DNA of 64,000 nucleotides from Cladocopium goreaui (lineage: Eukaryota > Sar > Dinophyceae > Suessiales > Symbiodiniaceae): positions 89,503 to 153,502 of the forward strand of contig CAMXCT020001421.1 of NCBI GenBank assembly GCA_947184155.2, written 5' to 3'. Positions 1 through 64,000 of the stretch are shown here, one piece after another. The notes beneath the pieces are model-generated. The model did no database searches. It saw only the letters and a list, made by a program, of their open reading frames with translations, and had not been told where the DNA came from. Position 1 is the first letter of the stretch. Every line of letters begins with the position of its first letter. The position numbers were made by a program, and so were the translations under genes.

Positions 1-2
1 TG

Positions 3-2312
3 AAACGTATTTTGAGATGGGCCAACTATGTACTTGTGTTTGAACGAGTGCTCGAACTGTCTGATGTCACTGCAGTACGCCGTCAAAGATGGCTTGCACT
101 TTATGTCCATGCTGATGCACAAACAACCGTTCAGCAGATGCAGCCGTGGCCGAAGATCCCAATGTCGCCCAAGGATTGTGATGCATTGCATGGACTTGAT
201 GACCTAGATGTAAAAGACTTTCAGCCGTCAATCCAAGTTGCCACGAAGTATTTTGCAAATGATTTCCTGCCACCAAGCCGAAAGCATAGCACCAAGGCAG
301 AGGTCATAGCTTTTCGCATTCCCGGCCTGTCCGAAGCTCTTCCCACATTCATGAAGCAATACGGAAATGCACACAACTTGGATGACAATTTGCTCAGAAC
401 CAAAGGGTTGTTTGGAGCTTTTATCAAGCATGGGGACACGTTTCGTTTTTTCACTCCATATGAAATCCTGAAACTCCACTGCCAGTCAGTTCCAGTGACC
501 TTGTTGAAACCAGCCAAGTTGGCATGGGAAACCCTGGGAAATGCGATCATGGTTCCACATGCGATGTACTTGCTGTTTCATGCTTTTCACATGCTCAATT
601 GGATTCCGCAAGAGATGACTTTCAAGAGATGCTTGGAACAGATGATTGCTGAAAGATTCACCACCTCAAATTCAGAAGTTCTAGCGGATGATTTTGCATG
701 GTATGTGGGCACAGATCATGACAATCTTCAGCAACAATTTTCCTTGTTTCGGTTGATCAACGAACTCCAATGGACGAAGGGAGAATCACACTCTGTCTGG
801 CCGACAGGAAAGTTTTTTGACTTTCAACATGGGCTGTGTGAATTTCTCAGAGAAGAACCCATGAACATGAGCACCATTCCACCCACGATGCCTTTCCAAG
901 TTTGTTGTTTGGTTGCATTGGCAGTTCCACCGGGAGAATATGGAGTTCTCAAGATTGATGCAAGTGTAACTTGGCACACTCTGCTCAAGCTGTGGGATAA
1001 CAGATTCATGCCAATGAACGTGTCACTCCGAACAGACCAGATCACCCAGCCAATCATGACCACAATCGATTTTGACAAGATCTTACTTGCGCCGATCCAG
1101 TTTCTTGACTGCCATCCAGTTGTTCCAACTGAGGAGCCTATCCCACGAAAGGTACCGTTTTTGCTCCGGCAAGACTGTGATTTGACGCTGTATGAAATTG
1201 AAGAAAGCACCACTTGGAAGCAAGTCCGAGCCCAATGCAAGCTGCCAGATCAAACCATGTATGACTCGTTTGGCCAGCTCAGTAATGAACAAACCATCAA
1301 GCATCCGACCCTGATAGACTCCAACGAGCATCCGATCACAGTGCAGTCCACCTTCATTGGACTCTTGCACCACCTGACCCAAGCCAAATTCGAAGTTGTG
1401 CAGCCGCCCAATACAGATATTTTGCTGCTGTATGTCACAGGTACTGTTCAGGCGATGGATGCTTTTGCAACCATCTGGCTTTCGGAAGATCAGGTCAACT
1501 GGTGCGCCAAGAACGGTAGACAAATCAATGTACAGTTGCTGGAAACAGGAGCCATGCAAGTGTTGTATCGCCCGAAACTTCCAACCACAGCCACACCAAC
1601 ATCCCTTTTCCGAAACATGTTGTTCATTCACATGATGAAGACAGCCATGTCTGTGTTGCAACAAAAAGAAGGCATTGATTGGATCCTGAAGTATGAACAG
1701 AGAGTCCTTTTCAGAGGAAAATTTGCACCTGACTTATCCATGGGAGTCATCATTCCGATGTTTGAACATTTCTTCCAACTTCGACCTACCAAAGGCACTC
1801 CAGCATTCATCACGATGGCCAAAAGATGCGGTGACCTGTGTACACTTTTTGACTTGCAACAGAGATCCAAAAACCAAAATTTTGTGGTCACCATGATGGG
1901 TAATCCAATGATTGGGGGAACAGGTGCCAAGATGCCAACCACCAAACAGGATCATCACAAAGCAATTGAAGTCGGCATCGCGAACATGTTCTTGGAATAT
2001 GGTATCAATATTACTGCGGTTCCCGATTATACCACAGCACTTTTGCAAACCGCAGGTGAACCACGATTGCACAAGCTTTTGTTTGCAGAAGCACCACCAC
2101 AGAAATATGAAAGCTTTGAAAAGTTGTGCGCAGCTTCTAGACTTGCTTTGCCATCGCATGGTCCTCGATATGCACAGGTCAATGCCAAGTTCAAAAAGCT
2201 CAGATCGAAAGAAAATGACCACAAGACCAAGGACATTGATGTCAGCCAGTTTGCTTTGACACCGCAGTTCTTTCGCAATGCAGATGATTCCCATGCAACA
2301 ATTCTCCAATAA
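3..2312 (+). CDS. C5-cytosine DNA methyltransferase C-terminal half fused to a long unknown region (5' partial)
   Basis: The frame is open to the left edge, so the start lies outside; the first possible in-window start, a TTG at 12, is not meaningful. Numbering from that TTG, three C5-methyltransferase motifs are visible. RRQRW (residues 23-27) fits motif VIII (QxRxR), FFTPYEILKL (146-155) fits motif IX, and LGNAIMVPHA (175-184) fits motif X (GNAVP). The segment between VIII and IX, with LPTFMKQYGNAHNL, would be the target-recognition domain. The AdoMet motif I and the catalytic PC motif IV must lie upstream of the window. Residues about 215-766 match no family I can name. Function inferred: methylation of cytosine, probably in the element's own DNA. 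It ends with TAA 24 nt before the next ATG and in the same phase. Confidence 0.8.
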   Translation, partial: KRILRWANYVLVFERVLELSDVTAVRRQRWLALYVHADAQTTVQQMQPWPKIPMSPKDCDALHGLDDLDVKDFQPSIQVATKYFANDFLPPSRKHSTKAEVIAFRIPGLSEALPTFMKQYGNAHNLDDNLLRTKGLFGAFIKHGDTFRFFTPYEILKLHCQSVPVTLLKPAKLAWETLGNAIMVPHAMYLLFHAFHMLNWIPQEMTFKRCLEQMIAERFTTSNSEVLADDFAWYVGTDHDNLQQQFSLFRLINELQWTKGESHSVWPTGKFFDFQHGLCEFLREEPMNMSTIPPTMPFQVCCLVALAVPPGEYGVLKIDASVTWHTLLKLWDNRFMPMNVSLRTDQITQPIMTTIDFDKILLAPIQFLDCHPVVPTEEPIPRKVPFLLRQDCDLTLYEIEESTTWKQVRAQCKLPDQTMYDSFGQLSNEQTIKHPTLIDSNEHPITVQSTFIGLLHHLTQAKFEVVQPPNTDILLLYVTGTVQAMDAFATIWLSEDQVNWCAKNGRQINVQLLETGAMQVLYRPKLPTTATPTSLFRNMLFIHMMKTAMSVLQQKEGIDWILKYEQRVLFRGKFAPDLSMGVIIPMFEHFFQLRPTKGTPAFITMAKRCGDLCTLFDLQQRSKNQNFVVTMMGNPMIGGTGAKMPTTKQDHHKAIEVGIANMFLEYGINITAVPDYTTALLQTAGEPRLHKLLFAEAPPQKYESFEKLCAASRLALPSHGPRYAQVNAKFKKLRSKENDHKTKDIDVSQFALTPQFFRNADDSHATILQ

Positions 2313-2336
2313 TACACCCCACAATCATCAGGTGTC

Positions 2337-3863
2337 ATGTTGATGTCATCCAAAGAAGCAGAAGCATGGCTGATGGCCACCACTGAGCTGGCACCGGATG
2401 AGCTGGCAATTTACATCGTAGGTCATGCCAAGGTCCCAGATGCATTCAGCCACACCAGAATCCATGCACCGGCACGAGACAGCCAAGGTCGAGAAGTTTT
2501 GCTGAATGGCCTGCTAGTCCAAATGGGATCCAAACATATAGGTACAGCAGGTACTACTGAAAACATCCAGCTCAATGACACGCAAATTTGTTCCATCACA
2601 GTCTGGAGAAACACCATTGAGCCATCACTATGGGAGAGAATCACGGACGCACCAGTCAGAACGGTCAAAGAACTCCTCACCCTAGATGGCCATGCTGGAT
2701 TGATGGGAAAGCCTTGGGGACGCACATTCCAGAAAGATGGAATCACAGTAGATGCGAAAACAGCAACCAGTCTTCAGTTCCACTGTGAGATGACCAAAGG
2801 ACCACGGTTCGAAGCCATGCTCAGACGAAGTGGATTCAATCACATTTTCGTCACCCCCAAGGACTCAGATGGATTGCCATCAAAGCATTGGCGTATCATA
2901 TGGTTACCTTTGACTTCCAAAGAGATTGAATCAAAAACCACGTCCATTTCAGGTACAGCTGGTTTGATCAAAGGTAAGAAAGCCATTGGTCTCCGAGTTG
3001 AAGAAACTGCCTTTTTGCAAGCCTGGCGCAAATCGCGTCCTGAAGATGATCCACCAGACCAACGAATTATGGCTCATGTATTCAAACTTCAACCATTACC
3101 ATTGGGATTGGACCATACCATACTCAAGACTTGGGGTGACTCACAAGGATGGGACATCAAACCAATCAAGCCGATGGGAGCTAAGCAGTGGATTGTAGCT
3201 TCAAACACTTTGCCACCAGCAGTCTTGAGTTTCAATGGAGCTCCCATCCTGTGCCAAAAGATTTTGCAGAAACCACTGGAATCAAATCAAGCCATTGTGG
3301 CTGGACCCAGACCAGCAACTACGAACAAAACTACCACCAATTCAAAACACGTTTATACATCACCACAGATGCAGGTACCCAATCCAAATGAAGATCCATG
3401 GCAACTTTGGATTGCAAATCAGAAATCAAAACAGCCACGATCAGCAGAGGATGCACGACCACCAAATCTGCCGACACCTTATCCAGAGCAGAGATCCTTG
3501 ACAGGTCCATTTGCAGATATGTTTCAGCAACAGGACAGTCGTATCAAGACAGTTGAGACCATGGTTGCGCAGCTCAATGAGTCCCAAACGACTCAAAAAC
3601 ACATGCTGGAAACACAGTTGCAAACCTTGGACACTCGATTGACTCAGCATGTCACGCAGACTCAGGCGGGTTTTGAGCATATCCATCAAGAAAATCACAA
3701 TATGCAAAGAAATATTGCTGACGCACTTGGAAAACAGGAAGAACGAATGGCCAAGTCTTTCGAAGATTTGAAAACCATTTTCCTGCAGAACAGGGGAACC
3801 AAAAGAAAAGATGCGAACCATCCCAACCGGGATGATGAGGAGTTGCATTCTGCATCCGAGTGA
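2337..3863 (+). CDS. LINE ORF1-like protein with C-terminal coiled coil
   Basis: 508 residues from an ATG placed 24 nt after the stop of the methyltransferase frame and in the same phase. I recognise no enzyme motif. The N-terminal two thirds is globular. The region around residues 340-400 is rich in Pro, Gln and Asn. Residues about 400-490 (DSRIKTVETMVAQL onward) form long amphipathic heptads typical of a coiled coil, followed by a basic stretch (NRGTKRKDANH) and an acidic end. Size, position just before the endonuclease and the coiled coil fit the ORF1 proteins of LINEs, which bind the element RNA and multimerise. The call rests on this architecture, not on a sequence match. Confidence 0.6.
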   Translation: MLMSSKEAEAWLMATTELAPDELAIYIVGHAKVPDAFSHTRIHAPARDSQGREVLLNGLLVQMGSKHIGTAGTTENIQLNDTQICSITVWRNTIEPSLWERITDAPVRTVKELLTLDGHAGLMGKPWGRTFQKDGITVDAKTATSLQFHCEMTKGPRFEAMLRRSGFNHIFVTPKDSDGLPSKHWRIIWLPLTSKEIESKTTSISGTAGLIKGKKAIGLRVEETAFLQAWRKSRPEDDPPDQRIMAHVFKLQPLPLGLDHTILKTWGDSQGWDIKPIKPMGAKQWIVASNTLPPAVLSFNGAPILCQKILQKPLESNQAIVAGPRPATTNKTTTNSKHVYTSPQMQVPNPNEDPWQLWIANQKSKQPRSAEDARPPNLPTPYPEQRSLTGPFADMFQQQDSRIKTVETMVAQLNESQTTQKHMLETQLQTLDTRLTQHVTQTQAGFEHIHQENHNMQRNIADALGKQEERMAKSFEDLKTIFLQNRGTKRKDANHPNRDDEELHSASE

Positions 3864-5084
3864 CCTTGTGTGCATTGGGCCACAGAGGGAATTCCAGACA
3901 CTATGTTGCCAGTGTCCTTTGAAGATAAAACATGCTGCCAATCATCGATTTTGCCTTTCCGATGTTCAGCTTTGCAAGACATAATTTGCAACCTCAGTGA
4001 CCCTCCCTCGGATTGCTATTTCCATAATAATGTGGTGGTGTCGTTCGGTATCCACTGGCCACACGTCTTTGACCGCTGTTGTGCTGGGGATAACAAACGC
4101 ACCCACTTTAGTGCTAAGAGCAATCCTGGAGCCAATCCAAAGAGTTCCCATATCCAAAGCCGAAGAGCCACTTGGATTTTTAGAAGAGCTTCCTATAGGT
4201 TGGGACCCATGGTAGCTTGCAGAATTGGAGAGGCCTTGAAACCAGGTCCAAACGATCCATGCACACCAATTAACTTTATCGTAACTAACCCTACAGCTGT
4301 TTTTCAAAAAACTGATCTCTTGAATCAACTTGGTGGGGATGTCATAGCTTTATCCGAAAACTCTGCAACGAAGTTTGTGCAAAACCTTGAGGATTCCAAT
4401 TTCAGAAACTTGGGATACAGAACTGTATGGGGTGTTCCAGCTGCACCGCAACTCCATAAAGGGCCAGAAGACAGCAAGAGAGGCACATCGACTGGAGTGT
4501 CTTTGCATTCGAAATTTCCAATCCGACCATCCAGAACAGCAGAAATCTCCGAGTGGAATACAGCCGGAAGATTTTTGCATGCCTTTTTACGCCTTGCACA
4601 GATCGAGATACAGATTTGTTGCATCTATGGATATCCAGCCAACTTGCAAAACAGCCGCCAAAAAACTAATTCACTTTTACAACATGCCATTGAAACTATT
4701 CGACAGACCACTTTCCCTGCCATCATATGTGGTGATTTGAATCATGCACCTGATGCACTCGAAGCCATGCAGGAGCTCCGAGATCTTGGCTTTGTATCCA
4801 CAAATGAACTTTTTCAATCTCTTTATGGATATCCAATTCCACCCACTTTTGGAATCTCCACTACAAATGATGTTGCGTTAATTTCACCATCACTTTCAAA
4901 AATGATCACCAATGTTTGGGTTGACAACCAACAACTTTTTCCAGGACATCACCCGATGGGATTCACCTTGCAATTGCCAGATACCCCACTTTACACTCAA
5001 ACTTGGAAATTACCTCAATCTTGGTTACCATTTCAACCTGACAATGCCAAAATTGCCTATTTTTTTCAACAACCCTTTGAATGA
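3864..5084 (+). CDS. LINE apurinic-type endonuclease domain
   Basis: This frame directly follows the TGA of the ORF1-like gene in the same phase. The first start-like codon is GTG at 3870 and the first ATG is at 3903. After about 115 residues with several cysteines comes RIGEALKPGP, a linker often seen in dinoflagellate LINEs. Then follows an endonuclease/exonuclease/phosphatase fold: N and E of VIALSENS (metal-binding Glu near residue 163), CIYGYPAN (251-258), GDLN (288-291), NDVALIS (333-339) and GHHP (359-362, in place of the usual SDH). It would nick target DNA to prime reverse transcription. The frame ends at TGA 5082-5084 just after a run of seven T; the RT frame continues in +1 phase from that run. 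Confidence 0.82.
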   Translation, partial: PCVHWATEGIPDTMLPVSFEDKTCCQSSILPFRCSALQDIICNLSDPPSDCYFHNNVVVSFGIHWPHVFDRCCAGDNKRTHFSAKSNPGANPKSSHIQSRRATWIFRRASYRLGPMVACRIGEALKPGPNDPCTPINFIVTNPTAVFQKTDLLNQLGGDVIALSENSATKFVQNLEDSNFRNLGYRTVWGVPAAPQLHKGPEDSKRGTSTGVSLHSKFPIRPSRTAEISEWNTAGRFLHAFLRLAQIEIQICCIYGYPANLQNSRQKTNSLLQHAIETIRQTTFPAIICGDLNHAPDALEAMQELRDLGFVSTNELFQSLYGYPIPPTFGISTTNDVALISPSLSKMITNVWVDNQQLFPGHHPMGFTLQLPDTPLYTQTWKLPQSWLPFQPDNAKIAYFFQQPFE

Positions 5085-8000
5085 ATACACAGATCTACAT
5101 CCATTGCATGCATGGGCCAAACAAACTGAAGATGCTATTGACCGTGCCATAGCGCAGCAGCATACCGAAGATCCAGCGAGATTCCCAACATCTCAACTGC
5201 CGAAAAGATGTAAGGGCCGATGCAAGCCGTTGAAGATCATTCAACAACCACACCCAAGATCAATTAAGACAGCATGCGATGGTCAATTTACGCCTCAAAT
5301 TGACCAGGCTACCATGGCCATCAAGCAGGCAACTAGGCAACTAAGACGTATCCAATCTCTCAAATTAAGATTTGCCAAAATTGCCAAAACACGCCAATGT
5401 ACAGATGATGTAGTTGTTCAGCTGCACTTGGAATGGACAGCCATTCTCCATGCAAAAGGCTTTGAGCGCAGTTTTCAATCATGGATGGAACATTTCCCGG
5501 AACTTTATCCATTGCCACTCACTTTGCCGGATGTTCCGTTCTTAAATGATGTGGAACAACTGTTAAAACATCATGTCGATGCATTGGTTGCCGAACAATC
5601 CCAACGTCAACGCCAGCATGCAAAATTCATGAGACGCCAAGATGTCAACAAATATGGAAAACAACAAGCCTTCCAGGCTATCAGACCAGCAACTCCCGGC
5701 CTGGTTCAAGTAATCAAAATGGAAAAAACAATGCTGGCCACAAGAGCCCAAAATCCAGAATGGGGTTTAGTTCAGTTACATCTCCAAGAAAAATATGAGA
5801 TTGACCTTCGAGCCCCAATCCAAATTTGTGGTCAACCAGCACAGATCATCAATTATGACTTCCCTTTGCTTGAACTCAATCCAGTTGAACCCATCGATGA
5901 ACTGCCACTGAATGTAGTCCTCACCCAAACAATCCATACGGCAGACCCCAAAGAAGTTGCTGATGCTTTGCAAAAACACTGGGACCACTATTGGCAGCGT
6001 GACGATCCGACATCTGATTCGAATGCTAATATATGGGATGACTTTCACACTTTTTGCCGACAAATACCAGATGCACCCATTTTGGACATTGCACAAACTG
6101 ACCTTGCAGTTTGGAAAAATGCAATTAAGTCCCTGAAATCACGTTCAGCAAGAGGCACATGCAGCTGGTTTCCAGATGAAATTAAATCACTCCCAGATGT
6201 TTGTATTCAAAAATTGTCCGAAGTTGTTGCCAATTTTGCTCCAAATGGTTTTCCAAAATGGCTCATGCAAGCAAAAACAATACCACTTGCCAAATGCCAA
6301 GAAGCTGACCACCCGGGGGCTACCCGCCCTATAACGATACTTCCGTTGTTGTATCGTTTGTGGGGGAAAGTTATCACTTCCCAGATACTTCAAGCTTGGA
6401 ACATAAGTTTTCCACAGGCCATAACGGGTTTTCTCCCTGGCCGATCACCCACTAACTTTCAATATGGATTGCAACTGCACCTTGAATCACTTTCGAAGAA
6501 GCTCACTGATCGATATTTGAGTGGCCTGACTCTTGATATCGTCAAAGCTTTTAACTGTTTACCTCGATTTCCCACAAAAATCCTTGTTGAAAAATTTGGT
6601 GTCCCATCGACCTTGACAGAAGCATGGAACCAAAGTATTGAAAATTGCACTCGATGTTGGGCAATTGATGGACAAATATGGCCGCAGACGACAACAAGCA
6701 CAGGCTATCCGGAAGGAGACGCCTGGTCAGTGGTGGCAATGCTGGCAATTAATGCCTATTGGGTTTTCCATGCTCTGCAAGTCACCCCCAAGATTGCAGC
6801 ATTTGCAGATAATTGGAGTTACGGTACCGAAAATCCCCAACATCATGCGGTACTTATTCCTTTGCTGGACCGCCTGACCAAATCAGTACGATTAACAATT
6901 GATTGGTCCAAAACTTGGGGTTGGGCTACCAACGCCCTACACAAAAGTGCCTTAATCACCGCCAAAACCCAGCATTTGCCTGACGAAGTTGAAATTGCCA
7001 TTGTATCAAATGCTCGTGATTTAGGCTATATAATCCACTATAATGCCAAACAATCCAGAGCCACCCAAAAGGAAAGACACGCCAAAGCGTTGACTGCACT
7101 TAAAAAGCTCAGACATGTTGATATCCCTCTTGAAGCCAAAGCGCAGATTGCAACCGCTTCTGCATTTGCTAAAGCCCTGTGGGGTACTTCCTTCTATCTT
7201 TCAGGACAACGTTTCTTTGAAGAATTGCGCGCTGAGTTTGCTCATGCAATTTTTGGCAATTACCACAACATTCAGTCACATGTTGCAGCCATGGCCTTGC
7301 TGAAAAGTGGAATGGACCCAGAATTGTACGTGATACATGCATCCATTCGCACAGCCAGACATTTTCTATGCCATGCCACAGACGATGAGAAAGAAATGTT
7401 TTGGCTTTTGGTCCGTCAGCCACTGCCACATGCAGCCACTATTGCGGGCCCGGCCATGGCCTTTAAGCAGTATATAACGAAACTCAACTGGACCTTGGAG
7501 GAAACGGGAAACATACGTATAACTGCTTTTACAGTATTGAACCTCATTGATAGCAACCTCAATGAAATATTGGATGCTGCCACAGATGCCTGGATGGAAA
7601 TTGTCGTTGAAGTCACTGGTGGCCGAAAGCACATGCGAAATATGCCTCCTATTGATCGTGAAGCCACTATTGCAGCTTTTGCCACGGTCCCTGAAAAATT
7701 TAAGCTCAGCATGGGTCTCGAATCAACGGGAGGGTTTATGCTCAATTCTCAAAAGGCCCATTTTGCAGATCAAGTTGATGGTAAGTGCAATTATTGTGAA
7801 GAGATGGACTCACACAGACACAGAGTTCTCCATTGCAAAGCCACCCAAGAAGCCAGGGTTCAACATTCTTCTATTTGCCAGCAATTGGAAGAAGCTGAAG
7901 ACATGCAACTTGCCTTTCCATTAGCTTATAAATCACCGGAAGACCAGTTTTTGCAAGATATGCTCTATCGCATTCCTGAGCCACACCTTGAGATGCCAAA

Positions 8001-9342
8001 TGCCCCCAAACTAACTTGGGTGTACACAGATGGTTCTTGCTATTTACCCAACAGCCGAAGATATAGATGGTCTGCTTTTGCAATCGTGCGTCCAGCAGTG
8101 CCAATGCAAGCCCTACTGCAGTTGACCCAGACTCAACCTGAGGTTCTGCTCAGGAAAGCATATCATGTAATCGCAGTTTCAATAGTTCCAGGTAAGCAGA
8201 CAATCAATCGAGCAGAACTATTTGCAGCCGTTCTGACGCATGAACAACAAATGAACGCGGTTGTGGTTACTGACAGTGCCTATGTCATCAATATGCATTC
8301 ACTGGTTTGTCAAACGCGTAATGTAATGATTCTGCATAAACTGCCCAACTGGGACTTACTGAGAAGACTTCACCACTTGTATTGGAGATGTGATTACGCA
8401 TTGCCGCACCTCAAGATCAAAGCTCATCAGAATATCACCACTCAAACTGCAGATGAAGTAATCCATATCTTGGGAAATCGCGCAGCTGATGAAGCCGCCA
8501 AACAAGCAGCCAAGCACCAAATGACGATTGTGACAAAGGACTTGCGCAGACTACATGCTGAATCTAGGACAGAACAACAAAACCTTACTGCACAGTATGC
8601 TTTAAGAGTAGATCTGGTTGTTAAACGCACGCGACTGGATAATGAAATTGAAACTACAAAAGCACCTGAAAGACAGATGGAACGCCTGGAGCAGATGCAC
8701 AGCTATATCGTTGAGCACAGCCGTAAGTTTTCTTTCACAGAAGAGGATTTTCACAATGCACGCAGCAGTAAATTTGGGAGACGCACTACGCATTTGCTTT
8801 TACAATGGCTTCAACAACTAGAATGGCCTACATCACCGGAGGAAGTTACACCACCAATTGGGATTACATGGGTTGAGCTGACCGTAAATTTCATGCTTTG
8901 TTCACAATCTTCAGTTCCGGTACAACCTCATCAAGAAGAACAGGGATTTACTATTCGAACCAACACCTTTCGCAATATCATTATGCATGTGCAGTTCCTC
9001 GTCAATAAAGAAATCATTCCTAAGCTTACACCTGTAAAGGTCAAATCATTTTATCAACTGGGGGCAAAGGTGCTGAAACAAGGGCTACCATTGCGTCCAA
9101 AACTTCCACTACAAGATGAAACTTTGGAAATCTTGCAAAAATACTTCAGGGAGCATGGCCAAAATGGTAAGGCCTGCTTCACGGCTATGCCTCACATTCC
9201 GTTAATGGATCCGGTTGTTACAACTGACTTGGATGAGACTTCTGAATTTACTCAGAAAGATCGCCAAAAACTGTACAGAGAACGCAGACAGCAGATGAAG
9301 GACGAGAACACCAATCTGGAACTTGCTGCCGACGACGATTAA
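4912..9342 (+). CDS. LINE reverse transcriptase - CCHC knuckle - RNase H
   Basis: 1476 residues from ATG 4912; the first 50 or so overlap the endonuclease in another frame, so genuine coding probably begins at the T-run near 5060. RT motifs: TRPITILPLLYRLW (about residue 470), LTLDIVKAFNCLPR (near 540, catalytic Asp), GYPEGD (near 598), AFADNW (near 630; the usual DD box is DN). A zinc knuckle of form C-x2-C-x7-H-x4-C (CNYCEEMDSHRHRVLHC, near 960) follows. RNase H follows with TDGSC (near 1039), NRAEL (1099), TDSAY (1120) and GNRAADEAA (1188), all four acidic residues present. The tail after 1280 (KFGRRTTHLLLQWL) is of unknown function. It would reverse transcribe and remove the RNA strand. 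No internal stop over 4.4 kb suggests recent activity or selection. Confidence 0.92.
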   Translation: MFGLTTNNFFQDITRWDSPCNCQIPHFTLKLGNYLNLGYHFNLTMPKLPIFFNNPLNEYTDLHPLHAWAKQTEDAIDRAIAQQHTEDPARFPTSQLPKRCKGRCKPLKIIQQPHPRSIKTACDGQFTPQIDQATMAIKQATRQLRRIQSLKLRFAKIAKTRQCTDDVVVQLHLEWTAILHAKGFERSFQSWMEHFPELYPLPLTLPDVPFLNDVEQLLKHHVDALVAEQSQRQRQHAKFMRRQDVNKYGKQQAFQAIRPATPGLVQVIKMEKTMLATRAQNPEWGLVQLHLQEKYEIDLRAPIQICGQPAQIINYDFPLLELNPVEPIDELPLNVVLTQTIHTADPKEVADALQKHWDHYWQRDDPTSDSNANIWDDFHTFCRQIPDAPILDIAQTDLAVWKNAIKSLKSRSARGTCSWFPDEIKSLPDVCIQKLSEVVANFAPNGFPKWLMQAKTIPLAKCQEADHPGATRPITILPLLYRLWGKVITSQILQAWNISFPQAITGFLPGRSPTNFQYGLQLHLESLSKKLTDRYLSGLTLDIVKAFNCLPRFPTKILVEKFGVPSTLTEAWNQSIENCTRCWAIDGQIWPQTTTSTGYPEGDAWSVVAMLAINAYWVFHALQVTPKIAAFADNWSYGTENPQHHAVLIPLLDRLTKSVRLTIDWSKTWGWATNALHKSALITAKTQHLPDEVEIAIVSNARDLGYIIHYNAKQSRATQKERHAKALTALKKLRHVDIPLEAKAQIATASAFAKALWGTSFYLSGQRFFEELRAEFAHAIFGNYHNIQSHVAAMALLKSGMDPELYVIHASIRTARHFLCHATDDEKEMFWLLVRQPLPHAATIAGPAMAFKQYITKLNWTLEETGNIRITAFTVLNLIDSNLNEILDAATDAWMEIVVEVTGGRKHMRNMPPIDREATIAAFATVPEKFKLSMGLESTGGFMLNSQKAHFADQVDGKCNYCEEMDSHRHRVLHCKATQEARVQHSSICQQLEEAEDMQLAFPLAYKSPEDQFLQDMLYRIPEPHLEMPNAPKLTWVYTDGSCYLPNSRRYRWSAFAIVRPAVPMQALLQLTQTQPEVLLRKAYHVIAVSIVPGKQTINRAELFAAVLTHEQQMNAVVVTDSAYVINMHSLVCQTRNVMILHKLPNWDLLRRLHHLYWRCDYALPHLKIKAHQNITTQTADEVIHILGNRAADEAAKQAAKHQMTIVTKDLRRLHAESRTEQQNLTAQYALRVDLVVKRTRLDNEIETTKAPERQMERLEQMHSYIVEHSRKFSFTEEDFHNARSSKFGRRTTHLLLQWLQQLEWPTSPEEVTPPIGITWVELTVNFMLCSQSSVPVQPHQEEQGFTIRTNTFRNIIMHVQFLVNKEIIPKLTPVKVKSFYQLGAKVLKQGLPLRPKLPLQDETLEILQKYFREHGQNGKACFTAMPHIPLMDPVVTTDLDETSEFTQKDRQKLYRERRQQMKDENTNLELAADDD

Positions 9343-9780
9343 ATCTGTCAAAACGATGGGTATTTTAGCTAGCCAACAAACTGCGATGACCTGTGAACAT
9401 CACAGGGGGAGTGGGATAACCTCCTTAGTAGTACTGGCCTTTATCTGTAGCATTGCTAGGAACCGAGGTGGTGGGTCCATCAAGCCTCTGTTGATCGCCA
9501 GTGTTTAACATCAAGGACTGTGTGGATGGGATTAGAGATGGTTTTAGTTCATGATAGGACCCTTCGCCTGGTCCCTCATTGACTATGGACGCAGTCTTCT
9601 CTTGCAGCTGCGGGGGGAAGGCTGTGGGCGCAAGCATGTGGGCGGATCTTTTCATTCTGGTGGCTTGGTTTAGATGCTTGGGATGTAGCTATATGGAAAA
9701 TCCATCATGCTTAGATCATTTCCTAGGGAAACCGATTGATGTCCATAGCTATGTTACTTTACTGGAGCATATATATAAAT
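9343..9780 (+). other. Probable LINE 3' untranslated region
   Basis: Non-coding sequence after the RT stop. It contains a short hairpin (CCTGTGAACATCACAGG near 9391) and moderate GC content, unlike the AT-rich spacer beyond 9780. I see no poly(A) or target duplication to fix the end. Confidence 0.4.
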
Positions 9781-9977
9781 AGATATCCTACAATGCTTGG
9801 TATAATGTTTGGTATGATGGGATGATAGTCTATCATCAGTTGGTGGATAACATGAATAATTGATGGTATAACATGGTATAACGGTATAACCGCGCAAAAA
9901 TGATGGATGATTTTGCCAATATATACAGTAAGAATTGGGTATACTGCGCAGTTGGATAATTTTCTATGGTATGGGGT

Positions 9978-10154
9978 GCTCTTTGGTAATTTAGCATAAT
10001 GGCTATTGAAAATCACAATTGTTTGGTATGTATATACAGATATATACAGATATATACATATATATACAGATATATACAGATATATACAGATATATACAGT
10101 AAATGATCTATACATGGGCCATTTTCCATAGCAAAGTGATCGATTACCAGGGGC
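9978..10154. mobile_element. Miniature inverted-repeat element, family 1, split by a microsatellite
   Basis: The left half (CTCTTTGGTAATTTAGCATA...GCTATTGAAAA) and right half (CCATTTTCCATAGCAAAG...ATTACCAGGGG) match family 1 ends. A tatatacaga repeat of about 70 bp occupies the middle where other copies have about 30 bp. Confidence 0.5.
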
Positions 10155-10253
10155 TAACCATGGGACATTCGGCCCGGCCGGCTGGATGAAGCCTTATCAG
10201 TTAGATCTGGCAGTTTTTGAGCAGAAATTGGCAATTGGATCAGCCAACTGGGA

Positions 10254-10360
10254 GACCCTCTGGTAAACATACAGAAAACTATTGAAAATGGCCATTTATA
10301 GTTGATTTACCCATCAAAAATGGTGATTTTGCCATAGTTATGTTAGTTTACCAGAGGCTA
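10254..10360. mobile_element. Miniature inverted-repeat element, family 1
   Basis: Ends ACCCTCTGGTAAACATAC and GTTAGTTTACCAGAGGCTA are inverted repeats around a core shared with other copies (GCCATTTATAGTTGATTTACCCAT). Confidence 0.65.
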
Positions 10361-10553
10361 ACATGCAGGGAGCCTTCAGTAATCTCGGCTGGCAATGGAA
10401 ATTCGGAATTTGGAATGGATTTTTTTCTTCTTGGCATGGGGAGTCGTTGCCAAATCTCAATGTTACATGGTTATACGATCAAAAGCTAGAGCAAAATGAT
10501 CTCAGATTTTCATAGATTTTCAGGATGCCAATTTTGCCCTTATTTCGCTTGGC

Positions 10554-10654
10554 ATGCCAGCTGCCACAGCGTCTTTCTCGCCCCTGGTGCACCTGGACAG
10601 GGACTTGTGGAAGAATGAGGCCCCCGCCTTAAGGCCGTGGGAGGGGAAGATCTG
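10554..10654 (+). CDS. Transporter gene, candidate first exon (alternative a)
   Basis: ATG followed by 33 codons with coding-like composition (MPAATASFSPLVHLDRD...), ending ATC TG before a GCAAGA donor. It ends in phase 2, which is what exon 12093-12166 needs. It competes with the 11574 exon. Confidence 0.35.
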
Positions 10655-13600
10655 GCAAGATATGGATCTTTCTTCGAAACACTGAAGACGTGGCGATCAA
10701 GTGTGAATGTTTATGCATTATTATGAATTTATGAATCTATGAATGATGTTTTTAATTTTGTGTGAAGAAAGGTTTTCTCTTACAATCTCACTATGACCTC
10801 GAGTGATTTGGTAGTTGGAGTGACATGTCTTCATCATGTCTCCTCACTAAACATAGGAGGTATCATGACTGATTGATTGATTGGTTGCTACTAAGAGCTT
10901 GTACCCCCAGGGTGGATGAATCAGCCAGGCTGAATCAGGTTGTATAATCAATTTTGATGTGCCAATGCTATAGGTTTTCGTTGACCACTTAGACTTAAAA
11001 GGCGAGGTGATTCTGCCGCTGGATAAGCAGCACTGAGGACAGAACTCTGCAGAATTCTTATGCGTTGATGCGGTTTAGAGCTCAAACTACCAGCATGAAA
11101 CAGTAGAGTATGCCAAGAATGGTATTGCTCCAACCACGATAAGATCGATAAGCGCTTGTGGAAATCCTGGATTCAACATGAATACCATGAATCAAGTAGT
11201 GTGTCTCATAGCCGCTGCCTTTCAGACGATCCAAGCTCTTCCCAAAACCTCCAGAGTGCCCAACTGCTTCTGAGTTCTGGATCTCTTGGAGCATCTGCGA
11301 CATAAAGAAACAAACACCACATGCAACCAAAAAAACAACAACAATGTGCATGTCAATACGAAACGGTGAGAACGACCATTATAACCATCTACAATGACAA
11401 TAACCATCAAACATTGACAATAGCCACTAAATCACCATCTATATATATAATAACCATCAAACAATGAGAATAGCCGTTGTACCCATCTATAGAATAATCC
11501 TCAAACCTTAAGGTGTTCCGCCATTCTCACATCTTACAACCGCATTACAACCGCTAGCATTCCCGGCGAAGCCATGGAAGCCTCAGACGATTCTCCCAGA
11601 TCATGGACCTTGCGGACCTTAGGACCCATGAGACTCGCTGTGTTTTGGAATGTTTTGGGGGGGTGAGGGGTAGTGGGATTTATGGATAGAGTGCGATCTA
11701 AAATGATCTTGATTTTTCGGGCAGTATAAGTGAGATGGATACTAAGAAGATCCTAGGGCCTAGAACCACTTGGTTCTTGCTTTCTGTTGTCTCACTATCA
11801 TTGCAGGATCTCTTGAGGGCGATGAATCTCGATTAATCCATGGCCCATTTAGGTCGTTGATTTCCCATGGCGAATTTCCATGACGATTTTTCATGGCTAT
11901 GTTGGTTCACAATGATCATCCCCAACCGACTGGGTGGATAGTTGAATCCGACTGAGTTTTTTGCATTTTTATGTGGGTAAAACAATGCCAAAAATCAGCC
12001 CATGTTTGATGGTTTTACCATGTTTTACCATCCCACCCATGAAAAAAATTGGGGATTTTGGTGGATGGTAAACATGACATTGTTTTGAGCAGGCCCAGCT
12101 GGGGTTGGCTGAGGAAGAGGGGGTCCCTTAGGGGCTCCATCTTTACGCTGATGTCCGCAGCCATTGGTTTCTTAGCGGAAATTGGGAGAGACAGATGTTT
12201 TTCGTGGGACTTCAATGGGGGGTTCCATAAATGGTGGTACCCCAAAATGATGGCTTATAATGGAAAATACCATTAAAATTGATGATTAGGGGGTACCCCT
12301 ATTTCAGGAAACCACCAAATGTCTTCAATGGACTTAAAGCGTTCTGTACTCATACCCTTGAATCACTATTGTATCCTCGTAGCCAAAAACCCTGAAATGA
12401 AATTAAAAGGGATGAGAACCAAACCTGTTGTTTCCCCAAATATTCAGCAAAACCATGGGTTCCTTCCCGAAGCATCGTGTTTCTCCGGAAAACCCTGGGT
12501 TCTGAGATTCTGGGCCAGATCTTCTGCACCAAAGCCCTGGGTTTGCATGGAAAAAAAAAACGTTTTTTTCACACATGCCTAGTAAACCATACATTTAAAC
12601 CTATGTTTTTCCCATAACAACCCATTTTTATTGTTTTTCTTGTGGTTTGGATGGCCTATGGAGCCAAAATCCAGGCCAAGTTGCTGAGTAAATCTCCAGT
12701 GTGTGTGTGTGTGTGTGTGTGTTTCCCCCAACTTGATCCATACCAAGAGCTTCATCTCAGCAATGCTGATGAAGATCGCCCTTTGGATGCGTTGAGAGCT
12801 TGAGGTTCTGGCGTGCTGTTGCTACCATATGCTTTTAGTTTGGTTGGAGTCTGAGTCTGCACTTCATGGGCACTTGGACATGTGATGACATGTTCACACT
12901 AGATATCGCTGAAGCGACTGGTTGGATGTGTTTGGTTATTGTTTCGGTTTTGGGTGGTCTGAGACTGAGAAACAACAATCTTGGATAAGCCCAAAGATGG
13001 TCTTAATTACATTCCCACCAGTACCTTTGCTTGATGCCCGTTTTAAGAAATTGAAACACATTTTGAAGTGTCGGTTCAGTCACCAATCCCTGGCAAGAAC
13101 CAGTTGACATATATGTGTCATCATCCAGTAAAATGGCAAGATCAAGCACAGCTAGCAGCATCAGCATCATCAGCTAACGTTCCTATATATATAATTATAA
13201 GTATATAAGCATCATAAATCAGTTTTAGATTCCATTAGATCCCCGGTTTCTTATGGTTTCCTATGGTTTCCTATCATCATTGAAGTATTTTTCACACCAT
13301 CTTCCCGTGGTTTTTCACCATTGTCCGATCTCCTGAAGGCTCAAAATGCCTAAGGAGTGCCCATTGGCATTTTGACGTTGCTCTTCGGAACCTACTGTCT
13401 GGCGACCTCTTTGCGCTTGATCATCACCATTTCGCACATCACAGGTGAGGACCTTGCGCAGGGACTTGGTATGTCTTGGTCCAGGAGATGATGTGGGTTT
13501 GATGAAATGAGGACTTACCCTCTGGTAAACTAACATAGCTATTGAAAATGGCCATTTATAGTGGATTTTCCCATTAAAAATGGTGATTTTCCATAGTTAT

Positions 13601-16600
13601 GTTAAATTACCAGAGGGTAAAATGATTTGACCTTGTGTACATATGGCTGTTGGATGATCTTTGATATTTTGGGATAGAAATTCACTTTATTGAACCAAAA
13701 AAACAACAACGTGGGGGGCTATGACCCAGGGAACCAGCATTTTCACGGCACCAGGTCGGGATTCCTATGCAAAGAGTGCGATCGTGGTCCTTGGTCCTGT
13801 CGCTGGGAGGGCGTTGGCCTGTTTGATGGTCGGCGAAGCCTTGTGTGGTCAGGCACTGGGACAGAGATGGGGGAATCCTGCAGACGACTTCCAGAGGTTT
13901 CAGATCTCGGTTGGCACTCATAGGCCCTAGGTAAAACATGGTAAACATACAAAAAGATCTGGAAAAACCATGGTTTTCCGTGCGGAAAATGGTCTACAAA
14001 TGGTGGATTTCCCACATCCATATTCGTTTACAGGAGAGTAGCCCAATTTTTTTTGCCGCCAAATATTGCCAAATGGATAGATGATGAGACATGATGAGAC
14101 CATGTGTGTATTTTGTCTTGATCTAGGACCTATAAGATTTATTACATTATGAAGGAGCATAAGATTGCTGCCATGATAGAAAATTTGAATCCATTCCTTC
14201 CATTCCTTTGAACTTTGATCTATAGATTTTATGCAGATCAAAAAAAGACATGAAGACCGTGTCGGCAGGTGTGCAGCCCACTTCAGAAAAGTCCTTCAGA
14301 AAAACATCATGGAACCATCCTGCAAACACAACTTTCTACCCTCTGGTAAACATACAAAAAGCTATTGAACATGGCCATAGAAATAGTTGATTTACCCATT
14401 AAACATGGTGATGTTCCATAGTTAGTTATGTCAGTCCACCAGAGGGTATCTGTTCTGGGTGGGTGCTATACACTTTTGTTCTTCCTACGGTCAAACGCAC
14501 ATTCCCCTTGGATCGCCGACTGGCGTCGGTCCATGCCAGACTGGCGAAGTTTCGTGTTGTTGAATGCGATGAAAAAAACTGGCATCGTAGGTACAGGTTC
14601 ACTGGAACCACATGTCATAAATGCAGAAATATACCATGATTAACCATTATAAACCATCATCAATTTTAGTGGATAGTGACTATTAACCACTATTAATACT
14701 GGTTGGTGGTTTGGAACATGTTTTTTATTTTTCCATATATTGGGAACAATCATCCCAACTGGCTAATATTTTTCAGAGGGGTTGAAACCACCAACCAGAT
14801 TATATATTTAAGATTATTTAAGCGCATATTTAAATGTTGGAATCCGAATGATTAATTTGGAGACAAATTGATATTCATGGACAGGCGTTGCACTCCAGTT
14901 GGCACACCATTGTACATATATAATATACACAATAGAGTTCTTTAACCACATTGACAACAAAATGGCAGGTTCAAAGAAATAATGTTTCGATGACTGGTTT
15001 GTTCTGTTTTGTCCACTCATTTGAAACACTGAGATGCAAAACATCGCTGCTTCTCACCATGAATTCACTTGCAGGCCGCGTTCATCAAATTTCTCTCAGA
15101 TTTGTGGCCTCGGGTGCTACCTTTTGCTACTTGACAGGCATGGAGATGAATTACAGCCGTTGCAAACTGATGGATTTCGGTGTTGAATTTGGGGACAGCT
15201 ATGGTTTGGGGTTCCATTTCTACTAGCTCATTGTGTATGCATGGAAAGCCCGCGATTTATGTGTAATATTATACATATATATATGTATTACATCTGTCAA
15301 AATGACTTTAGATCCAAGCGATGATACCCTGGAATCAAAAACAATATAGCTGCTGTTGGAAGATCCTATCTAGGTTTTGACCGATTCCCATATCACAGTT
15401 GGTTTACACAATGTTTGTGTAAACATTGCAAACATATTTCCACTAGATCCGATATCTAAGATCCATGTTGGGATTATCTTGAAATGTCAAAAACTATCTC
15501 CCCTCTCTTCACTCCGGTCCTCTTTCCACCATGCAGCCAAGGCTTTCGGAGGTTTCTCCAAGTCTCAAATGGCTCTGGTGGTGGTCGCCGCAGCCTTCCC
15601 TGCGGCTGCCAGCCGCGACATGTCCGTGTTGCGACATGTAACCCTCATTTCCTTCCTCAGTTTGGCCTTCATGGCAAGTTTAGTGGTTTCTTGGTGGCCT
15701 GAAAAACGGCCCAGGGTCCCAGTTGACTATGTTGACTGTTTGGTGGAAGAGCAAAGTTTACTGCTTGGTGGTTTTAAATATCTTTCATGTTTAGACATGT
15801 TTAGATGATCCAGTGTTTTAGGGGGGGTGTTTTCAACACCATCCACTTTCCTAGGCATTTTGCATTAATGTTGCATTGATTCCCAACTGGATTCAGATGA
15901 GGGCTGGTCATTTACACGCGATCCAAGAACTTTTGGAAAACCCTCCAGGAACAGAACATAGCAATGAGAGATCCGCTAAGAATTTCTAAAAATGGTCATT
16001 TGGGGGGTTCCTAAAATTTAGGGTACCCCTAAATCATCCATGTTATGTTCATAGGATTTTTCATTATAAACCATCCATTTTGGGGTACCACCATTTATGG
16101 AAACCTCCATTTCTATGGCAACCTCATCTACAAATGGGGGATTTTCCATTGCCCTCTTTGATTACTCAGACAGTAAAAAGATTTGGATCACATGTTCAAA
16201 AAAGGCAACGACGACGTACAGATTCTCACTGAATTCAGACAATGAACACCAGATCAAGCATGGTTAGTTGAGCATCCCATCATACAATGTAGTGATTTGT
16301 GGGGTTTGATTTGGAAACGAGGGCCATGTTTCTGTTGCTTTTCCACTACAGTGCTACAGCTAATTAGACGCAATATATGTGTTTGTCACACGTGGCTTGC
16401 ACGTATAAGTTCTTCTCCTCCTCCTCCTCCTCCTCCTCGTCCTCGTCCTCGTCCTCATCATCATCATCATTATCATCATCATCATCATCATCATCATCAA
16501 GCTCAAAACGCAACAAACCACCCAGGTTTGTCTGAAAATAAGGTACGCCAGATTGCATGGTTATCAATGATAAGTGCTAGTTCCCATATGTTCAGCCAAA

Positions 16601-19600
16601 CCCAAATATAACATATACAGACTAATGTGAAGTGTTGGTTAGTGATATCCCATCAAATAGCCCCATCAAAAATCACCATGAATCAAATCCCATCAAAGAT
16701 CCGAATCCATGAAATCACCATTGTTTGCATCATTTTGCATCTCAACCTCAACAACCCATCATGTTCTCATCATTCTCCCATCATGTTCTCATCATTTGCC
16801 CATCATTTGTTCATCATTGTCCAATAATGTGTCCATGATTCTCCCGCAAATTTTCACATTATCATGTTCTCATCATGTTCCAAAAAGTTTCCCATCATGT
16901 TCTAATCATTTTCCTACAATGTGGTGCCCCGTCAGTTATCAGTTGGTTTCTAAACCCCTTAACTATAGATATATCTACCATAAGTCCTAGTTATTAGAGC
17001 TATGAACCCTTCGTTAGCTATCTTAGGGGCACCTTGTATCACCCACCATTTCCCTATCATTTTCCCATGTGTTTTCCGAACGCATCGCGGCATTGTCCGG
17101 TCTCAAGGTCACCAGTGCGGTCAGGGATCCAGCGGCTCGAGATCCGGAGCACCTGCACGTGCTGACCTCTGGCCGCGTCTTGGTGGGGATTTGTCAATGG
17201 AATTTCCAGGGGGTTACCCTCTGGTTATGTCAAAAAAGCTATTGAAAATGGCCATAGAAATAGTTGATTTACCCATCAAAAAATGGTGGATCTGTCCATC
17301 GTTTTTGGTATGTGTTACCAGAGGGGACGATGGATTTCATGGGCATTTCCATGGGGATTTAAGGATTTCATATGATTTAATGACATTTAGAACTGTATTT
17401 CATGGTATTCAAAAAGGAATGAATGAGAATGTCATAGGAATTTTATTGGGATTTGAATCATGATTTAACGATGAGTAATGGAATTGAATGGTATCGCTAT
17501 CGAATAAGGAGTTATTGGGACGATCATTGAATTTTATGGGAATTTAGTTAATTGAATTATTGTGGCATTTAATGGTACATATTTCCTGGGCACAGTGTGT
17601 TAGGGATTACCCTCTGCCTCTGGTAGGCAAATATGATAAAATATACTGTAACAATCTTCTATAATTGGGCCATTTTCCAGAACTATGTTAAATTACCAAA
17701 AGGTATAATAACCATTGGAGGGACTTCTGCAACAAAAATGAAGGTGTAAACCAACCGCAATTGGGACATTTGATGGGATATGGTAATGGTACCTGGGTGT
17801 GTCTGAAACTTTCAGACAAACCCATGCAATCTGTTCTGTGAAAGTAGGTACTCCTTGGCTGGTACCCATGCAAATCATACAAGCGCAGACATGGAATTCA
17901 GGAGGCACATACTTGGATGTGCATCCCACTTACATAGTATCCGTGGTTTAGTTTGTCCATTAACCTGACCCAAGTTTTCATCCCATGTGTGTGGATTATA
18001 TATGGGATGAAATATGGGTTATGGTTGTGGATTATAAACCATCCGTATAACCCATGTATATCTGGTTGGTGGTTTGGAACATGAATTTTATGTTTCCATA
18101 TATTGGGAATCATCATCCAAACTGACGAACTCATATTTTTCAGAGGGGTAGGTACAATATATATATATATATCCCACTTAGTTACTAATCCAGATTTCAT
18201 CCTATCATCCATATATATGGGATGTGACATGGTAATACATATATATATATATATATGGGATGTAATATGGGTTATATGTCCCAAGATAATCCATATATCA
18301 TCCATATGTAATCCGTATTAATCAGCCATAAAAATCATTCCCGCTGGTCGCCCAGGCAAGGAGACGATCTGGGAAGTTTTACCACAGACCTGGAGCCTCG
18401 GTCTGGGTGTTTCTTTTGGTGGGAGTTTTACTACCTTTCTACATTGTATATATAATATTTCATATTTAATATGATATGATATGATGTAGTATAACAAAGT
18501 ATGATATAATATGATATGATATGATATTGTATAATATAGTATAATTTAGTATAATATGGTATATATATATAATAATAATAATACACTATGATATGATATA
18601 GTATAACATAGTATGATATAATATGACATGATATGATGTAATGTAATATAATGTAATATAATACAACTCATATACGTGTAATTATGATAATAATAATTGT
18701 TATTATATGTATATATATAATGGTGGATGATCGTGGATTATCACAATCAAGTGGGAATCCCTAGTATATCAACCAAAAACATGGATGGACACTGCAGATC
18801 TGACATCCTCGCGGTGAGGTCGTTAGTGCTGAGCGCGTTGTATTGTCAGCACGTTGCCATTCCTGTCTCTTGCCGCGCGCAGTGATGCTTGGGATTTCGG
18901 AAACATGGAGACATAGTGGGGACATTACCAAATGGGGTAGGCCACCAGGAAATCTGAGACCTCAACAGTGGCTTGCCATCCAGGAAAGTATGAGGATTAC
19001 CCTCTGGTAAATTAACATAGACCCTGGCAGATAGGGGTTGGAAGACTAGTTTCCATTAAAAATTGGTGATTTTCAGGGTCTATGTTAATTTACCAGAGGG
19101 TATCATCCACCGTTTTTCAGTCTCAGCCTGTCTCAGCGGTGTCGCTTGTTGAAATCACATAGCATAGCGTGGCGGTGATCCAATTTTCGTCCACCTCTAT
19201 CTGAGTTCATGATCGCAGGGGGATCTTGGGCCTCACCTTTTAAGGACCAGTTAACCAGCTAATCAGTTAACCAGTTACCCATGTCGCGGCTGGAAACCTG
19301 AAGGTGTGAAGAACTGTTCTTACCATTTCTTACCTGTGATTTGTTGTTCGGTTTTCTGAGAAAAAAAATGGCACTTGTTGATTTCGCCCAGGGGATTTGT
19401 CTCTCGTGGTTTCCTGAGGTTTACAAACAGCTGAACAACTTCAATAGTCGACGCATCAATAAGGCGATCTCGAGGGGGCTGACCAGGGCTATCCATGCTG
19501 GCTTTGAACATGATCGACTCCCCGAAAAAAAAATGAGGGTTCAAAATCACTGCACCACTGGTGCTGTTATTTTTCCGAAATGACCAAGATGACCAGGTGC

Positions 19601-22600
19601 GGGTTGGCAACCCAATTTTTGAGCCACATTCTTATGCTATCTTATGCTAGAATGGGTATGAACATCCACAAGGATGAGTTAATTTTTGAAAAGTGAAAAC
19701 TGAAAACCAGTTTTCCTCATCATTTTTGATCCACGGCTAAATCTGGCAGGTTTCCGGTTACTGAAACTCAGCAGATCATCAGGTGCTTCTAAGATCGTGC
19801 ACATCGTTGTCCTTGCTGTACGCGTTGGTGGCAACCTGTGGCGTCATGGCACATGGAGCAAAGACTCCTGAGAAGCTTTGCTGTCAGGATTGAGAGTTGA
19901 TCTGCCATATCTTTTATGTGCATATTTGGAAAGGGTCACTTGGTAGTTTGGTACCTTCAGGTTTAAGACCTCCCAACCTATGGGTCGTGCGTGCTATACG
20001 TAGGAAATGAATGTGGCGGAGATTTGTGAAGTGAGAACCATCTAGTTTTGTACCAAGTTTGCTCCACTGTGCGATTTGGAAATATGGATCTATATCCCTG
20101 AACCCTAAAATCCTGACATGGAATTCTCTGATACAAAGGATCACACTGATCACGCAACTTGTGGTTTCATTGGTACCCATACTTTTTCAAAATCCCCACC
20201 CAGTAGTGGCAACCACGATATAAGTTCATCAATGCCACATAAAGCATCCTGCTCTGTTTGCAGGGTTGCTTTGAGGGCTTCTGGATGTGACCAGCCAAAT
20301 TCCACCCCCCCAACAATACTATAGTATCATTATAGACCCTTAGAGTAGCGCATGATTGCTATTCCTTCAAGCCCATATTTGCAGGGTTTATGTTAGTTGG
20401 GGGCCCATGGCAACGACGGATTGCCGCACCTGTCCCATCACCAGTCCTGCTGAGGAATATTCTCTTGGCATATCCCAGTAACCACGGAGCAGCATGGTTG
20501 GCCCAACTACTAACAGGATGCTCTCTGTTGATTGCTCTCCCCTTGGGGGTTCAACCTGCACGAGATCAGCTTCCAGCCACTTCGTTAAAAAAATCCACGG
20601 GGAACCCCTGGTGATGGCGAATTGAAGTGGATTTATGATGATTGAATATGATTCATGTGTCGTAGTTTCATGTGACATCCATTGAAACCAGTCTTTTTTC
20701 ATCTTTTTTCTCTTAGTATCCATGGGTAGAGGGGTTTTAAAGTTAAGAATGCTGAGGTGCTCTTACCCATCCGCTGCGCGAAGATTCGGGTGATCCCATC
20801 ATTGGATTGACGTTGGTGTCACTGTTGCGATTGTAGTTCCAAAACCATTCCGATGAGGGCTCTTTCGCCATTTGTAAGGAGCAATTTCCCAAACTTTACT
20901 GGAGTTTCATGGTGGAATATGGCTTTGGGTCAAAAAATGGTTAACCTGAAAAAAACACAGATAGCTAAGTCTAGATTAGTATTATTAACCATCCAAGAAA
21001 ATGGAAGCAGTCAATTTTGAGCCATACCCATATGGAGGTTTCCTAGGTCATGGGCCAGTCATCATCCATTTTTTGGTTAGGGTTTCTCCATGAAATAAAC
21101 CATCCAATGATTGGGGTACAATGTGGGGCCCCCAAACGATAGCGTTCAGTTGGTTTATAACTAGCTTAAGTATTTAAGTATGGTAGATATATCATGATAT
21201 ATCTAAAGTATTCATGGGGTGTGTCAACCAACTGAACGCTATTGTTGGCCCCACCTTGTACCCCTGATGACTATGGAAATCCCCGGTATGGTTCGTCCAG
21301 ATTCGTCCAGATGGACTTCAGCTGCTGGAGCTAAACTAAGGAAGTGATCTATTCCATCCAGTGCCTTTGCGGTTGCTTGATATGAAAGATGGCGGCGACA
21401 GAGTCGTATTTCCTAAAACATGTTTTGCATATAGTAACATACATATCATATAATATATATATATATGTGATAACTATATGAGATGCAAGTTGTATAGTTA
21501 ACAGTAACTACAATGATGTTGATATATTGTGTTACTTCGTAATTATAGTAACTATAGGTAACTACCAAAAAGATCCAAAAAGACTGACTATTTTTGTAGA
21601 TGTTTACTGTTCTATCTTCTGACTCTTATCGGTGAAACTTGGGCATCCCGATAATCAGTTCCTCCATATTTTCGGGTTAATATGGCGGAAAACATGGCTA
21701 AAAACCCTCCGGCAATGAAACATGGCCACATGGCGATGAAATGCAATTTTTAGAATCCTCCAGTTATAGATGATTGTTTTTTCCACTACCCTCTGGTTAT
21801 TTAACATAGCCATGGTATTCATGGCCCATTTATAGATGGTTTACCTATTAAAAATGGTGGATCTTTCCATGGCTATGTTAAATAACCAGATGGTATATTA
21901 TGTATATATTGGGAAAGCCTACAACAAAGATTCCATTGGTTTGATATTTAACATACCATCTGGGTTTGATACATTTAAAATTTCCAAATATAACCTTCAT
22001 CTACCAAAGATTTCCCGTGGTTTGATATTTCCTTCTCAGCCAAACCCATCCAAGGCGCCCTCTTCTTCGGACGGAGCGCAGCCAAGTCCTCCTACGAGCC
22101 CATGGCAAAGCCAGGACCAACCAAACGCGCCTTGGCCATGGCGGTTGTGGTGAATGTGGAAACCCAATGCCATAAACATCCATAAACCTACCGGTTTATG
22201 ATTGGGTCTACTACATTACCAAAAAATGAAAGCGCTGGTAAATTGGTGAATAATTCTGATATACGGTGATTTTGTAGATTGCAAGTGGGTTGATTTGGAT
22301 AGGCAATTGAATTCAATGGCAAGTTTTGGTGCTGTGGTGGTGGTGAACCCAAAAATCATAAGACTTGGTGAAGACTCGATTTTCTCTTGTTTTTCACGAT
22401 GTTTGCATGTTTGGTACTTGGTGGCTCATTCCACTTAGCAAGTTGTTTTTTATCACCCGAGTTATAAGTAGAGTAGAGTAAGTAGATTCGTCCCACTTAC
22501 GATTCCTGGGGTGAACAACGATTTCTATGACAGGATCGAGTTGTTCAGCGTTGGTTGTAGCGATGCCTCCGCGGTTCCGAGGAGTTCTGCACACTGCAGG

Positions 22601-23177
22601 GATTCTGATGACAGCAGCGAGTCTGGCTGTGATCTTTCCATCAGTCACTGCGATCCTTGGGGCTATCCAGCGGTTTGTGAACGGAGGGAGTGGTTCGGAA
22701 TGGGGTGCCAAGGAGCTACTGTGAGTTTCCTCACGATGGGTGCCAGCTGATGGCTTTTGACTGTTTTTGGCTGTTTCTGTTCCATGGTTCACGAGCCCGG
22801 GATAAGCAGGGTAAATCTTGGTTGATCAAAATAAATCTTTGGCAATTGCTGTTCAATCAAAGTTCAAGTGCCTACCATAGTTGGACCGCTTGGGACTCGC
22901 ATTTCCAAGGATTGTGAGCATTGCAACTGGCTTTGGTTCCGTGCTATGGACCTTCATCATGCCCATGGTCATGATCTTTATCTTGAGGCACTGGAGATTT
23001 GACAGTGGAGGGGACCCTCAGGCTGTGACCACATCATTATTTCGAAGGGTCACGGCAATTGTGGTGGCTGTTCATATGCTGTTGCTGGCCGCAATAATTC
23101 ACATGGATAACGACTGGTTGGTGCTTTGGAACATTTTTTATTTTTCCATATATTGGGAATGTCATCATCCCAACTGA
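10554..23177 (+). CDS. Split gene for an AAAP/SLC38-like amino-acid transporter (about 15 exons)
   Basis: Exon-sized islands spread over 11 kb join in one phase to about 460 residues, the usual size for amino-acid/auxin permease family transporters, which move neutral amino acids across membranes with about 11 helices. Diagnostic pieces in family order: RGSIFTLMSAAIG then SGVLLLPYAFSLVG (helix 1), GILTLLFGTYCLATS (helix 2), GRDSYAKSAIVVLG, AAAFPAAASRDMSVLRHV (helix 5 with the P...RDMSVL motif), LPQTWSLGLG, CQHVAIP then VYKQL (the family's QCHVxxPxxY motif), LLYALVATCGVMAHGAK, LLRNILLAYP, LIALPLGVQPAR, and a final pair ending FGSVLWTFIMPMVMIF. Donors are GT, GC or GA and all acceptors AG, as in dinoflagellates. 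The first exon and the last junction are the least certain. Introns hold many miniature elements. Confidence 0.72.
11574..11641 (+). CDS. Transporter gene, candidate first exon (alternative b)
   Basis: ATG GAA GCC TCA..., 22 codons (MEASDDSPRSW...), with a GT donor at 11642, also ending in phase 2. Which of the two candidate starts is used, or both, cannot be decided from sequence. Confidence 0.3.
12093..12166 (+). CDS. Transporter exon: start of helix 1
   Basis: Acceptor GAGCAG at 12087-12092, donor GT at 12167. Encodes ...RKRGSLRGSIFTLMSAAIG, matching the AAAP N-terminal GSxRGxxFxLxSAxxG pattern. Ends phase 1 (G of Gly). Confidence 0.72.
12226..12310. repeat. GGGGTACC-containing repeat, family 4
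   Basis: Begins GGTTCCATAAATGGTGGTAC and ends GGTACCCCTATTTCAGGAAACC; the whole matches 16003-16132 in reverse orientation. Confidence 0.55.
12699..12721. repeat. (GT)n microsatellite
   Basis: About 11 perfect GT units. Confidence 0.9.
12805..12846 (+). CDS. Transporter exon: helix 1 core
   Basis: Encodes GSGVLLLPYAFSLVG. Acceptor GAG; the donor that keeps phase is GA (GAGTCT, 12847). A GT at 12843 exists but would break the frame. GSGxLxLPYA is the hallmark of AAAP helix 1. Confidence 0.75.
13355..13444 (+). CDS. Transporter exon: helix 2
   Basis: Encodes VPIGILTLLFGTYCLATSLR and following hydrophobic residues. Acceptor AAG, canonical donor GTGAGG at 13445. Phase 1 both sides. Confidence 0.75.
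13516..13619. mobile_element. Miniature inverted-repeat element, family 1
   Basis: TA, then CCCTCTGGTAAACTAACATA at the left and TATGTTAAATTACCAGAGGG then TA at the right. Lies in the intron after exon 13355-13444. TA duplication and TIR fit a Tc1/mariner-derived MITE. Confidence 0.75.
13755..13842 (+). CDS. Transporter exon: loop and start of helix 3
   Basis: Encodes GRDSYAKSAIVVLGPVAGRA then ALACLMVGEAL, fitting the AAAP SYxxxAxxxxG segment. Acceptor CACCAG, donor GTGTGG at 13843. Open reading continues past the donor but loses family resemblance. Confidence 0.7.
13922..14040. mobile_element. Degenerate miniature element, family 1
   Basis: GGTAAACATACAAAAAG at the left and ATTCGTTTACAGGAGAGTA at the right are weakened family 1 ends. 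Confidence 0.4.
14337..14448. mobile_element. Miniature inverted-repeat element, family 1
   Basis: TACCCTCTGGTAAACATAC at the left and AGTCCACCAGAGGGTA at the right, with the shared core. Inside the transporter intron 13843-15099. Confidence 0.7.
14699..14798. mobile_element. Miniature inverted-repeat element, family 2
   Basis: CTGGTTGGTGGTTTGGAAC at the left and GAAACCACCAACCAG at the right, around a shared core (TTTTTCCATATATTGGGAA ... CATCCCAACTG). In the same transporter intron. Confidence 0.7.
15100..15137 (+). CDS. Transporter exon: helix 3 end (38 nt)
   Basis: Between acceptor TTTCTCTCAG and donor GC (GCATGG). In phase it reads FVASGATFCYLT, fitting the AAAP xxxGAxxxYL segment. Confidence 0.6.
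15537..15673 (+). CDS. Transporter exon: helices 4-5
   Basis: Encodes QMALVVVAAAFPAAASRDMS then VLRHVTLISFLSLAFM. FP...RDMSxLRxxxxxSxLS is a clear AAAP motif. Acceptor ATGCAG, donor GCAAGT (GC type) at 15674; GC content rises locally. Confidence 0.75.
16003..16132. repeat. GGGGTACC-containing repeat, family 4 (reverse copy)
   Basis: GGTTCCTAAAATTTAGGGTA ... TTTTGGGGTACCACCATTTA ...; reverse complement of the 12226-12310 copy with about 45 bp more in the middle. In a transporter intron. Confidence 0.55.
16412..16499. repeat. Trinucleotide microsatellite (CTC then CAT)
   Basis: A CTC/CGT run followed by CAT repeats; short ORFs here are artefacts of the repeat. Confidence 0.9.
16915..17040. 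repeat. Degenerate copy of the TACAAGGTGGGGCC element, family 3
   Basis: ACAATGTGGTGCCCCGTCAG at the left and TCTTAGGGGCACCTTGTA at the right form an imperfect inverted repeat related to 21113-21264. Confidence 0.45.
17108..17182 (+). CDS. Transporter exon: cytosolic loop
   Basis: 25 codons, phase 0 to 0, reading VTSAVRDPAARDPEHLHVLT then SGRVL. Acceptor CTCAAG, donor GTGGGG. GC-rich against its AT-rich surroundings. Loop sequence is poorly conserved in the family, so support is composition and phase. Confidence 0.6.
17215..17327. mobile_element. Miniature inverted-repeat element, family 1
   Basis: TACCCTCTGGTTATG... to ...TGTTACCAGAGGGG. Directly after transporter exon 17108-17182. Confidence 0.65.
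17608..17705. mobile_element. Miniature element, family 1, degenerate
   Basis: TACCCTCTGCCTCTGGTAGG at the left and TATGTTAAATTACCAAAAGGTA at the right. Confidence 0.45.
18062..18151. mobile_element. Miniature element, family 2, right end replaced
   Basis: The left end and core match family 2 through TTTTTCAGAGGGGTAGG, then an ATATAT microsatellite takes the place of the right inverted repeat. Confidence 0.55.
18361..18418 (+). CDS. Transporter exon: helix 6 start
   Basis: Encodes ETIWEVLPQTWSLGLGVSF, fitting AAAP FxxLPxxxFxFxxQ. Acceptor GGCAAG, donor GTGGGA at 18419; ends phase 1. Confidence 0.68.
18440..18722. repeat. AT-rich low-complexity tract (ATATGATATGATAT-like)
   Basis: Imperfect repeats of TATGATATGATA and ATAATATAGT inside the transporter intron 18419-18826. 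Confidence 0.8.
18827..18864 (+). CDS. Transporter exon: QHVxxP motif (38 nt)
   Basis: Encodes VLSALYCQHVAIP, which with the next exon forms the family's QCHxxxPxxYxxL signature. Acceptor GTTAG, donor GTCTCT; phase 1 to 0. Confidence 0.72.
18998..19102. mobile_element. Miniature inverted-repeat element, family 1, best preserved copy
   Basis: TA then CCCTCTGGTAAATTAACATA; TATGTTAATTTACCAGAGGG then TA. More than 25 bp of terminal inverted repeat (ends AGACCCTG / CAGGGTCT), about 105 bp in total, TA on both sides. Confidence 0.8.
19419..19477 (+). CDS. Transporter exon: VYKQL loop
   Basis: Encodes VYKQLNNFNSRRINKAISR. Acceptor CCTGAG; the GC donor at 19478 keeps phase 2. Directly completes the HVAIP motif of the previous exon. 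Confidence 0.7.
19794..19882 (+). CDS. Transporter exon: helix 7
   Basis: Encodes SCTSLSLLYALVATCGVMAH then GAKTPEKLC, fitting AAAP LYxxVxxxGYxxFG. Acceptor TCTAAG, donor GTCAGG at 19883. Confidence 0.7.
20445..20561 (+). CDS. Transporter exon: helix 8
   Basis: Encodes LLRNILLAYPSNHGAAWLAQ and LLTGCSLLIALPLGVQPAR, matching AAAP ...NxLxxY... and ...xxxYPLxxxPxR. Acceptor CACCAG. A GA donor (20562) keeps the frame with the next exon. Confidence 0.7.
21113..21264. mobile_element. Inverted-repeat element, family 3
   Basis: GGGGTACAATGTGGGGCC..., GCGTTCAGTTGGTT at the left and AACCAACTGAACGCTATTGT, TGGCCCCACCTTGTACCCC at the right: TIRs of about 40 bp around an AT-rich centre with the palindrome GATATATCATGATATATC. 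Confidence 0.65.
21787..21895. mobile_element. Miniature inverted-repeat element, family 1
   Basis: TACCCTCTGGTTATTTAACA and TGTTAAATAACCAGATGGTA ends; in the transporter intron 20562-22581. Confidence 0.75.
22582..22720 (+). CDS. Transporter exon: helix 9
   Basis: Encodes GVLHTAGILMTAASLAVIFP then SVTAILGAIQRF and a Gly/Ser loop. Acceptor CCGAG, canonical donor GTGAGT at 22721 in phase 2. The PxVxAIxG segment partly duplicates the PRIVSIATG at the start of the next exon, so an alternative boundary is possible. Confidence 0.6.
22910..23177 (+). CDS. Transporter last exon: helices 10-11, 3' end altered by a miniature element
   Basis: Encodes IVSIATGFGSVLWTFIMPMV, MIFILRHWRF and a last helix (TAIVVAVHMLLLAAIIHM). 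Acceptor TTCCAAG. The frame then runs into a family 2 miniature element at 23114 and stops at 23175-23177. Removing the element and one duplicated target would let the frame continue to 23329. Confidence 0.65.
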
Positions 23178-23225
23178 CGAAGTCCATCATTTTTCAGAGG
23201 GGTAGGTGGCTCAACCACCAACCAG
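23114..23225. mobile_element. Family 2 miniature element inserted in the transporter's last exon
   Basis: CTGGTTGGTGCTTTGGAAC ... CAACCACCAACCAG, flanked on both sides by ACATGGATAACGA (23101-23113 and 23226-23238), a perfect 13-bp duplication. The insertion replaces the C-terminal codons of the transporter. Confidence 0.8.
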
Positions 23226-23965
23226 ACATGGATAACGAGACTCAGAGATGCGATCCAGGTCGTTTGCTGTACATTTTCCATCTCACGGAATTGGCTGAAA
23301 GGAAAATCGTGATGAACACCATTAGTTAATAATGTTAAATGCAAATGTGAATAATGCAATGTAACCATAATAACATCCATTATTAAAATCAATAGTAGTA
23401 AATGTAAATCCAATAATAAACCATCCCCAAAACTACTATCAATATGGATAGAAATGGGTTATAGAAGATCCCCAAATGGTAGGTTTATGATTGGTTTTAC
23501 CATGCTTGAAACCTGTGGCTCTGGGGATCCCCTAGTTCAAGAAATCCCCATATATATATACTTTACAACAAACACGTGCAACACCTGCTATTTGTACCGA
23601 AATTTGAACCTGTCTTCATTGCTCAGACTCGATGAGTTTGTGGTGATTTGTTTCAGGCACCGCGCTGGTCGGAATGCGGATGCATCTTCCATGTTCCAGG
23701 GTGAAGTGTTTGGGGTTTCGGGTGGCTTTTTATGTGGGGAACCAACCTATTTCTGCTGAGAAACAACTGTAATGGGAATATAATATAATTATTCATAATA
23801 GGATCTAAATGGGTATATTAACATATATTAACTACGTTCCAAATCAGCAATTAGTATATTATAATAGAAATGGGATCTAATTCAATCTACTTCGCAACTA
23901 TTTTTAATGCTGGGTACCATGGAGATATGTGGAGATGGACCTGACCTGGGAGAGTCTTTGAGGGA

Positions 23966-24078
23966 TATCCTCTGGGACTTTGTTACATAGCTATTGAAAT
24001 TTTGGTCCATTTATAGTTGATTTACCTATGAAAGATTGTGGATTTTCCAGTTCGCTAGGTGAGTTTACCAAATGGGAT
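23966..24078. mobile_element. Miniature element, family 1, degenerate
   Basis: TATCCTCTGGGACTTTGTTACATAGCTATTG at the left and GAGTTTACCAAATGGGA at the right with a family 1 core. Confidence 0.45.
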
Positions 24079-24295
24079 TTTTCATGGTATACATCACGAA
24101 AAAATGATCTCTGGGTCCAACGAGGGACGGCTTTGTCAAAAAGTGATGATGTTTTTTGGGTAGCTGATGAATCAGACAGACCTGGTTGATGTCCAAAAAT
24201 GCGGGAGATCCGGATTTTAGAGTAACATTGACGAACATTGATGAATATGATGTTAAGAGAAAACATGATTCAAAGTTCATCAATGTTCATTTAAA

Positions 24296-24385
24296 CTGGT
24301 GGTTTTTATGTTCCATAATATATGGGATGTCATCCTTCCCATTGACGAACTCATATTGTTCAGAATGGTTAAAACCACCAACCAG
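24296..24385. mobile_element. Miniature element, family 2
   Basis: Left end shortened (CTGGTGGTTTTTATG) and right end AAAACCACCAACCAG; TAAACTG lies on both flanks and may be the target duplication. Confidence 0.6.
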
Positions 24386-26204
24386 TAAACTGATTTTAAG
24401 AGAAACATTGATGAACATTGATGAACCTGAGATTTTGGAGTAGTGGATGTTCAAAGAAACGCACATCACTGGTTCTTGCTTCCTGGTATTACAGGAAACC
24501 ATTGTTTTTTTTCGTTGTTCAGATGAACTTTGTGAATTTTCGGAATCAGTTCTCTGGCCGCAGATTTTGGGCAACAAAAAAACACCCAGTGACCATCGGA
24601 TGAGGGCAGAAAGTCCATGGATGCCACGGATCAGCATGACATCCATGCCAGGCCACATATATATATATATAATAATCACATATGTAATAATATATCATTC
24701 TTTACACATGCATAAAATACATTACCTTACATTGCATGGCGATCCACTATAGTAGATTATATATATGATTATATTACATTAGATTGCATTGCACACATCA
24801 GATTTGGCAGCGTTCGAGGCTGCCGGATCTCAGTGAGAGTAGCCTGAAACGAGAGAGGCTGGGAGAACCCAACCGTTCTTTTGAAATCATCCCAAAGAAC
24901 GGGGAACGAACCCAATAACAAACCCAATTAGGGACGGTTTGTTGGGTTTACCTCATTATATATATATATTATATATATATGTATATATATCATATATATA
25001 TATTTATATGTAAGTACGATGTGCTGATGATTAGTATATGATTATCTAACTAGTTAATCTGGATAATTAATTATGGTTTGGTTCAATGGCTCTTGGGTCA
25101 GTATACGGGAATGATCCAGCTGAAGCTAAATGTGGTAGAAATTGTTATTTTTCCCGTAAGACATGCAGGTCGAGTTGGGGGTGAATCCAATTCTTCACCA
25201 CCTGTAATGACATAGAAACTTGGTAAATGGGAAGTCCAAGAGTTTTTCATTGCAGCGACCTCGGCATCGAAGATCACATGGAAACTCGCGATCAACTCTA
25301 AGATGCACTGTTTAAATCCTTTGAAATCCTCCATAAATCCTCCATAAGTTACTTTAAAGCAGCCAAAAATTTAGGGATCGAAGAGTCGGAAGAGTCGAGA
25401 AAAAGATCCAAGAATACCAGATGCCAGTGGATTATCCATACTGTTTGTCATGAAAAGTTCCCGAGAAATTGGAGTTGTTATATGTTGTAAAAAAACCTCC
25501 CCCCAAAACTCATGGATTTGTTTTTCATGATGTCATGGGGTTAGGGAATGAATGACGATCCAGACACATGATAACTGGCTTCTAAGAATGTCCCAGGAGA
25601 AATGGGGGGGTAATAGCCCCAGCTGAAAATGTCAACCTCATCCAACAAGCCCAGCAAGCCGCCCCCATGAAAAAGTGTGGGCCACGTTTTGTGGGCTTCA
25701 GCCACCACCCAGCTATCAGCCAATCTCAAACAAGGTAATACATGGGAATACATGGTAATAGTATACTGTACCCATTTTATTCATGTTTAATCATGTTTAT
25801 TCCCCACGAAATCATGTGATGTCTTGGCGTAAAATCACCCCGTGCTTAGACCATCCCAGGCTCCCCCATCATCCCCAAATCACCAATATTGGAATGATGT
25901 CCTCATGTTTAGGGCCAAAGTAACTCATCAATGGAATTTTCACACCCGAAACTGGAACAAAGACATCATCCATCAACCCCAGCCTCTTTTTGGGAAACTG
26001 GTGTATATTACATCAGTATATTCCAAAAAACCATCACCTCTCGTCATCTTCGAAATTTCGTTGAAACCCCCCCAACATCCCCCAAAGATAGGATTTATAG
26101 AATCCCCAAATTAGATCTATAATGATCTATATACTCTACTACATTATATATTCCCAAATTCTCAAAGTCTCAAAAAATTCCAAAAAAAAAAATCCAACAA
26201 ATCC

Positions 26205-26420
26205 CCAATCAGCCAGTGCCACCCTGCCAGGCTCCTAAGCTCTCCCCTGGCCTCGCTTCTGGCCTCACCCTCGTGGTCCCCACGTGGCTCCGAACGCTCC
26301 TCGCCCACGCTGTCGCCGCATCCCTCCTCCGCGCTGCTCAGCGAGGCAGCGAACTTCCAACTCGGGGGCGATGAGGCGCCATCCCAGGGCCCTGGAGTTG
26401 GGGGAGGGTTTTTTCCCGTG
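26205..26420. other. GC-rich island, possibly an exon
   Basis: About 65% GC against an AT-rich background. One + frame reads a Ser/Pro-rich stretch (SPRGSERSSPTLSPHPSSAL); a minus frame is open too. Strand and function are unresolved. Confidence 0.25.
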
Positions 26421-26489
26421 AAGCATGGGGAAATCTTCAGAAACCTGGGATGACCATGTGATGATACGTAAAAACCGATGGAAAACTAT

Positions 26490-27090
26490 ATGTACATATG
26501 TACGTACGTACGTACGTATACACATACATACATAGATACATACATACATGCATGCATGCATGCATACATACATACATGCATACGTACATACATACATGCA
26601 TGCATGCATACATACATACATACACATACATACATAGATACATACATACATGCATGCATGCATACATACATACATACACATACATGCATGCATGCATCCA
26701 TACATACATACATACACATACATACATACATACTTGCATGCATGCATACATACACATACATACATACATACATACACATACATACACAGATACATACATG
26801 CATGCATGCATACATACATGCATACATACATGCATGCATGCATACATACATACACATACATACATAGATACATACATACATGCATGCATGCATACATACA
26901 TGCATACATGCATGCATACATACATACATACACATACATGCATGCATGCATACATACATACATACACATACATACATACATACATACATACATACATACA
27001 TACTTGCATGCATACATACATACATACACATACATACATACATACATAGATACATACACATACATACATAGATACATACATACATGCATG

Positions 27091-27124
<34 letters not shown>

Positions 27125-27395
27125 TACATATACATATACATATACATGTACATATACATATACATGTACATATACATATACATATACATACATACATAGA
27201 TACATACAAACATATATACATACACATATACACATACATATATACACATACATATATACACATACATATATACACATACATATGACACATACATATACAT
27301 ATACATACACACACACCCCTACCTACCTACCTACCTACCTGCCTGCCTACCTACCTACCTACCTGCACGTACGTATGTGCGTACGTACGTACATC
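26490..27395. repeat. Long ACAT/TGCA microsatellite with compound tail
   Basis: About 800 bp of (ACAT)n with interspersed TGCA units, changing to ACATAT, then CCTACCTA (27318-27362). Hundreds of codons stay open on both strands only because the repeat lacks stops. Confidence 0.95.
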
Positions 27396-27430
<35 letters not shown>

Positions 27431-27560
27431 GTCTTCATCATCGTCGTCATCATCATAGTCATCATCATCGTCATCATCGTCCTCATCATCAGCATCGTCA
27501 TCATCATCATCGTCATCATCGTCGGCATCATCGTTGGCATCATCGTCATCACCATCATCA
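27396..27560. repeat. (CAT/CGT)n trinucleotide repeat
   Basis: Imperfect ATC/GTC repeats; open frames on both strands are artefacts. Confidence 0.9.
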
Positions 27561-27650
27561 TAATGCTGACTTTGTTTATCATTGTCACGATGATGGTGAC
27601 GAAGAAGATGATCATCACCCTTTCCATGTCAAAAAATTGCCGCGTCCCAG

Positions 27651-27703
27651 GAGGTTTGCATGCAGATCGAAGAACCCGACAGCGGCTGCTGGGACCTGTC
27701 GCT
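27651..27703 (+). other. Possible exon of an unknown gene
   Basis: Between acceptor CGTCCCAG and donor GTAAGG. Reads EVCMQIEEPDSGCWDLSL, phase 0 to 2. No family recognised. Confidence 0.3.
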
Positions 27704-27754
27704 GTAAGGTAACCTCTTTGGGACAGAGTTGAGCCATGCCAGTATGATATCAGA

Positions 27755-28314
27755 TAACCCTCTCTCCCTATTACTAAAACGGCCCCCCTTCAAATGGTAA
27801 ACACGGTGATCTAATTTTATTATTAGGGCGTTTTTTGCATTAGGATGCCCCTAATAGTCCAATGAAAAACAATCTTAATAATAAAAATATTTTAAAAAAT
27901 CAAAACCTAAAATTCAAATTTGATTAAGTCTCTTATTAAAATCTATATAAAATTCTGCCAAAAACTGGATTTCGATGCTTTCCCCTAATATTCCAATGAC
28001 AACCTTAATAATAAAAGTCAAACTCGATTTCAAATTTGATTAAACCCCTGAAGCCTTCCCCTAATATTCCAATGAAAACCATAGTAATAAAAATGAACAA
28101 TAAAACTTGTGAGATGGGACCCTAATCAAAAACCTCCAGGTGGCAATCTATTTTTATTAAGAGGGGGTTGAACCCATTGTTTCACCATCCTGTTCTTCTA
28201 TTGATTCTTCATTGCCCCAATTAAGAATCCAATTGTGCTCAACCAAAAAGAACCGGAAGTGCCACACCAATCCTAAAAATTTGGGGGAGTTTTAGTAATA
28301 GGAAGAAAGGATTA
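27755..28314. mobile_element. 560-bp non-autonomous element with about 34-bp terminal inverted repeats
   Basis: Left end TAACCCTCTCTCCCTATTAC, TAAAACGGCCCCCC; right end GGGGGAGTTTTAGTAATAGG, AAGAAAGGATTA. The interior is AT-rich with no ORF and carries internal repeats of CCCTAATATTCCAATGA. The superfamily cannot be named. Confidence 0.65.
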
Positions 28315-28616
28315 TTACGATCAATACCCTTTGAAAAACGGACCACCCTGGCAGGTGGTTTCAAACAGATGTTCACTTGTTCAAACATAGAAATGGGACG
28401 ATGTTGCTGATGACCAGCATAGTTTTCAGGTTCACCAGCCAGTCAAATTCCAAATGTCCAACTTTTGGGCGAGTGAAATCCAACAAGTTCCCAGCTTTGC
28501 CACAAAAATGTGAATTTTCTGTCAGTAAACGTAAACTTCCATGTTTTTTACCAGTAAATGTTCACTTTCTACCATCAGATTCCCAGTTCGCCCCGTGAGT
28601 CCCCCACGGCGCTCAG

Positions 28617-28727
28617 GTTGGAAAAGCACGGTGTGTCATACCGAGCTGCGACCAGAGCGAAATGGAGAGCGTGACTTGGTCCAGTCAGAAGTTGGTTGCT
28701 GCCATAAACACCTACTGTACCATTTGG
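28617..28727 (+). other. Possible exon of an unknown gene
   Basis: After acceptor GCGCTCAG, a coding-like reading VGKARCVIPSCDQSEMESVT continues about 35 codons. A 16-nt candidate microexon (28579-28594) between CCATCAG and GTGAGT lies upstream. No family recognised. Confidence 0.28.
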
Positions 28728-30341
28728 GAATATATATATATACATGGTTTAATCGCAGCCACATTTTATGGTGACTTTGGGAATGGTTTATGAAATCCTG
28801 TTTACTATATTCTGCAAAATTTAGAGCGAGGTCAGCCGAGGTGCGAGGTAGACTTAGCAAATTAACGAGGTGAATTGACTAATTCACTTCCGCGAGGTGA
28901 TGCCTTGGCTTGCTTTTGGAGTGGACGATAATATGCACAATAGCAATTAATATGCACAATGTCATGTCCAAAAAAATATGTGTTGGACATGAAATATCAC
29001 CGTTTTAGCTTGGTGGTGTGGACAAAATTGGACATTTCCCAACCCCTGATCCGGAGGTGTCCTAAGTCATTGGGGTACCCCAAATCATCCAAGTCATGGA
29101 TGACCATGACTTAGTATTGAAAGATATTGAAATCCATGGTGACTTGGGCATGCCATTTTAAGAACGTCCCATGTATCAATGAAATATACAAGAACAACAT
29201 GTAATATTATGTAATATAATCTTGCATCATATTATCGAGCATATTGATGTAAACATCCATATATATATATACATATATATATATATATCATGTAACATGT
29301 AATGTGTATATGCATATATATATATATACATATACATATATATAAATATTTAATATAGTATTTATGTATGTATAATGTTTACATGGCGCATATAGTTGGC
29401 ATCTATAGAAGTTCGAGATATCTCAAGTTTGCTGGTCTATCATCTGTTTTATGACCCAATGAACTATTGATAGGGGCGTATTAGCTAACTTGTGACTATA
29501 GATTGATGTATTTAATTTACCAGGTGATCAACTGATCAACTGAATCCCGTTGTATAATTACAAGTTGTACCACCAAATATGATGGGTTATATCAATCGTT
29601 GTAAAACCACGTAATCTAGATTTGCTCAGTTTGAATTAACCCTGGTGCTGGTGATGATTGCAGGGGACTATACTACCAAATATCTCGGGGATCATTGAGC
29701 CATATTTTTGGGACGGGCTCACTGGGACCAGGAATTTTTATGAATAGATCACATACCAAAAAGATGAAATGTGGTCGAAATGGCTGGGGCAAAGATGACC
29801 AGATCTATGGCCCTTTGTCCAACCAATTCTTGCCTCCCCATATCCAAATGATTCCAAATGCTTTCCTGGGCCTGTCAAAGTCTGGCAACGCAGCAACGCA
29901 GTCTGACACCTACATGTCCATATCATCCCATATTTATTTATATATATATATTTTATATATATATAGCATTACATATCCATATCATCGCATATCATCCATT
30001 ATCATCCCATATTTGTGCGCTTGAATAGGACATGAAGCATTGTGACATGAACAGCATGATCCTCCGGAGGATCACAATTGACAGCTAGCCATTGGAGCTC
30101 GTTACGATTCCATCACCAGTCACAGAATTGGGTAAGGCTCGAACCAAAAAAATCACCTCCAACCTCCCAAAAAAAATATCATCTACAGTTATGTACATAT
30201 AAAATCATATGAATATATATCCATATATTAATATAGTTATATAATTATATATATATATATATTCAATGTTTATACATATATATATATACATAACAATCAC
30301 CAGTCCAGCTGGCTCCTGCTACCCAGCTACCATTTTTTCAG

Positions 30342-30450
30342 AAACGGCCAAGGTCATTCTGGCAGCAGCGTCCGAGAGGCTCCGGGTCATCATTGGTCCT
30401 TTCACTTCACCATGGGTCCCTTGGCCTTTGCTAATCGCTGATGCCGTGCT
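30342..30450 (+). other. Possible exon of an unknown membrane protein
   Basis: After acceptor ATTTTTTCAG it reads TAKVILAAASERLRVIIGPF and continues hydrophobic. Composition is coding-like; family not recognised. Confidence 0.3.
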
Positions 30451-30928
30451 GAAAAAAATGGATGAAAAACATTGAACAAAACCTATGGAGAATAGATGAT
30501 TTATCCATATGACATGGAGAAAATAGATGGAACATAGATGATTTATATACATTTCTGCAAAATTGTCCATGCTCCATGGCAAAGTGTCAAATTATCGAAG
30601 GGTATTAGGGTATCCGGAAAAACATGAGAATTTCAGATTTTGCCGGGGGTGATTATATGCGGGAGGGTGTTTTGGGCAAAGAAACTTGGGGTCCAACTTC
30701 AACATCACGATCTGAATATCCTCTGCCAATCAAACATGGCAATAGAAACTCATGCGTTTTAGATGATGTTCCCAGCTTCATACACCTACATTTACAGTGG
30801 ATTTCCCATAGTTGTCCAATAATTTTCTCATAGTTTTCCCATATTTCCATGATGTTCCCATTCATACACCATTTGTAGGACTTTCACTTGCCATGGATGA
30901 CCGGAGGGTAGCTTTCAGGTATTCTCAG

Positions 30929-31020
30929 CTTGTCCATTGGCTCCGTTCTGGGCTTGACAGCTGCCTACCAATCCTGCGTCCTTTGGCGACGCGGAGACGG
31001 GCTGGAAACTTCTTCGGAGA
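30929..31020 (+). other. Possible exon with a membrane helix
   Basis: After acceptor ATTCTCAG it reads LSIGSVLGLTAAYQSCVLW then a charged tail. No family recognised. Confidence 0.28.
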
Positions 31021-31601
31021 TCCCCTTCAAATCCCATGGTTTATGCTAGTTTATGTTGGTTGATCATCACCACTAATATCACTAATATGGGTTTGAAAAA
31101 TAGGTTACCCATGATTACCCCAAAATTTGATGATCATCATTTAACCCATCAAAATAGCCATTTCCAGTCACGTGTGCGTCTTGTGACAGCTCATGCTGTA
31201 ATCCGTAATCCGGCTCAATATAGTCTTTCAGTGTTTCAATAATGCATGTGACAAGGTTTTGTCCTTGCCTCCCCTGCTCAACTGCATCGAGTCAGTCCTG
31301 GAGAAACGACGGTGCTCAGTAATGGTATGAAGTGCTGAGTTCACATTCTATATACGGAGCGGCAATGTTGAACATGACAAGTTCCTAGGTTCCTAGGTCA
31401 GAAACATTGCAGCGTTACATACGGTATACCCCATCTTGTAATTCGCTAGTAGATATATCATGATATAATACATAATACATAATTGTGATAAACCATTATA
31501 TATAAATATATATGTACATATATTATATACCCCATATATAACAATATATATATATCATAATTACCACATTGCTAGCATAAGCCCCAGTCCTATTTTTGCA
31601 G

Positions 31602-31719
31602 TGCACTTTGGAGTGCGTCACTGGAGTGTGCCAAAACTTCCCTGGCGCTCAGGTCAAAGTGCTTCGTCACGGCTGACGTCGTGACGAGCACTGGCACCTT
31701 CTTCCACGTCATAATGCTG
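31602..31719 (+). other. Possible exon of an unknown gene
   Basis: Between acceptor TATTTTTGCAG and donor GTGATA; 39 codons reading ALWSASLECAKTSLALRSKC and onward, GC-rich. No family recognised. Confidence 0.35.
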
Positions 31720-32353
31720 GTGATATCTGGAAGCCTTCCAGTACATTAAACATCATTAAACTATATATATCACAGAAAGTTGTTGAGGATAATATAGGAT
31801 AACTGATAATCATGATGGTGATATCTTTGGAACCCTTCCATGTGCATCTATATCCAACTAAAAAATCCTTGAAGAACAGAAACTCCATAATGTTGCCAAG
31901 TGCAACCATGGTTGCTAAGGTGATGCCATACGCCATACGTTTCAGTTGCAAATTTTATCAAGGGTGCCACTACGGCTGAACCATAGCTGTCGTGGCCACC
32001 ACTGCACGACAGTGGTCTACTTGATCGCCATGGGTCAAGGATGGAGTTCGAAACTCGTTTGAGGCAGGTTTATCCATGTTCCTTAGAAACTTCACTAGAG
32101 GTTAAGTTATCAGACATGGACATGTTTTCTCATTTGTTCATAGATAGTCGAAGTATGCTGATTCTCCAGCGCGTGACATAGAAATGAACTAGATCGGCTA
32201 CTGAACGTCGTTGGCTGTAAATGTGGTTGTACAGGGACATACTGACTGGTAAGATCTGGTAAGATCTGGTAAGCAACTATCTATCATACTGGGACTTATC
32301 GCATTTTCGCTGGATTTGTATACAGATGGTGTTCCGGTTTAGGTTTTTCACAG

Positions 32354-32450
32354 ATGCCACAGCAAGCGCATTGGATACCCAACTTGACTCCTGGCGACAT
32401 GTACAAAGAACATGGGCCCACCCATTTCAACGGAGCTGCAGCAAACAAGG
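32354..32450 (+). other. Possible exon of an unknown gene
   Basis: After acceptor TTTTTCACAG the frame reads HWIPNLTPGDMYKEHGPTHF and NGAAANKGRFFQ, strongly protein-like. The end is not fixed. Confidence 0.35.
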
Positions 32451-33017
32451 GTCGGTTTTTTCAAGAAACTGCAGATCAGAGGCTGATCTGCTGTGCTTGA
32501 AACATCTTGAAACAGATTCCCAACCCTTGCAAGTCATGTTCTGATAAGAAGATCACATCAAATCACATCAAATCACCATAGATCGCCCTCGATGGGGATG
32601 TTTTTGAAGCGCGCAGCGGGGGAAAGGGTGGAGATGCTGTGGACATAGCTTGATCTTCAAAACCGTTGGCCGTGGAGAAAAAATGGTCGAAACCATGGCG
32701 AGCAGTTGCCACTTCAGCCTGAGGCTGATGATGGTTCTATTGAAGATTCATCAAGATTCACACCCAAAATTGCCCCAAAATTCAACATGGAACCATATGG
32801 AACCCCACTTTTATGGGAGATAACTTTCCGAATATGAATATCGCCCTGTTGCTGTTCCATGTTGAATTACCGGAGTGTAACCACTATTTTCAGAAGATGT
32901 TGCCGTTGCCTGTGTAGAATTTCTTCGAAACTGAACATTTTAAGCGATTGGAATCACGGTGTTACCTTCGCAGTTTACTGTTGCCTGCTGAGCAGTTGCA
33001 CGTACTGACCCGGGATG

Positions 33018-33240
33018 TATGTATGGATGGATCGACGGATGTAGAGTTGGATGGATAGATGGACAGATAGATCCATAGATCGATAGACAAACAGATAGAG
33101 AGATGGATAGACACACAGACAGATAGACAGATAGACAGACAGATAGGTAGATAGGTAGATAGATAGATAGATAGAGACCTAGATCTACCTGTATCTAGAG
33201 ACCCTCACCTGGCAGATAGATACAGGTAGATCAATAGATC
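33018..33240. repeat. GATA/GACA-type microsatellite
   Basis: Imperfect GATA, GACA and GATG units. Confidence 0.85.
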
Positions 33241-33651
33241 GATCAATCTCCGGGAGGTATCTGGTTCCAGCGGCCCGAGAGGTTGGCCCTGACGCCGGAG
33301 TTCCCAGGGAGGGGCCACTGAAGAGGGGGAAATCCACCACTGAAATGCTGTAAAAATGCTGGGGAAACTTATGATTATGATAATCTTACTGGGCTTTAGT
33401 GGGGTTGAATGATGTTTAATGGGGTGGGAAATGGAGTTTTATGATGTTTTATGATGTTTGGATTCTGTCGGATTCTGTGGGGTTGAACAGGGATATAAAT
33501 GATGGGAAGGGAGCCCTAAAATCCCATGGAGAAGGAACCATGATTTGCTGGCACTGTTGACCAAACATGGAATCGATTACTTTTGGATGACTCGGATGGG
33601 CAGAGCTGGCAGAGTGCAGAGATGAAGAAGACACACAGTTGACAATCTTAT

Positions 33652-33749
33652 CTGGTTGGTGGTTTGGAACATTTTTTATTTTTCCATATATTGGGAATAC
33701 TCATCCCAACTGACTAATATTTTTCAGAGTGGTAAAAACCACCAACCAG
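33652..33749. mobile_element. Miniature inverted-repeat element, family 2
   Basis: CTGGTTGGTGGTTTGGAAC ... AAAACCACCAACCAG with the shared core; TTATC(T) on both flanks may be the target duplication. Confidence 0.7.
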
Positions 33750-33823
33750 TTATCTATTGTATTTCTTTCCCCACCTGCCAGGTGAGGGTCTCTAGATTTT
33801 ATCAGTTGAACTCCAGATGTCAG

Positions 33824-33900
33824 TGGGCACTGCCGGACCTCAGCTGCGAGCTCCAGATCACTGAGATCTGGCGCTTGCGGTTGAGGTCCGGCAGTGCCCA
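33824..33900. repeat. GC-rich 77-nt hairpin
   Basis: Arms of 36 nt: TGGGCACTGCCGGACCTCA at the left pairs perfectly with TGAGGTCCGGCAGTGCCCA at the right, and the inner GAGCTCCAGATC pairs imperfectly with GATCTGGCGC. The loop is about 5 nt. Confidence 0.8.
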
Positions 33901-33919
33901 TGTCAGAGAGAATGTCAGA

Positions 33920-34315
33920 AGAAATGCCAGATACTGGAGAATTCCAGAATAGAACATCAGATAGAATGCCAGAATGAATGCCCGATACAATGGCAGAATA
34001 GAATGTCAGAATAGATGCCAGATAGAATGCCAGAATAGAATGTCAGATAGAATGCGACATAGAATGCCAGAATCAATGCCAGAAAAAATGTCAGAATAGA
34101 TGCCAGATAGAATATCAGAAAGAACGCCAGAAAGAACGCCAGATAGAATGCTAGAGAAAATTCCAGAATAGATGCCATAGGATATCAGGATAGATGCCAG
34201 ATAGAATGCCAGAATAGAATGCCAGAATAGAATGTCAGATAGAATGCCAGAAACGAATGTCAGAACATATATGCCATATATACTTCCAGATGAGATGTCA
34301 GAAACTATGACGATC
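33920..34315. repeat. Imperfect minisatellite of AGAATGCCAGAT units
   Basis: Dozens of 10-22 bp units built on AGAATGCCAG / AGAATGTCAG. Minus-strand ORFs rich in Leu and Phe are by-products. Confidence 0.8.
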
Positions 34316-34319
34316 AAAA

Positions 34320-36480
34320 AATGTCACGGTGGGGATCACTCGAAGTAAAGTAATTCTAATTTTTGAGAGCTGTGTATCTGTTCATCCTTCTTCTTCTCCT
34401 TCTTCTTCCTTCTTCCTTTTGCTTCCTAGTCTTGCTGCTGCTGCCTTGAGCAGGTTTCTTGAGAATCCTCGTTGTTTGAAAATCGTTTCACGGATTTTTG
34501 GAAGTATCGCTTTGTGTAAAGTCTTCATCAGAAAGCATCGGAAAGCAACAACACATGGCTAGTATATCCCCTTATATCCCCTGTATATCTCCGTCATATC
34601 CACAATGGGAATAGCCATGGAATGGAATATATTCCATGAATTTGGTAGTAATGTATAACTAACAATATATAACTAACTACAGGTAACATAATGAGCAACA
34701 CATATTTGTATGAAGCTCAACGGAGTACAACTATAACTTGCAATTGCTTTCCAGTTCTAGTTACATTCCCCTGTAAATATCTACAAGTAACACAGCAACA
34801 ACTACATATAGGTTTGGGTCAAAAATTGGTACCCAACAAAAACTGGATGGTGAATGATTAAATAGACTTACTGTAAATCTGTGGTCCCCCAAGGTCTTCA
34901 ATTTTGACCCATACCAATAAAACTATTGTTAGTTTCCAGTAGCAGGTCTTCTTTTTGGAGCACTTGCTGGTGACGCCCAACAAGTTCCGACCCATCACCT
35001 TGGGTGGCTCCGCTGCGATTTTTTGCTAACGGGTGAGTTGAAAAGATATGGAAAATGGTGGGAATATGGGAGATAAACGTCGAAGAATCGGCGGTATATC
35101 GACCATAATTCAAGGAAGACTGGGGAGATGGGATTTGATGATGGTTGATTAAAAATATTAAAAGAACACCTCAAACATATTCAAACATTGGGGATATAAT
35201 GGGAAGATGGTGGAAAAATGCGGTGGAACTGAAAGGAAATGGGGATAAATGATCGGATCTAGTGGGATGTAGAAGCAATTGTGGATGATTCAGGTGTGTT
35301 TCAATCTGGGCATCCCAAAACTGCAAAATGTGAGGGGTATCCCCAGTATCCTCCATTTTTGGACAAACGATGATCTTGAAAATCCATGGGAAAATCGAAA
35401 CACATGGCAGAAGTTCATGTAATATGCGTTGAAATATGCGACATCGTGCAGCTATTAGTCGAGGTTTCCAATCTATGGCTACGCTGCTACGCCCCTACGC
35501 CCAGTCATGGACCATTGGACTATGTATCCCTCGACTCGGGGATCCCCAAATTCCAGCTCTCGGATGTATAAAATGTTTCAGCACCAATACTAGGAAGTGA
35601 ACCACAAGGGTGGGATGACATTCCCCTGGTTTGACTCTGGCACTTGCAGTATTTTGTTTACGCAAATCTATAATTAGATATGTATGATTTATATTGATTT
35701 ATAATATGATGTATGATGTATGTATGTATGATTACATACATAATATCAATAATATCTATGTGTTAGTTATGTGTTTATTGATTTGCTTAGTTAATAATTT
35801 ATTATATACAATCATATAGAAAATAGATACATATACCCAGAGATTTTTTTCGATTCTCTTTGCGTGCATAATAGATTCGTTTCATGCAACTCCTCAGTCG
35901 CACAGACTCTGTATCCGCATCGTGACGTCTAAACGTATTGTTGCCACGCCAATTAGTTTTGGCCAAAGGATTTGGTCAGAGAATTACGATGCTTATGGTG
36001 TTAATAACTGTTAATTCTCAACAATGTATGTTTATTGCTCTAATCATACCATCAGATCGTTATCTATCTGGTGAATTATGATGTTTCATGTTTCTCTTAG
36101 AATTATTTTTGTGCCATGGACGCGTATTGGACTAGATTAAGCCATGACTTGGCAGTATTTGGGGGCCATCCATCAATCTTCACAGGGATTTATGTACCCA
36201 TCATGTTTGGATTCCCACTATGGGATGGGTGACCATAGCACCTTCATCCAATGTATATAACTTGACCATTGTTGATGATTAGTCCATATTATCCCGAACA
36301 CAATCCCTATTGTTGAGGGTCAAATCCGATCGTTGTTTCCCATGTTTCATGAACCATGGCACATGGAGAAAAAGGTTGGATATGGTTGGATAATGTTGGA
36401 TACTTATTCCCAATTACGTATCTGAAATACCATAAAAAAATCCCTGATCCCCAGATCACTAAATCCACATTTCATACGTA
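34320..36480. other. Non-coding spacer
   Basis: A pyrimidine tract at 34380-34430 and AT-rich sequence. Nothing with family resemblance seen. Confidence 0.5.
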
Positions 36481-37189
36481 GCGAGGCACGGGAGGTGACA
36501 AGCTAAGACTCAATAAACATTCCGCCCACCTTCACGGCGCCTTGGATTCCTGGGATTCCGTGGATGTCTCCCATAAAAATGGTGATGACTGGGGCATGGT
36601 AAACATGACATTGTTTTACCCACATAGCCACGGCGTTCTGAAAAGTGACTCCAGGATGGATATCATTCGCAGCTCTATTCTGAATATGGGATGATGGAAC
36701 ACCCTGAGGCAGCACCCTTGAGATCACCGTATACTTCCCCATACTGAACTTGTCTCAGCATAGCATGCCACTCTGGCATCACATTCCAGCCTTGTGTTTG
36801 GATTTCGTTTGGAATATGGAAACAAAAATGGGAAAATGTGGAACTCCCGTCTGCAATCAAGGAAAAAACATCCGCAACACTGACATCATGCTGGTGTCAC
36901 TTGAGTAAAAAGCATATCCAGAGGTTTGTAAATGTCCTACAGTTTCACATCACTACCCACAAAAAAAAAAGGAAGATGTCATCTCCAACAGGTACCTTTT
37001 CAAACGATGTTCAAAATCGCCAAAAGTATCTGTTCGAGATGAAATATCGCCTTGTTTGCTGGGTGATGTGAATAATTTGGGCATTTAGCGGTTTCCAATC
37101 CATGAGGGGTATGCCCAAATCATCCAAAATTAGACCATTCTAGTCTTGAACCCCTTGTTGCTTGGGGATCCCCCGCTTTAGGAACCCCC

Positions 37190-37350
37190 CATTGCTGTTT
37201 GGGGCCCCCTAGTTATACGTAAGTTGGTTTATAATCAACATTAACTATAGTTATATATATATATTTATATATATATAGATACATCCTATCAGCCCTACCA
37301 AGTTATGTTCCCCAACTTAGCTATAGCGTGGAGGGCCTACCTTGCAACCC
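37190..37350. repeat. Degenerate family 3 inverted-repeat element
   Basis: TGGGGCCCCCTAGTTATACG ... AAGTTGGTTTATAATCAACA ... and GGGCCTACCTTGCAACCCC at the right; an eroded relative of 21113-21264. Confidence 0.35.
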
Positions 37351-38576
37351 CTCCATGTACTGTACGACCTGACACTGCCGTCTCAATTTTGTTGTGCGAT
37401 TCGATTCCATGCAAAAACAACAGAATGTTACAAGTTACAAGAAATAGTTGGGTAGACTTATTATTATTATTGATCAATCTTGAAAGTTGCTATGACAACT
37501 ACTTTAGCTTAGGTTTGCTTCAGCTGTGAAACAAACAGAATGGAATGGATCCTGAAACTGCCAACTGTGAGGGACTGGTCTTGAAATGTTCCGAAATTCA
37601 GCGGAACGCGATGGCCAAAATATATCAAAAGGAACAAAAAAATTGAAGCTATTTGGGAAAGATAGAGAGAAATCTATGAACATACTGTATAATGAACTAT
37701 TAAATATATGGACATGTATTGATCATGCAGACGATTTGACCTGAGATATCCCTACCCAGTTTACTCACCACTCGGTCCCAGTTTTCCGGCCCCAAAATCT
37801 GCGCCGACTAAGAAATCCTGGAAGCCAATTACGAGGCGTTTTTGTGTGTCGTCAGAGCGACAAGAAAAGAGTGGATGAGGAGTCAGATTTGAGAATTTTA
37901 TATTATGTCCATTATTTTCATAGGGTTTGACAACTTCATAGAAGCTCTCATAAATTATAGTATAAGTCTCATAAAAGTTTCATGTTTTTGTATACGTTTC
38001 ATAGAGTTTCATGAATGTGGGCATGGGATGGTTTGCTGCTGGTTCCCAAGCCAAGCTGCAAATCTATGTTGATATTTATGTTGTCTTAAACTACTGGGTT
38101 AAATGTGGATTGTTCTACTTTACTTTTTTAGATGATTGGGTTTAGTACCACTCTTGCATGTATTATCATATATCAACATTTTACGAAGATTCGCCATCCA
38201 ATATAGATAAGGAATTGTAATGATATGTGTGTGTGAAAAAATATACATACATATACATATGTAAATATTATATTATATATATATACATGAATACATATTT
38301 ACAGCATTCTCACTGTGCATTCTCATCATGGGTAAATTTCATCACGACCTCACTGTTCTCCCGAGCCCTGGAATCATGGTTTTTATAGGGAAATCATCCC
38401 CATTTATGCCCGAACTATTCAGGTTAGTGAAATATTATAATTTATACCCAGATATATTGATAGTAACCATTAATAATAACCATAATACCATTAATAGTAT
38501 TATTATTAACCATATATTAACCATGGTTAGTGAAATTATTACCAGGGTAGTATCATTACTGGCGATTTCTGCGCAG

Positions 38577-38651
38577 GTGGGACGCTGCTTGGCGCCCGAG
38601 GGGCAGGAGCCACCGCCCCGACGAAAAGGGAGAGGCAAAGGCAAAGCCAAG
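38577..38651 (+). other. Possible exon, basic Lys/Arg/Gly-rich
   Basis: 25 codons between acceptor GCGCAG and donor GTGGGC, reading VGRCLAPEGQEPPPRRKGRG then KGKAK. Phase 0 to 0. Confidence 0.35.
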
Positions 38652-40054
38652 GTGGGCGCAGTTCCTTCGGAGACTTGCAGAAAAAGCGCTTTGAAGCCAG
38701 AAAAATTGTGATTTCATGGGATTTTCATGGTGGGATTTCACTCCAAATTTGGGATTTCACCAGCAAAACACATGGATTTCATGCGATTTAGTGGGATTGA
38801 ATCGTATTCAATTTATACATGATTGAACTCAGTAACAGGTGGATGCGTTGAAGTTAGGGAAGTTGGAACTTGACGAATAAAAGATGTGGATTTCACCCGC
38901 AAAAAGAGTTTAGCAAGGCATAAATCAAGATTTGACCAACCAAATCTGGGGTTCAAGAGCCAAGATTGGCATATAATGCTGACCTGAGCATAGAGTTCAA
39001 CAGGCCGTGCAATAAAGAAGCAAAGATATGCAAAGATGATATAAGCAAGAAAATGTGTAGTCAAGCAACAAAACTAGCGGGAGTTTATGAACCAAAAGTA
39101 GCGATCAAATCAGCAAAAGGGTGACTTTCCCTCCATTAGTTCAAAGTGGCTGACTAGAAAATCCACAGGTTTTCTCTGGAGAAAATCCACAGAACATCCC
39201 TGAAAAAATACATGGGGTCAAGCCATGAACAGGATGCTGGCGATTCCATTGGATTCCCCACATTGATTTTTAGGGGAGACTCCATGATATTTAGAGTAAT
39301 TAGTTGATGTTAGTTGTATTTAACATCTTTAACTGATGAAGATGCGATGTATTGCTTGGATGCGGTTTTCCTTGGCTGCGATTCTCAAGAGACGGACATC
39401 TTTGCCGATGTGATTTGATGCCGATGAGTCATTGCCTCACACTTGATTCAAATGCTGTGAAATTGGATCAGGTCATTTGAAGATCAGACATATCAGACAT
39501 CATCAGAATCGATCAGAGAATGAGAATTTGATGATTGCCCATCCCATCCAGTAGAGGCAGTTCCTCCAAAAGATCTGCACAAGGCGGTGAATTCTCTTCA
39601 GCCGCTTGGACCCAGTGTTTTCCGATCTGGCTGTTGCCAAGGTGTCCGGAAATGAGTCCGTCATAAAATGTCATAAACCCTGGTGAACGTTCACAGTTTG
39701 CAAACCGGAAAATCACCATGTTCAATAGGTAAATCAACAATTTCTATGGCCATTTTCAATAGCAAAGTGTTCAATTTCCAGGGTAAATCCTGAGAATTGT
39801 TCTTGGCTGCATAGGAAACTACCCTAAATAAAGCGTGTTTTCGTCATCTCCAATTCTCATACGTACCCATAGAATCCATACTTGTTCGTGAACAATACCG
39901 GTGAATATTTAGTATATGTTCAGTACTCGCTCTTTGAATTAGTTCATCACCATTCCTGCTTAAAACCTTCGAGAGTTGATGATATTTGATGCTTAATTTC
40001 TAGTTTTTTCTACCATTCTGTTGTTTTTTTCCACATTCTGAGGGTTTCTCGGAG

Positions 40055-40185
40055 AATTGTTGGTCCGAAAAAGCGGTGGTTTATGGGCCAAGGCTCGCCG
40101 TGAATGGCTACATGGACAGGATGAAAAGTCGCTTTGCCAACATGGGCCGGGAAAAAGATCTTCCTGGAGCTTTCCGACAATGGGG
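40055..40185 (+). other. Possible exon of an unknown gene
   Basis: Between acceptor CTCGGAG and donor GTAACA, reading WSEKAVVYGPRLAVNGYMDR then MKSRFANMGREKDLPGAF. Protein-like throughout, 43 codons plus 2 nt. No family recognised. Confidence 0.35.
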
Positions 40186-41159
40186 GTAACATGGGGTAAC
40201 CCAAAATCTAAAATGGGGTACCTAAAATGGAAGTTTCCGAAGATCTATGGCCACAAGTAGTCTTAAGATGGTTTAACATGTTTTAAGCAAATTTAACCAA
40301 TAGGTGACTAGGTGGTACAATAGACATCGGGGTACAGTACAAAGCCAACAGACATCGGGGTACAGTAAAAAGCCAACGACAAAAGGGATGTAGTTGGAAA
40401 CATTGGGTATGTATAACTAGCAATATGTGTTTTTTGGGTTGGTATGTTTTTTTAATATGGTGTATCGATGTGTATCGTATGTTCCCTATGCTCCATGGGT
40501 TGGAGATTTATTCAATGCTCCATGGGTTGGTGGGTTGGAGATTTATTCAATCCCTCCCAGAACTGGTTGAAAAGAAAATCTACCGAAGGCACAAAGAAAT
40601 GGAGTGAATAAAACACGGCTTCATATCAAAACAATTTGGGTATGGGTCAATACCTATTAATACCATTTTTAGGGGAATGACCATCCATTTACCAACTATT
40701 TTGATGTTCACCAGGGGGATAGGGTTTTGACCCATCCCCATTTCTGGAATCCTAGATGTTTGGCGAAACATCCCAAAGCTGAACGAGTTGCGCTGCCTCT
40801 TTATACTTTATCATCTCAATCATTTCAATTGGTCGTCTTCCATACCAGCGCTCAAAGAAATCCCATCTCATCATTGTCCCACAGAGCTCATCCCCTTTCT
40901 GTCATAAGCTTAGGAAATAGGGAATCCAAAATGTTGCCCTCAGTTCCCGGGAAACATTGGATGGGTAGTGAGTTTATTACTTCCTTTTGTTCGCAATAAA
41001 TGGGAATAATGTAGGTTCCTGATTAGTGTGATGTTTTTTAATTGGGTTTTAATAAGGCATCATATATTTTGGTAAATTGAGCATTTCTGAGAATTCTAAA
41101 TAAAAGAAACTAATTGAGAAAATAAAAGAAACAAACTTTAGCAAAGGAAAATGTAAAGG

Positions 41160-42900
41160 GAATGTAAAAAAAACAAAATCACCTCAGGAAGCAGCTGGAC
41201 ACAATAGTGTACCCTCAAACAAACCATACTATTGTGTATCATGATCATATTCATTTCAAGTTACTTTCAATTGATTTCAATTTACTTGCAATTGATTTCA
41301 ATTTACTTTCAAGTAAAAGAAAAAAACAATCACCTCAGGAAGCAGCTGGACACAATAGTGTACCCCCAAACAAACCATACTATTGTGTATCAGGGTTGCT
41401 CATGGACTACCCCCTTGAAAAATTGTTTGAGTGATGTTTTTTAATTGGGTTTTAATAAGGCATCATATATTTTGGGAAATTCAGCATTTCTGAGAATTCT
41501 AAATAAAAGAAACTAATTGAGAAAATAAAAGAAACAAACTTTAGCAAAGGAAAATGTAAAGGGAATGTAAAAAAACAAAATCACCTCAGGAAGCAGCTGG
41601 ACACAATAGTGTACCCTCAAACAAACCATACTATTGTGTATCATGATCATATTCATTTCAAGTTACTTTCAATTGATTTCAATTTACTTGCAATTGATTT
41701 CAATTTACTTTCAAGTAAAAGAAAAAAAACAATCACCTCAGGAAGCAGCTGGACACAATAGTGTACCCTCAAACAAACCATACTATTGTGTATCATGATC
41801 ATTCATGTTTTTTTTGCTTGGCTGAAACTAATCCTTTGGAAAGCCTTTGGTTTTGATTCCAAGAAAAATGAAGCTAAGTAAAAGGAAACAAACTTTAGCA
41901 AAGGAAAAGGAAAAGGAAATGGTTGAAAAAAAAACATAACCTCAGGAAGCAGCTGGACACAATAGTGTACCCCCAAACAAACCAGACTATTGTGTATCAG
42001 GGTTGCTCATGGACTACCCCCTTGAAAAATTGTTTGAGTGATGTTTTTTAATTGGGTTTTAATAAGGCATCATATATTTTGGTAAATTGAGCATTTCTGA
42101 GAATTCTAAATAAAAGAAACTAATTGAGAAAAAAAACTTTAGCAAAGGAAAATGTAAAGGGAATGTAAAAAAAACAAAATCACCTCAGGAAGCAGCTGGA
42201 CACAATAGTGTACCCTCAAACAAACCATACTATTGTGTATCATGATCATTCATGTTTTTTTTGCTTGGCTGAAACTAATCCTTTAGAAAGCCTTTGGTTT
42301 TGATTCCAAGAAAAATGAAGCTAAGTAAAAGGAAACAAATTTTAGCAAAGGAAAATGTAAAGGGAATGTTAAAAAACAAAATCACCTCAGGAAGCAGCTG
42401 GACACAATAGTGTACCCTCAAACAAACCATACTATTGTGTATCATGATCATTCATGTTTTTTTGGTTGGCTGAAACTAATCCTTTGGAAAGCCTTTGGTT
42501 TTGATTCCAAGAAAAATGAAGCTAAGTAAAAGGAAACAAACTTTAGCAAAGGAAAAGGTAAAGGGAATGTTTCAAAAAAAATCACCTCAGGAAGCAGCTG
42601 GACACAATAGTGTACCCTCAAACAAACCATACTATTGTGTATCATGATCATTCATGTTTTTTTTGCTTGGCTGAAACTAATCCTTTGGAAAGCCTTTGGT
42701 TTTGATTCCAAGAAAAATGAAGCTAAGTAAAAGGAAACAAACTTTAGCAAAGGAAAAGGAAAAGGAAATGGTTGAAAAAAACATAACCTCAGGAAGCAGC
42801 TGGACACAATAGTGTACCCTCAAACAAACCACACTATTGTGTATCAGGGTTGCTCATGGACTACCCCCTTGAAAAATTGTTTGAGTGATGTTTTTTAATT
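41160..42900. repeat. Array of a repeat with palindromic core GACACAATAGTGTAC (left block)
   Basis: Nine copies of CCTCAGGAAGCAGCTGGACA, CAATAGTGTACCC..., CATACTATTGTGTATCA at 41186, 41334, 41584, 41737, 41945, 42185, 42389, 42590 and 42792, spaced 150-250 bp. ACACAATAGT and ACTATTGTGT pair, giving a short hairpin in each copy. Between cores are two kinds of spacer (GTGATGTTTTTTAATTGGGT- and TTTGCTTGGCTGAAACTAAT-type). Confidence 0.85.
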
Positions 42901-43014
42901 GGGTTTTAATAAGGCATCATATATTTTGGGAAATTGAGCATTTCTGAGAATTCTAAATAAAAGAAATTAATTGAGAAAATAAAAAAAAAGCTTTAGCAAA
43001 GGAAAATGTAAAGG

Positions 43015-44690
43015 GAATGGAAATCCCATAGAAAGATCATAGAAATAACATGGAAATCCCATAGGAATCTCACAGAAATCCCATAGAAAGATCATAGAAA
43101 TAACATGGAAATCCCATAAGAATCTCACAGAAACCCCATAGAAAGATCATAGAAATAACATGGAAATCCCATAGGAATCTCACAGAAATCCCATAGAAAG
43201 ATCATAGAAATAACATGGAAATCCCATAGAATCTCACAGAAATCCCATAGAAAGATCATAGAAATAACATGGAAATCCCATAGGAATCTCACAGAAATCC
43301 CATAGAAAGATCATAGAAATAACATGGAAATCCCATAGGAATCTCACAGAAATCCCATAGAAAGATCATAGAAATACCATGGAAATCCCATACGAATCTC
43401 ACAGAAATCCCATAGAAAGATCATAGAAATAACATGGAAATCCCATAGGAATCTCACAGAAATCCCATAGAAAGATCATAGAAATAACATGGAAATCCTA
43501 TAAGAATCTCACAGAAATCCCATAGAAAGATCATAGAAATAACATGGAAATCCCATAGGAATCTCTCATAGAAATAACATGGAAATCCCATAGAAAGACC
43601 ATAGAAATAACATGGAAATCCCATAGGAATCTCACAGAAATCATAGAAAGATCATAGAAATAACATGGAAATCCCATAGGAATCTCACAGAAATCCCATA
43701 GAAAGATCATAGAAATAACATGGAAATCCCATAGGAATCTCACAGAAATCCCATAGAAAGATCATAGAAATAACATGGAAATCCCATAGGAACCTCACAG
43801 AAATCCCATAGAAAGATCATAGAAATAACATGGAAACCCCATAGGAATCTCACAGAAATCCCATAGAAAGATCATAGAAAATCTATGGAAATCCCATAGG
43901 AATCTCACAGAATCCCATAGAAAGATCATAGAAATAACATGGAAATCCCATAGGAATCTCACAGAAATCCCATAGAAAGATCATAGAAATAACATGGAAA
44001 TCCCATAGGAATCTCACAGAAATCCCATAGAAAGATCATAGAAATAACATGGAAATCCCATAGGAATCTCACAGAAATCCCATAGAAAGATCATAGAAAT
44101 AACATGGAAATCCCATAGGAATCTCACAGAAATCCCATAAAAAGATCATAGAAATAACATGGAAATCCCATAGGAATCTCACAGAAATACCATAGAAAGA
44201 CCATAGAAATACCATGGAAATCCCATAGGAATCTCACAGAAATCCCATAGAAAGATCATAGAAATAACATGGAAATCCCATAGGAATCTCACAGAAATCC
44301 CATAGAAAGATCATAGAAATAACATGGAAATCCCATAGGAATCTCACAGAAATCCCATAGAAAGATCATAGAAATAACATGGAAATCCCATAGGAATCTC
44401 ACAGAAATCCCATAGAAAGATCATAGAAATAACATGGAAATCCCATAGGAATCTCACAGAAATCCCATAGAAAGATCATAGAAATAACTGAAATAACATG
44501 GAAATCCCATAGGAATCTCACAGAAATCCCATAGAAAGATCATAGAAATAACATGGAAATCCCATAGGAATCTCACAGAAATCCCATAGAAAGATCATAG
44601 AAATAACATGGAAATCCCATAGGAATCTCACAGAAATCCCATAGAAAGATCATAGAAACATCATGGAAATACCTTGGAAAACCCACAGGA
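43015..44690. repeat. 55-bp satellite, about 30 copies
   Basis: The unit begins GAAATCCCATAGAAAGATCA and ends CCCATAGGAATCTCACA. Copies are nearly identical over 1.6 kb and decay towards 44890. The block interrupts the palindromic-core array. Confidence 0.95.
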
Positions 44691-44899
44691 ATCCAATAGA
44701 AATTCCATAGGAAAGATCATAGAAATACCATAAAAATCCCATAGGAATCCAATGGAAATCCCATAAGAATACCATAGAACTCCCATAGCACCCCTTCAGA
44801 AATCCCATAGAAATCCTCCAGAAATATCATAGAAACATCATGGAGACCTCATAGGAATTCCATAGAAATCCAATAGTAATACCATAGAAATACCATAAA

Positions 44900-46110
44900 A
44901 GAAAAAAACTTTAGCAAAGGAAAAGGAAAAGGAAATGGTTGAAAAAAAACATAACCTCAGGAAGCAGCTGGACACAATAGTGTACCCTCCAAACAAACCA
45001 CACTATTGTGTATCAGGGTTGCTCATGGACTACCCCCTTGAAAAATTGTTTGAGTGATGTTTTTTGATTGAGTTTTAATAAGGCATCATATATTTTGGGA
45101 AACTGGGCATTTCTGAGAATTTCAAATGAAAGAAACTAAGAAAGTAATTAAGCAATTAAAAGAAAAAAGACTTTAGCAAAGGAAAAGGTAAAGGAAATGA
45201 TTGAAAAAAAAAAAAAATCATGACCTCAGGAAAGCAGCTGGACACAATAGTGTACCCTCCAAACAAACCACACTATTGTGTATCAGGGTTGCTCATGGAC
45301 TACCCCCTTGAAAAATTGTTTGAGTGATGTTTTTTTAATTGGGTTTTAATAAGGCATCATATATTTTGGGAAACTGGTCATTTCTGAGAATTTCAAATGA
45401 AAGAAACTAAGAAAGGAATTAATTAAAAGGAAAACACTTTAGCTAGCAAAGGAAAAGGTAAAGGAAATGATTGAAAAAATCAAAAAAAACATGACCTCAG
45501 GAAGCAGCTGGACACAATAGTGTACCCTCAAACAAACCACACTATTCTGTATCAGGGTTGCTCATGGACTACCCCCTTGAAAAATTGTTTGAGTGATGTT
45601 TTTTTATTGGGTTTTAATAAGGCATCATATATTTTGGGAAACTGGTCATTTCTGAGAATTTCAAATGAAAGAAGCTAAGAAAGGAATTATTTAAAAGGAA
45701 AACACTTTAGCTAGCAAAGGAAAAGGTAAAGGAAATGATTGAAAAAATCAAAAAATCATGACCTCAGGAAGCAGCTGGACACAATAGTGTACCCTCAAAC
45801 AAACCACACTATTCTGTATCAGGGTTGCTCATGGACTACCCCCTTGAAAAATTGTTTGAGTCATGTTTTTTAATTTTAATTGGGTTTTAATAAGGCATCA
45901 TATATTTTGGGAAATTTGGCATTTCTGGGAATTTCAAATGAAAGAAACTAAGAAAGGAATTAATTAAAAGGAAAACACTTTAGCTAGCAAAGGAAAAGGT
46001 AAAGGAAATGATTGAAAGAATCCAAAAAAAATCACGACCTCAGGAAGCAGCTGGACACAATAGTGTACCCTCCAAACAAACCACACTATTTTGTACCTGG
46101 ATGTAATTTT
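44900..46110. repeat. Array of the palindromic-core repeat (right block)
   Basis: Five further copies near 44960, 45226, 45502, 45765 and 46041, spaced about 270 bp. Related fragments with GGACACAAAACTGTACCC and GGACACAATTCAGTATCCC occur at 46637 and 46694. Confidence 0.85.
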
Positions 46111-46254
46111 CTGTGGAAGGCACCTGGAAAATTTCAATGATGGAAAATAAAAAGTAAAAGGAAAAAGCTTTAAAAAATGAACAAAATGAAAAATGTTTGA
46201 ACAGCAAAAAAAGACCAAGACACAATTGTGTATCCTGACACAATGACACAATTA

Positions 46255-46620
46255 TTATAATTAAACATAAAAAAATAAATTAAAAATTATTATAATTAAA
46301 AATGAAATGAAAATAAAAAATAAATAAATAAAATTAAAATAAATAATAATTAAATTAAAAATTATTATAATTAAAAATAAAAATAAAAATAATTTAAAAT
46401 AAAATAAAAAATAAATAATTTAAAATAAAATAAAAATAAAATTATTATAATTAAAAATAAAAATAAAAAATAATTTTAAATAAAATAAAAAATAATTAAA
46501 TTAAAAATTATTATAAAAATTATTAATTATAATTAAAAATAAAAATAAATAATATTTTAAAATTTTAAAATAAAATAAAAAACAATTAAAAACTAAAAAA
46601 CAAAAAAATGAAAAAAAAAC
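46255..46620. repeat. AAATAAAATT low-complexity tract
   Basis: Almost pure A and T with AAATAAA/AATTATTATAATT motifs. Confidence 0.9.
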
Positions 46621-46856
46621 TTACACCAAAATCCTGTGGACACAAAACTGTACCCTCGATCATTTCCAAAGTTTCAGAATAATTTTGAGGTCTGTGGACA
46701 CAATTCAGTATCCCCACACTAATCAGGATCCAACATTATTTACTCACCAGATAGTCTTGCAGAGTTTCTTTAAACTAGCCGTGAGCTGAACCATCAAAGC
46801 AATGGTTAACATGCGGGTTTCAACATGGGAACAGTGATGTTCTGCTTCCGGTTCAG

Positions 46857-47045
46857 TGTCCCAAGAATCACCAAGGCTTCGTTCCCTGGGGCTTTCACCA
46901 TCTGAAATACCCACACATCATCCAGGTCGAAACGGCTTGGATGGCCATGGCCCACCTTGGCACCTCAGGTGGGAGGAATCCCAAGGTTTCGGAGGATGGA
47001 GTGCGCCAGATTCTGGAGAAGAAGGAAGGCCTCTTTCGCACCTTG
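46857..47045 (+). CDS. POLR1A: Pol I largest subunit exon: LEKKEGLFR
   Basis: Ends ...[19 protein letters not shown] before the GC donor GCAAGT (47046). Two in-phase acceptors are possible: TTCAG at 46856, and ATCCAG at 46925. The latter gives [11 protein letters not shown]..., which fits the family better. Confidence 0.72.
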
Positions 47046-50000
47046 GCAAGTCCGGTTTTTTTTGGGGGGCGCTGGTATTTTCTTTCCTAGGCAAATATGA
47101 ACATCAATGAGATAGAAATTCTACATATGTATATATTACAAATGAATGTATATTATATATTATATATATAGACACATACATACGTGACATGCTTGAAATA
47201 CATGTAAGCATATATATGTAAAGGTAGATATACAGTTTCAATCGGTTTCAAGTATGTATTCCTTTTCAACCATACATAGGATGTTTGGTTGAGATGACGA
47301 GCATGACCGTGTTTTTGGGATGGGTTGTTCTCACCTGTGCCTTGGTACCCGCCACCAGAGCTTGGGACTAGTGTGGATGCAGCCCTTCAGACGTTGGATA
47401 TGCCAATTTTAGAAAGGGGATGGTCAATCCACGTTCATAGGGATTACCCTTTGGAAAAAAGGAAAACACATGGAAAAAACTTGTTTTTTTCTTACGAAGA
47501 CTTTACAATCCACACATGAGAACCGCTGTTTATGCCATTTTCACGAGGCATGAAGATGATGGGAAAGCGTCAGGACACTCAGCACTCAGCTTCACTTTCT
47601 GGTGGATGCCCTGCCTGCGCCAGTGACGGCTGAGGAAAATGCTGGATTTATTGGTGACTTACTGCAATGGTGATTTAATGGATTCTTTATTTAATGGTGC
47701 TTTAAGTGAATTTAAGGGTGACTTAAGTGGATTTAATATGATTTAATGGGATTTAACGGTACATCATCGGATTTTGTGGTGATTTTTGTAATTCAGTGTG
47801 ATACTTGACTGCTACACTCTAACAATCCGACACTTTTATATCATATTTGGGTGTGTCTGCACATGTGGATAATGTTTCTGCATAGCAATTTGAATGGGAA
47901 ATGATGTGATGTTCTAAACCATCAAATTCAAATGTAGGACACAGAAACCAATATCTATATATACTGGGGATTGGTCTAAGACTCGAGGGACCACAGGTTC
48001 GAATGTCTATGTTTAGTATTAACCAATATTAACCATCAATTTTCAGGGGTACCCGGGTGAAGGCCAACAGACGGTAGGTCAGGTTCAAACCACTCAGCAC
48101 AGCAAGTTTCTATGGCGAGGCGCCAAATGCCTGAGTAAAGGATGCTACCAACTACCTAGAGGGCTTCATGAGCTGCGGGAGATGCGTTGTCACCTCAACA
48201 GCTCACATTCAATCACTTGCATGGCCCCCATTTCTGAAGAACCTCTTGTTCTTCAGATGTTTCTTTTACACTTAAAAAGTAAAGAACTACGTCCAAAAAG
48301 TTGAAGCCCTTGTGGGCAGGGTTTTCCCTGCTTTCTTCTAAAACCACAGAGACCTATCAAACATTGGCATTAGTGACTTCCGAATCTTTTGGATTCCCCG
48401 CAGCCTTTTCAATGTCTAACAAGTCTCTTTTCTGCTGTTTGAGTTTCTTTCCCGAGAACATCTCGGGATCTTCAACCACACGCCACACCTGGCGACATGC
48501 CACGTAGCGCTGCATCTGGTGATCCTCTCCTCTCTTGGTCAGGCTATTTGCAAGCATGGCCTCTGAGTTCACCCATCGAACTTGCAGCTGTGTGTACATC
48601 TCTGACTCCTTCACAGCTAGTAGCTCAATGTCAATCCTCTTCGACTCTCCGGTGGGTGAGATGTAGGGTCTCTGCAATTTGTCATAGACACTGCGGCTAT
48701 CAGTGATGAGGGTGCCCTTCACCTTGGCCACCATGGCATCGGGGTCTCGCAAACACGGTGAGTACCCTAACAGTTCGGCCCACTGATATCGAATGAGGTA
48801 CAGGATGTCCTCAGCATCCACTATAGCTCGAGCCTCTGCAGCCCCTGGGGCTCGGCAAACTCTGGTGATTTTTGAACTCTGCCAAAACATCGGAGAAACC
48901 TGTGCCACCTCGCCTTCATTCAATTTCTTGGAAGCAGCCCCAACAAAAATTCCTTTGGTGGAATAACCCCCTTGACGATTTTGTGAAGAAGCATCTGACC
49001 AAGCAAACATTTCAACTTCATCAAGAGGAATTGGGTGGATCCTAAGAGGTTCATGAGAAGCGCCTTTCATTTTGTACAACAAAGAATTGGCTTGAAGAAC
49101 ATGTTCAACCGTAGAAATAGGGACTTCCGACAAAGACAAAGAAACATAGGCAGAAAAACGGAAACCAACTTGACTACAATGCCATGACATGGCCCCCAAA
49201 ATTCCCCGAAGGAGGGTTTTTTCATGTTCCGTGGTAGGACTCTTCCTATCACGCCGTCTCTCCTGCGACATGGGAATTTCTTTCACATGTTCCATGTACC
49301 TTTCTTGAGAAAGGTGAAAACCGCCATCATCCTGTCGTGCAATCTGAACTCCACACTGAGTAAACCTGTTTTCTTCAAACTCTCCCCAACGGAAATGATT
49401 TTGAATCTCCCTCTTAGATTCCAACCAAATGGGGTCTTGGGGATCAGCCACAAACATAAAATCATCCACATGACCAGAAATAACCGCATGAACTTTCCCT
49501 TTTTGTTTCAAAACCCAAGCACAAGGATCAGAACCCAACTGAGTATATCCAATAGACAACAGGTATTCCTTCACAGTTTCATACCATTCATAAGGAGCTT
49601 GAACCAAACCGTAACACGTTTTTCTCAACTTGGCAACACTTTCTTTGGGGATTTGCAACAGTTCACACAATTCAGGGGTAGGGATACAAAACAGATCCTC
49701 TTTACACTCACGACCCTGCAAAAACGCAGCGGCAACATCTCCCTTCCATGCCCACCAGCCCTGGCTGGCCGCAAACTGCAGCATTGTTTGCCTGGTATGC
49801 CGCGTGGTGGTTGGTGCATACGTAACCCTATGTTCATATGCCGGGTCTTGGTAACCCAAAATCACTATTCGTGCCTTTGGGACGGTTTTTCCGTCCCCAT
49901 CTACCTTCCAGGTGAGCAGCCATCGCATTTGCATGGCTTGTTGCCTGGAGGGTTGCAAATGAGGTGGTAAGGCTTCAATAGCCTCGGACTTCAAAAACTT

Positions 50001-53000
50001 GTTCATTTCAGTCTGTTTTGCTTCGCGAAACTTTGATTTTGTGTCCTCATCCATGTGACGCTCATGCACCTCCACAGCCTTTCTCTTCATCATAGAGGCC
50101 AGATAAGCTTGTGGATCTTTCGCCATTTGTTTCCATCCATTTCGAGATTGAGGCAGTGCCAGTTCTATGGAGATGGCAGCCGTTTCATCTGCCCAGTAAG
50201 CAGTATGTTGTTCCTGTTCAGCAAGAAGAGATGGGTATGGATCTGTTCGATGTTGTTGTGGTTCCCTGCGGACTGGGCCCGCTGACGATGAAGCGGCTTC
50301 TGAAGCTTGTGGCCGAAAAACAGAGTCCGCCGTCTTTTTCCTCAATCTCTTGGCAGGAGGTTCAACCCAGTAGCGAGGTGTCTCATCCTCGACATGGGCC
50401 GGCATGGCCTCATGGGATATGTCATCAAACTCCTCTCGTCCCAGTGGTTTGGCTAGTTCAGTCATGGTCCACGGCAATTCTGGTGGTCGCTCAAGCTCAT
50501 GCATCACAGTCTCTCTTTGGGAGGCTCTCCGCAGTTGTTGAATGGATGCCTTCAGCAGTCGGTTGTTGCGAACTAACCACACCACTGAACTCCCCTTCAG
50601 TTTACCATCATCATCATGCCGGGTCTCCAAGGCTAAAATCCGGGCTGGTCCAGCATAGCCACCGACTGTACCGGTCTGAATGCGGGTGCCGTCTTGGTTC
50701 TTTTTGATGCAGCTGCGCCAGAAAAAGACCAAATCTCCCGGAAAAAACTCCGGAAGCTTTCTGCCTTTGGAATTCAGGGCCCTATCCACTCGATCTTTAG
50801 CCTGCCAGCGGACAAATTTCTCCTCAGCTTGTAGCCTAAGGTTTTGTCGTTGTGCCAGTTCCCCTTCGGGGTTTTCCATTGCTCCTACTGGAAGTCCGCC
50901 CACCGGCGTTTCGAAAAACCTACCATCAAGGTCTGGTGCCTGACCTAGGGCGTGCTGAAAAGGAGAGAAACCCCTCACGGGTTCCCTCTGGTTCCAAGCA
51001 AAAATGGCTGCGGCAAGAGCTGAGGTGGTGGTCATGTCGGCCTGTTCATGTATTTGTTTGGACAGAAACTCTTTGATCCAGCCCACACTTCTTTCCAAGG
51101 GTGACAAATGCCAGTGAGCGTCACACGATGTAAACATTCTTTTTAGCAAAAGCCTCATCCAATTTCCTAGACCTCCATGTACCTTCAGCATCACACCGCA
51201 AGACTTCAGGCACCCCAAAGTAAGGCTCCCAATGTCCCTCAAAGAATTTTTGGTATTGTTCCGCATTAGGATTTTGGGTAGTATGCTCCACCAACACTTT
51301 CCCAACTAAAAACCGGCTCCCCTGATCCATGCACAAACCGATAACCGCCCTTTTCCCAGTTTTGGGGTGTCTCCAAACAGCACAGTCCACCAACACCACA
51401 CGCCATCTTTTGGGAATAACTTCCAAAGTAGAAACTCTCCTAGGATTGGGACGTTTCCGCTCCTCACAGACATCACAAACAAACTCCCTAGCCAGTTGGA
51501 TGACTTTGGGGGCCGCCCCACGTTTCTTGAGGGCATCCACCAGTGAAGCCACACTCCCATGACCGGTTGCACTATGAATCAACTTCAACTTCCGTTCCCA
51601 GTCTTTCTTCTCCCTTTCATCCCAAACATTTCCGGGGTCTTCGGGGTCATGCCGTTGTTCGGGGTTTTCAGGGTTATCCTCCTCCATTCCTTCAGGGTTA
51701 TCCCCATCATCCCCAACAAAAACTTCATGACTACCCTTCACACTTTTTGGGGGTTCCCAGGAAAGTTGGCATTTTGGGCACACCTGCATAAGTCCCCCAT
51801 CCCGGAACCAACGACAATTGCATTGACCAGGTTGGTAATCATGAGTTTGATGGGCACCCTTCATGAACAAACCCCCCATGTCCTCGACCCCATGGCATGA
51901 ATTCTTCATGTGATGAATGACATGTCTAGCCATTTGCTGTGGATAAAAGGCAGATTGCCTAGTCAAACGACCCTCGCATGGTGTGTGTTCTTTTTGACAG
52001 GCCTCCTTCAAACAAGGGATGTGAATTCTTTGGGCAAAATCCCCATTGGTGGTCTCCACACGCCATTCCTTTCCCACAACTTTACCAGTACGTTCATCCA
52101 CCAAACCAACTCGACAACCCCCAACCACGGCCGTTTGCGTTTTCATGTGCTGTCTCATGTTGTCGATCAGTTTCCATTTCCATGCCCTACACCTACGTGA
52201 CCATTCCCAATGAACTTCACTTCCCAGGGTCCTAGCATGATAGGCAACAACCAAACCCCCAATATGTTGTTTTCTGGCTTCCCGCTGTTTGTCCTTCAAA
52301 TCCCTTGTTTATTGATCATTACGCTGGTTCAGATTCTGCATGGGAGAGAAAGCTCCACACTCCGTGGAAATCCAAACATTTTTGGGTCTCTTTTGGGAAA
52401 TCAAATTGAGAGTTTTCCGAAGCCCTTCAGGGGTGGTGAGGTCATGTCCATTAAACAGTGCTGCTCGGTCAGCTGACAACCCTTGTTTCTGTGCCTCAGT
52501 CGTGAGCGTTGAATTTGGTGAACAGGCCACCTCAAGCAAAAACAACCTACCAGTGTCGGTGACAGATGCCCAACAGTTAGGAACAAGCTGATCTATGCTA
52601 TCTCTCACTCTTGCGCTCTCAGCATCGGTCAGCCAAGCTGTTTGGCACGCTGGCTCCTGGTAGAGATTCTCGAAGTCTTCGTCTAAGACTCCTCCACTTC
52701 GATCTCTTCGAACCCCCCATTGGTGCTCGTGGTCTTGCGGGTCTTGGCAGAATAGGAACTGCCTGCCCGGGAGGACTTCACCTCCTGTAGCTCCTGAGAG
52801 AGCACTTGGATCTGGCCCATCATGGTTTTCATCATGTTCATCATGTCGTTGGCCTGGACATTCTCTTGGCTGGAAGTGGCCGTGGACGGCATTGGTGGTG
52901 GGCCCGCTTGACCAGCTGGCTTCATCTTTGTTGCCAAGCTCTGTTTGATCTCCTTGGTGACATACACCTCTTCGTCCTTCCAGAGATCCGTGTTGTGCTG

Positions 53001-56000
53001 CATCTTGGTGGCCCAGCGTGCCAGCTGCATCAGGCGCCAGTCTGCCTGAGGGGCTGTCTGAACCTCCTTGATGGCCCACTGGATGTAGTCCGGCTTGTTG
53101 TGCATGATCTCGTTGAAGGTGGCCCCGGCATGCTGGCCAATCTCGTAGGTGGTGTCGCCCGTGCCAGACTCGATCAGCCATTGGCGGAGAGCCAACCTCA
53201 TCTCCCCAACCGTGGTCTTGGAGTTGATGCCAATGTCCCGGGCCGCACACATACGGCGCAGGGTGTCCAGTTTGCCTTTCTTGATCTCCTCCATGATGGT
53301 GTTGTCCTCGCGAGGAGCAATGATGCCCTCCTTCTTGCGAGCTTCGCGAAGAAGGACCCGGAGCTCCTGGAGGGTCAAATCCTTGTGTGCCACCACTTGA
53401 TACTGTAGCAGCTCCTGAACGCATTCGCTCTTGGTGCACTGGTAGTGGGGCTTCATCTTCTCGCCCTGCATGGTGACCTTGATGTTCGAAGGATACGCCA
53501 TGAGCAAGAAGCGCCAAAGAGGGATGAGAAGATGTAGTCGGAGGAGCTACACTGTGAGCAAAGAGGGGCTTGTCATCACATCTACTTGAGATAGTGCCGC
53601 ACGACTCTGGTACTTGACGATTTTGGCTCATGTGAGTGCTGTCATGTGAGTCTTCGTGGCTGCTTCCCTGAAAATTCGTGGTTTGGGGTTTAGAAAAAGA
53701 TTCGGAAACACCATTGCCTGTGGTCATTTTGGCCTCACACTCAGGTACAGGCTCGCCTGAGCTGAGTTTGGTTTCCTACTCCTGAATTACCAATGACTCC
53801 AGGCTACAAATCTCCCTAGACAGCTTCCTACCCTGGCTACAAAAATCCTCCGACAATGGCAGCAATTGGTGCCCTGTCTGAGACCTTTCCAACTGGACTA
53901 CTACATCAGGCGCTACCTTGGAAAAAACTGCCTGATCCTTGGTGAAATCGATCACGGCACCCAGCTTGCGAAGTGTGTCCACGCTCAGAAGGACTGGAGC
54001 TTGCCCTTCGTCAACCACATGCACCTGCAGGTTCATAGGCTGATTCTGGTTGGGAATCTTCATGATGCATGTGCTCAGGCACTTCGCTTTCTGGGAGTTT
54101 CCAAAGCCAAAGATGGGTCGGTTGTGGCCATCTACCTTGGCCACGCCTGACTCACCTCGCTTGTCCATGTTGGCCTGGGAGAGCTTCTCCAAGGCATACA
54201 CTGACGCCATTGTCTTGGTGGCCCCCCCATCGATGATGGCCTTGCCCTGATGGATGGCCTCCAACGTCGTGGGTGGCATGGATTGGGCCGTCATGGCCAG
54301 CTCATCGCAATTGCCATTCATGGTGTCCTTGATCGTGCCCTCCTGACCGTGCACAGACTCGTCATCGACCGTGAAGTAGGTGGTGTACTCAGCAAGCTCC
54401 TCGGCTTCCGACACCAGTTGGGCTCGTTCTTCACGTTTTGGACATTCTTTGGCCTGGTGACCCATTGCCCCACACTTGAAGCATGGGCCCTTCACAGGCC
54501 GGCTGCCTGAGAACGTCTTGCCTCCCAAACTGGAAGACGTAGAGGAAACTTTGTAGTACTTCCGAGCCAACTTCACCTCATGCTGGCGAGCTCTGGCCTC
54601 CTTCAGTGTCCTCTTTGCTTGCTGAAACTGTGCATATGCCTTGTACTCGTCAGCCTTGGCCTCCTGGTACCAGGACATCTCTTCGGGTGTCATCTCCTCA
54701 GTCAAAGCCTCATCCTCGTCCGAGGGTGGGTCTTCATCTTCGTCTTGAAAGGCCGCCACATGCTTTGCATCTCCGTCTCGCTTGCGTATCTGGTCGTCTG
54801 ACCAGTGGCTTCGAAGGGCATGCTCGACGCCCGCCAGGGTGAAATCCCCCTTGATCTCTCCCTGGATGACGCTCTTCTCCAAGGTGTCCAAGCCCGACTT
54901 TTCCAAGAGGAACCAGCCCAGCACGGCATCCGGCAGGATCTCCACCTTGTCCTCATCTTCACATTCGCTGACCGTGCTGAGGGCTGTCTTGCTCCCCTCG
55001 TCATACCATTTGTCATAGGACCAACTCCCCCATGGTTGATGCCATCCCCATCCTGACTGCCACCCGTAGTAGGAGCTGCTCCACCAAGGGTTTGCTTGCC
55101 ATGTGTTGCCATCAGAGTTCCCTGCCGCAGAGGTGGATGGATCATCGCCCTCTAGGTTGTCATCCGCCCCTGTCTGTGAGGGTGGTGGCTGTGACGGGGC
55201 TGGCTCTGAGTTGGTCTTTGTGCCGACACTTGCCGCCTTTTTCCCATGGCCCTGCTTGTGCTCCCGCACCATGCGTGCCAGCGACCTGCACATGCGCTCG
55301 TACTCTTCACGATGTCGAACGCAAAAGGCCGTCATTGCCTCTCCTCTCTTCCTTTTGAGCACCTTGAAATACTGCCGCATGAAGTTCCCCACCTCCGGCA
55401 ACGCTGGCTCGCCGATGGTGGACTGAAGGTACTGCAGCAGAGTCTCGGCGCCGCTCGCATCACTGAGCCATGTGCTCTTCTTCCCTGTGATGGCAGTCTT
55501 CGCTGCCCCTGTGAGTTCAGCTGCTATTTTTGGCCCACATGTGTATCTGTTCTCTACCTTTGTTGACGCTACGTACAACCTGGCTGCCTGCTTGAACTCC
55601 AACCATGTTGAGGGATCCCCTGACCATCCTGGGACACCATCCCGTGTCCTTGTCACCGTCATGGCCCCAAGTCCTCGAGATGCTCGAGTAAGGCCTCAGA
55701 TCGCCCGTGGATGCCAAAGAGCTCCGCTACCGTGAAGGCCAACAGACGGTAGGTCAGGTTCAAACCACTCAGCACAGCAAGTTTCTATGGCGAGGCGCCA
55801 AATGCCTGAGTAAAGGATGCTACCAACTACCTAGAGGGCTTCATGAGCTGCGGGAGATGCGTTGTCACCTCAACAGCTCACATTCAATCACTTGCACCGG
55901 GGTACCCAAATTTGACCCCTACCCAAATGTGTGTGTATATATATATATGTGTGAGAACTACCATGGGTATCCATGGGTACTAAGCACATACCAAGCGGGG

Positions 56001-59000
56001 TGAACATAGAAGTAAATCCGCAGACTTGTTGTGCGGATGAATCATGTTTAACCACTGCCATTCCCTTGAATGTAGAACCCCAAGCATCACATCACCATAA
56101 TTTCACGATGGTTTACCAACAAAGTTACAGGTTGAATGCTGGAAGGGTTCAGCATGTTCAGACATGGTGCAACTGTTCAAGTTTAATTATGTCTATATAT
56201 TGAAGTTGGAGATTTCAACTTCGATCGAAGGGGTCCAAGGCGACTGGGTAGAGAAGTGTCTGGTTTAGTCCTTGCATAGTCTAGTTGGTTTCAAGGGAAA
56301 ATAAGAGCAGGACACCGAGGTAGTTACCCCAAAATACACAGGGTTCAACTGTACATGTTCCCTGCAAATCGGGATTTTGACAAAGAAGCAGTCAGATTCT
56401 CTGCCGATTCTCCTGACGTGGGCAGACTCTGGGAAAGACCAGGCAACCCCATCAGCTTTGGTCTCCAATTTTGAGACTTGCAACTATAATTTCTCTTGTT
56501 GGTGATAGCCTCTAGTAATCTACCTGTTTGCGAACTGGAAAATCACCATGAATCACCTCTAAATGGACCAGGAACGTTCCATGGCTACAGTAATCACCTA
56601 TAGAAATGGGGCCCTGGAAAATCACCATGTTCCATAGCCCTATGAATCCAAACACTGTCTGAGAAGGTACTTAAGCCTCCAAATTATAGTAAATTATACC
56701 CCAAACACTTCCTGAGAAGGTACTTGGATCCATGTTCCATAGGTCATAGGTAAATCATCATCAAATGGCCGATGAGTTCCAGTTCGAGGTGTGAACTTTG
56801 CGGCCCGCTCCGTGATCTCCCCAGATCCCAATATCGAGCCCTCGGAGTGCCTTGGTCGCTGCGGGGGAAATCTGAGATATGGCCGACGTGTCTGAAAATG
56901 GAAGATACCTCCAAAATTGCTGTTTGAATTTTGGGATGATGCTTAATTGATGATGAAGCAATGGGAAAATTAGGGACTCGATTTTCAGACAAAGCCATAT
57001 CTTTAGAGCAAATTGGCGATGAATCGGAAGTAAAGATCATGATTGAATTCCGATCGTTTCGGGCATGGTTATGTGGTTCCGGATGTAACTTGATGTCTAC
57101 CGTGGCAATGGAATATGAATTATTTATGAATATATTTGCCGGTAGTAAGATGGCTTAGTGAGGAAACAAACATTTGAAGCCAGAGATTTCTGGTATGTCT
57201 CACTGCCAGGTTAGATCACTTTTCATAAGCAACCCAGAACCTTGGGGTTTGCCTCATAGTCGATTGGGTTATTTAGGAGCCCCAGTCATAAGTACTAGGG
57301 CGCCCATTGTAGTAGGATGGCTTCTTGTTCCAACAAGGCTATCTGCTCCTGAGAGTTCAGGCATCGTTTGGTGACCCCCAAAGCTGGTGGTGGGGGTTTG
57401 CCATGACTTGCCGGAGTTTCTTAAATGGGTTTGATACCTGAAAATGGTTAATTTACATGAATTGACCCCCTGAGATATGCTCATGTTTATAGGGAACAAA
57501 TGAACATGAGGTTCAAAACCACCAGATTTTAGGTGGTATTTTTTCAGACCCAGATTTGAAATGGTTCATTTCAGGCTGTCTGGTCTGAAATTTTTGGAAG
57601 GTGTCCTTCCACTTGATCCTACCCTTGGTCAAACGGCCAAGGATTGGAGTTCCAGAGGAGATTGCAGCAGGTTTGTATTACCCAGAGGCCAGGGATGGCC
57701 GCCTGGTTTTGATGGCAGCTTTCACTTGGACATACTTGGAGCAAATTGGTGAATTGTGCCTACAGAATCAGAAACTAGCTATAGAAATAGAAGATGAAGT
57801 GAGCAGGAATTGGTCATGATTTCATATGATTTCTCTATGATTCTAAGATATTCCTCTGGTTGGTGGTTTGGAACCATGGCATTTTATGACTTTCCATTCA
57901 GTTGGGAAGTTCATAATCCCAACTGACCAGTTCCTCCATGGGTCGAGCTGTCGGCGCCAGGTCGCTGCACCGTACAACGTGGAGTGGTTGCGGAAGTTGG
58001 TGATCCGTGGCACACAATATCCTGGAGCTTGCGAGGCGTGGGGGGAAATCCCTAAGAAAAATGGAGGTTATAAAAGTTATGATGGGAAAATCATTTTGAA
58101 ATGGAGGTTTGAATGGGAAAAGCATTGATAAATGGAGATGTTCATGGGAAATCATCTATAAATGGAGCTTTTGATGGGAAAATCATCCACAAATGGAGGT
58201 CTTATAGAATGGGAAAATCATCTATAAATGGGAATCACCTTGCAGCAATGAGAGATGAAGACTGCCTCCGCTTGAGTTTCAGACACGGTATTTTCCCACC
58301 TCGCAGGTGATGGTGCTGGACATCAGCTCAATACCCAACATTTGCAACCCTTCGCACTAGCACGTCACTTCGATCCCAGAAACTAGAAAAAGACATATAT
58401 AGATATATAGATATATATCCCGTATGATCCATTCCTAAAGTGAACATATCCCAAAAAGGTAAGATGTAGTGGTGTTCGAACGATAACAAAACGACAGCAA
58501 ATTCAATCAATAATAAATGGTGGCGACAACATGTCCATGTGCCAACTTGTCTTACATATCCCATATGTATCCATATGTGCCATGGTCAAAACCTTAATAG
58601 TTATCCCTGTTCATGTCCACTTAACTCCCCATGAAATCCACTCAAATCCCCATGAAATCAGTGGTGCAACTCCCATGAAATGTGCTGAACAACATCTCCA
58701 TTGGCTCCACCGAGCTGCGTCATGGCAGGTGCATAAACCGAACCCGGACGGAGGCAAAGTCATCATCCTCCTGCGGCTACTCGATGAGGTCGGAGCGTTC
58801 AGCTTCAGTTCCAGGGATTTCCAGGGCGATCGCCCGTTGTAGTTCTTGAATTAAATGAAAAAACATGGGAACATCTATAGTCTTATGATTTCTTTATATT
58901 TGTTTGATGTCTTGTGTTTTATCGACAATACACGAGTTTTACAGATAGCATGAAGCAGATGTTATGGTGATGACCAGATGACCAGATGTCATTTTTTGAT

Positions 59001-62000
59001 CTGATCCATTCAAGGAATCAGAGCGAACGGAGTAGATCCCGATCGACACAAAGAAATCACATCTAATTGGGTGAAGGAAGCTATAGTAAATATATATATA
59101 TATGTCAAATCTACTGTAGAGTCTTAAAAAAAAACACTTTCAAAATTTCACTACTGAGGAGGATCGAAAACGGCTACAAAACTGGTATCACACTTCCTCT
59201 GATCCAGGATTAAGGGATCCACATCGATCCAGTGAAGGCTCTTAGGGAAAGCATCCACGGAGAGTTTCGGAACCGAGTTGTAGACGTCCTGAAAACTCTG
59301 CTCCTGGCTGATCTGATGATTGACACTCCGTGGCTGGTTAGCCGGTGGACGTTGGGACTTGAGAGCTTGAGATCTTGGGACCAGCAGGACCAGCAGATTA
59401 AGATTTAAGTCAGTTCTAGGAATGATCCAATTGATGTCCTTTACCAACCACTCGTTTTCGTTAGTGAATTTGGATGGGTTCCCTTATTGAACAACCGTTA
59501 GTCACAGGATGGCAAAGGATGTTGATTGGCCTTGTTCAAGGATTTAGATCTATGGGAAAGCCAATGGAAAGCCGAAAAAATCTGGGGGCGTTTTGCGGCT
59601 AAGCATGCACCGGGTTTCTTGTTAGCTTCTCCCAACCATTGAAGACGGACAAGCTCAACAGGAGAAAAGAGAATTGCTGGCGAAGCAACTCATCAGCGAC
59701 GTCAGGACGTCGCTTCTCTTGGGCCGTTCTAAATCCTCTGGTGGTGGTTAATCAATGGATTTGGTGTAGCTAACAAATACAGAGAAATTCAACTACATGG
59801 CTTTATACCCAAAAGATATGAGTAGATACCCTAACAACTATGTGTAAGCAAGTTAGATGAGGAAACGATACACAATAATTTCTTGATTGGGGACGCTTCT
59901 CCCATTTTTTCCGGACGTTGGTCACAAGTTGGTTGGAAACTCTTAGATTAAGGGTCGGTCTGCTGTTGGATGACGCATCTCAAATGTGTTTTTCGTGAGG
60001 GAAGGACGCGGTTTCCCCCCCCAAAGTGTGGGGATGCTGTCAAAATCCATCAGGAATCGATGATGGTGTCAATTCTCATGTTTGATTGTCGGATAAATGT
60101 CGTTCATCTGCCTAAGTCGGGATTTCACCACCATTCCGGGCGGGAGAGCCTTCCAACTACATCCCAGACTTGGTATACAATGTGTGCCTCCATGGTGTAG
60201 CTAAAACCATTGTTTCCCCTACAGTTTTCCGTTCTCTATCTAGCTCAAGCTAGTGAGTAACCCGTCCCTCTCAGAAGATCTGAGAAGAACTTTGCTGCAT
60301 TCCACCAGGGTTTCGAGTTTTTTTCTTGGAAGGGATGATAACTACCACGAGAGGCTCGCACCTGGCTATGTTTTTTGTCAACAAACCATGGAAATCGATA
60401 CCCCTAATTCTTCTTGGGAAAATCCATGAAAAATCCACGGAACATCTGCTTGGTGGTTTCAAACATGTGTGTTTTCAACCGCTTTTTGGGATGATATTTA
60501 ACATGATTTAACCCACCTCCCCAAGTTAAGAAGTCCGAAAAGTGGTTGTTGCTGGTTCACAAGCCCTTAATAAACCCTTATTATCCCACTGTATCCCACT
60601 ATATCATCCGTAATATCCCCCGTAAATCCCATATGAATCCCACAACTCTGGGTGAATTACAACGACCTCACTGTTCTCCCTCACTGGAATCATGGGTTAG
60701 ATATGGGAAATCATCCCCAAGTGGCCTTAATTCAGCTTAGTGAATTATTACAATTTACCCAGACAAATCTACCATTTTCCCAGCATAGGTCACCAACCCT
60801 CTTCCCCAGGAGCGGAAAACCGCCCTATACCGTCTTTCGCCACCTCAGAGACGGTGCCCGGGGTCCATACTATGATACTGTTTGTTTATATTAGATGTCA
60901 CTGTACAATGTATGTCTCACGTATTTTGTATAGATTTTGTGTTGTGTAGTATGTTTTGTGTATTGTGTATCACATATATATATATATATCACATCACATA
61001 TATATTATAGTATGCCATACTATATTATGTTAGTTTATTTATATGTATATAAGATGATGTTTATCTACCAATCCTTTGGACAATTGGAAATTGAGTGTTT
61101 CGTTGGAATGTGCATCTCCGTTGCCATGTGATTGGCTACTGGATTCTATCCCATAATGATCTCAAAAATAGTTTATCCCATGATAACCACTCATTTTCCA
61201 CAATGATTCAATATGTTTTAACGATAATCCCAACATAATCCATAATGATATGATTACACAATTCTCCCTGAACGTTGGGAATATTATCAAATATTCAACA
61301 ATCATCCCAACTCTCAGGGAGAATTATGGACCATAATCCCATGCGCCAGGTGATCCTTTGCTGGTGAATCGTCAGCCCACGTTGCACAAACCTGGCATCA
61401 TGGCCCACACCGCCAAGGTGACCTTGGGCTTCGGAAGCTACCCTTTGGTACACTAACATAGCTATGGAGCTATGGAAAATCACTAATCATAGTGGGTAAA
61501 TGTAAATCAACTATGTATGTGTTAAATTACCAGAGGGTTTTTCGGGAAATCCCCATCAACCAATGGAGGTTTATAGCTGGGAAAGTGGGGATTTTTTTCT
61601 GGAAATTCGATGGATTTAGCTAGAGGTTTCGCAAGAAATACGGTGGTGAAGCTCCGTGCCATGGAGGTTTTGAATGCTGGGAAGATCCTGGAAAATGAAG
61701 GAGGTTCCGATGAGTTTTCCTGTGTTATGTTTGATTACCAGAGGGTAAAACATGTAAAAACCTATGTCCATGGTGGGGCTTACACCCTACATTGTGATTT
61801 TTTAATAGGGAAAGTGAGGTTCAATAATATGAGATTTGAGGGTACCCAATTTTCACACCCAGCTGGGTGTTTTTGTTGGGCATTTGTTGGGCCACTGCGA
61901 GGCCTGGGGTTGGTTTCTCCACCCACGTTGGGCCAACGACTGGTGATCAACAGCGCAGGGATTGTACGGAAATCAGCATGGAAAGCCCATACAGCATGGT

Positions 62001-62799
62001 TGTATCAAGCAGGAAAATCATTGTTTGTTTTTGTTTGAACCCCATATTGAATTGCAAGGGTGTAGGGTGACTCTTGGCAAAGCTTCCCCATGAAAATGAA
62101 ACCAAAGGATCATTGTCAGAAGGGGTTTGACATCACAGGCCGTATTGAAACCGATATGATCAACGATGGGATGCTTCAGGTACCATGTTTTCAGACAAAC
62201 CCGTAAATAAGTTAATGCTGTGAAAATAAATAAATAAATCAAATATCCGCATGAAATCCCATTAACTCCATTGATTATGGTTCATTAGATTCCATCAAAT
62301 ATCCCATCGTTTGTATCCCTATCTTCCATCCCTCATTAAATCACAATGAAAGCATGTCATAAACCCATTAGAATAGATAGATACATACATACATACATAT
62401 ATATAATAATAATAATAATTATAATAATTATAATAATATTATATTATATATACAGTATATATATAATTATATATATATATACATATATATGTATATATAT
62501 GTATATATATATATACATATATATGTATATATATATATGTATATATATATACATACATATATATGTATATATATATATACATGTATATATATATATGTAT
62601 ACATATATATGTATATACATATATATGTATATGCATCATTTTTATCCCCATTGCATCCCCATTATATCCGCATTAAATCACCATTAAATCACCATTAAAT
62701 CACCATTAAATCACCACTAATCACCCACAGAGTCCACAACTTCGAGCGTTCAGCAGTGTTCAGGTGCTCCAGCGAGAGTCCACGATTCGCCTACACTAC
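46857..62799 (+). CDS. POLR1A: Split gene for the largest subunit of RNA polymerase I (central exons)
   Basis: Short exons join in phase to the conserved core of the largest RNA polymerase subunit, the enzyme that makes precursor rRNA in the nucleolus. Order of motifs: [115 protein letters not shown]. The combination [28 protein letters not shown] is that of Pol I; Pol II and III have GKEGR(L/F)R instead. The metal-binding NADFDGD loop should come next but is beyond what I can place. N-terminal exons were not identified. A Copia element lies antisense in the intron 47569-56788. Donors GT and GC, acceptors AG. Confidence 0.8.
47556..47568 (+). CDS. POLR1A: Pol I largest subunit 13-nt microexon: MMGKR
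   Basis: ATGATGGGAAAGC between acceptor CATGAAG and donor GTCAGG. It supplies exactly the MMGK-R missing between the flanking exons, and the phase (0 to 1) matches both neighbours. The last Arg codon is completed by the next exon 9.2 kb away. Confidence 0.7.
48053..48057. repeat. Copia target-site duplication, left
   Basis: CCGGG immediately outside the left LTR; repeated at 55897-55901. Confidence 0.85.
48058..48221 (-). repeat. Copia 3' LTR
   Basis: 164 bp, TGAAGG...CTTGCA on the + strand (TGCAAG...CCTTCA in element sense), identical to 55733-55896. Confidence 0.95.
48222..48233 (-). promoter_or_regulatory. Copia polypurine tract
   Basis: AAATGGGGGCCA in element sense, abutting the 3' LTR; would prime plus-strand synthesis. 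Confidence 0.7.
48357..51305 (-). CDS. Copia integrase C-terminal part, reverse transcriptase and RNase H
   Basis: 982-residue frame; genuine coding begins near 51140 where the integrase is resumed ([15 protein letters not shown] holds the last Glu of the DDE triad). RT motifs: [32 protein letters not shown] (first Asp), [26 protein letters not shown] (HVDD box). RNase [26 protein letters not shown], and MLANSLTK, where the usual final Asp is Asn. No stop over 2.9 kb. It carries out reverse transcription in virus-like particles. The upstream integrase is in another frame. Confidence 0.9.
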   Translation of the reverse strand: MGKCWWSILPKILMRNNTKNSLRDIGSLTLGCLKSCGVMLKVHGGLGNWMRLLLKRMFTSCDAHWHLSPLERSVGWIKEFLSKQIHEQADMTTTSALAAAIFAWNQREPVRGFSPFQHALGQAPDLDGRFFETPVGGLPVGAMENPEGELAQRQNLRLQAEEKFVRWQAKDRVDRALNSKGRKLPEFFPGDLVFFWRSCIKKNQDGTRIQTGTVGGYAGPARILALETRHDDDGKLKGSSVVWLVRNNRLLKASIQQLRRASQRETVMHELERPPELPWTMTELAKPLGREEFDDISHEAMPAHVEDETPRYWVEPPAKRLRKKTADSVFRPQASEAASSSAGPVRREPQQHRTDPYPSLLAEQEQHTAYWADETAAISIELALPQSRNGWKQMAKDPQAYLASMMKRKAVEVHERHMDEDTKSKFREAKQTEMNKFLKSEAIEALPPHLQPSRQQAMQMRWLLTWKVDGDGKTVPKARIVILGYQDPAYEHRVTYAPTTTRHTRQTMLQFAASQGWWAWKGDVAAAFLQGRECKEDLFCIPTPELCELLQIPKESVAKLRKTCYGLVQAPYEWYETVKEYLLSIGYTQLGSDPCAWVLKQKGKVHAVISGHVDDFMFVADPQDPIWLESKREIQNHFRWGEFEENRFTQCGVQIARQDDGGFHLSQERYMEHVKEIPMSQERRRDRKSPTTEHEKTLLRGILGAMSWHCSQVGFRFSAYVSLSLSEVPISTVEHVLQANSLLYKMKGASHEPLRIHPIPLDEVEMFAWSDASSQNRQGGYSTKGIFVGAASKKLNEGEVAQVSPMFWQSSKITRVCRAPGAAEARAIVDAEDILYLIRYQWAELLGYSPCLRDPDAMVAKVKGTLITDSRSVYDKLQRPYISPTGESKRIDIELLAVKESEMYTQLQVRWVNSEAMLANSLTKRGEDHQMQRYVACRQVWRVVEDPEMFSGKKLKQQKRDLLDIEKAAGNPKDSEVTNANV
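51121..52308 (-). CDS. Copia methyltransferase-like C-terminal part, zinc region and integrase
   Basis: Frame between the TAA at 52309-52311 and a TGA at 51121-51123. The first about 130 residues ([18 protein letters not shown]..., [20 protein letters not shown]) continue the methyltransferase-like module of the preceding frame. A Cys/His-rich stretch follows (HHMKNSCHG ... CNCRWF ... CPKC). The integrase follows: zinc domain LIHSATGH...CDVCEE, and catalytic core with Asp in VLVDCAVW and Asp in LRCDAEG. The third catalytic residue lies in the next frame, so at least one shift near 51125 must be bypassed for an active enzyme. Confidence 0.82.
   Translation of the reverse strand, partial: TRDLKDKQREARKQHIGGLVVAYHARTLGSEVHWEWSRRCRAWKWKLIDNMRQHMKTQTAVVGGCRVGLVDERTGKVVGKEWRVETTNGDFAQRIHIPCLKEACQKEHTPCEGRLTRQSAFYPQQMARHVIHHMKNSCHGVEDMGGLFMKGAHQTHDYQPGQCNCRWFRDGGLMQVCPKCQLSWEPPKSVKGSHEVFVGDDGDNPEGMEEDNPENPEQRHDPEDPGNVWDEREKKDWERKLKLIHSATGHGSVASLVDALKKRGAAPKVIQLAREFVCDVCEERKRPNPRRVSTLEVIPKRWRVVLVDCAVWRHPKTGKRAVIGLCMDQGSRFLVGKVLVEHTTQNPNAEQYQKFFEGHWEPYFGVPEVLRCDAEGTWRSRKLDEAFAKKNVYIV
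52309..52690 (-). CDS. Copia methyltransferase-like module, N-terminal part
   Basis: Only this end of a longer open frame is genuine. It reads [20 protein letters not shown] then [37 protein letters not shown], and [28 protein letters not shown] resembles an AdoMet-binding motif I, and [10 protein letters not shown] resembles the PCQxFS catalytic motif of C5-cytosine methyltransferases with Cys kept and Pro replaced by Glu. Such a segment is common in dinoflagellate Copia polyproteins as I recall them. Activity is not established. Ends at an in-frame TAA just after NQRNDQ. Confidence 0.6.
52683..53507 (-). CDS. Copia accessory region: SAP-like and ExoX-like segments with coiled coil
   Basis: 274 residues in a frame different from both neighbours. 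[16 protein letters not shown]...[11 protein letters not shown] resembles a SAP DNA-binding helix-turn-helix. [25 protein letters not shown] resembles the small C-terminal domain of ExoX-type exonucleases (GxxxGxTFxEIxxxxPDYxxW). Residues about 215-250 ([20 protein letters not shown]) form a coiled coil. It ends EEIEVEES at a TAG; the next frame resumes with acidic DEDFENL, so a single-base change probably separates them. The role in the element is unknown. Confidence 0.6.
   Translation of the reverse strand: MLMAYPSNIKVTMQGEKMKPHYQCTKSECVQELLQYQVVAHKDLTLQELRVLLREARKKEGIIAPREDNTIMEEIKKGKLDTLRRMCAARDIGINSKTTVGEMRLALRQWLIESGTGDTTYEIGQHAGATFNEIMHNKPDYIQWAIKEVQTAPQADWRLMQLARWATKMQHNTDLWKDEEVYVTKEIKQSLATKMKPAGQAGPPPMPSTATSSQENVQANDMMNMMKTMMGQIQVLSQELQEVKSSRAGSSYSAKTRKTTSTNGGFEEIEVEES
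53776..55662 (-). CDS. Copia gag with CCHC knuckle and aspartic protease
   Basis: 628 residues from an ATG 70 bp inside the 5' LTR. Gag region at residues about 10-270 ([20 protein letters not shown]...), an acidic stretch, then [14 protein letters not shown] (C-x2-C-x4-H-x4-C, near 54440-54483) and a protease with [11 protein letters not shown] near 54221-54235 (DGGA where the classical motif is D[ST]GA). Gag packages the RNA; the protease cuts the polyprotein. Ends at TAG 53776-53778. The same frame stays open downstream, but coding resumes in another phase near 53510. Confidence 0.88.
   Translation of the reverse strand: MTVTRTRDGVPGWSGDPSTWLEFKQAARLYVASTKVENRYTCGPKIAAELTGAAKTAITGKKSTWLSDASGAETLLQYLQSTIGEPALPEVGNFMRQYFKVLKRKRGEAMTAFCVRHREEYERMCRSLARMVREHKQGHGKKAASVGTKTNSEPAPSQPPPSQTGADDNLEGDDPSTSAAGNSDGNTWQANPWWSSSYYGWQSGWGWHQPWGSWSYDKWYDEGSKTALSTVSECEDEDKVEILPDAVLGWFLLEKSGLDTLEKSVIQGEIKGDFTLAGVEHALRSHWSDDQIRKRDGDAKHVAAFQDEDEDPPSDEDEALTEEMTPEEMSWYQEAKADEYKAYAQFQQAKRTLKEARARQHEVKLARKYYKVSSTSSSLGGKTFSGSRPVKGPCFKCGAMGHQAKECPKREERAQLVSEAEELAEYTTYFTVDDESVHGQEGTIKDTMNGNCDELAMTAQSMPPTTLEAIHQGKAIIDGGATKTMASVYALEKLSQANMDKRGESGVAKVDGHNRPIFGFGNSQKAKCLSTCIMKIPNQNQPMNLQVHVVDEGQAPVLLSVDTLRKLGAVIDFTKDQAVFSKVAPDVVVQLERSQTGHQLLPLSEDFCSQGRKLSREICSLESLVIQE
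55719..55732 (-). promoter_or_regulatory. Copia primer-binding site, probably initiator tRNA-Met type
   Basis: CGGTAGCGGAGCTC follows the 5' LTR directly and matches 9 of 12 bases of the plant Copia site TGGTATCAGAGC. Confidence 0.5.
55733..55896 (-). repeat. Copia 5' LTR
   Basis: 164 bp, identical to 48058-48221. Confidence 0.95.
55897..55901. repeat. Copia target-site duplication, right
   Basis: CCGGG, matching 48053-48057. Confidence 0.85.
56789..56846 (+). CDS. POLR1A: Pol I largest subunit exon: VISPDPNI
   Basis: Acceptor TTCGAG, donor GTGCCT (56847). Reads [19 protein letters not shown] once the first codon is completed by the microexon. One of the most conserved stretches of the family. 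Confidence 0.8.
57642..57687 (+). CDS. POLR1A: Pol I largest subunit exon: IGVPEEIA
   Basis: Acceptor GCCAAG, GC donor (GCCAGG) at 57688. Reads [15 protein letters not shown], continuing the previous exon exactly as in the family. Confidence 0.78.
57856..57930. mobile_element. Miniature element, family 2, shortened
   Basis: CTGGTTGGTGGTTTGGAACC at the left, AATCCCAACTGACCAG at the right; lies in the 273-bp intron between two Pol I exons. Confidence 0.55.
57961..58030 (+). CDS. POLR1A: Pol I largest subunit exon: [12 protein letters not shown]
   Basis: Acceptor GCGCCAG. Reads [20 protein letters not shown] then PGA. The GC donor at 58031 (GCGAGG) keeps phase with the next candidate exon; a GT at 58038 is an alternative. 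Confidence 0.78.
58246..58287 (+). CDS. POLR1A: Pol I largest subunit exon, tentative
   Basis: Acceptor TTGCAG, donor GTATTT. Reads [14 protein letters not shown] in phase, fitting the poorly conserved strand segment after PGA. A 16-nt candidate (58715-58730) could bridge to the next exon but is speculative. Confidence 0.45.
59151..59447 (-). other. 98-codon minus-strand ORF of unknown status
   Basis: Open from 59447 to 59151 with protein-like composition ([20 protein letters not shown]). No family recognised, and it lies antisense within the Pol I gene; may be chance. Confidence 0.2.
60810..60853 (+). CDS. POLR1A: Pol I largest subunit exon: RHLRDG
   Basis: Acceptor TTCCCCAG, donor GTGCCC. 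Reads [15 protein letters not shown], matching the family VxRHLxDGD motif. Phase 1 at the end matches the next exon. Confidence 0.75.
61350..61417 (+). CDS. POLR1A: Pol I largest subunit exon: NRQPTLHK
   Basis: Acceptor GCGCCAG, donor GTGACC. Reads [20 protein letters not shown] then [10 protein letters not shown] lines the active-site cleft and is nearly invariant in all cellular RNA polymerases. Confidence 0.85.
61439..61538. mobile_element. Miniature inverted-repeat element, family 1
   Basis: TACCCTTTGGTACACTAACA ... TGTTAAATTACCAGAGGG, starting 21 bp after the NRQPTLHK exon. Confidence 0.6.
62385..62640. repeat. (TATA/GTATATAT)n microsatellite
   Basis: ATA/TAA repeats then ATATATGTAT units; open frames on both strands are artefacts. 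Confidence 0.95.
62764..62799 (+). CDS. POLR1A: Pol I largest subunit exon: TIRLHY (last one found)
   Basis: Acceptor TGTTCAG, donor GTGCCA. Reads [12 protein letters not shown], completing AK-V as in the family's ARVLxxExTIRxHY. The next exon should hold NADFDGDEMN; I did not find it before 64000. Confidence 0.72.
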
Positions 62800-63294
62800 G
62801 TGCCAGTCTCAGCTGGATTTAACTACCAGAGATAGGATGCAATGGCTATATATTTGCATCGTATGATACATGATTCATATGATGTAATGCATGTATACAT
62901 GTATATGTGTATATATGTATATATGTATATATATATATATATATGGTCCCGTCCTCCGTCTCTCCACCCCCCCCCCATGGGTTGGGTCCCCAGGTAGTAG
63001 CCCCAATTCCCTTCTATTTGCAAGCTATTGGCAGCATTTCTGAGGTCCAGCTTCGTATTTGCTAGGTCTTTGCAGCATTTCTGACTACCAGCCTCGCATT
63101 TACTAGGTACATGCTACCTTTTAGGCGACCTACGTAGCACACATACTCCTTCAAAGTACCTACGTGCTACCTAGAGTCATACTATTATGTGCTATGTATC
63201 TACTGTATCTACTTCTGTGACTACCTGTGTACTCTGACAACAGACGACCCTCTGTGAACATATAACCGTCCTACCATACATGCAAGAATGCCAT

Positions 63295-63650
63295 ACAATA
63301 CATACATACCATACAATACATACATACCATACAATACATACATACCATACAATACATACATACCATACATACCATACATACCATACATACCATACATACC
63401 ATACATACCATACATACCATACATACCATCCATACCATCCATACCATACATACCATCCATACCATCCATACCATCCATACCATACATACCATCCATACCA
63501 TCCATACCATCCATACCATCCATACCTACATACCATACCTACCATACCATACCTACCATACCATACCTACCATACCATACCTACCATACCATACCTACCA
63601 TACCATACCTACCATACCATACCTACCATACCATATACCCACCATACCAT
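63295..63650. repeat. CATAC(C)-type tandem repeat
   Basis: ACATACCATACAATACAT then ACCATACAT, ACCATCCAT and ACCATACCT units. Confidence 0.95.
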
Positions 63651-64000
63651 ACCACACCCCCACCACACCACAGGGGGGGGAGGGGGACAGTGCCACACCC
63701 CCACCACACCACAGGTGGGGGGAGGGGGAAGATCTCATATGGGACCAGTATATGGGACCCATCCACCACACCACAGGGGGGGGAAGGGGGACAGTGCCAC
63801 ACCCCCACCACACCACAAGGAGGGGAGGGGGAAGATCTCATATGGGACCAGTATATGGGACCCATCCACCACACCACAGGGGGGGGAGTGGGACAGTGCC
63901 ACACCCCCACCACACCACAGGGGGGGAAGGGGAAGATCTCATATGGGACCAGTATATGGGACCCATCCCATATGGGGGGGGGAGGGGGGGGGTGGCAGGG
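63650..64000. repeat. G-rich minisatellite of about 102 bp, 3.4 copies, running off the edge
   Basis: Units share AAGATCTCATATGGGACCAG, TATATGGGACCCATCC, CACCACACCACAGGGGGG and ACAGTGCCACACCCCCACC, starting near 63729, 63832 and 63933. Confidence 0.9.

Follow-up and report, generated by a model that had tools for sequence, protein, structure and literature searches.

LINEs that carry a DNA methyltransferase (DNMT) were reported in 2018: in SymbioLINE-Dnmt the DNMT lies in an ORF upstream of a second ORF with the composition Exo_endo_phos-RVT_1-RNase_H, and the elements are described as having target-site duplications, no poly-A tail, CG depletion and DNMTs that make up an orphan Symbiodinium clade (de Mendoza et al., 2018; PMC5890265). 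The main text of that paper contains none of the terms "ubiquitin", "readthrough", "in-frame", "UGA", "spliced leader" or "target site". Two consecutive ORFs parted by a UGA, the arrangement with which we are concerned here, are found in Tca2 of Candida albicans, which differs from the present element in being an LTR retrotransposon and in having a potential pseudoknot 3′ of the UGA, where none is evident in our case (PMC2194720). Literature on readthrough in LINEs or in dinoflagellates, in a search that reached few subscription papers, yielded cases from LTR elements, of reinitiation and of code reassignment and, among the titles, abstract openings and passages covered, no LINE case, and a join of ORF1 and ORF2 through TGA readthrough in such LINEs is apparently undescribed.

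The DNA analyzed here is a stretch of 64,000 nucleotides from the genome of Cladocopium goreaui (C1421:89503-153502, referred to as the window), and relatives were sought in the same 1.17-Gb assembly. The start of the window lies inside a young but damaged dinoflagellate LINE that bears a DNA methyltransferase. Judged by architecture and not by sequence comparison, this LINE is of the published SymbioLINE-Dnmt kind and fits each structural point tested: a DNMT (PF00145) ORF stands ahead of an endonuclease-RT-RNase H ORF, there are target-site duplications and no poly-A tail, key DNMT residues are kept, and many diverged families occur along with young copies (PMC5890265). It departs from the published account in the relation between the two ORFs, which PMC5890265 presents as separate. 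Our reading, which we hold to be probable, is that the window contains a recent, defective SymbioLINE-Dnmt copy, that ORF1 and ORF2 of the element are joined by programmed readthrough of a UGA, and that its insertion is site-specific.

The LINE, its copies and its surroundings

The element takes up window positions 1-9643 on the forward strand, corresponding to the 3′ ~91% of its length; its 5′ start lies ~911 bases upstream of the window, at C1421:88591, and its 3′ end at window position 9643. Over 10.55 kb it matches three further full-length copies in the C. goreaui genome with 99.5-99.7% DNA identity, and the 5′ end is found four times in the genome when up to three mismatches are allowed. 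Four partial copies exist besides, with a reverse transcriptase identity of 98-100%; two of these are plainly 5′-truncated and one runs off its contig. The protein encoded at 3-2309 finds at least 70 matched places in the assembly, several of which are parts of a single element. Four of the matched places are near-identical and the remainder are 22-42% identical, with open frames of ~1,500-1,600 codons around many of the latter.

Between 3 and 5081, only two stops interrupt frame 3 of the window, a TAA at 2310 and a TGA at 3861, and the frames 3-2309 (769 aa), 2337-3863 and 3864-5084 all share one phase, as a reading of this DNA made from the sequence only had already noticed. ORF2 opens with the start motif RIGEALKPGP and an APE-type endonuclease (4221-5084, forward strand; PF03372, E 1.4e-6) and continues in frame 1 with reverse transcriptase and RNase H (4912-9342, forward strand), both matched in Pfam (PF00078, E 2.3e-9, and PF00075, E 3.6e-10, respectively); a 3′ UTR (9343-9643, forward strand) that ends in GTGGGC, without a poly-A tail, completes the element. 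The private frameshift within ORF2 lies in a T run (5060-5066, forward strand) that counts 7 T, as against 6 T in the three further full-length copies, and could be an assembly error. ORF1 is split by an in-frame TAA (2310-2312, forward strand) that is likewise private to the window copy, the frame being open there in the three further full-length copies, and is also broken near its start, where the frame is open only from C1421:88725. Owing to these three lesions the window copy as assembled cannot encode full proteins; better-preserved relatives of it are present in the genome.

The observed/expected ratio of CG is 0.544 in the window LINE versus 0.551-0.556 in three stretches elsewhere in the window, and 0.525-0.533 in the three further full-length copies versus 0.552-0.683 in their flanks; four diverged families of the LINE have values of 0.47-0.51. 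These ratios do not amount to a clear CG depletion. Scans of viral contigs with two window proteins found no relative.

Elsewhere the window holds a Copia-like retrotransposon on the reverse strand (48357-55662; RVT_2, E 1.6e-22; CCHC zinc knuckle, E 7.8e-7) and a long minisatellite cluster (41028-46616) with units of ~403, 201, 55 and 270 bases. TACA-type and TACCATACA / ~103-base repeats, which give open frames in several frames, lie at 26493-27313 and 63272-63970.

ORF1 and its methyltransferase

The sequence-only reading had proposed a LINE with a C5-cytosine methyltransferase on the basis of three motif-like stretches, VRRQRW (75-92), FRFFTPYE (441-464) and LGNAIMVPH (534-560), which do occur in this order and which we take to be motifs VIII, IX and X of a C5-methyltransferase. 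The C-terminal half of the domain is accordingly placed at 3-600 on the forward strand. Extension in the 5′ direction by way of the near-identical copies showed that the same frame holds FAGGFGGW (motif I) and SSPCQSW (motif IV). Motif VI, which reads ENV in most C5-methyltransferases, reads IEQV in these copies, again upstream of the window. All five full ORF1s tested, which come from different families, match PF00145 (E 2e-8 to 2e-18), and in an alignment of seven families the catalytic Pro-Cys, the Glu of motif VI, the Arg-x-Arg of motif VIII and the Gly-Asn of motif X are invariant. With motifs I and IV in place upstream, and with the join of the methyltransferase to the endonuclease and reverse transcriptase recurring in further genomic copies, the proposal of a methyltransferase-bearing LINE stands.

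The window fragment by itself is less telling: it has no methyltransferase match in Pfam, NCBIfam, PHROGs or PDB, and tblastn with this fragment returned eight phage and two plasmid records, none of them annotated as a methyltransferase. Taken alone, this would agree with a chance resemblance in an otherwise ordinary LINE. Such a resemblance is refuted by the PF00145 matches in five of five full ORF1s and by catalytic residues that are invariant across seven families, and we regard its probability as negligible.

In one relative (C6095; L066:750-6971) the methyltransferase contains ~550 extra residues between motifs VIII and IX, which is where the target-recognition part of C5-methyltransferases lies. 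This insert is partly repetitive and rich in HPKHP, and the open frame counts 2,087 codons.

In the further copies a methionine ~50 bases after the start of the LINE opens an ORF1 that continues without a break to the TGA. This ORF1 is a single frame of ~1,574 aa, made up of the C5-methyltransferase, a middle region, a conserved C-terminal domain and a coiled-coil-like end, and several details of the initial reading change with this. The ~550 residues behind the methyltransferase (601-2309, forward strand), seen initially as an extra domain of the window copy, can also be aligned with the ORF1s of six further families (ORF1 identity 23-36%), with 19 invariant columns in the seven families, and represent the middle region of ORF1. 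The frame at 2337-3863, which had been given as a LINE ORF1 in its own right, forms the final third of this same ORF1, split off by the private TAA; a separate third ORF at this place was rejected because three further full-length copies are without the TAA at 2310. For the suggestion that the middle region binds RNA or DNA we found no evidence, the sole lead being a ubiquitin-like domain, and the C-terminal domain and the coiled-coil-like stretch would be better candidates for an RNA-binding role.

The middle region is less conserved than the methyltransferase and the C-terminal domain, and Pfam finds no family in the first 769 residues of the window. Profile comparisons suggest that the middle region probably holds a ubiquitin-like domain ending in Gly-Gly (~1671-1919, forward strand), with statistics that are weak. 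A profile of the middle region from seven families, when compared with the PDB, gave 24 rows, all of them ubiquitins or fusions with ubiquitin (best E 0.031), and a profile of 26 sequences gave 67 PDB sequences at E up to 10 (best E 0.0026), with 58 of the best 60 of these 67 named ubiquitin, NEDD8 or ubiquitin-fusion. Within ubiquitin, the matched part is the second half, up to and including its GG; the GG of the LINE is invariant in 26 of 26 aligned sequences, one per family. Direct comparison with ubiquitin in hhalign resulted in a score of 27.3 at a weak probability of 44%; the highest score among 60 shuffled ubiquitins was 15.0. Pfam detects no ubiquitin family in the 26 members, and a single-sequence AlphaFold model of 600-2309 has a mean pLDDT of 35, which is too low for use.

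The C-terminal third of ORF1 (2313-3860, forward strand) consists of the conserved domain, a stretch that by eye resembles a coiled coil from ~3522 onward, and a tail that is first basic and then acidic. A PDB profile search with the C-terminal domain gave one match, at chance level (E 0.41).

The junction between ORF1 and ORF2

In the window copy, ORF1 is separated from an ORF2 in the same frame by a TGA with C as the next base (3861-3863, forward strand), the proposed readthrough site, and from there a stop-free spacer of 119 codons (3864-4220, forward strand) leads up to the endonuclease start motif. To place this junction among its relatives, 51 junction pieces were inspected, two of which (C2813 and C491, 50350-52950) are without a recognizable ORF1 tail and are not counted. 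The other 49 junctions comprise 11 first copies; 20 further pieces, of which 18 were kept for having a frame with exactly one stop and two, C2560 (which failed this rule) and C67 (dropped by name), were included after reading by hand; 12 pieces chosen by ORF1 coordinates with the frame disregarded; and the six usable among eight pieces upstream of RT matches. Alignment A4 is without C2480, whose piece has no open frame, and without C67. Clustering at 70% identity placed 41 junctions in 26 families, and the eight further copies were counted apart.

TGA is the stop of ORF1 in every one of the 49 copies that have a recognizable ORF1 tail. UGA-C is a leaky stop context, and the base after the TGA is C in 22 of the 26 families (A in three, T in one) and in six of the eight further copies (A in two); for the families this corresponds to a binomial P of ~5e-11 at 23% C, a value that is too small because the families are related. 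By a recount under a single rule, the frame stays open past the TGA in 43 of the 49 copies, 38 of which reach a clear endonuclease start motif, the other five being open to the end of the fetched piece (263-569 codons). The spacer is variable in sequence and has 80-238 codons in 37 of the 38 copies with a clear motif; that of C986 has 484 codons, and a nearer motif may have diverged there. In the spacers of 17 families, measured to the motif or over 100 codons if no motif was seen, and taken in part from pieces that had been selected for a single stop, one in-frame stop is present in 2,452 codons versus 108 and 157 in the two alternative frames. Between the TGA and the first in-frame ATG, which lies up to 122 codons past the TGA, the 17 families have no stop in 558 codons (chance ~1e-12, again too small a value for related families). 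Among the pieces unselected for frame, 11 of 12 and five of the six usable ones (of eight) are in phase. An estimate of dN/dS in the spacer was biased by the alignment and was not used.

Six of the 49 copies depart from this pattern. The endonuclease motif is out of frame in C1791, C5359 and C2560, which have in-frame stops after 26, 37 and 116 codons, respectively; in C67 another stop follows two codons after the TGA, C2725 has one stop within an otherwise in-phase spacer, and in C3458, where no motif was seen, the frame stays open for 245 codons. Each of the six looks like the result of a single lesion. In L091 and L097 (C3378, C4657) the spacer contains an in-frame tandem duplication of ~58 codons that includes the endonuclease start motif.

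ORF2 of SART1 and of L1 encodes an endonuclease and a reverse transcriptase. Both elements resemble the present LINE in having two ORFs, but the route to ORF2 is termination-reinitiation, which is described in the case of SART1 and a proposal in that of L1 (PMC5972666), as against the in-frame readthrough proposed here. A separate translation of ORF2 could also be considered for our element, either by such reinitiation or from an mRNA that received the spliced leader between the ORFs, with the common frame left as a relic of an ancestral single ORF; trans-splicing of mRNAs does take place in dinoflagellates (PMC6050394), the transcription of SymbioLINE-Dnmt is reported to be biased to ORF2 and the 3′ UTR (PMC5890265), and the three copies with the endonuclease motif in another frame point the same way. 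However, neither route requires a stop-free stretch ahead of the first ATG, a UGA in preference to UAA or UAG, or a C after the stop, and the stop-free stretch, the UGA and the following C are kept in most of the 26 diverged families. A spacer without stops before the first ATG is explained by readthrough and not by independent initiation of ORF2, and we therefore consider separate translation unlikely.

The host might alternatively decode UGA as an amino acid, through a reassigned code or as selenocysteine, in which case ORF1-ORF2 would constitute one ORF. While UGA is indeed the sole stop used at the junction, and a reassignment of all stops has been reported in the syndinean Amoebophrya (PMC6394959), the frames of ~1,500-2,000 codons on either side of the junction are without TGA, and a search for SECIS elements in one full copy plus flanking sequence gave eight weak matches, none of which is a SECIS. 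We rate this explanation as highly improbable.

From the sequences of the junctions we infer a programmed UGA readthrough between ORF1 and ORF2. A stimulatory RNA structure downstream of the stop is common, but not universal, in programmed readthrough; 3′ of the TGA no consistent structure was found (mean z -0.26 against mononucleotide shuffles in 26 families). With readthrough, most ribosomes would halt at the UGA and yield the ORF1 protein, and the few that pass it would produce an ORF1-ORF2 fusion of ~3,300 aa, which would bring the methyltransferase to the complex that performs reverse transcription. The LINE would insert through target-primed reverse transcription at one fixed site of an abundant host repeat, and the methyltransferase may mark the new LINE copy or its RNA. 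We also raise, as a speculative and rather doubtful extension, that these elements might form a LINE superfamily in which programmed UGA readthrough fuses the methyltransferase to the endonuclease-reverse transcriptase and gives every particle a constant minor fraction that methylates the copy during its synthesis, and that the GG of the ubiquitin-like domain might be a cut site for a host deubiquitinase, freeing the methyltransferase.

Target site, spliced leader and role of the methyltransferase

Exact target-site duplications of 14-16 bases are present in three of the four full-length copies, at GGAAATCATCCCCAAATGGCC or a near match to it, and share ~3 bases with the 3′ end of the LINE; an A tail is present in none of the four. 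The window copy is the exception, with no duplication of at least 8 bases in its flanks, and its 3′ flank by eye resembles a diverged target motif. In the four partial copies the 3′ flanks start with CGAAC and resemble the duplications, so that, taking the duplications and the matching 3′ junctions together, seven of eight copies have a target site in common. With up to one mismatch allowed, the target motif is found at 2,219 + 2,324 = 4,543 places in the genome, versus 0 for a control. The window has a single near match to this motif, at 60706-60726. Among papers judged by title, none on site-specific LINEs of dinoflagellates was found.

At the 5′ end of the window copy, the exact 21-base dinoflagellate spliced leader, CCGTAGCCATTTTGGCTCAAG, as printed in PMC6050394, lies at C1421:88572-88592, joined to the first bases of the LINE. 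A 30-base pattern across this join occurs once in the genome, and the leader is therefore present in one of the four full-length copies. The simplest reading is that a trans-spliced LINE RNA was copied into DNA, whereby the source RNA of the window copy would have received the spliced leader and then been reverse-transcribed. Retrogenes tagged with DinoSL similarly have the leader fixed at the 5′ end of the retrocopy, but these are host genes, whereas the window copy is the LINE itself (PMC6050394, PMC12014239). According to PMC6050394 the type of element that mediates retroposition is unknown, with LTR elements favored. The presence of the leader at this copy suggests that trans-spliced RNA can become fixed through LINE-type machinery, and it bears on what makes the retrogenes of dinoflagellates.

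When one SymbioLINE DNMT domain was assayed in yeast, it produced no DNA methylation, an outcome that the authors of the assay call inconclusive (PMC5890265). Readthrough of the UGA, if true, would be an expression strategy for a LINE that was not found in the literature searched. As for the part played by the methyltransferase in retrotransposition, were ORF1 and ORF2 made as one polyprotein by readthrough, the enzyme would reach the new cDNA in cis, and an assay of its catalytic domain in isolation would have lacked the partner of that domain.
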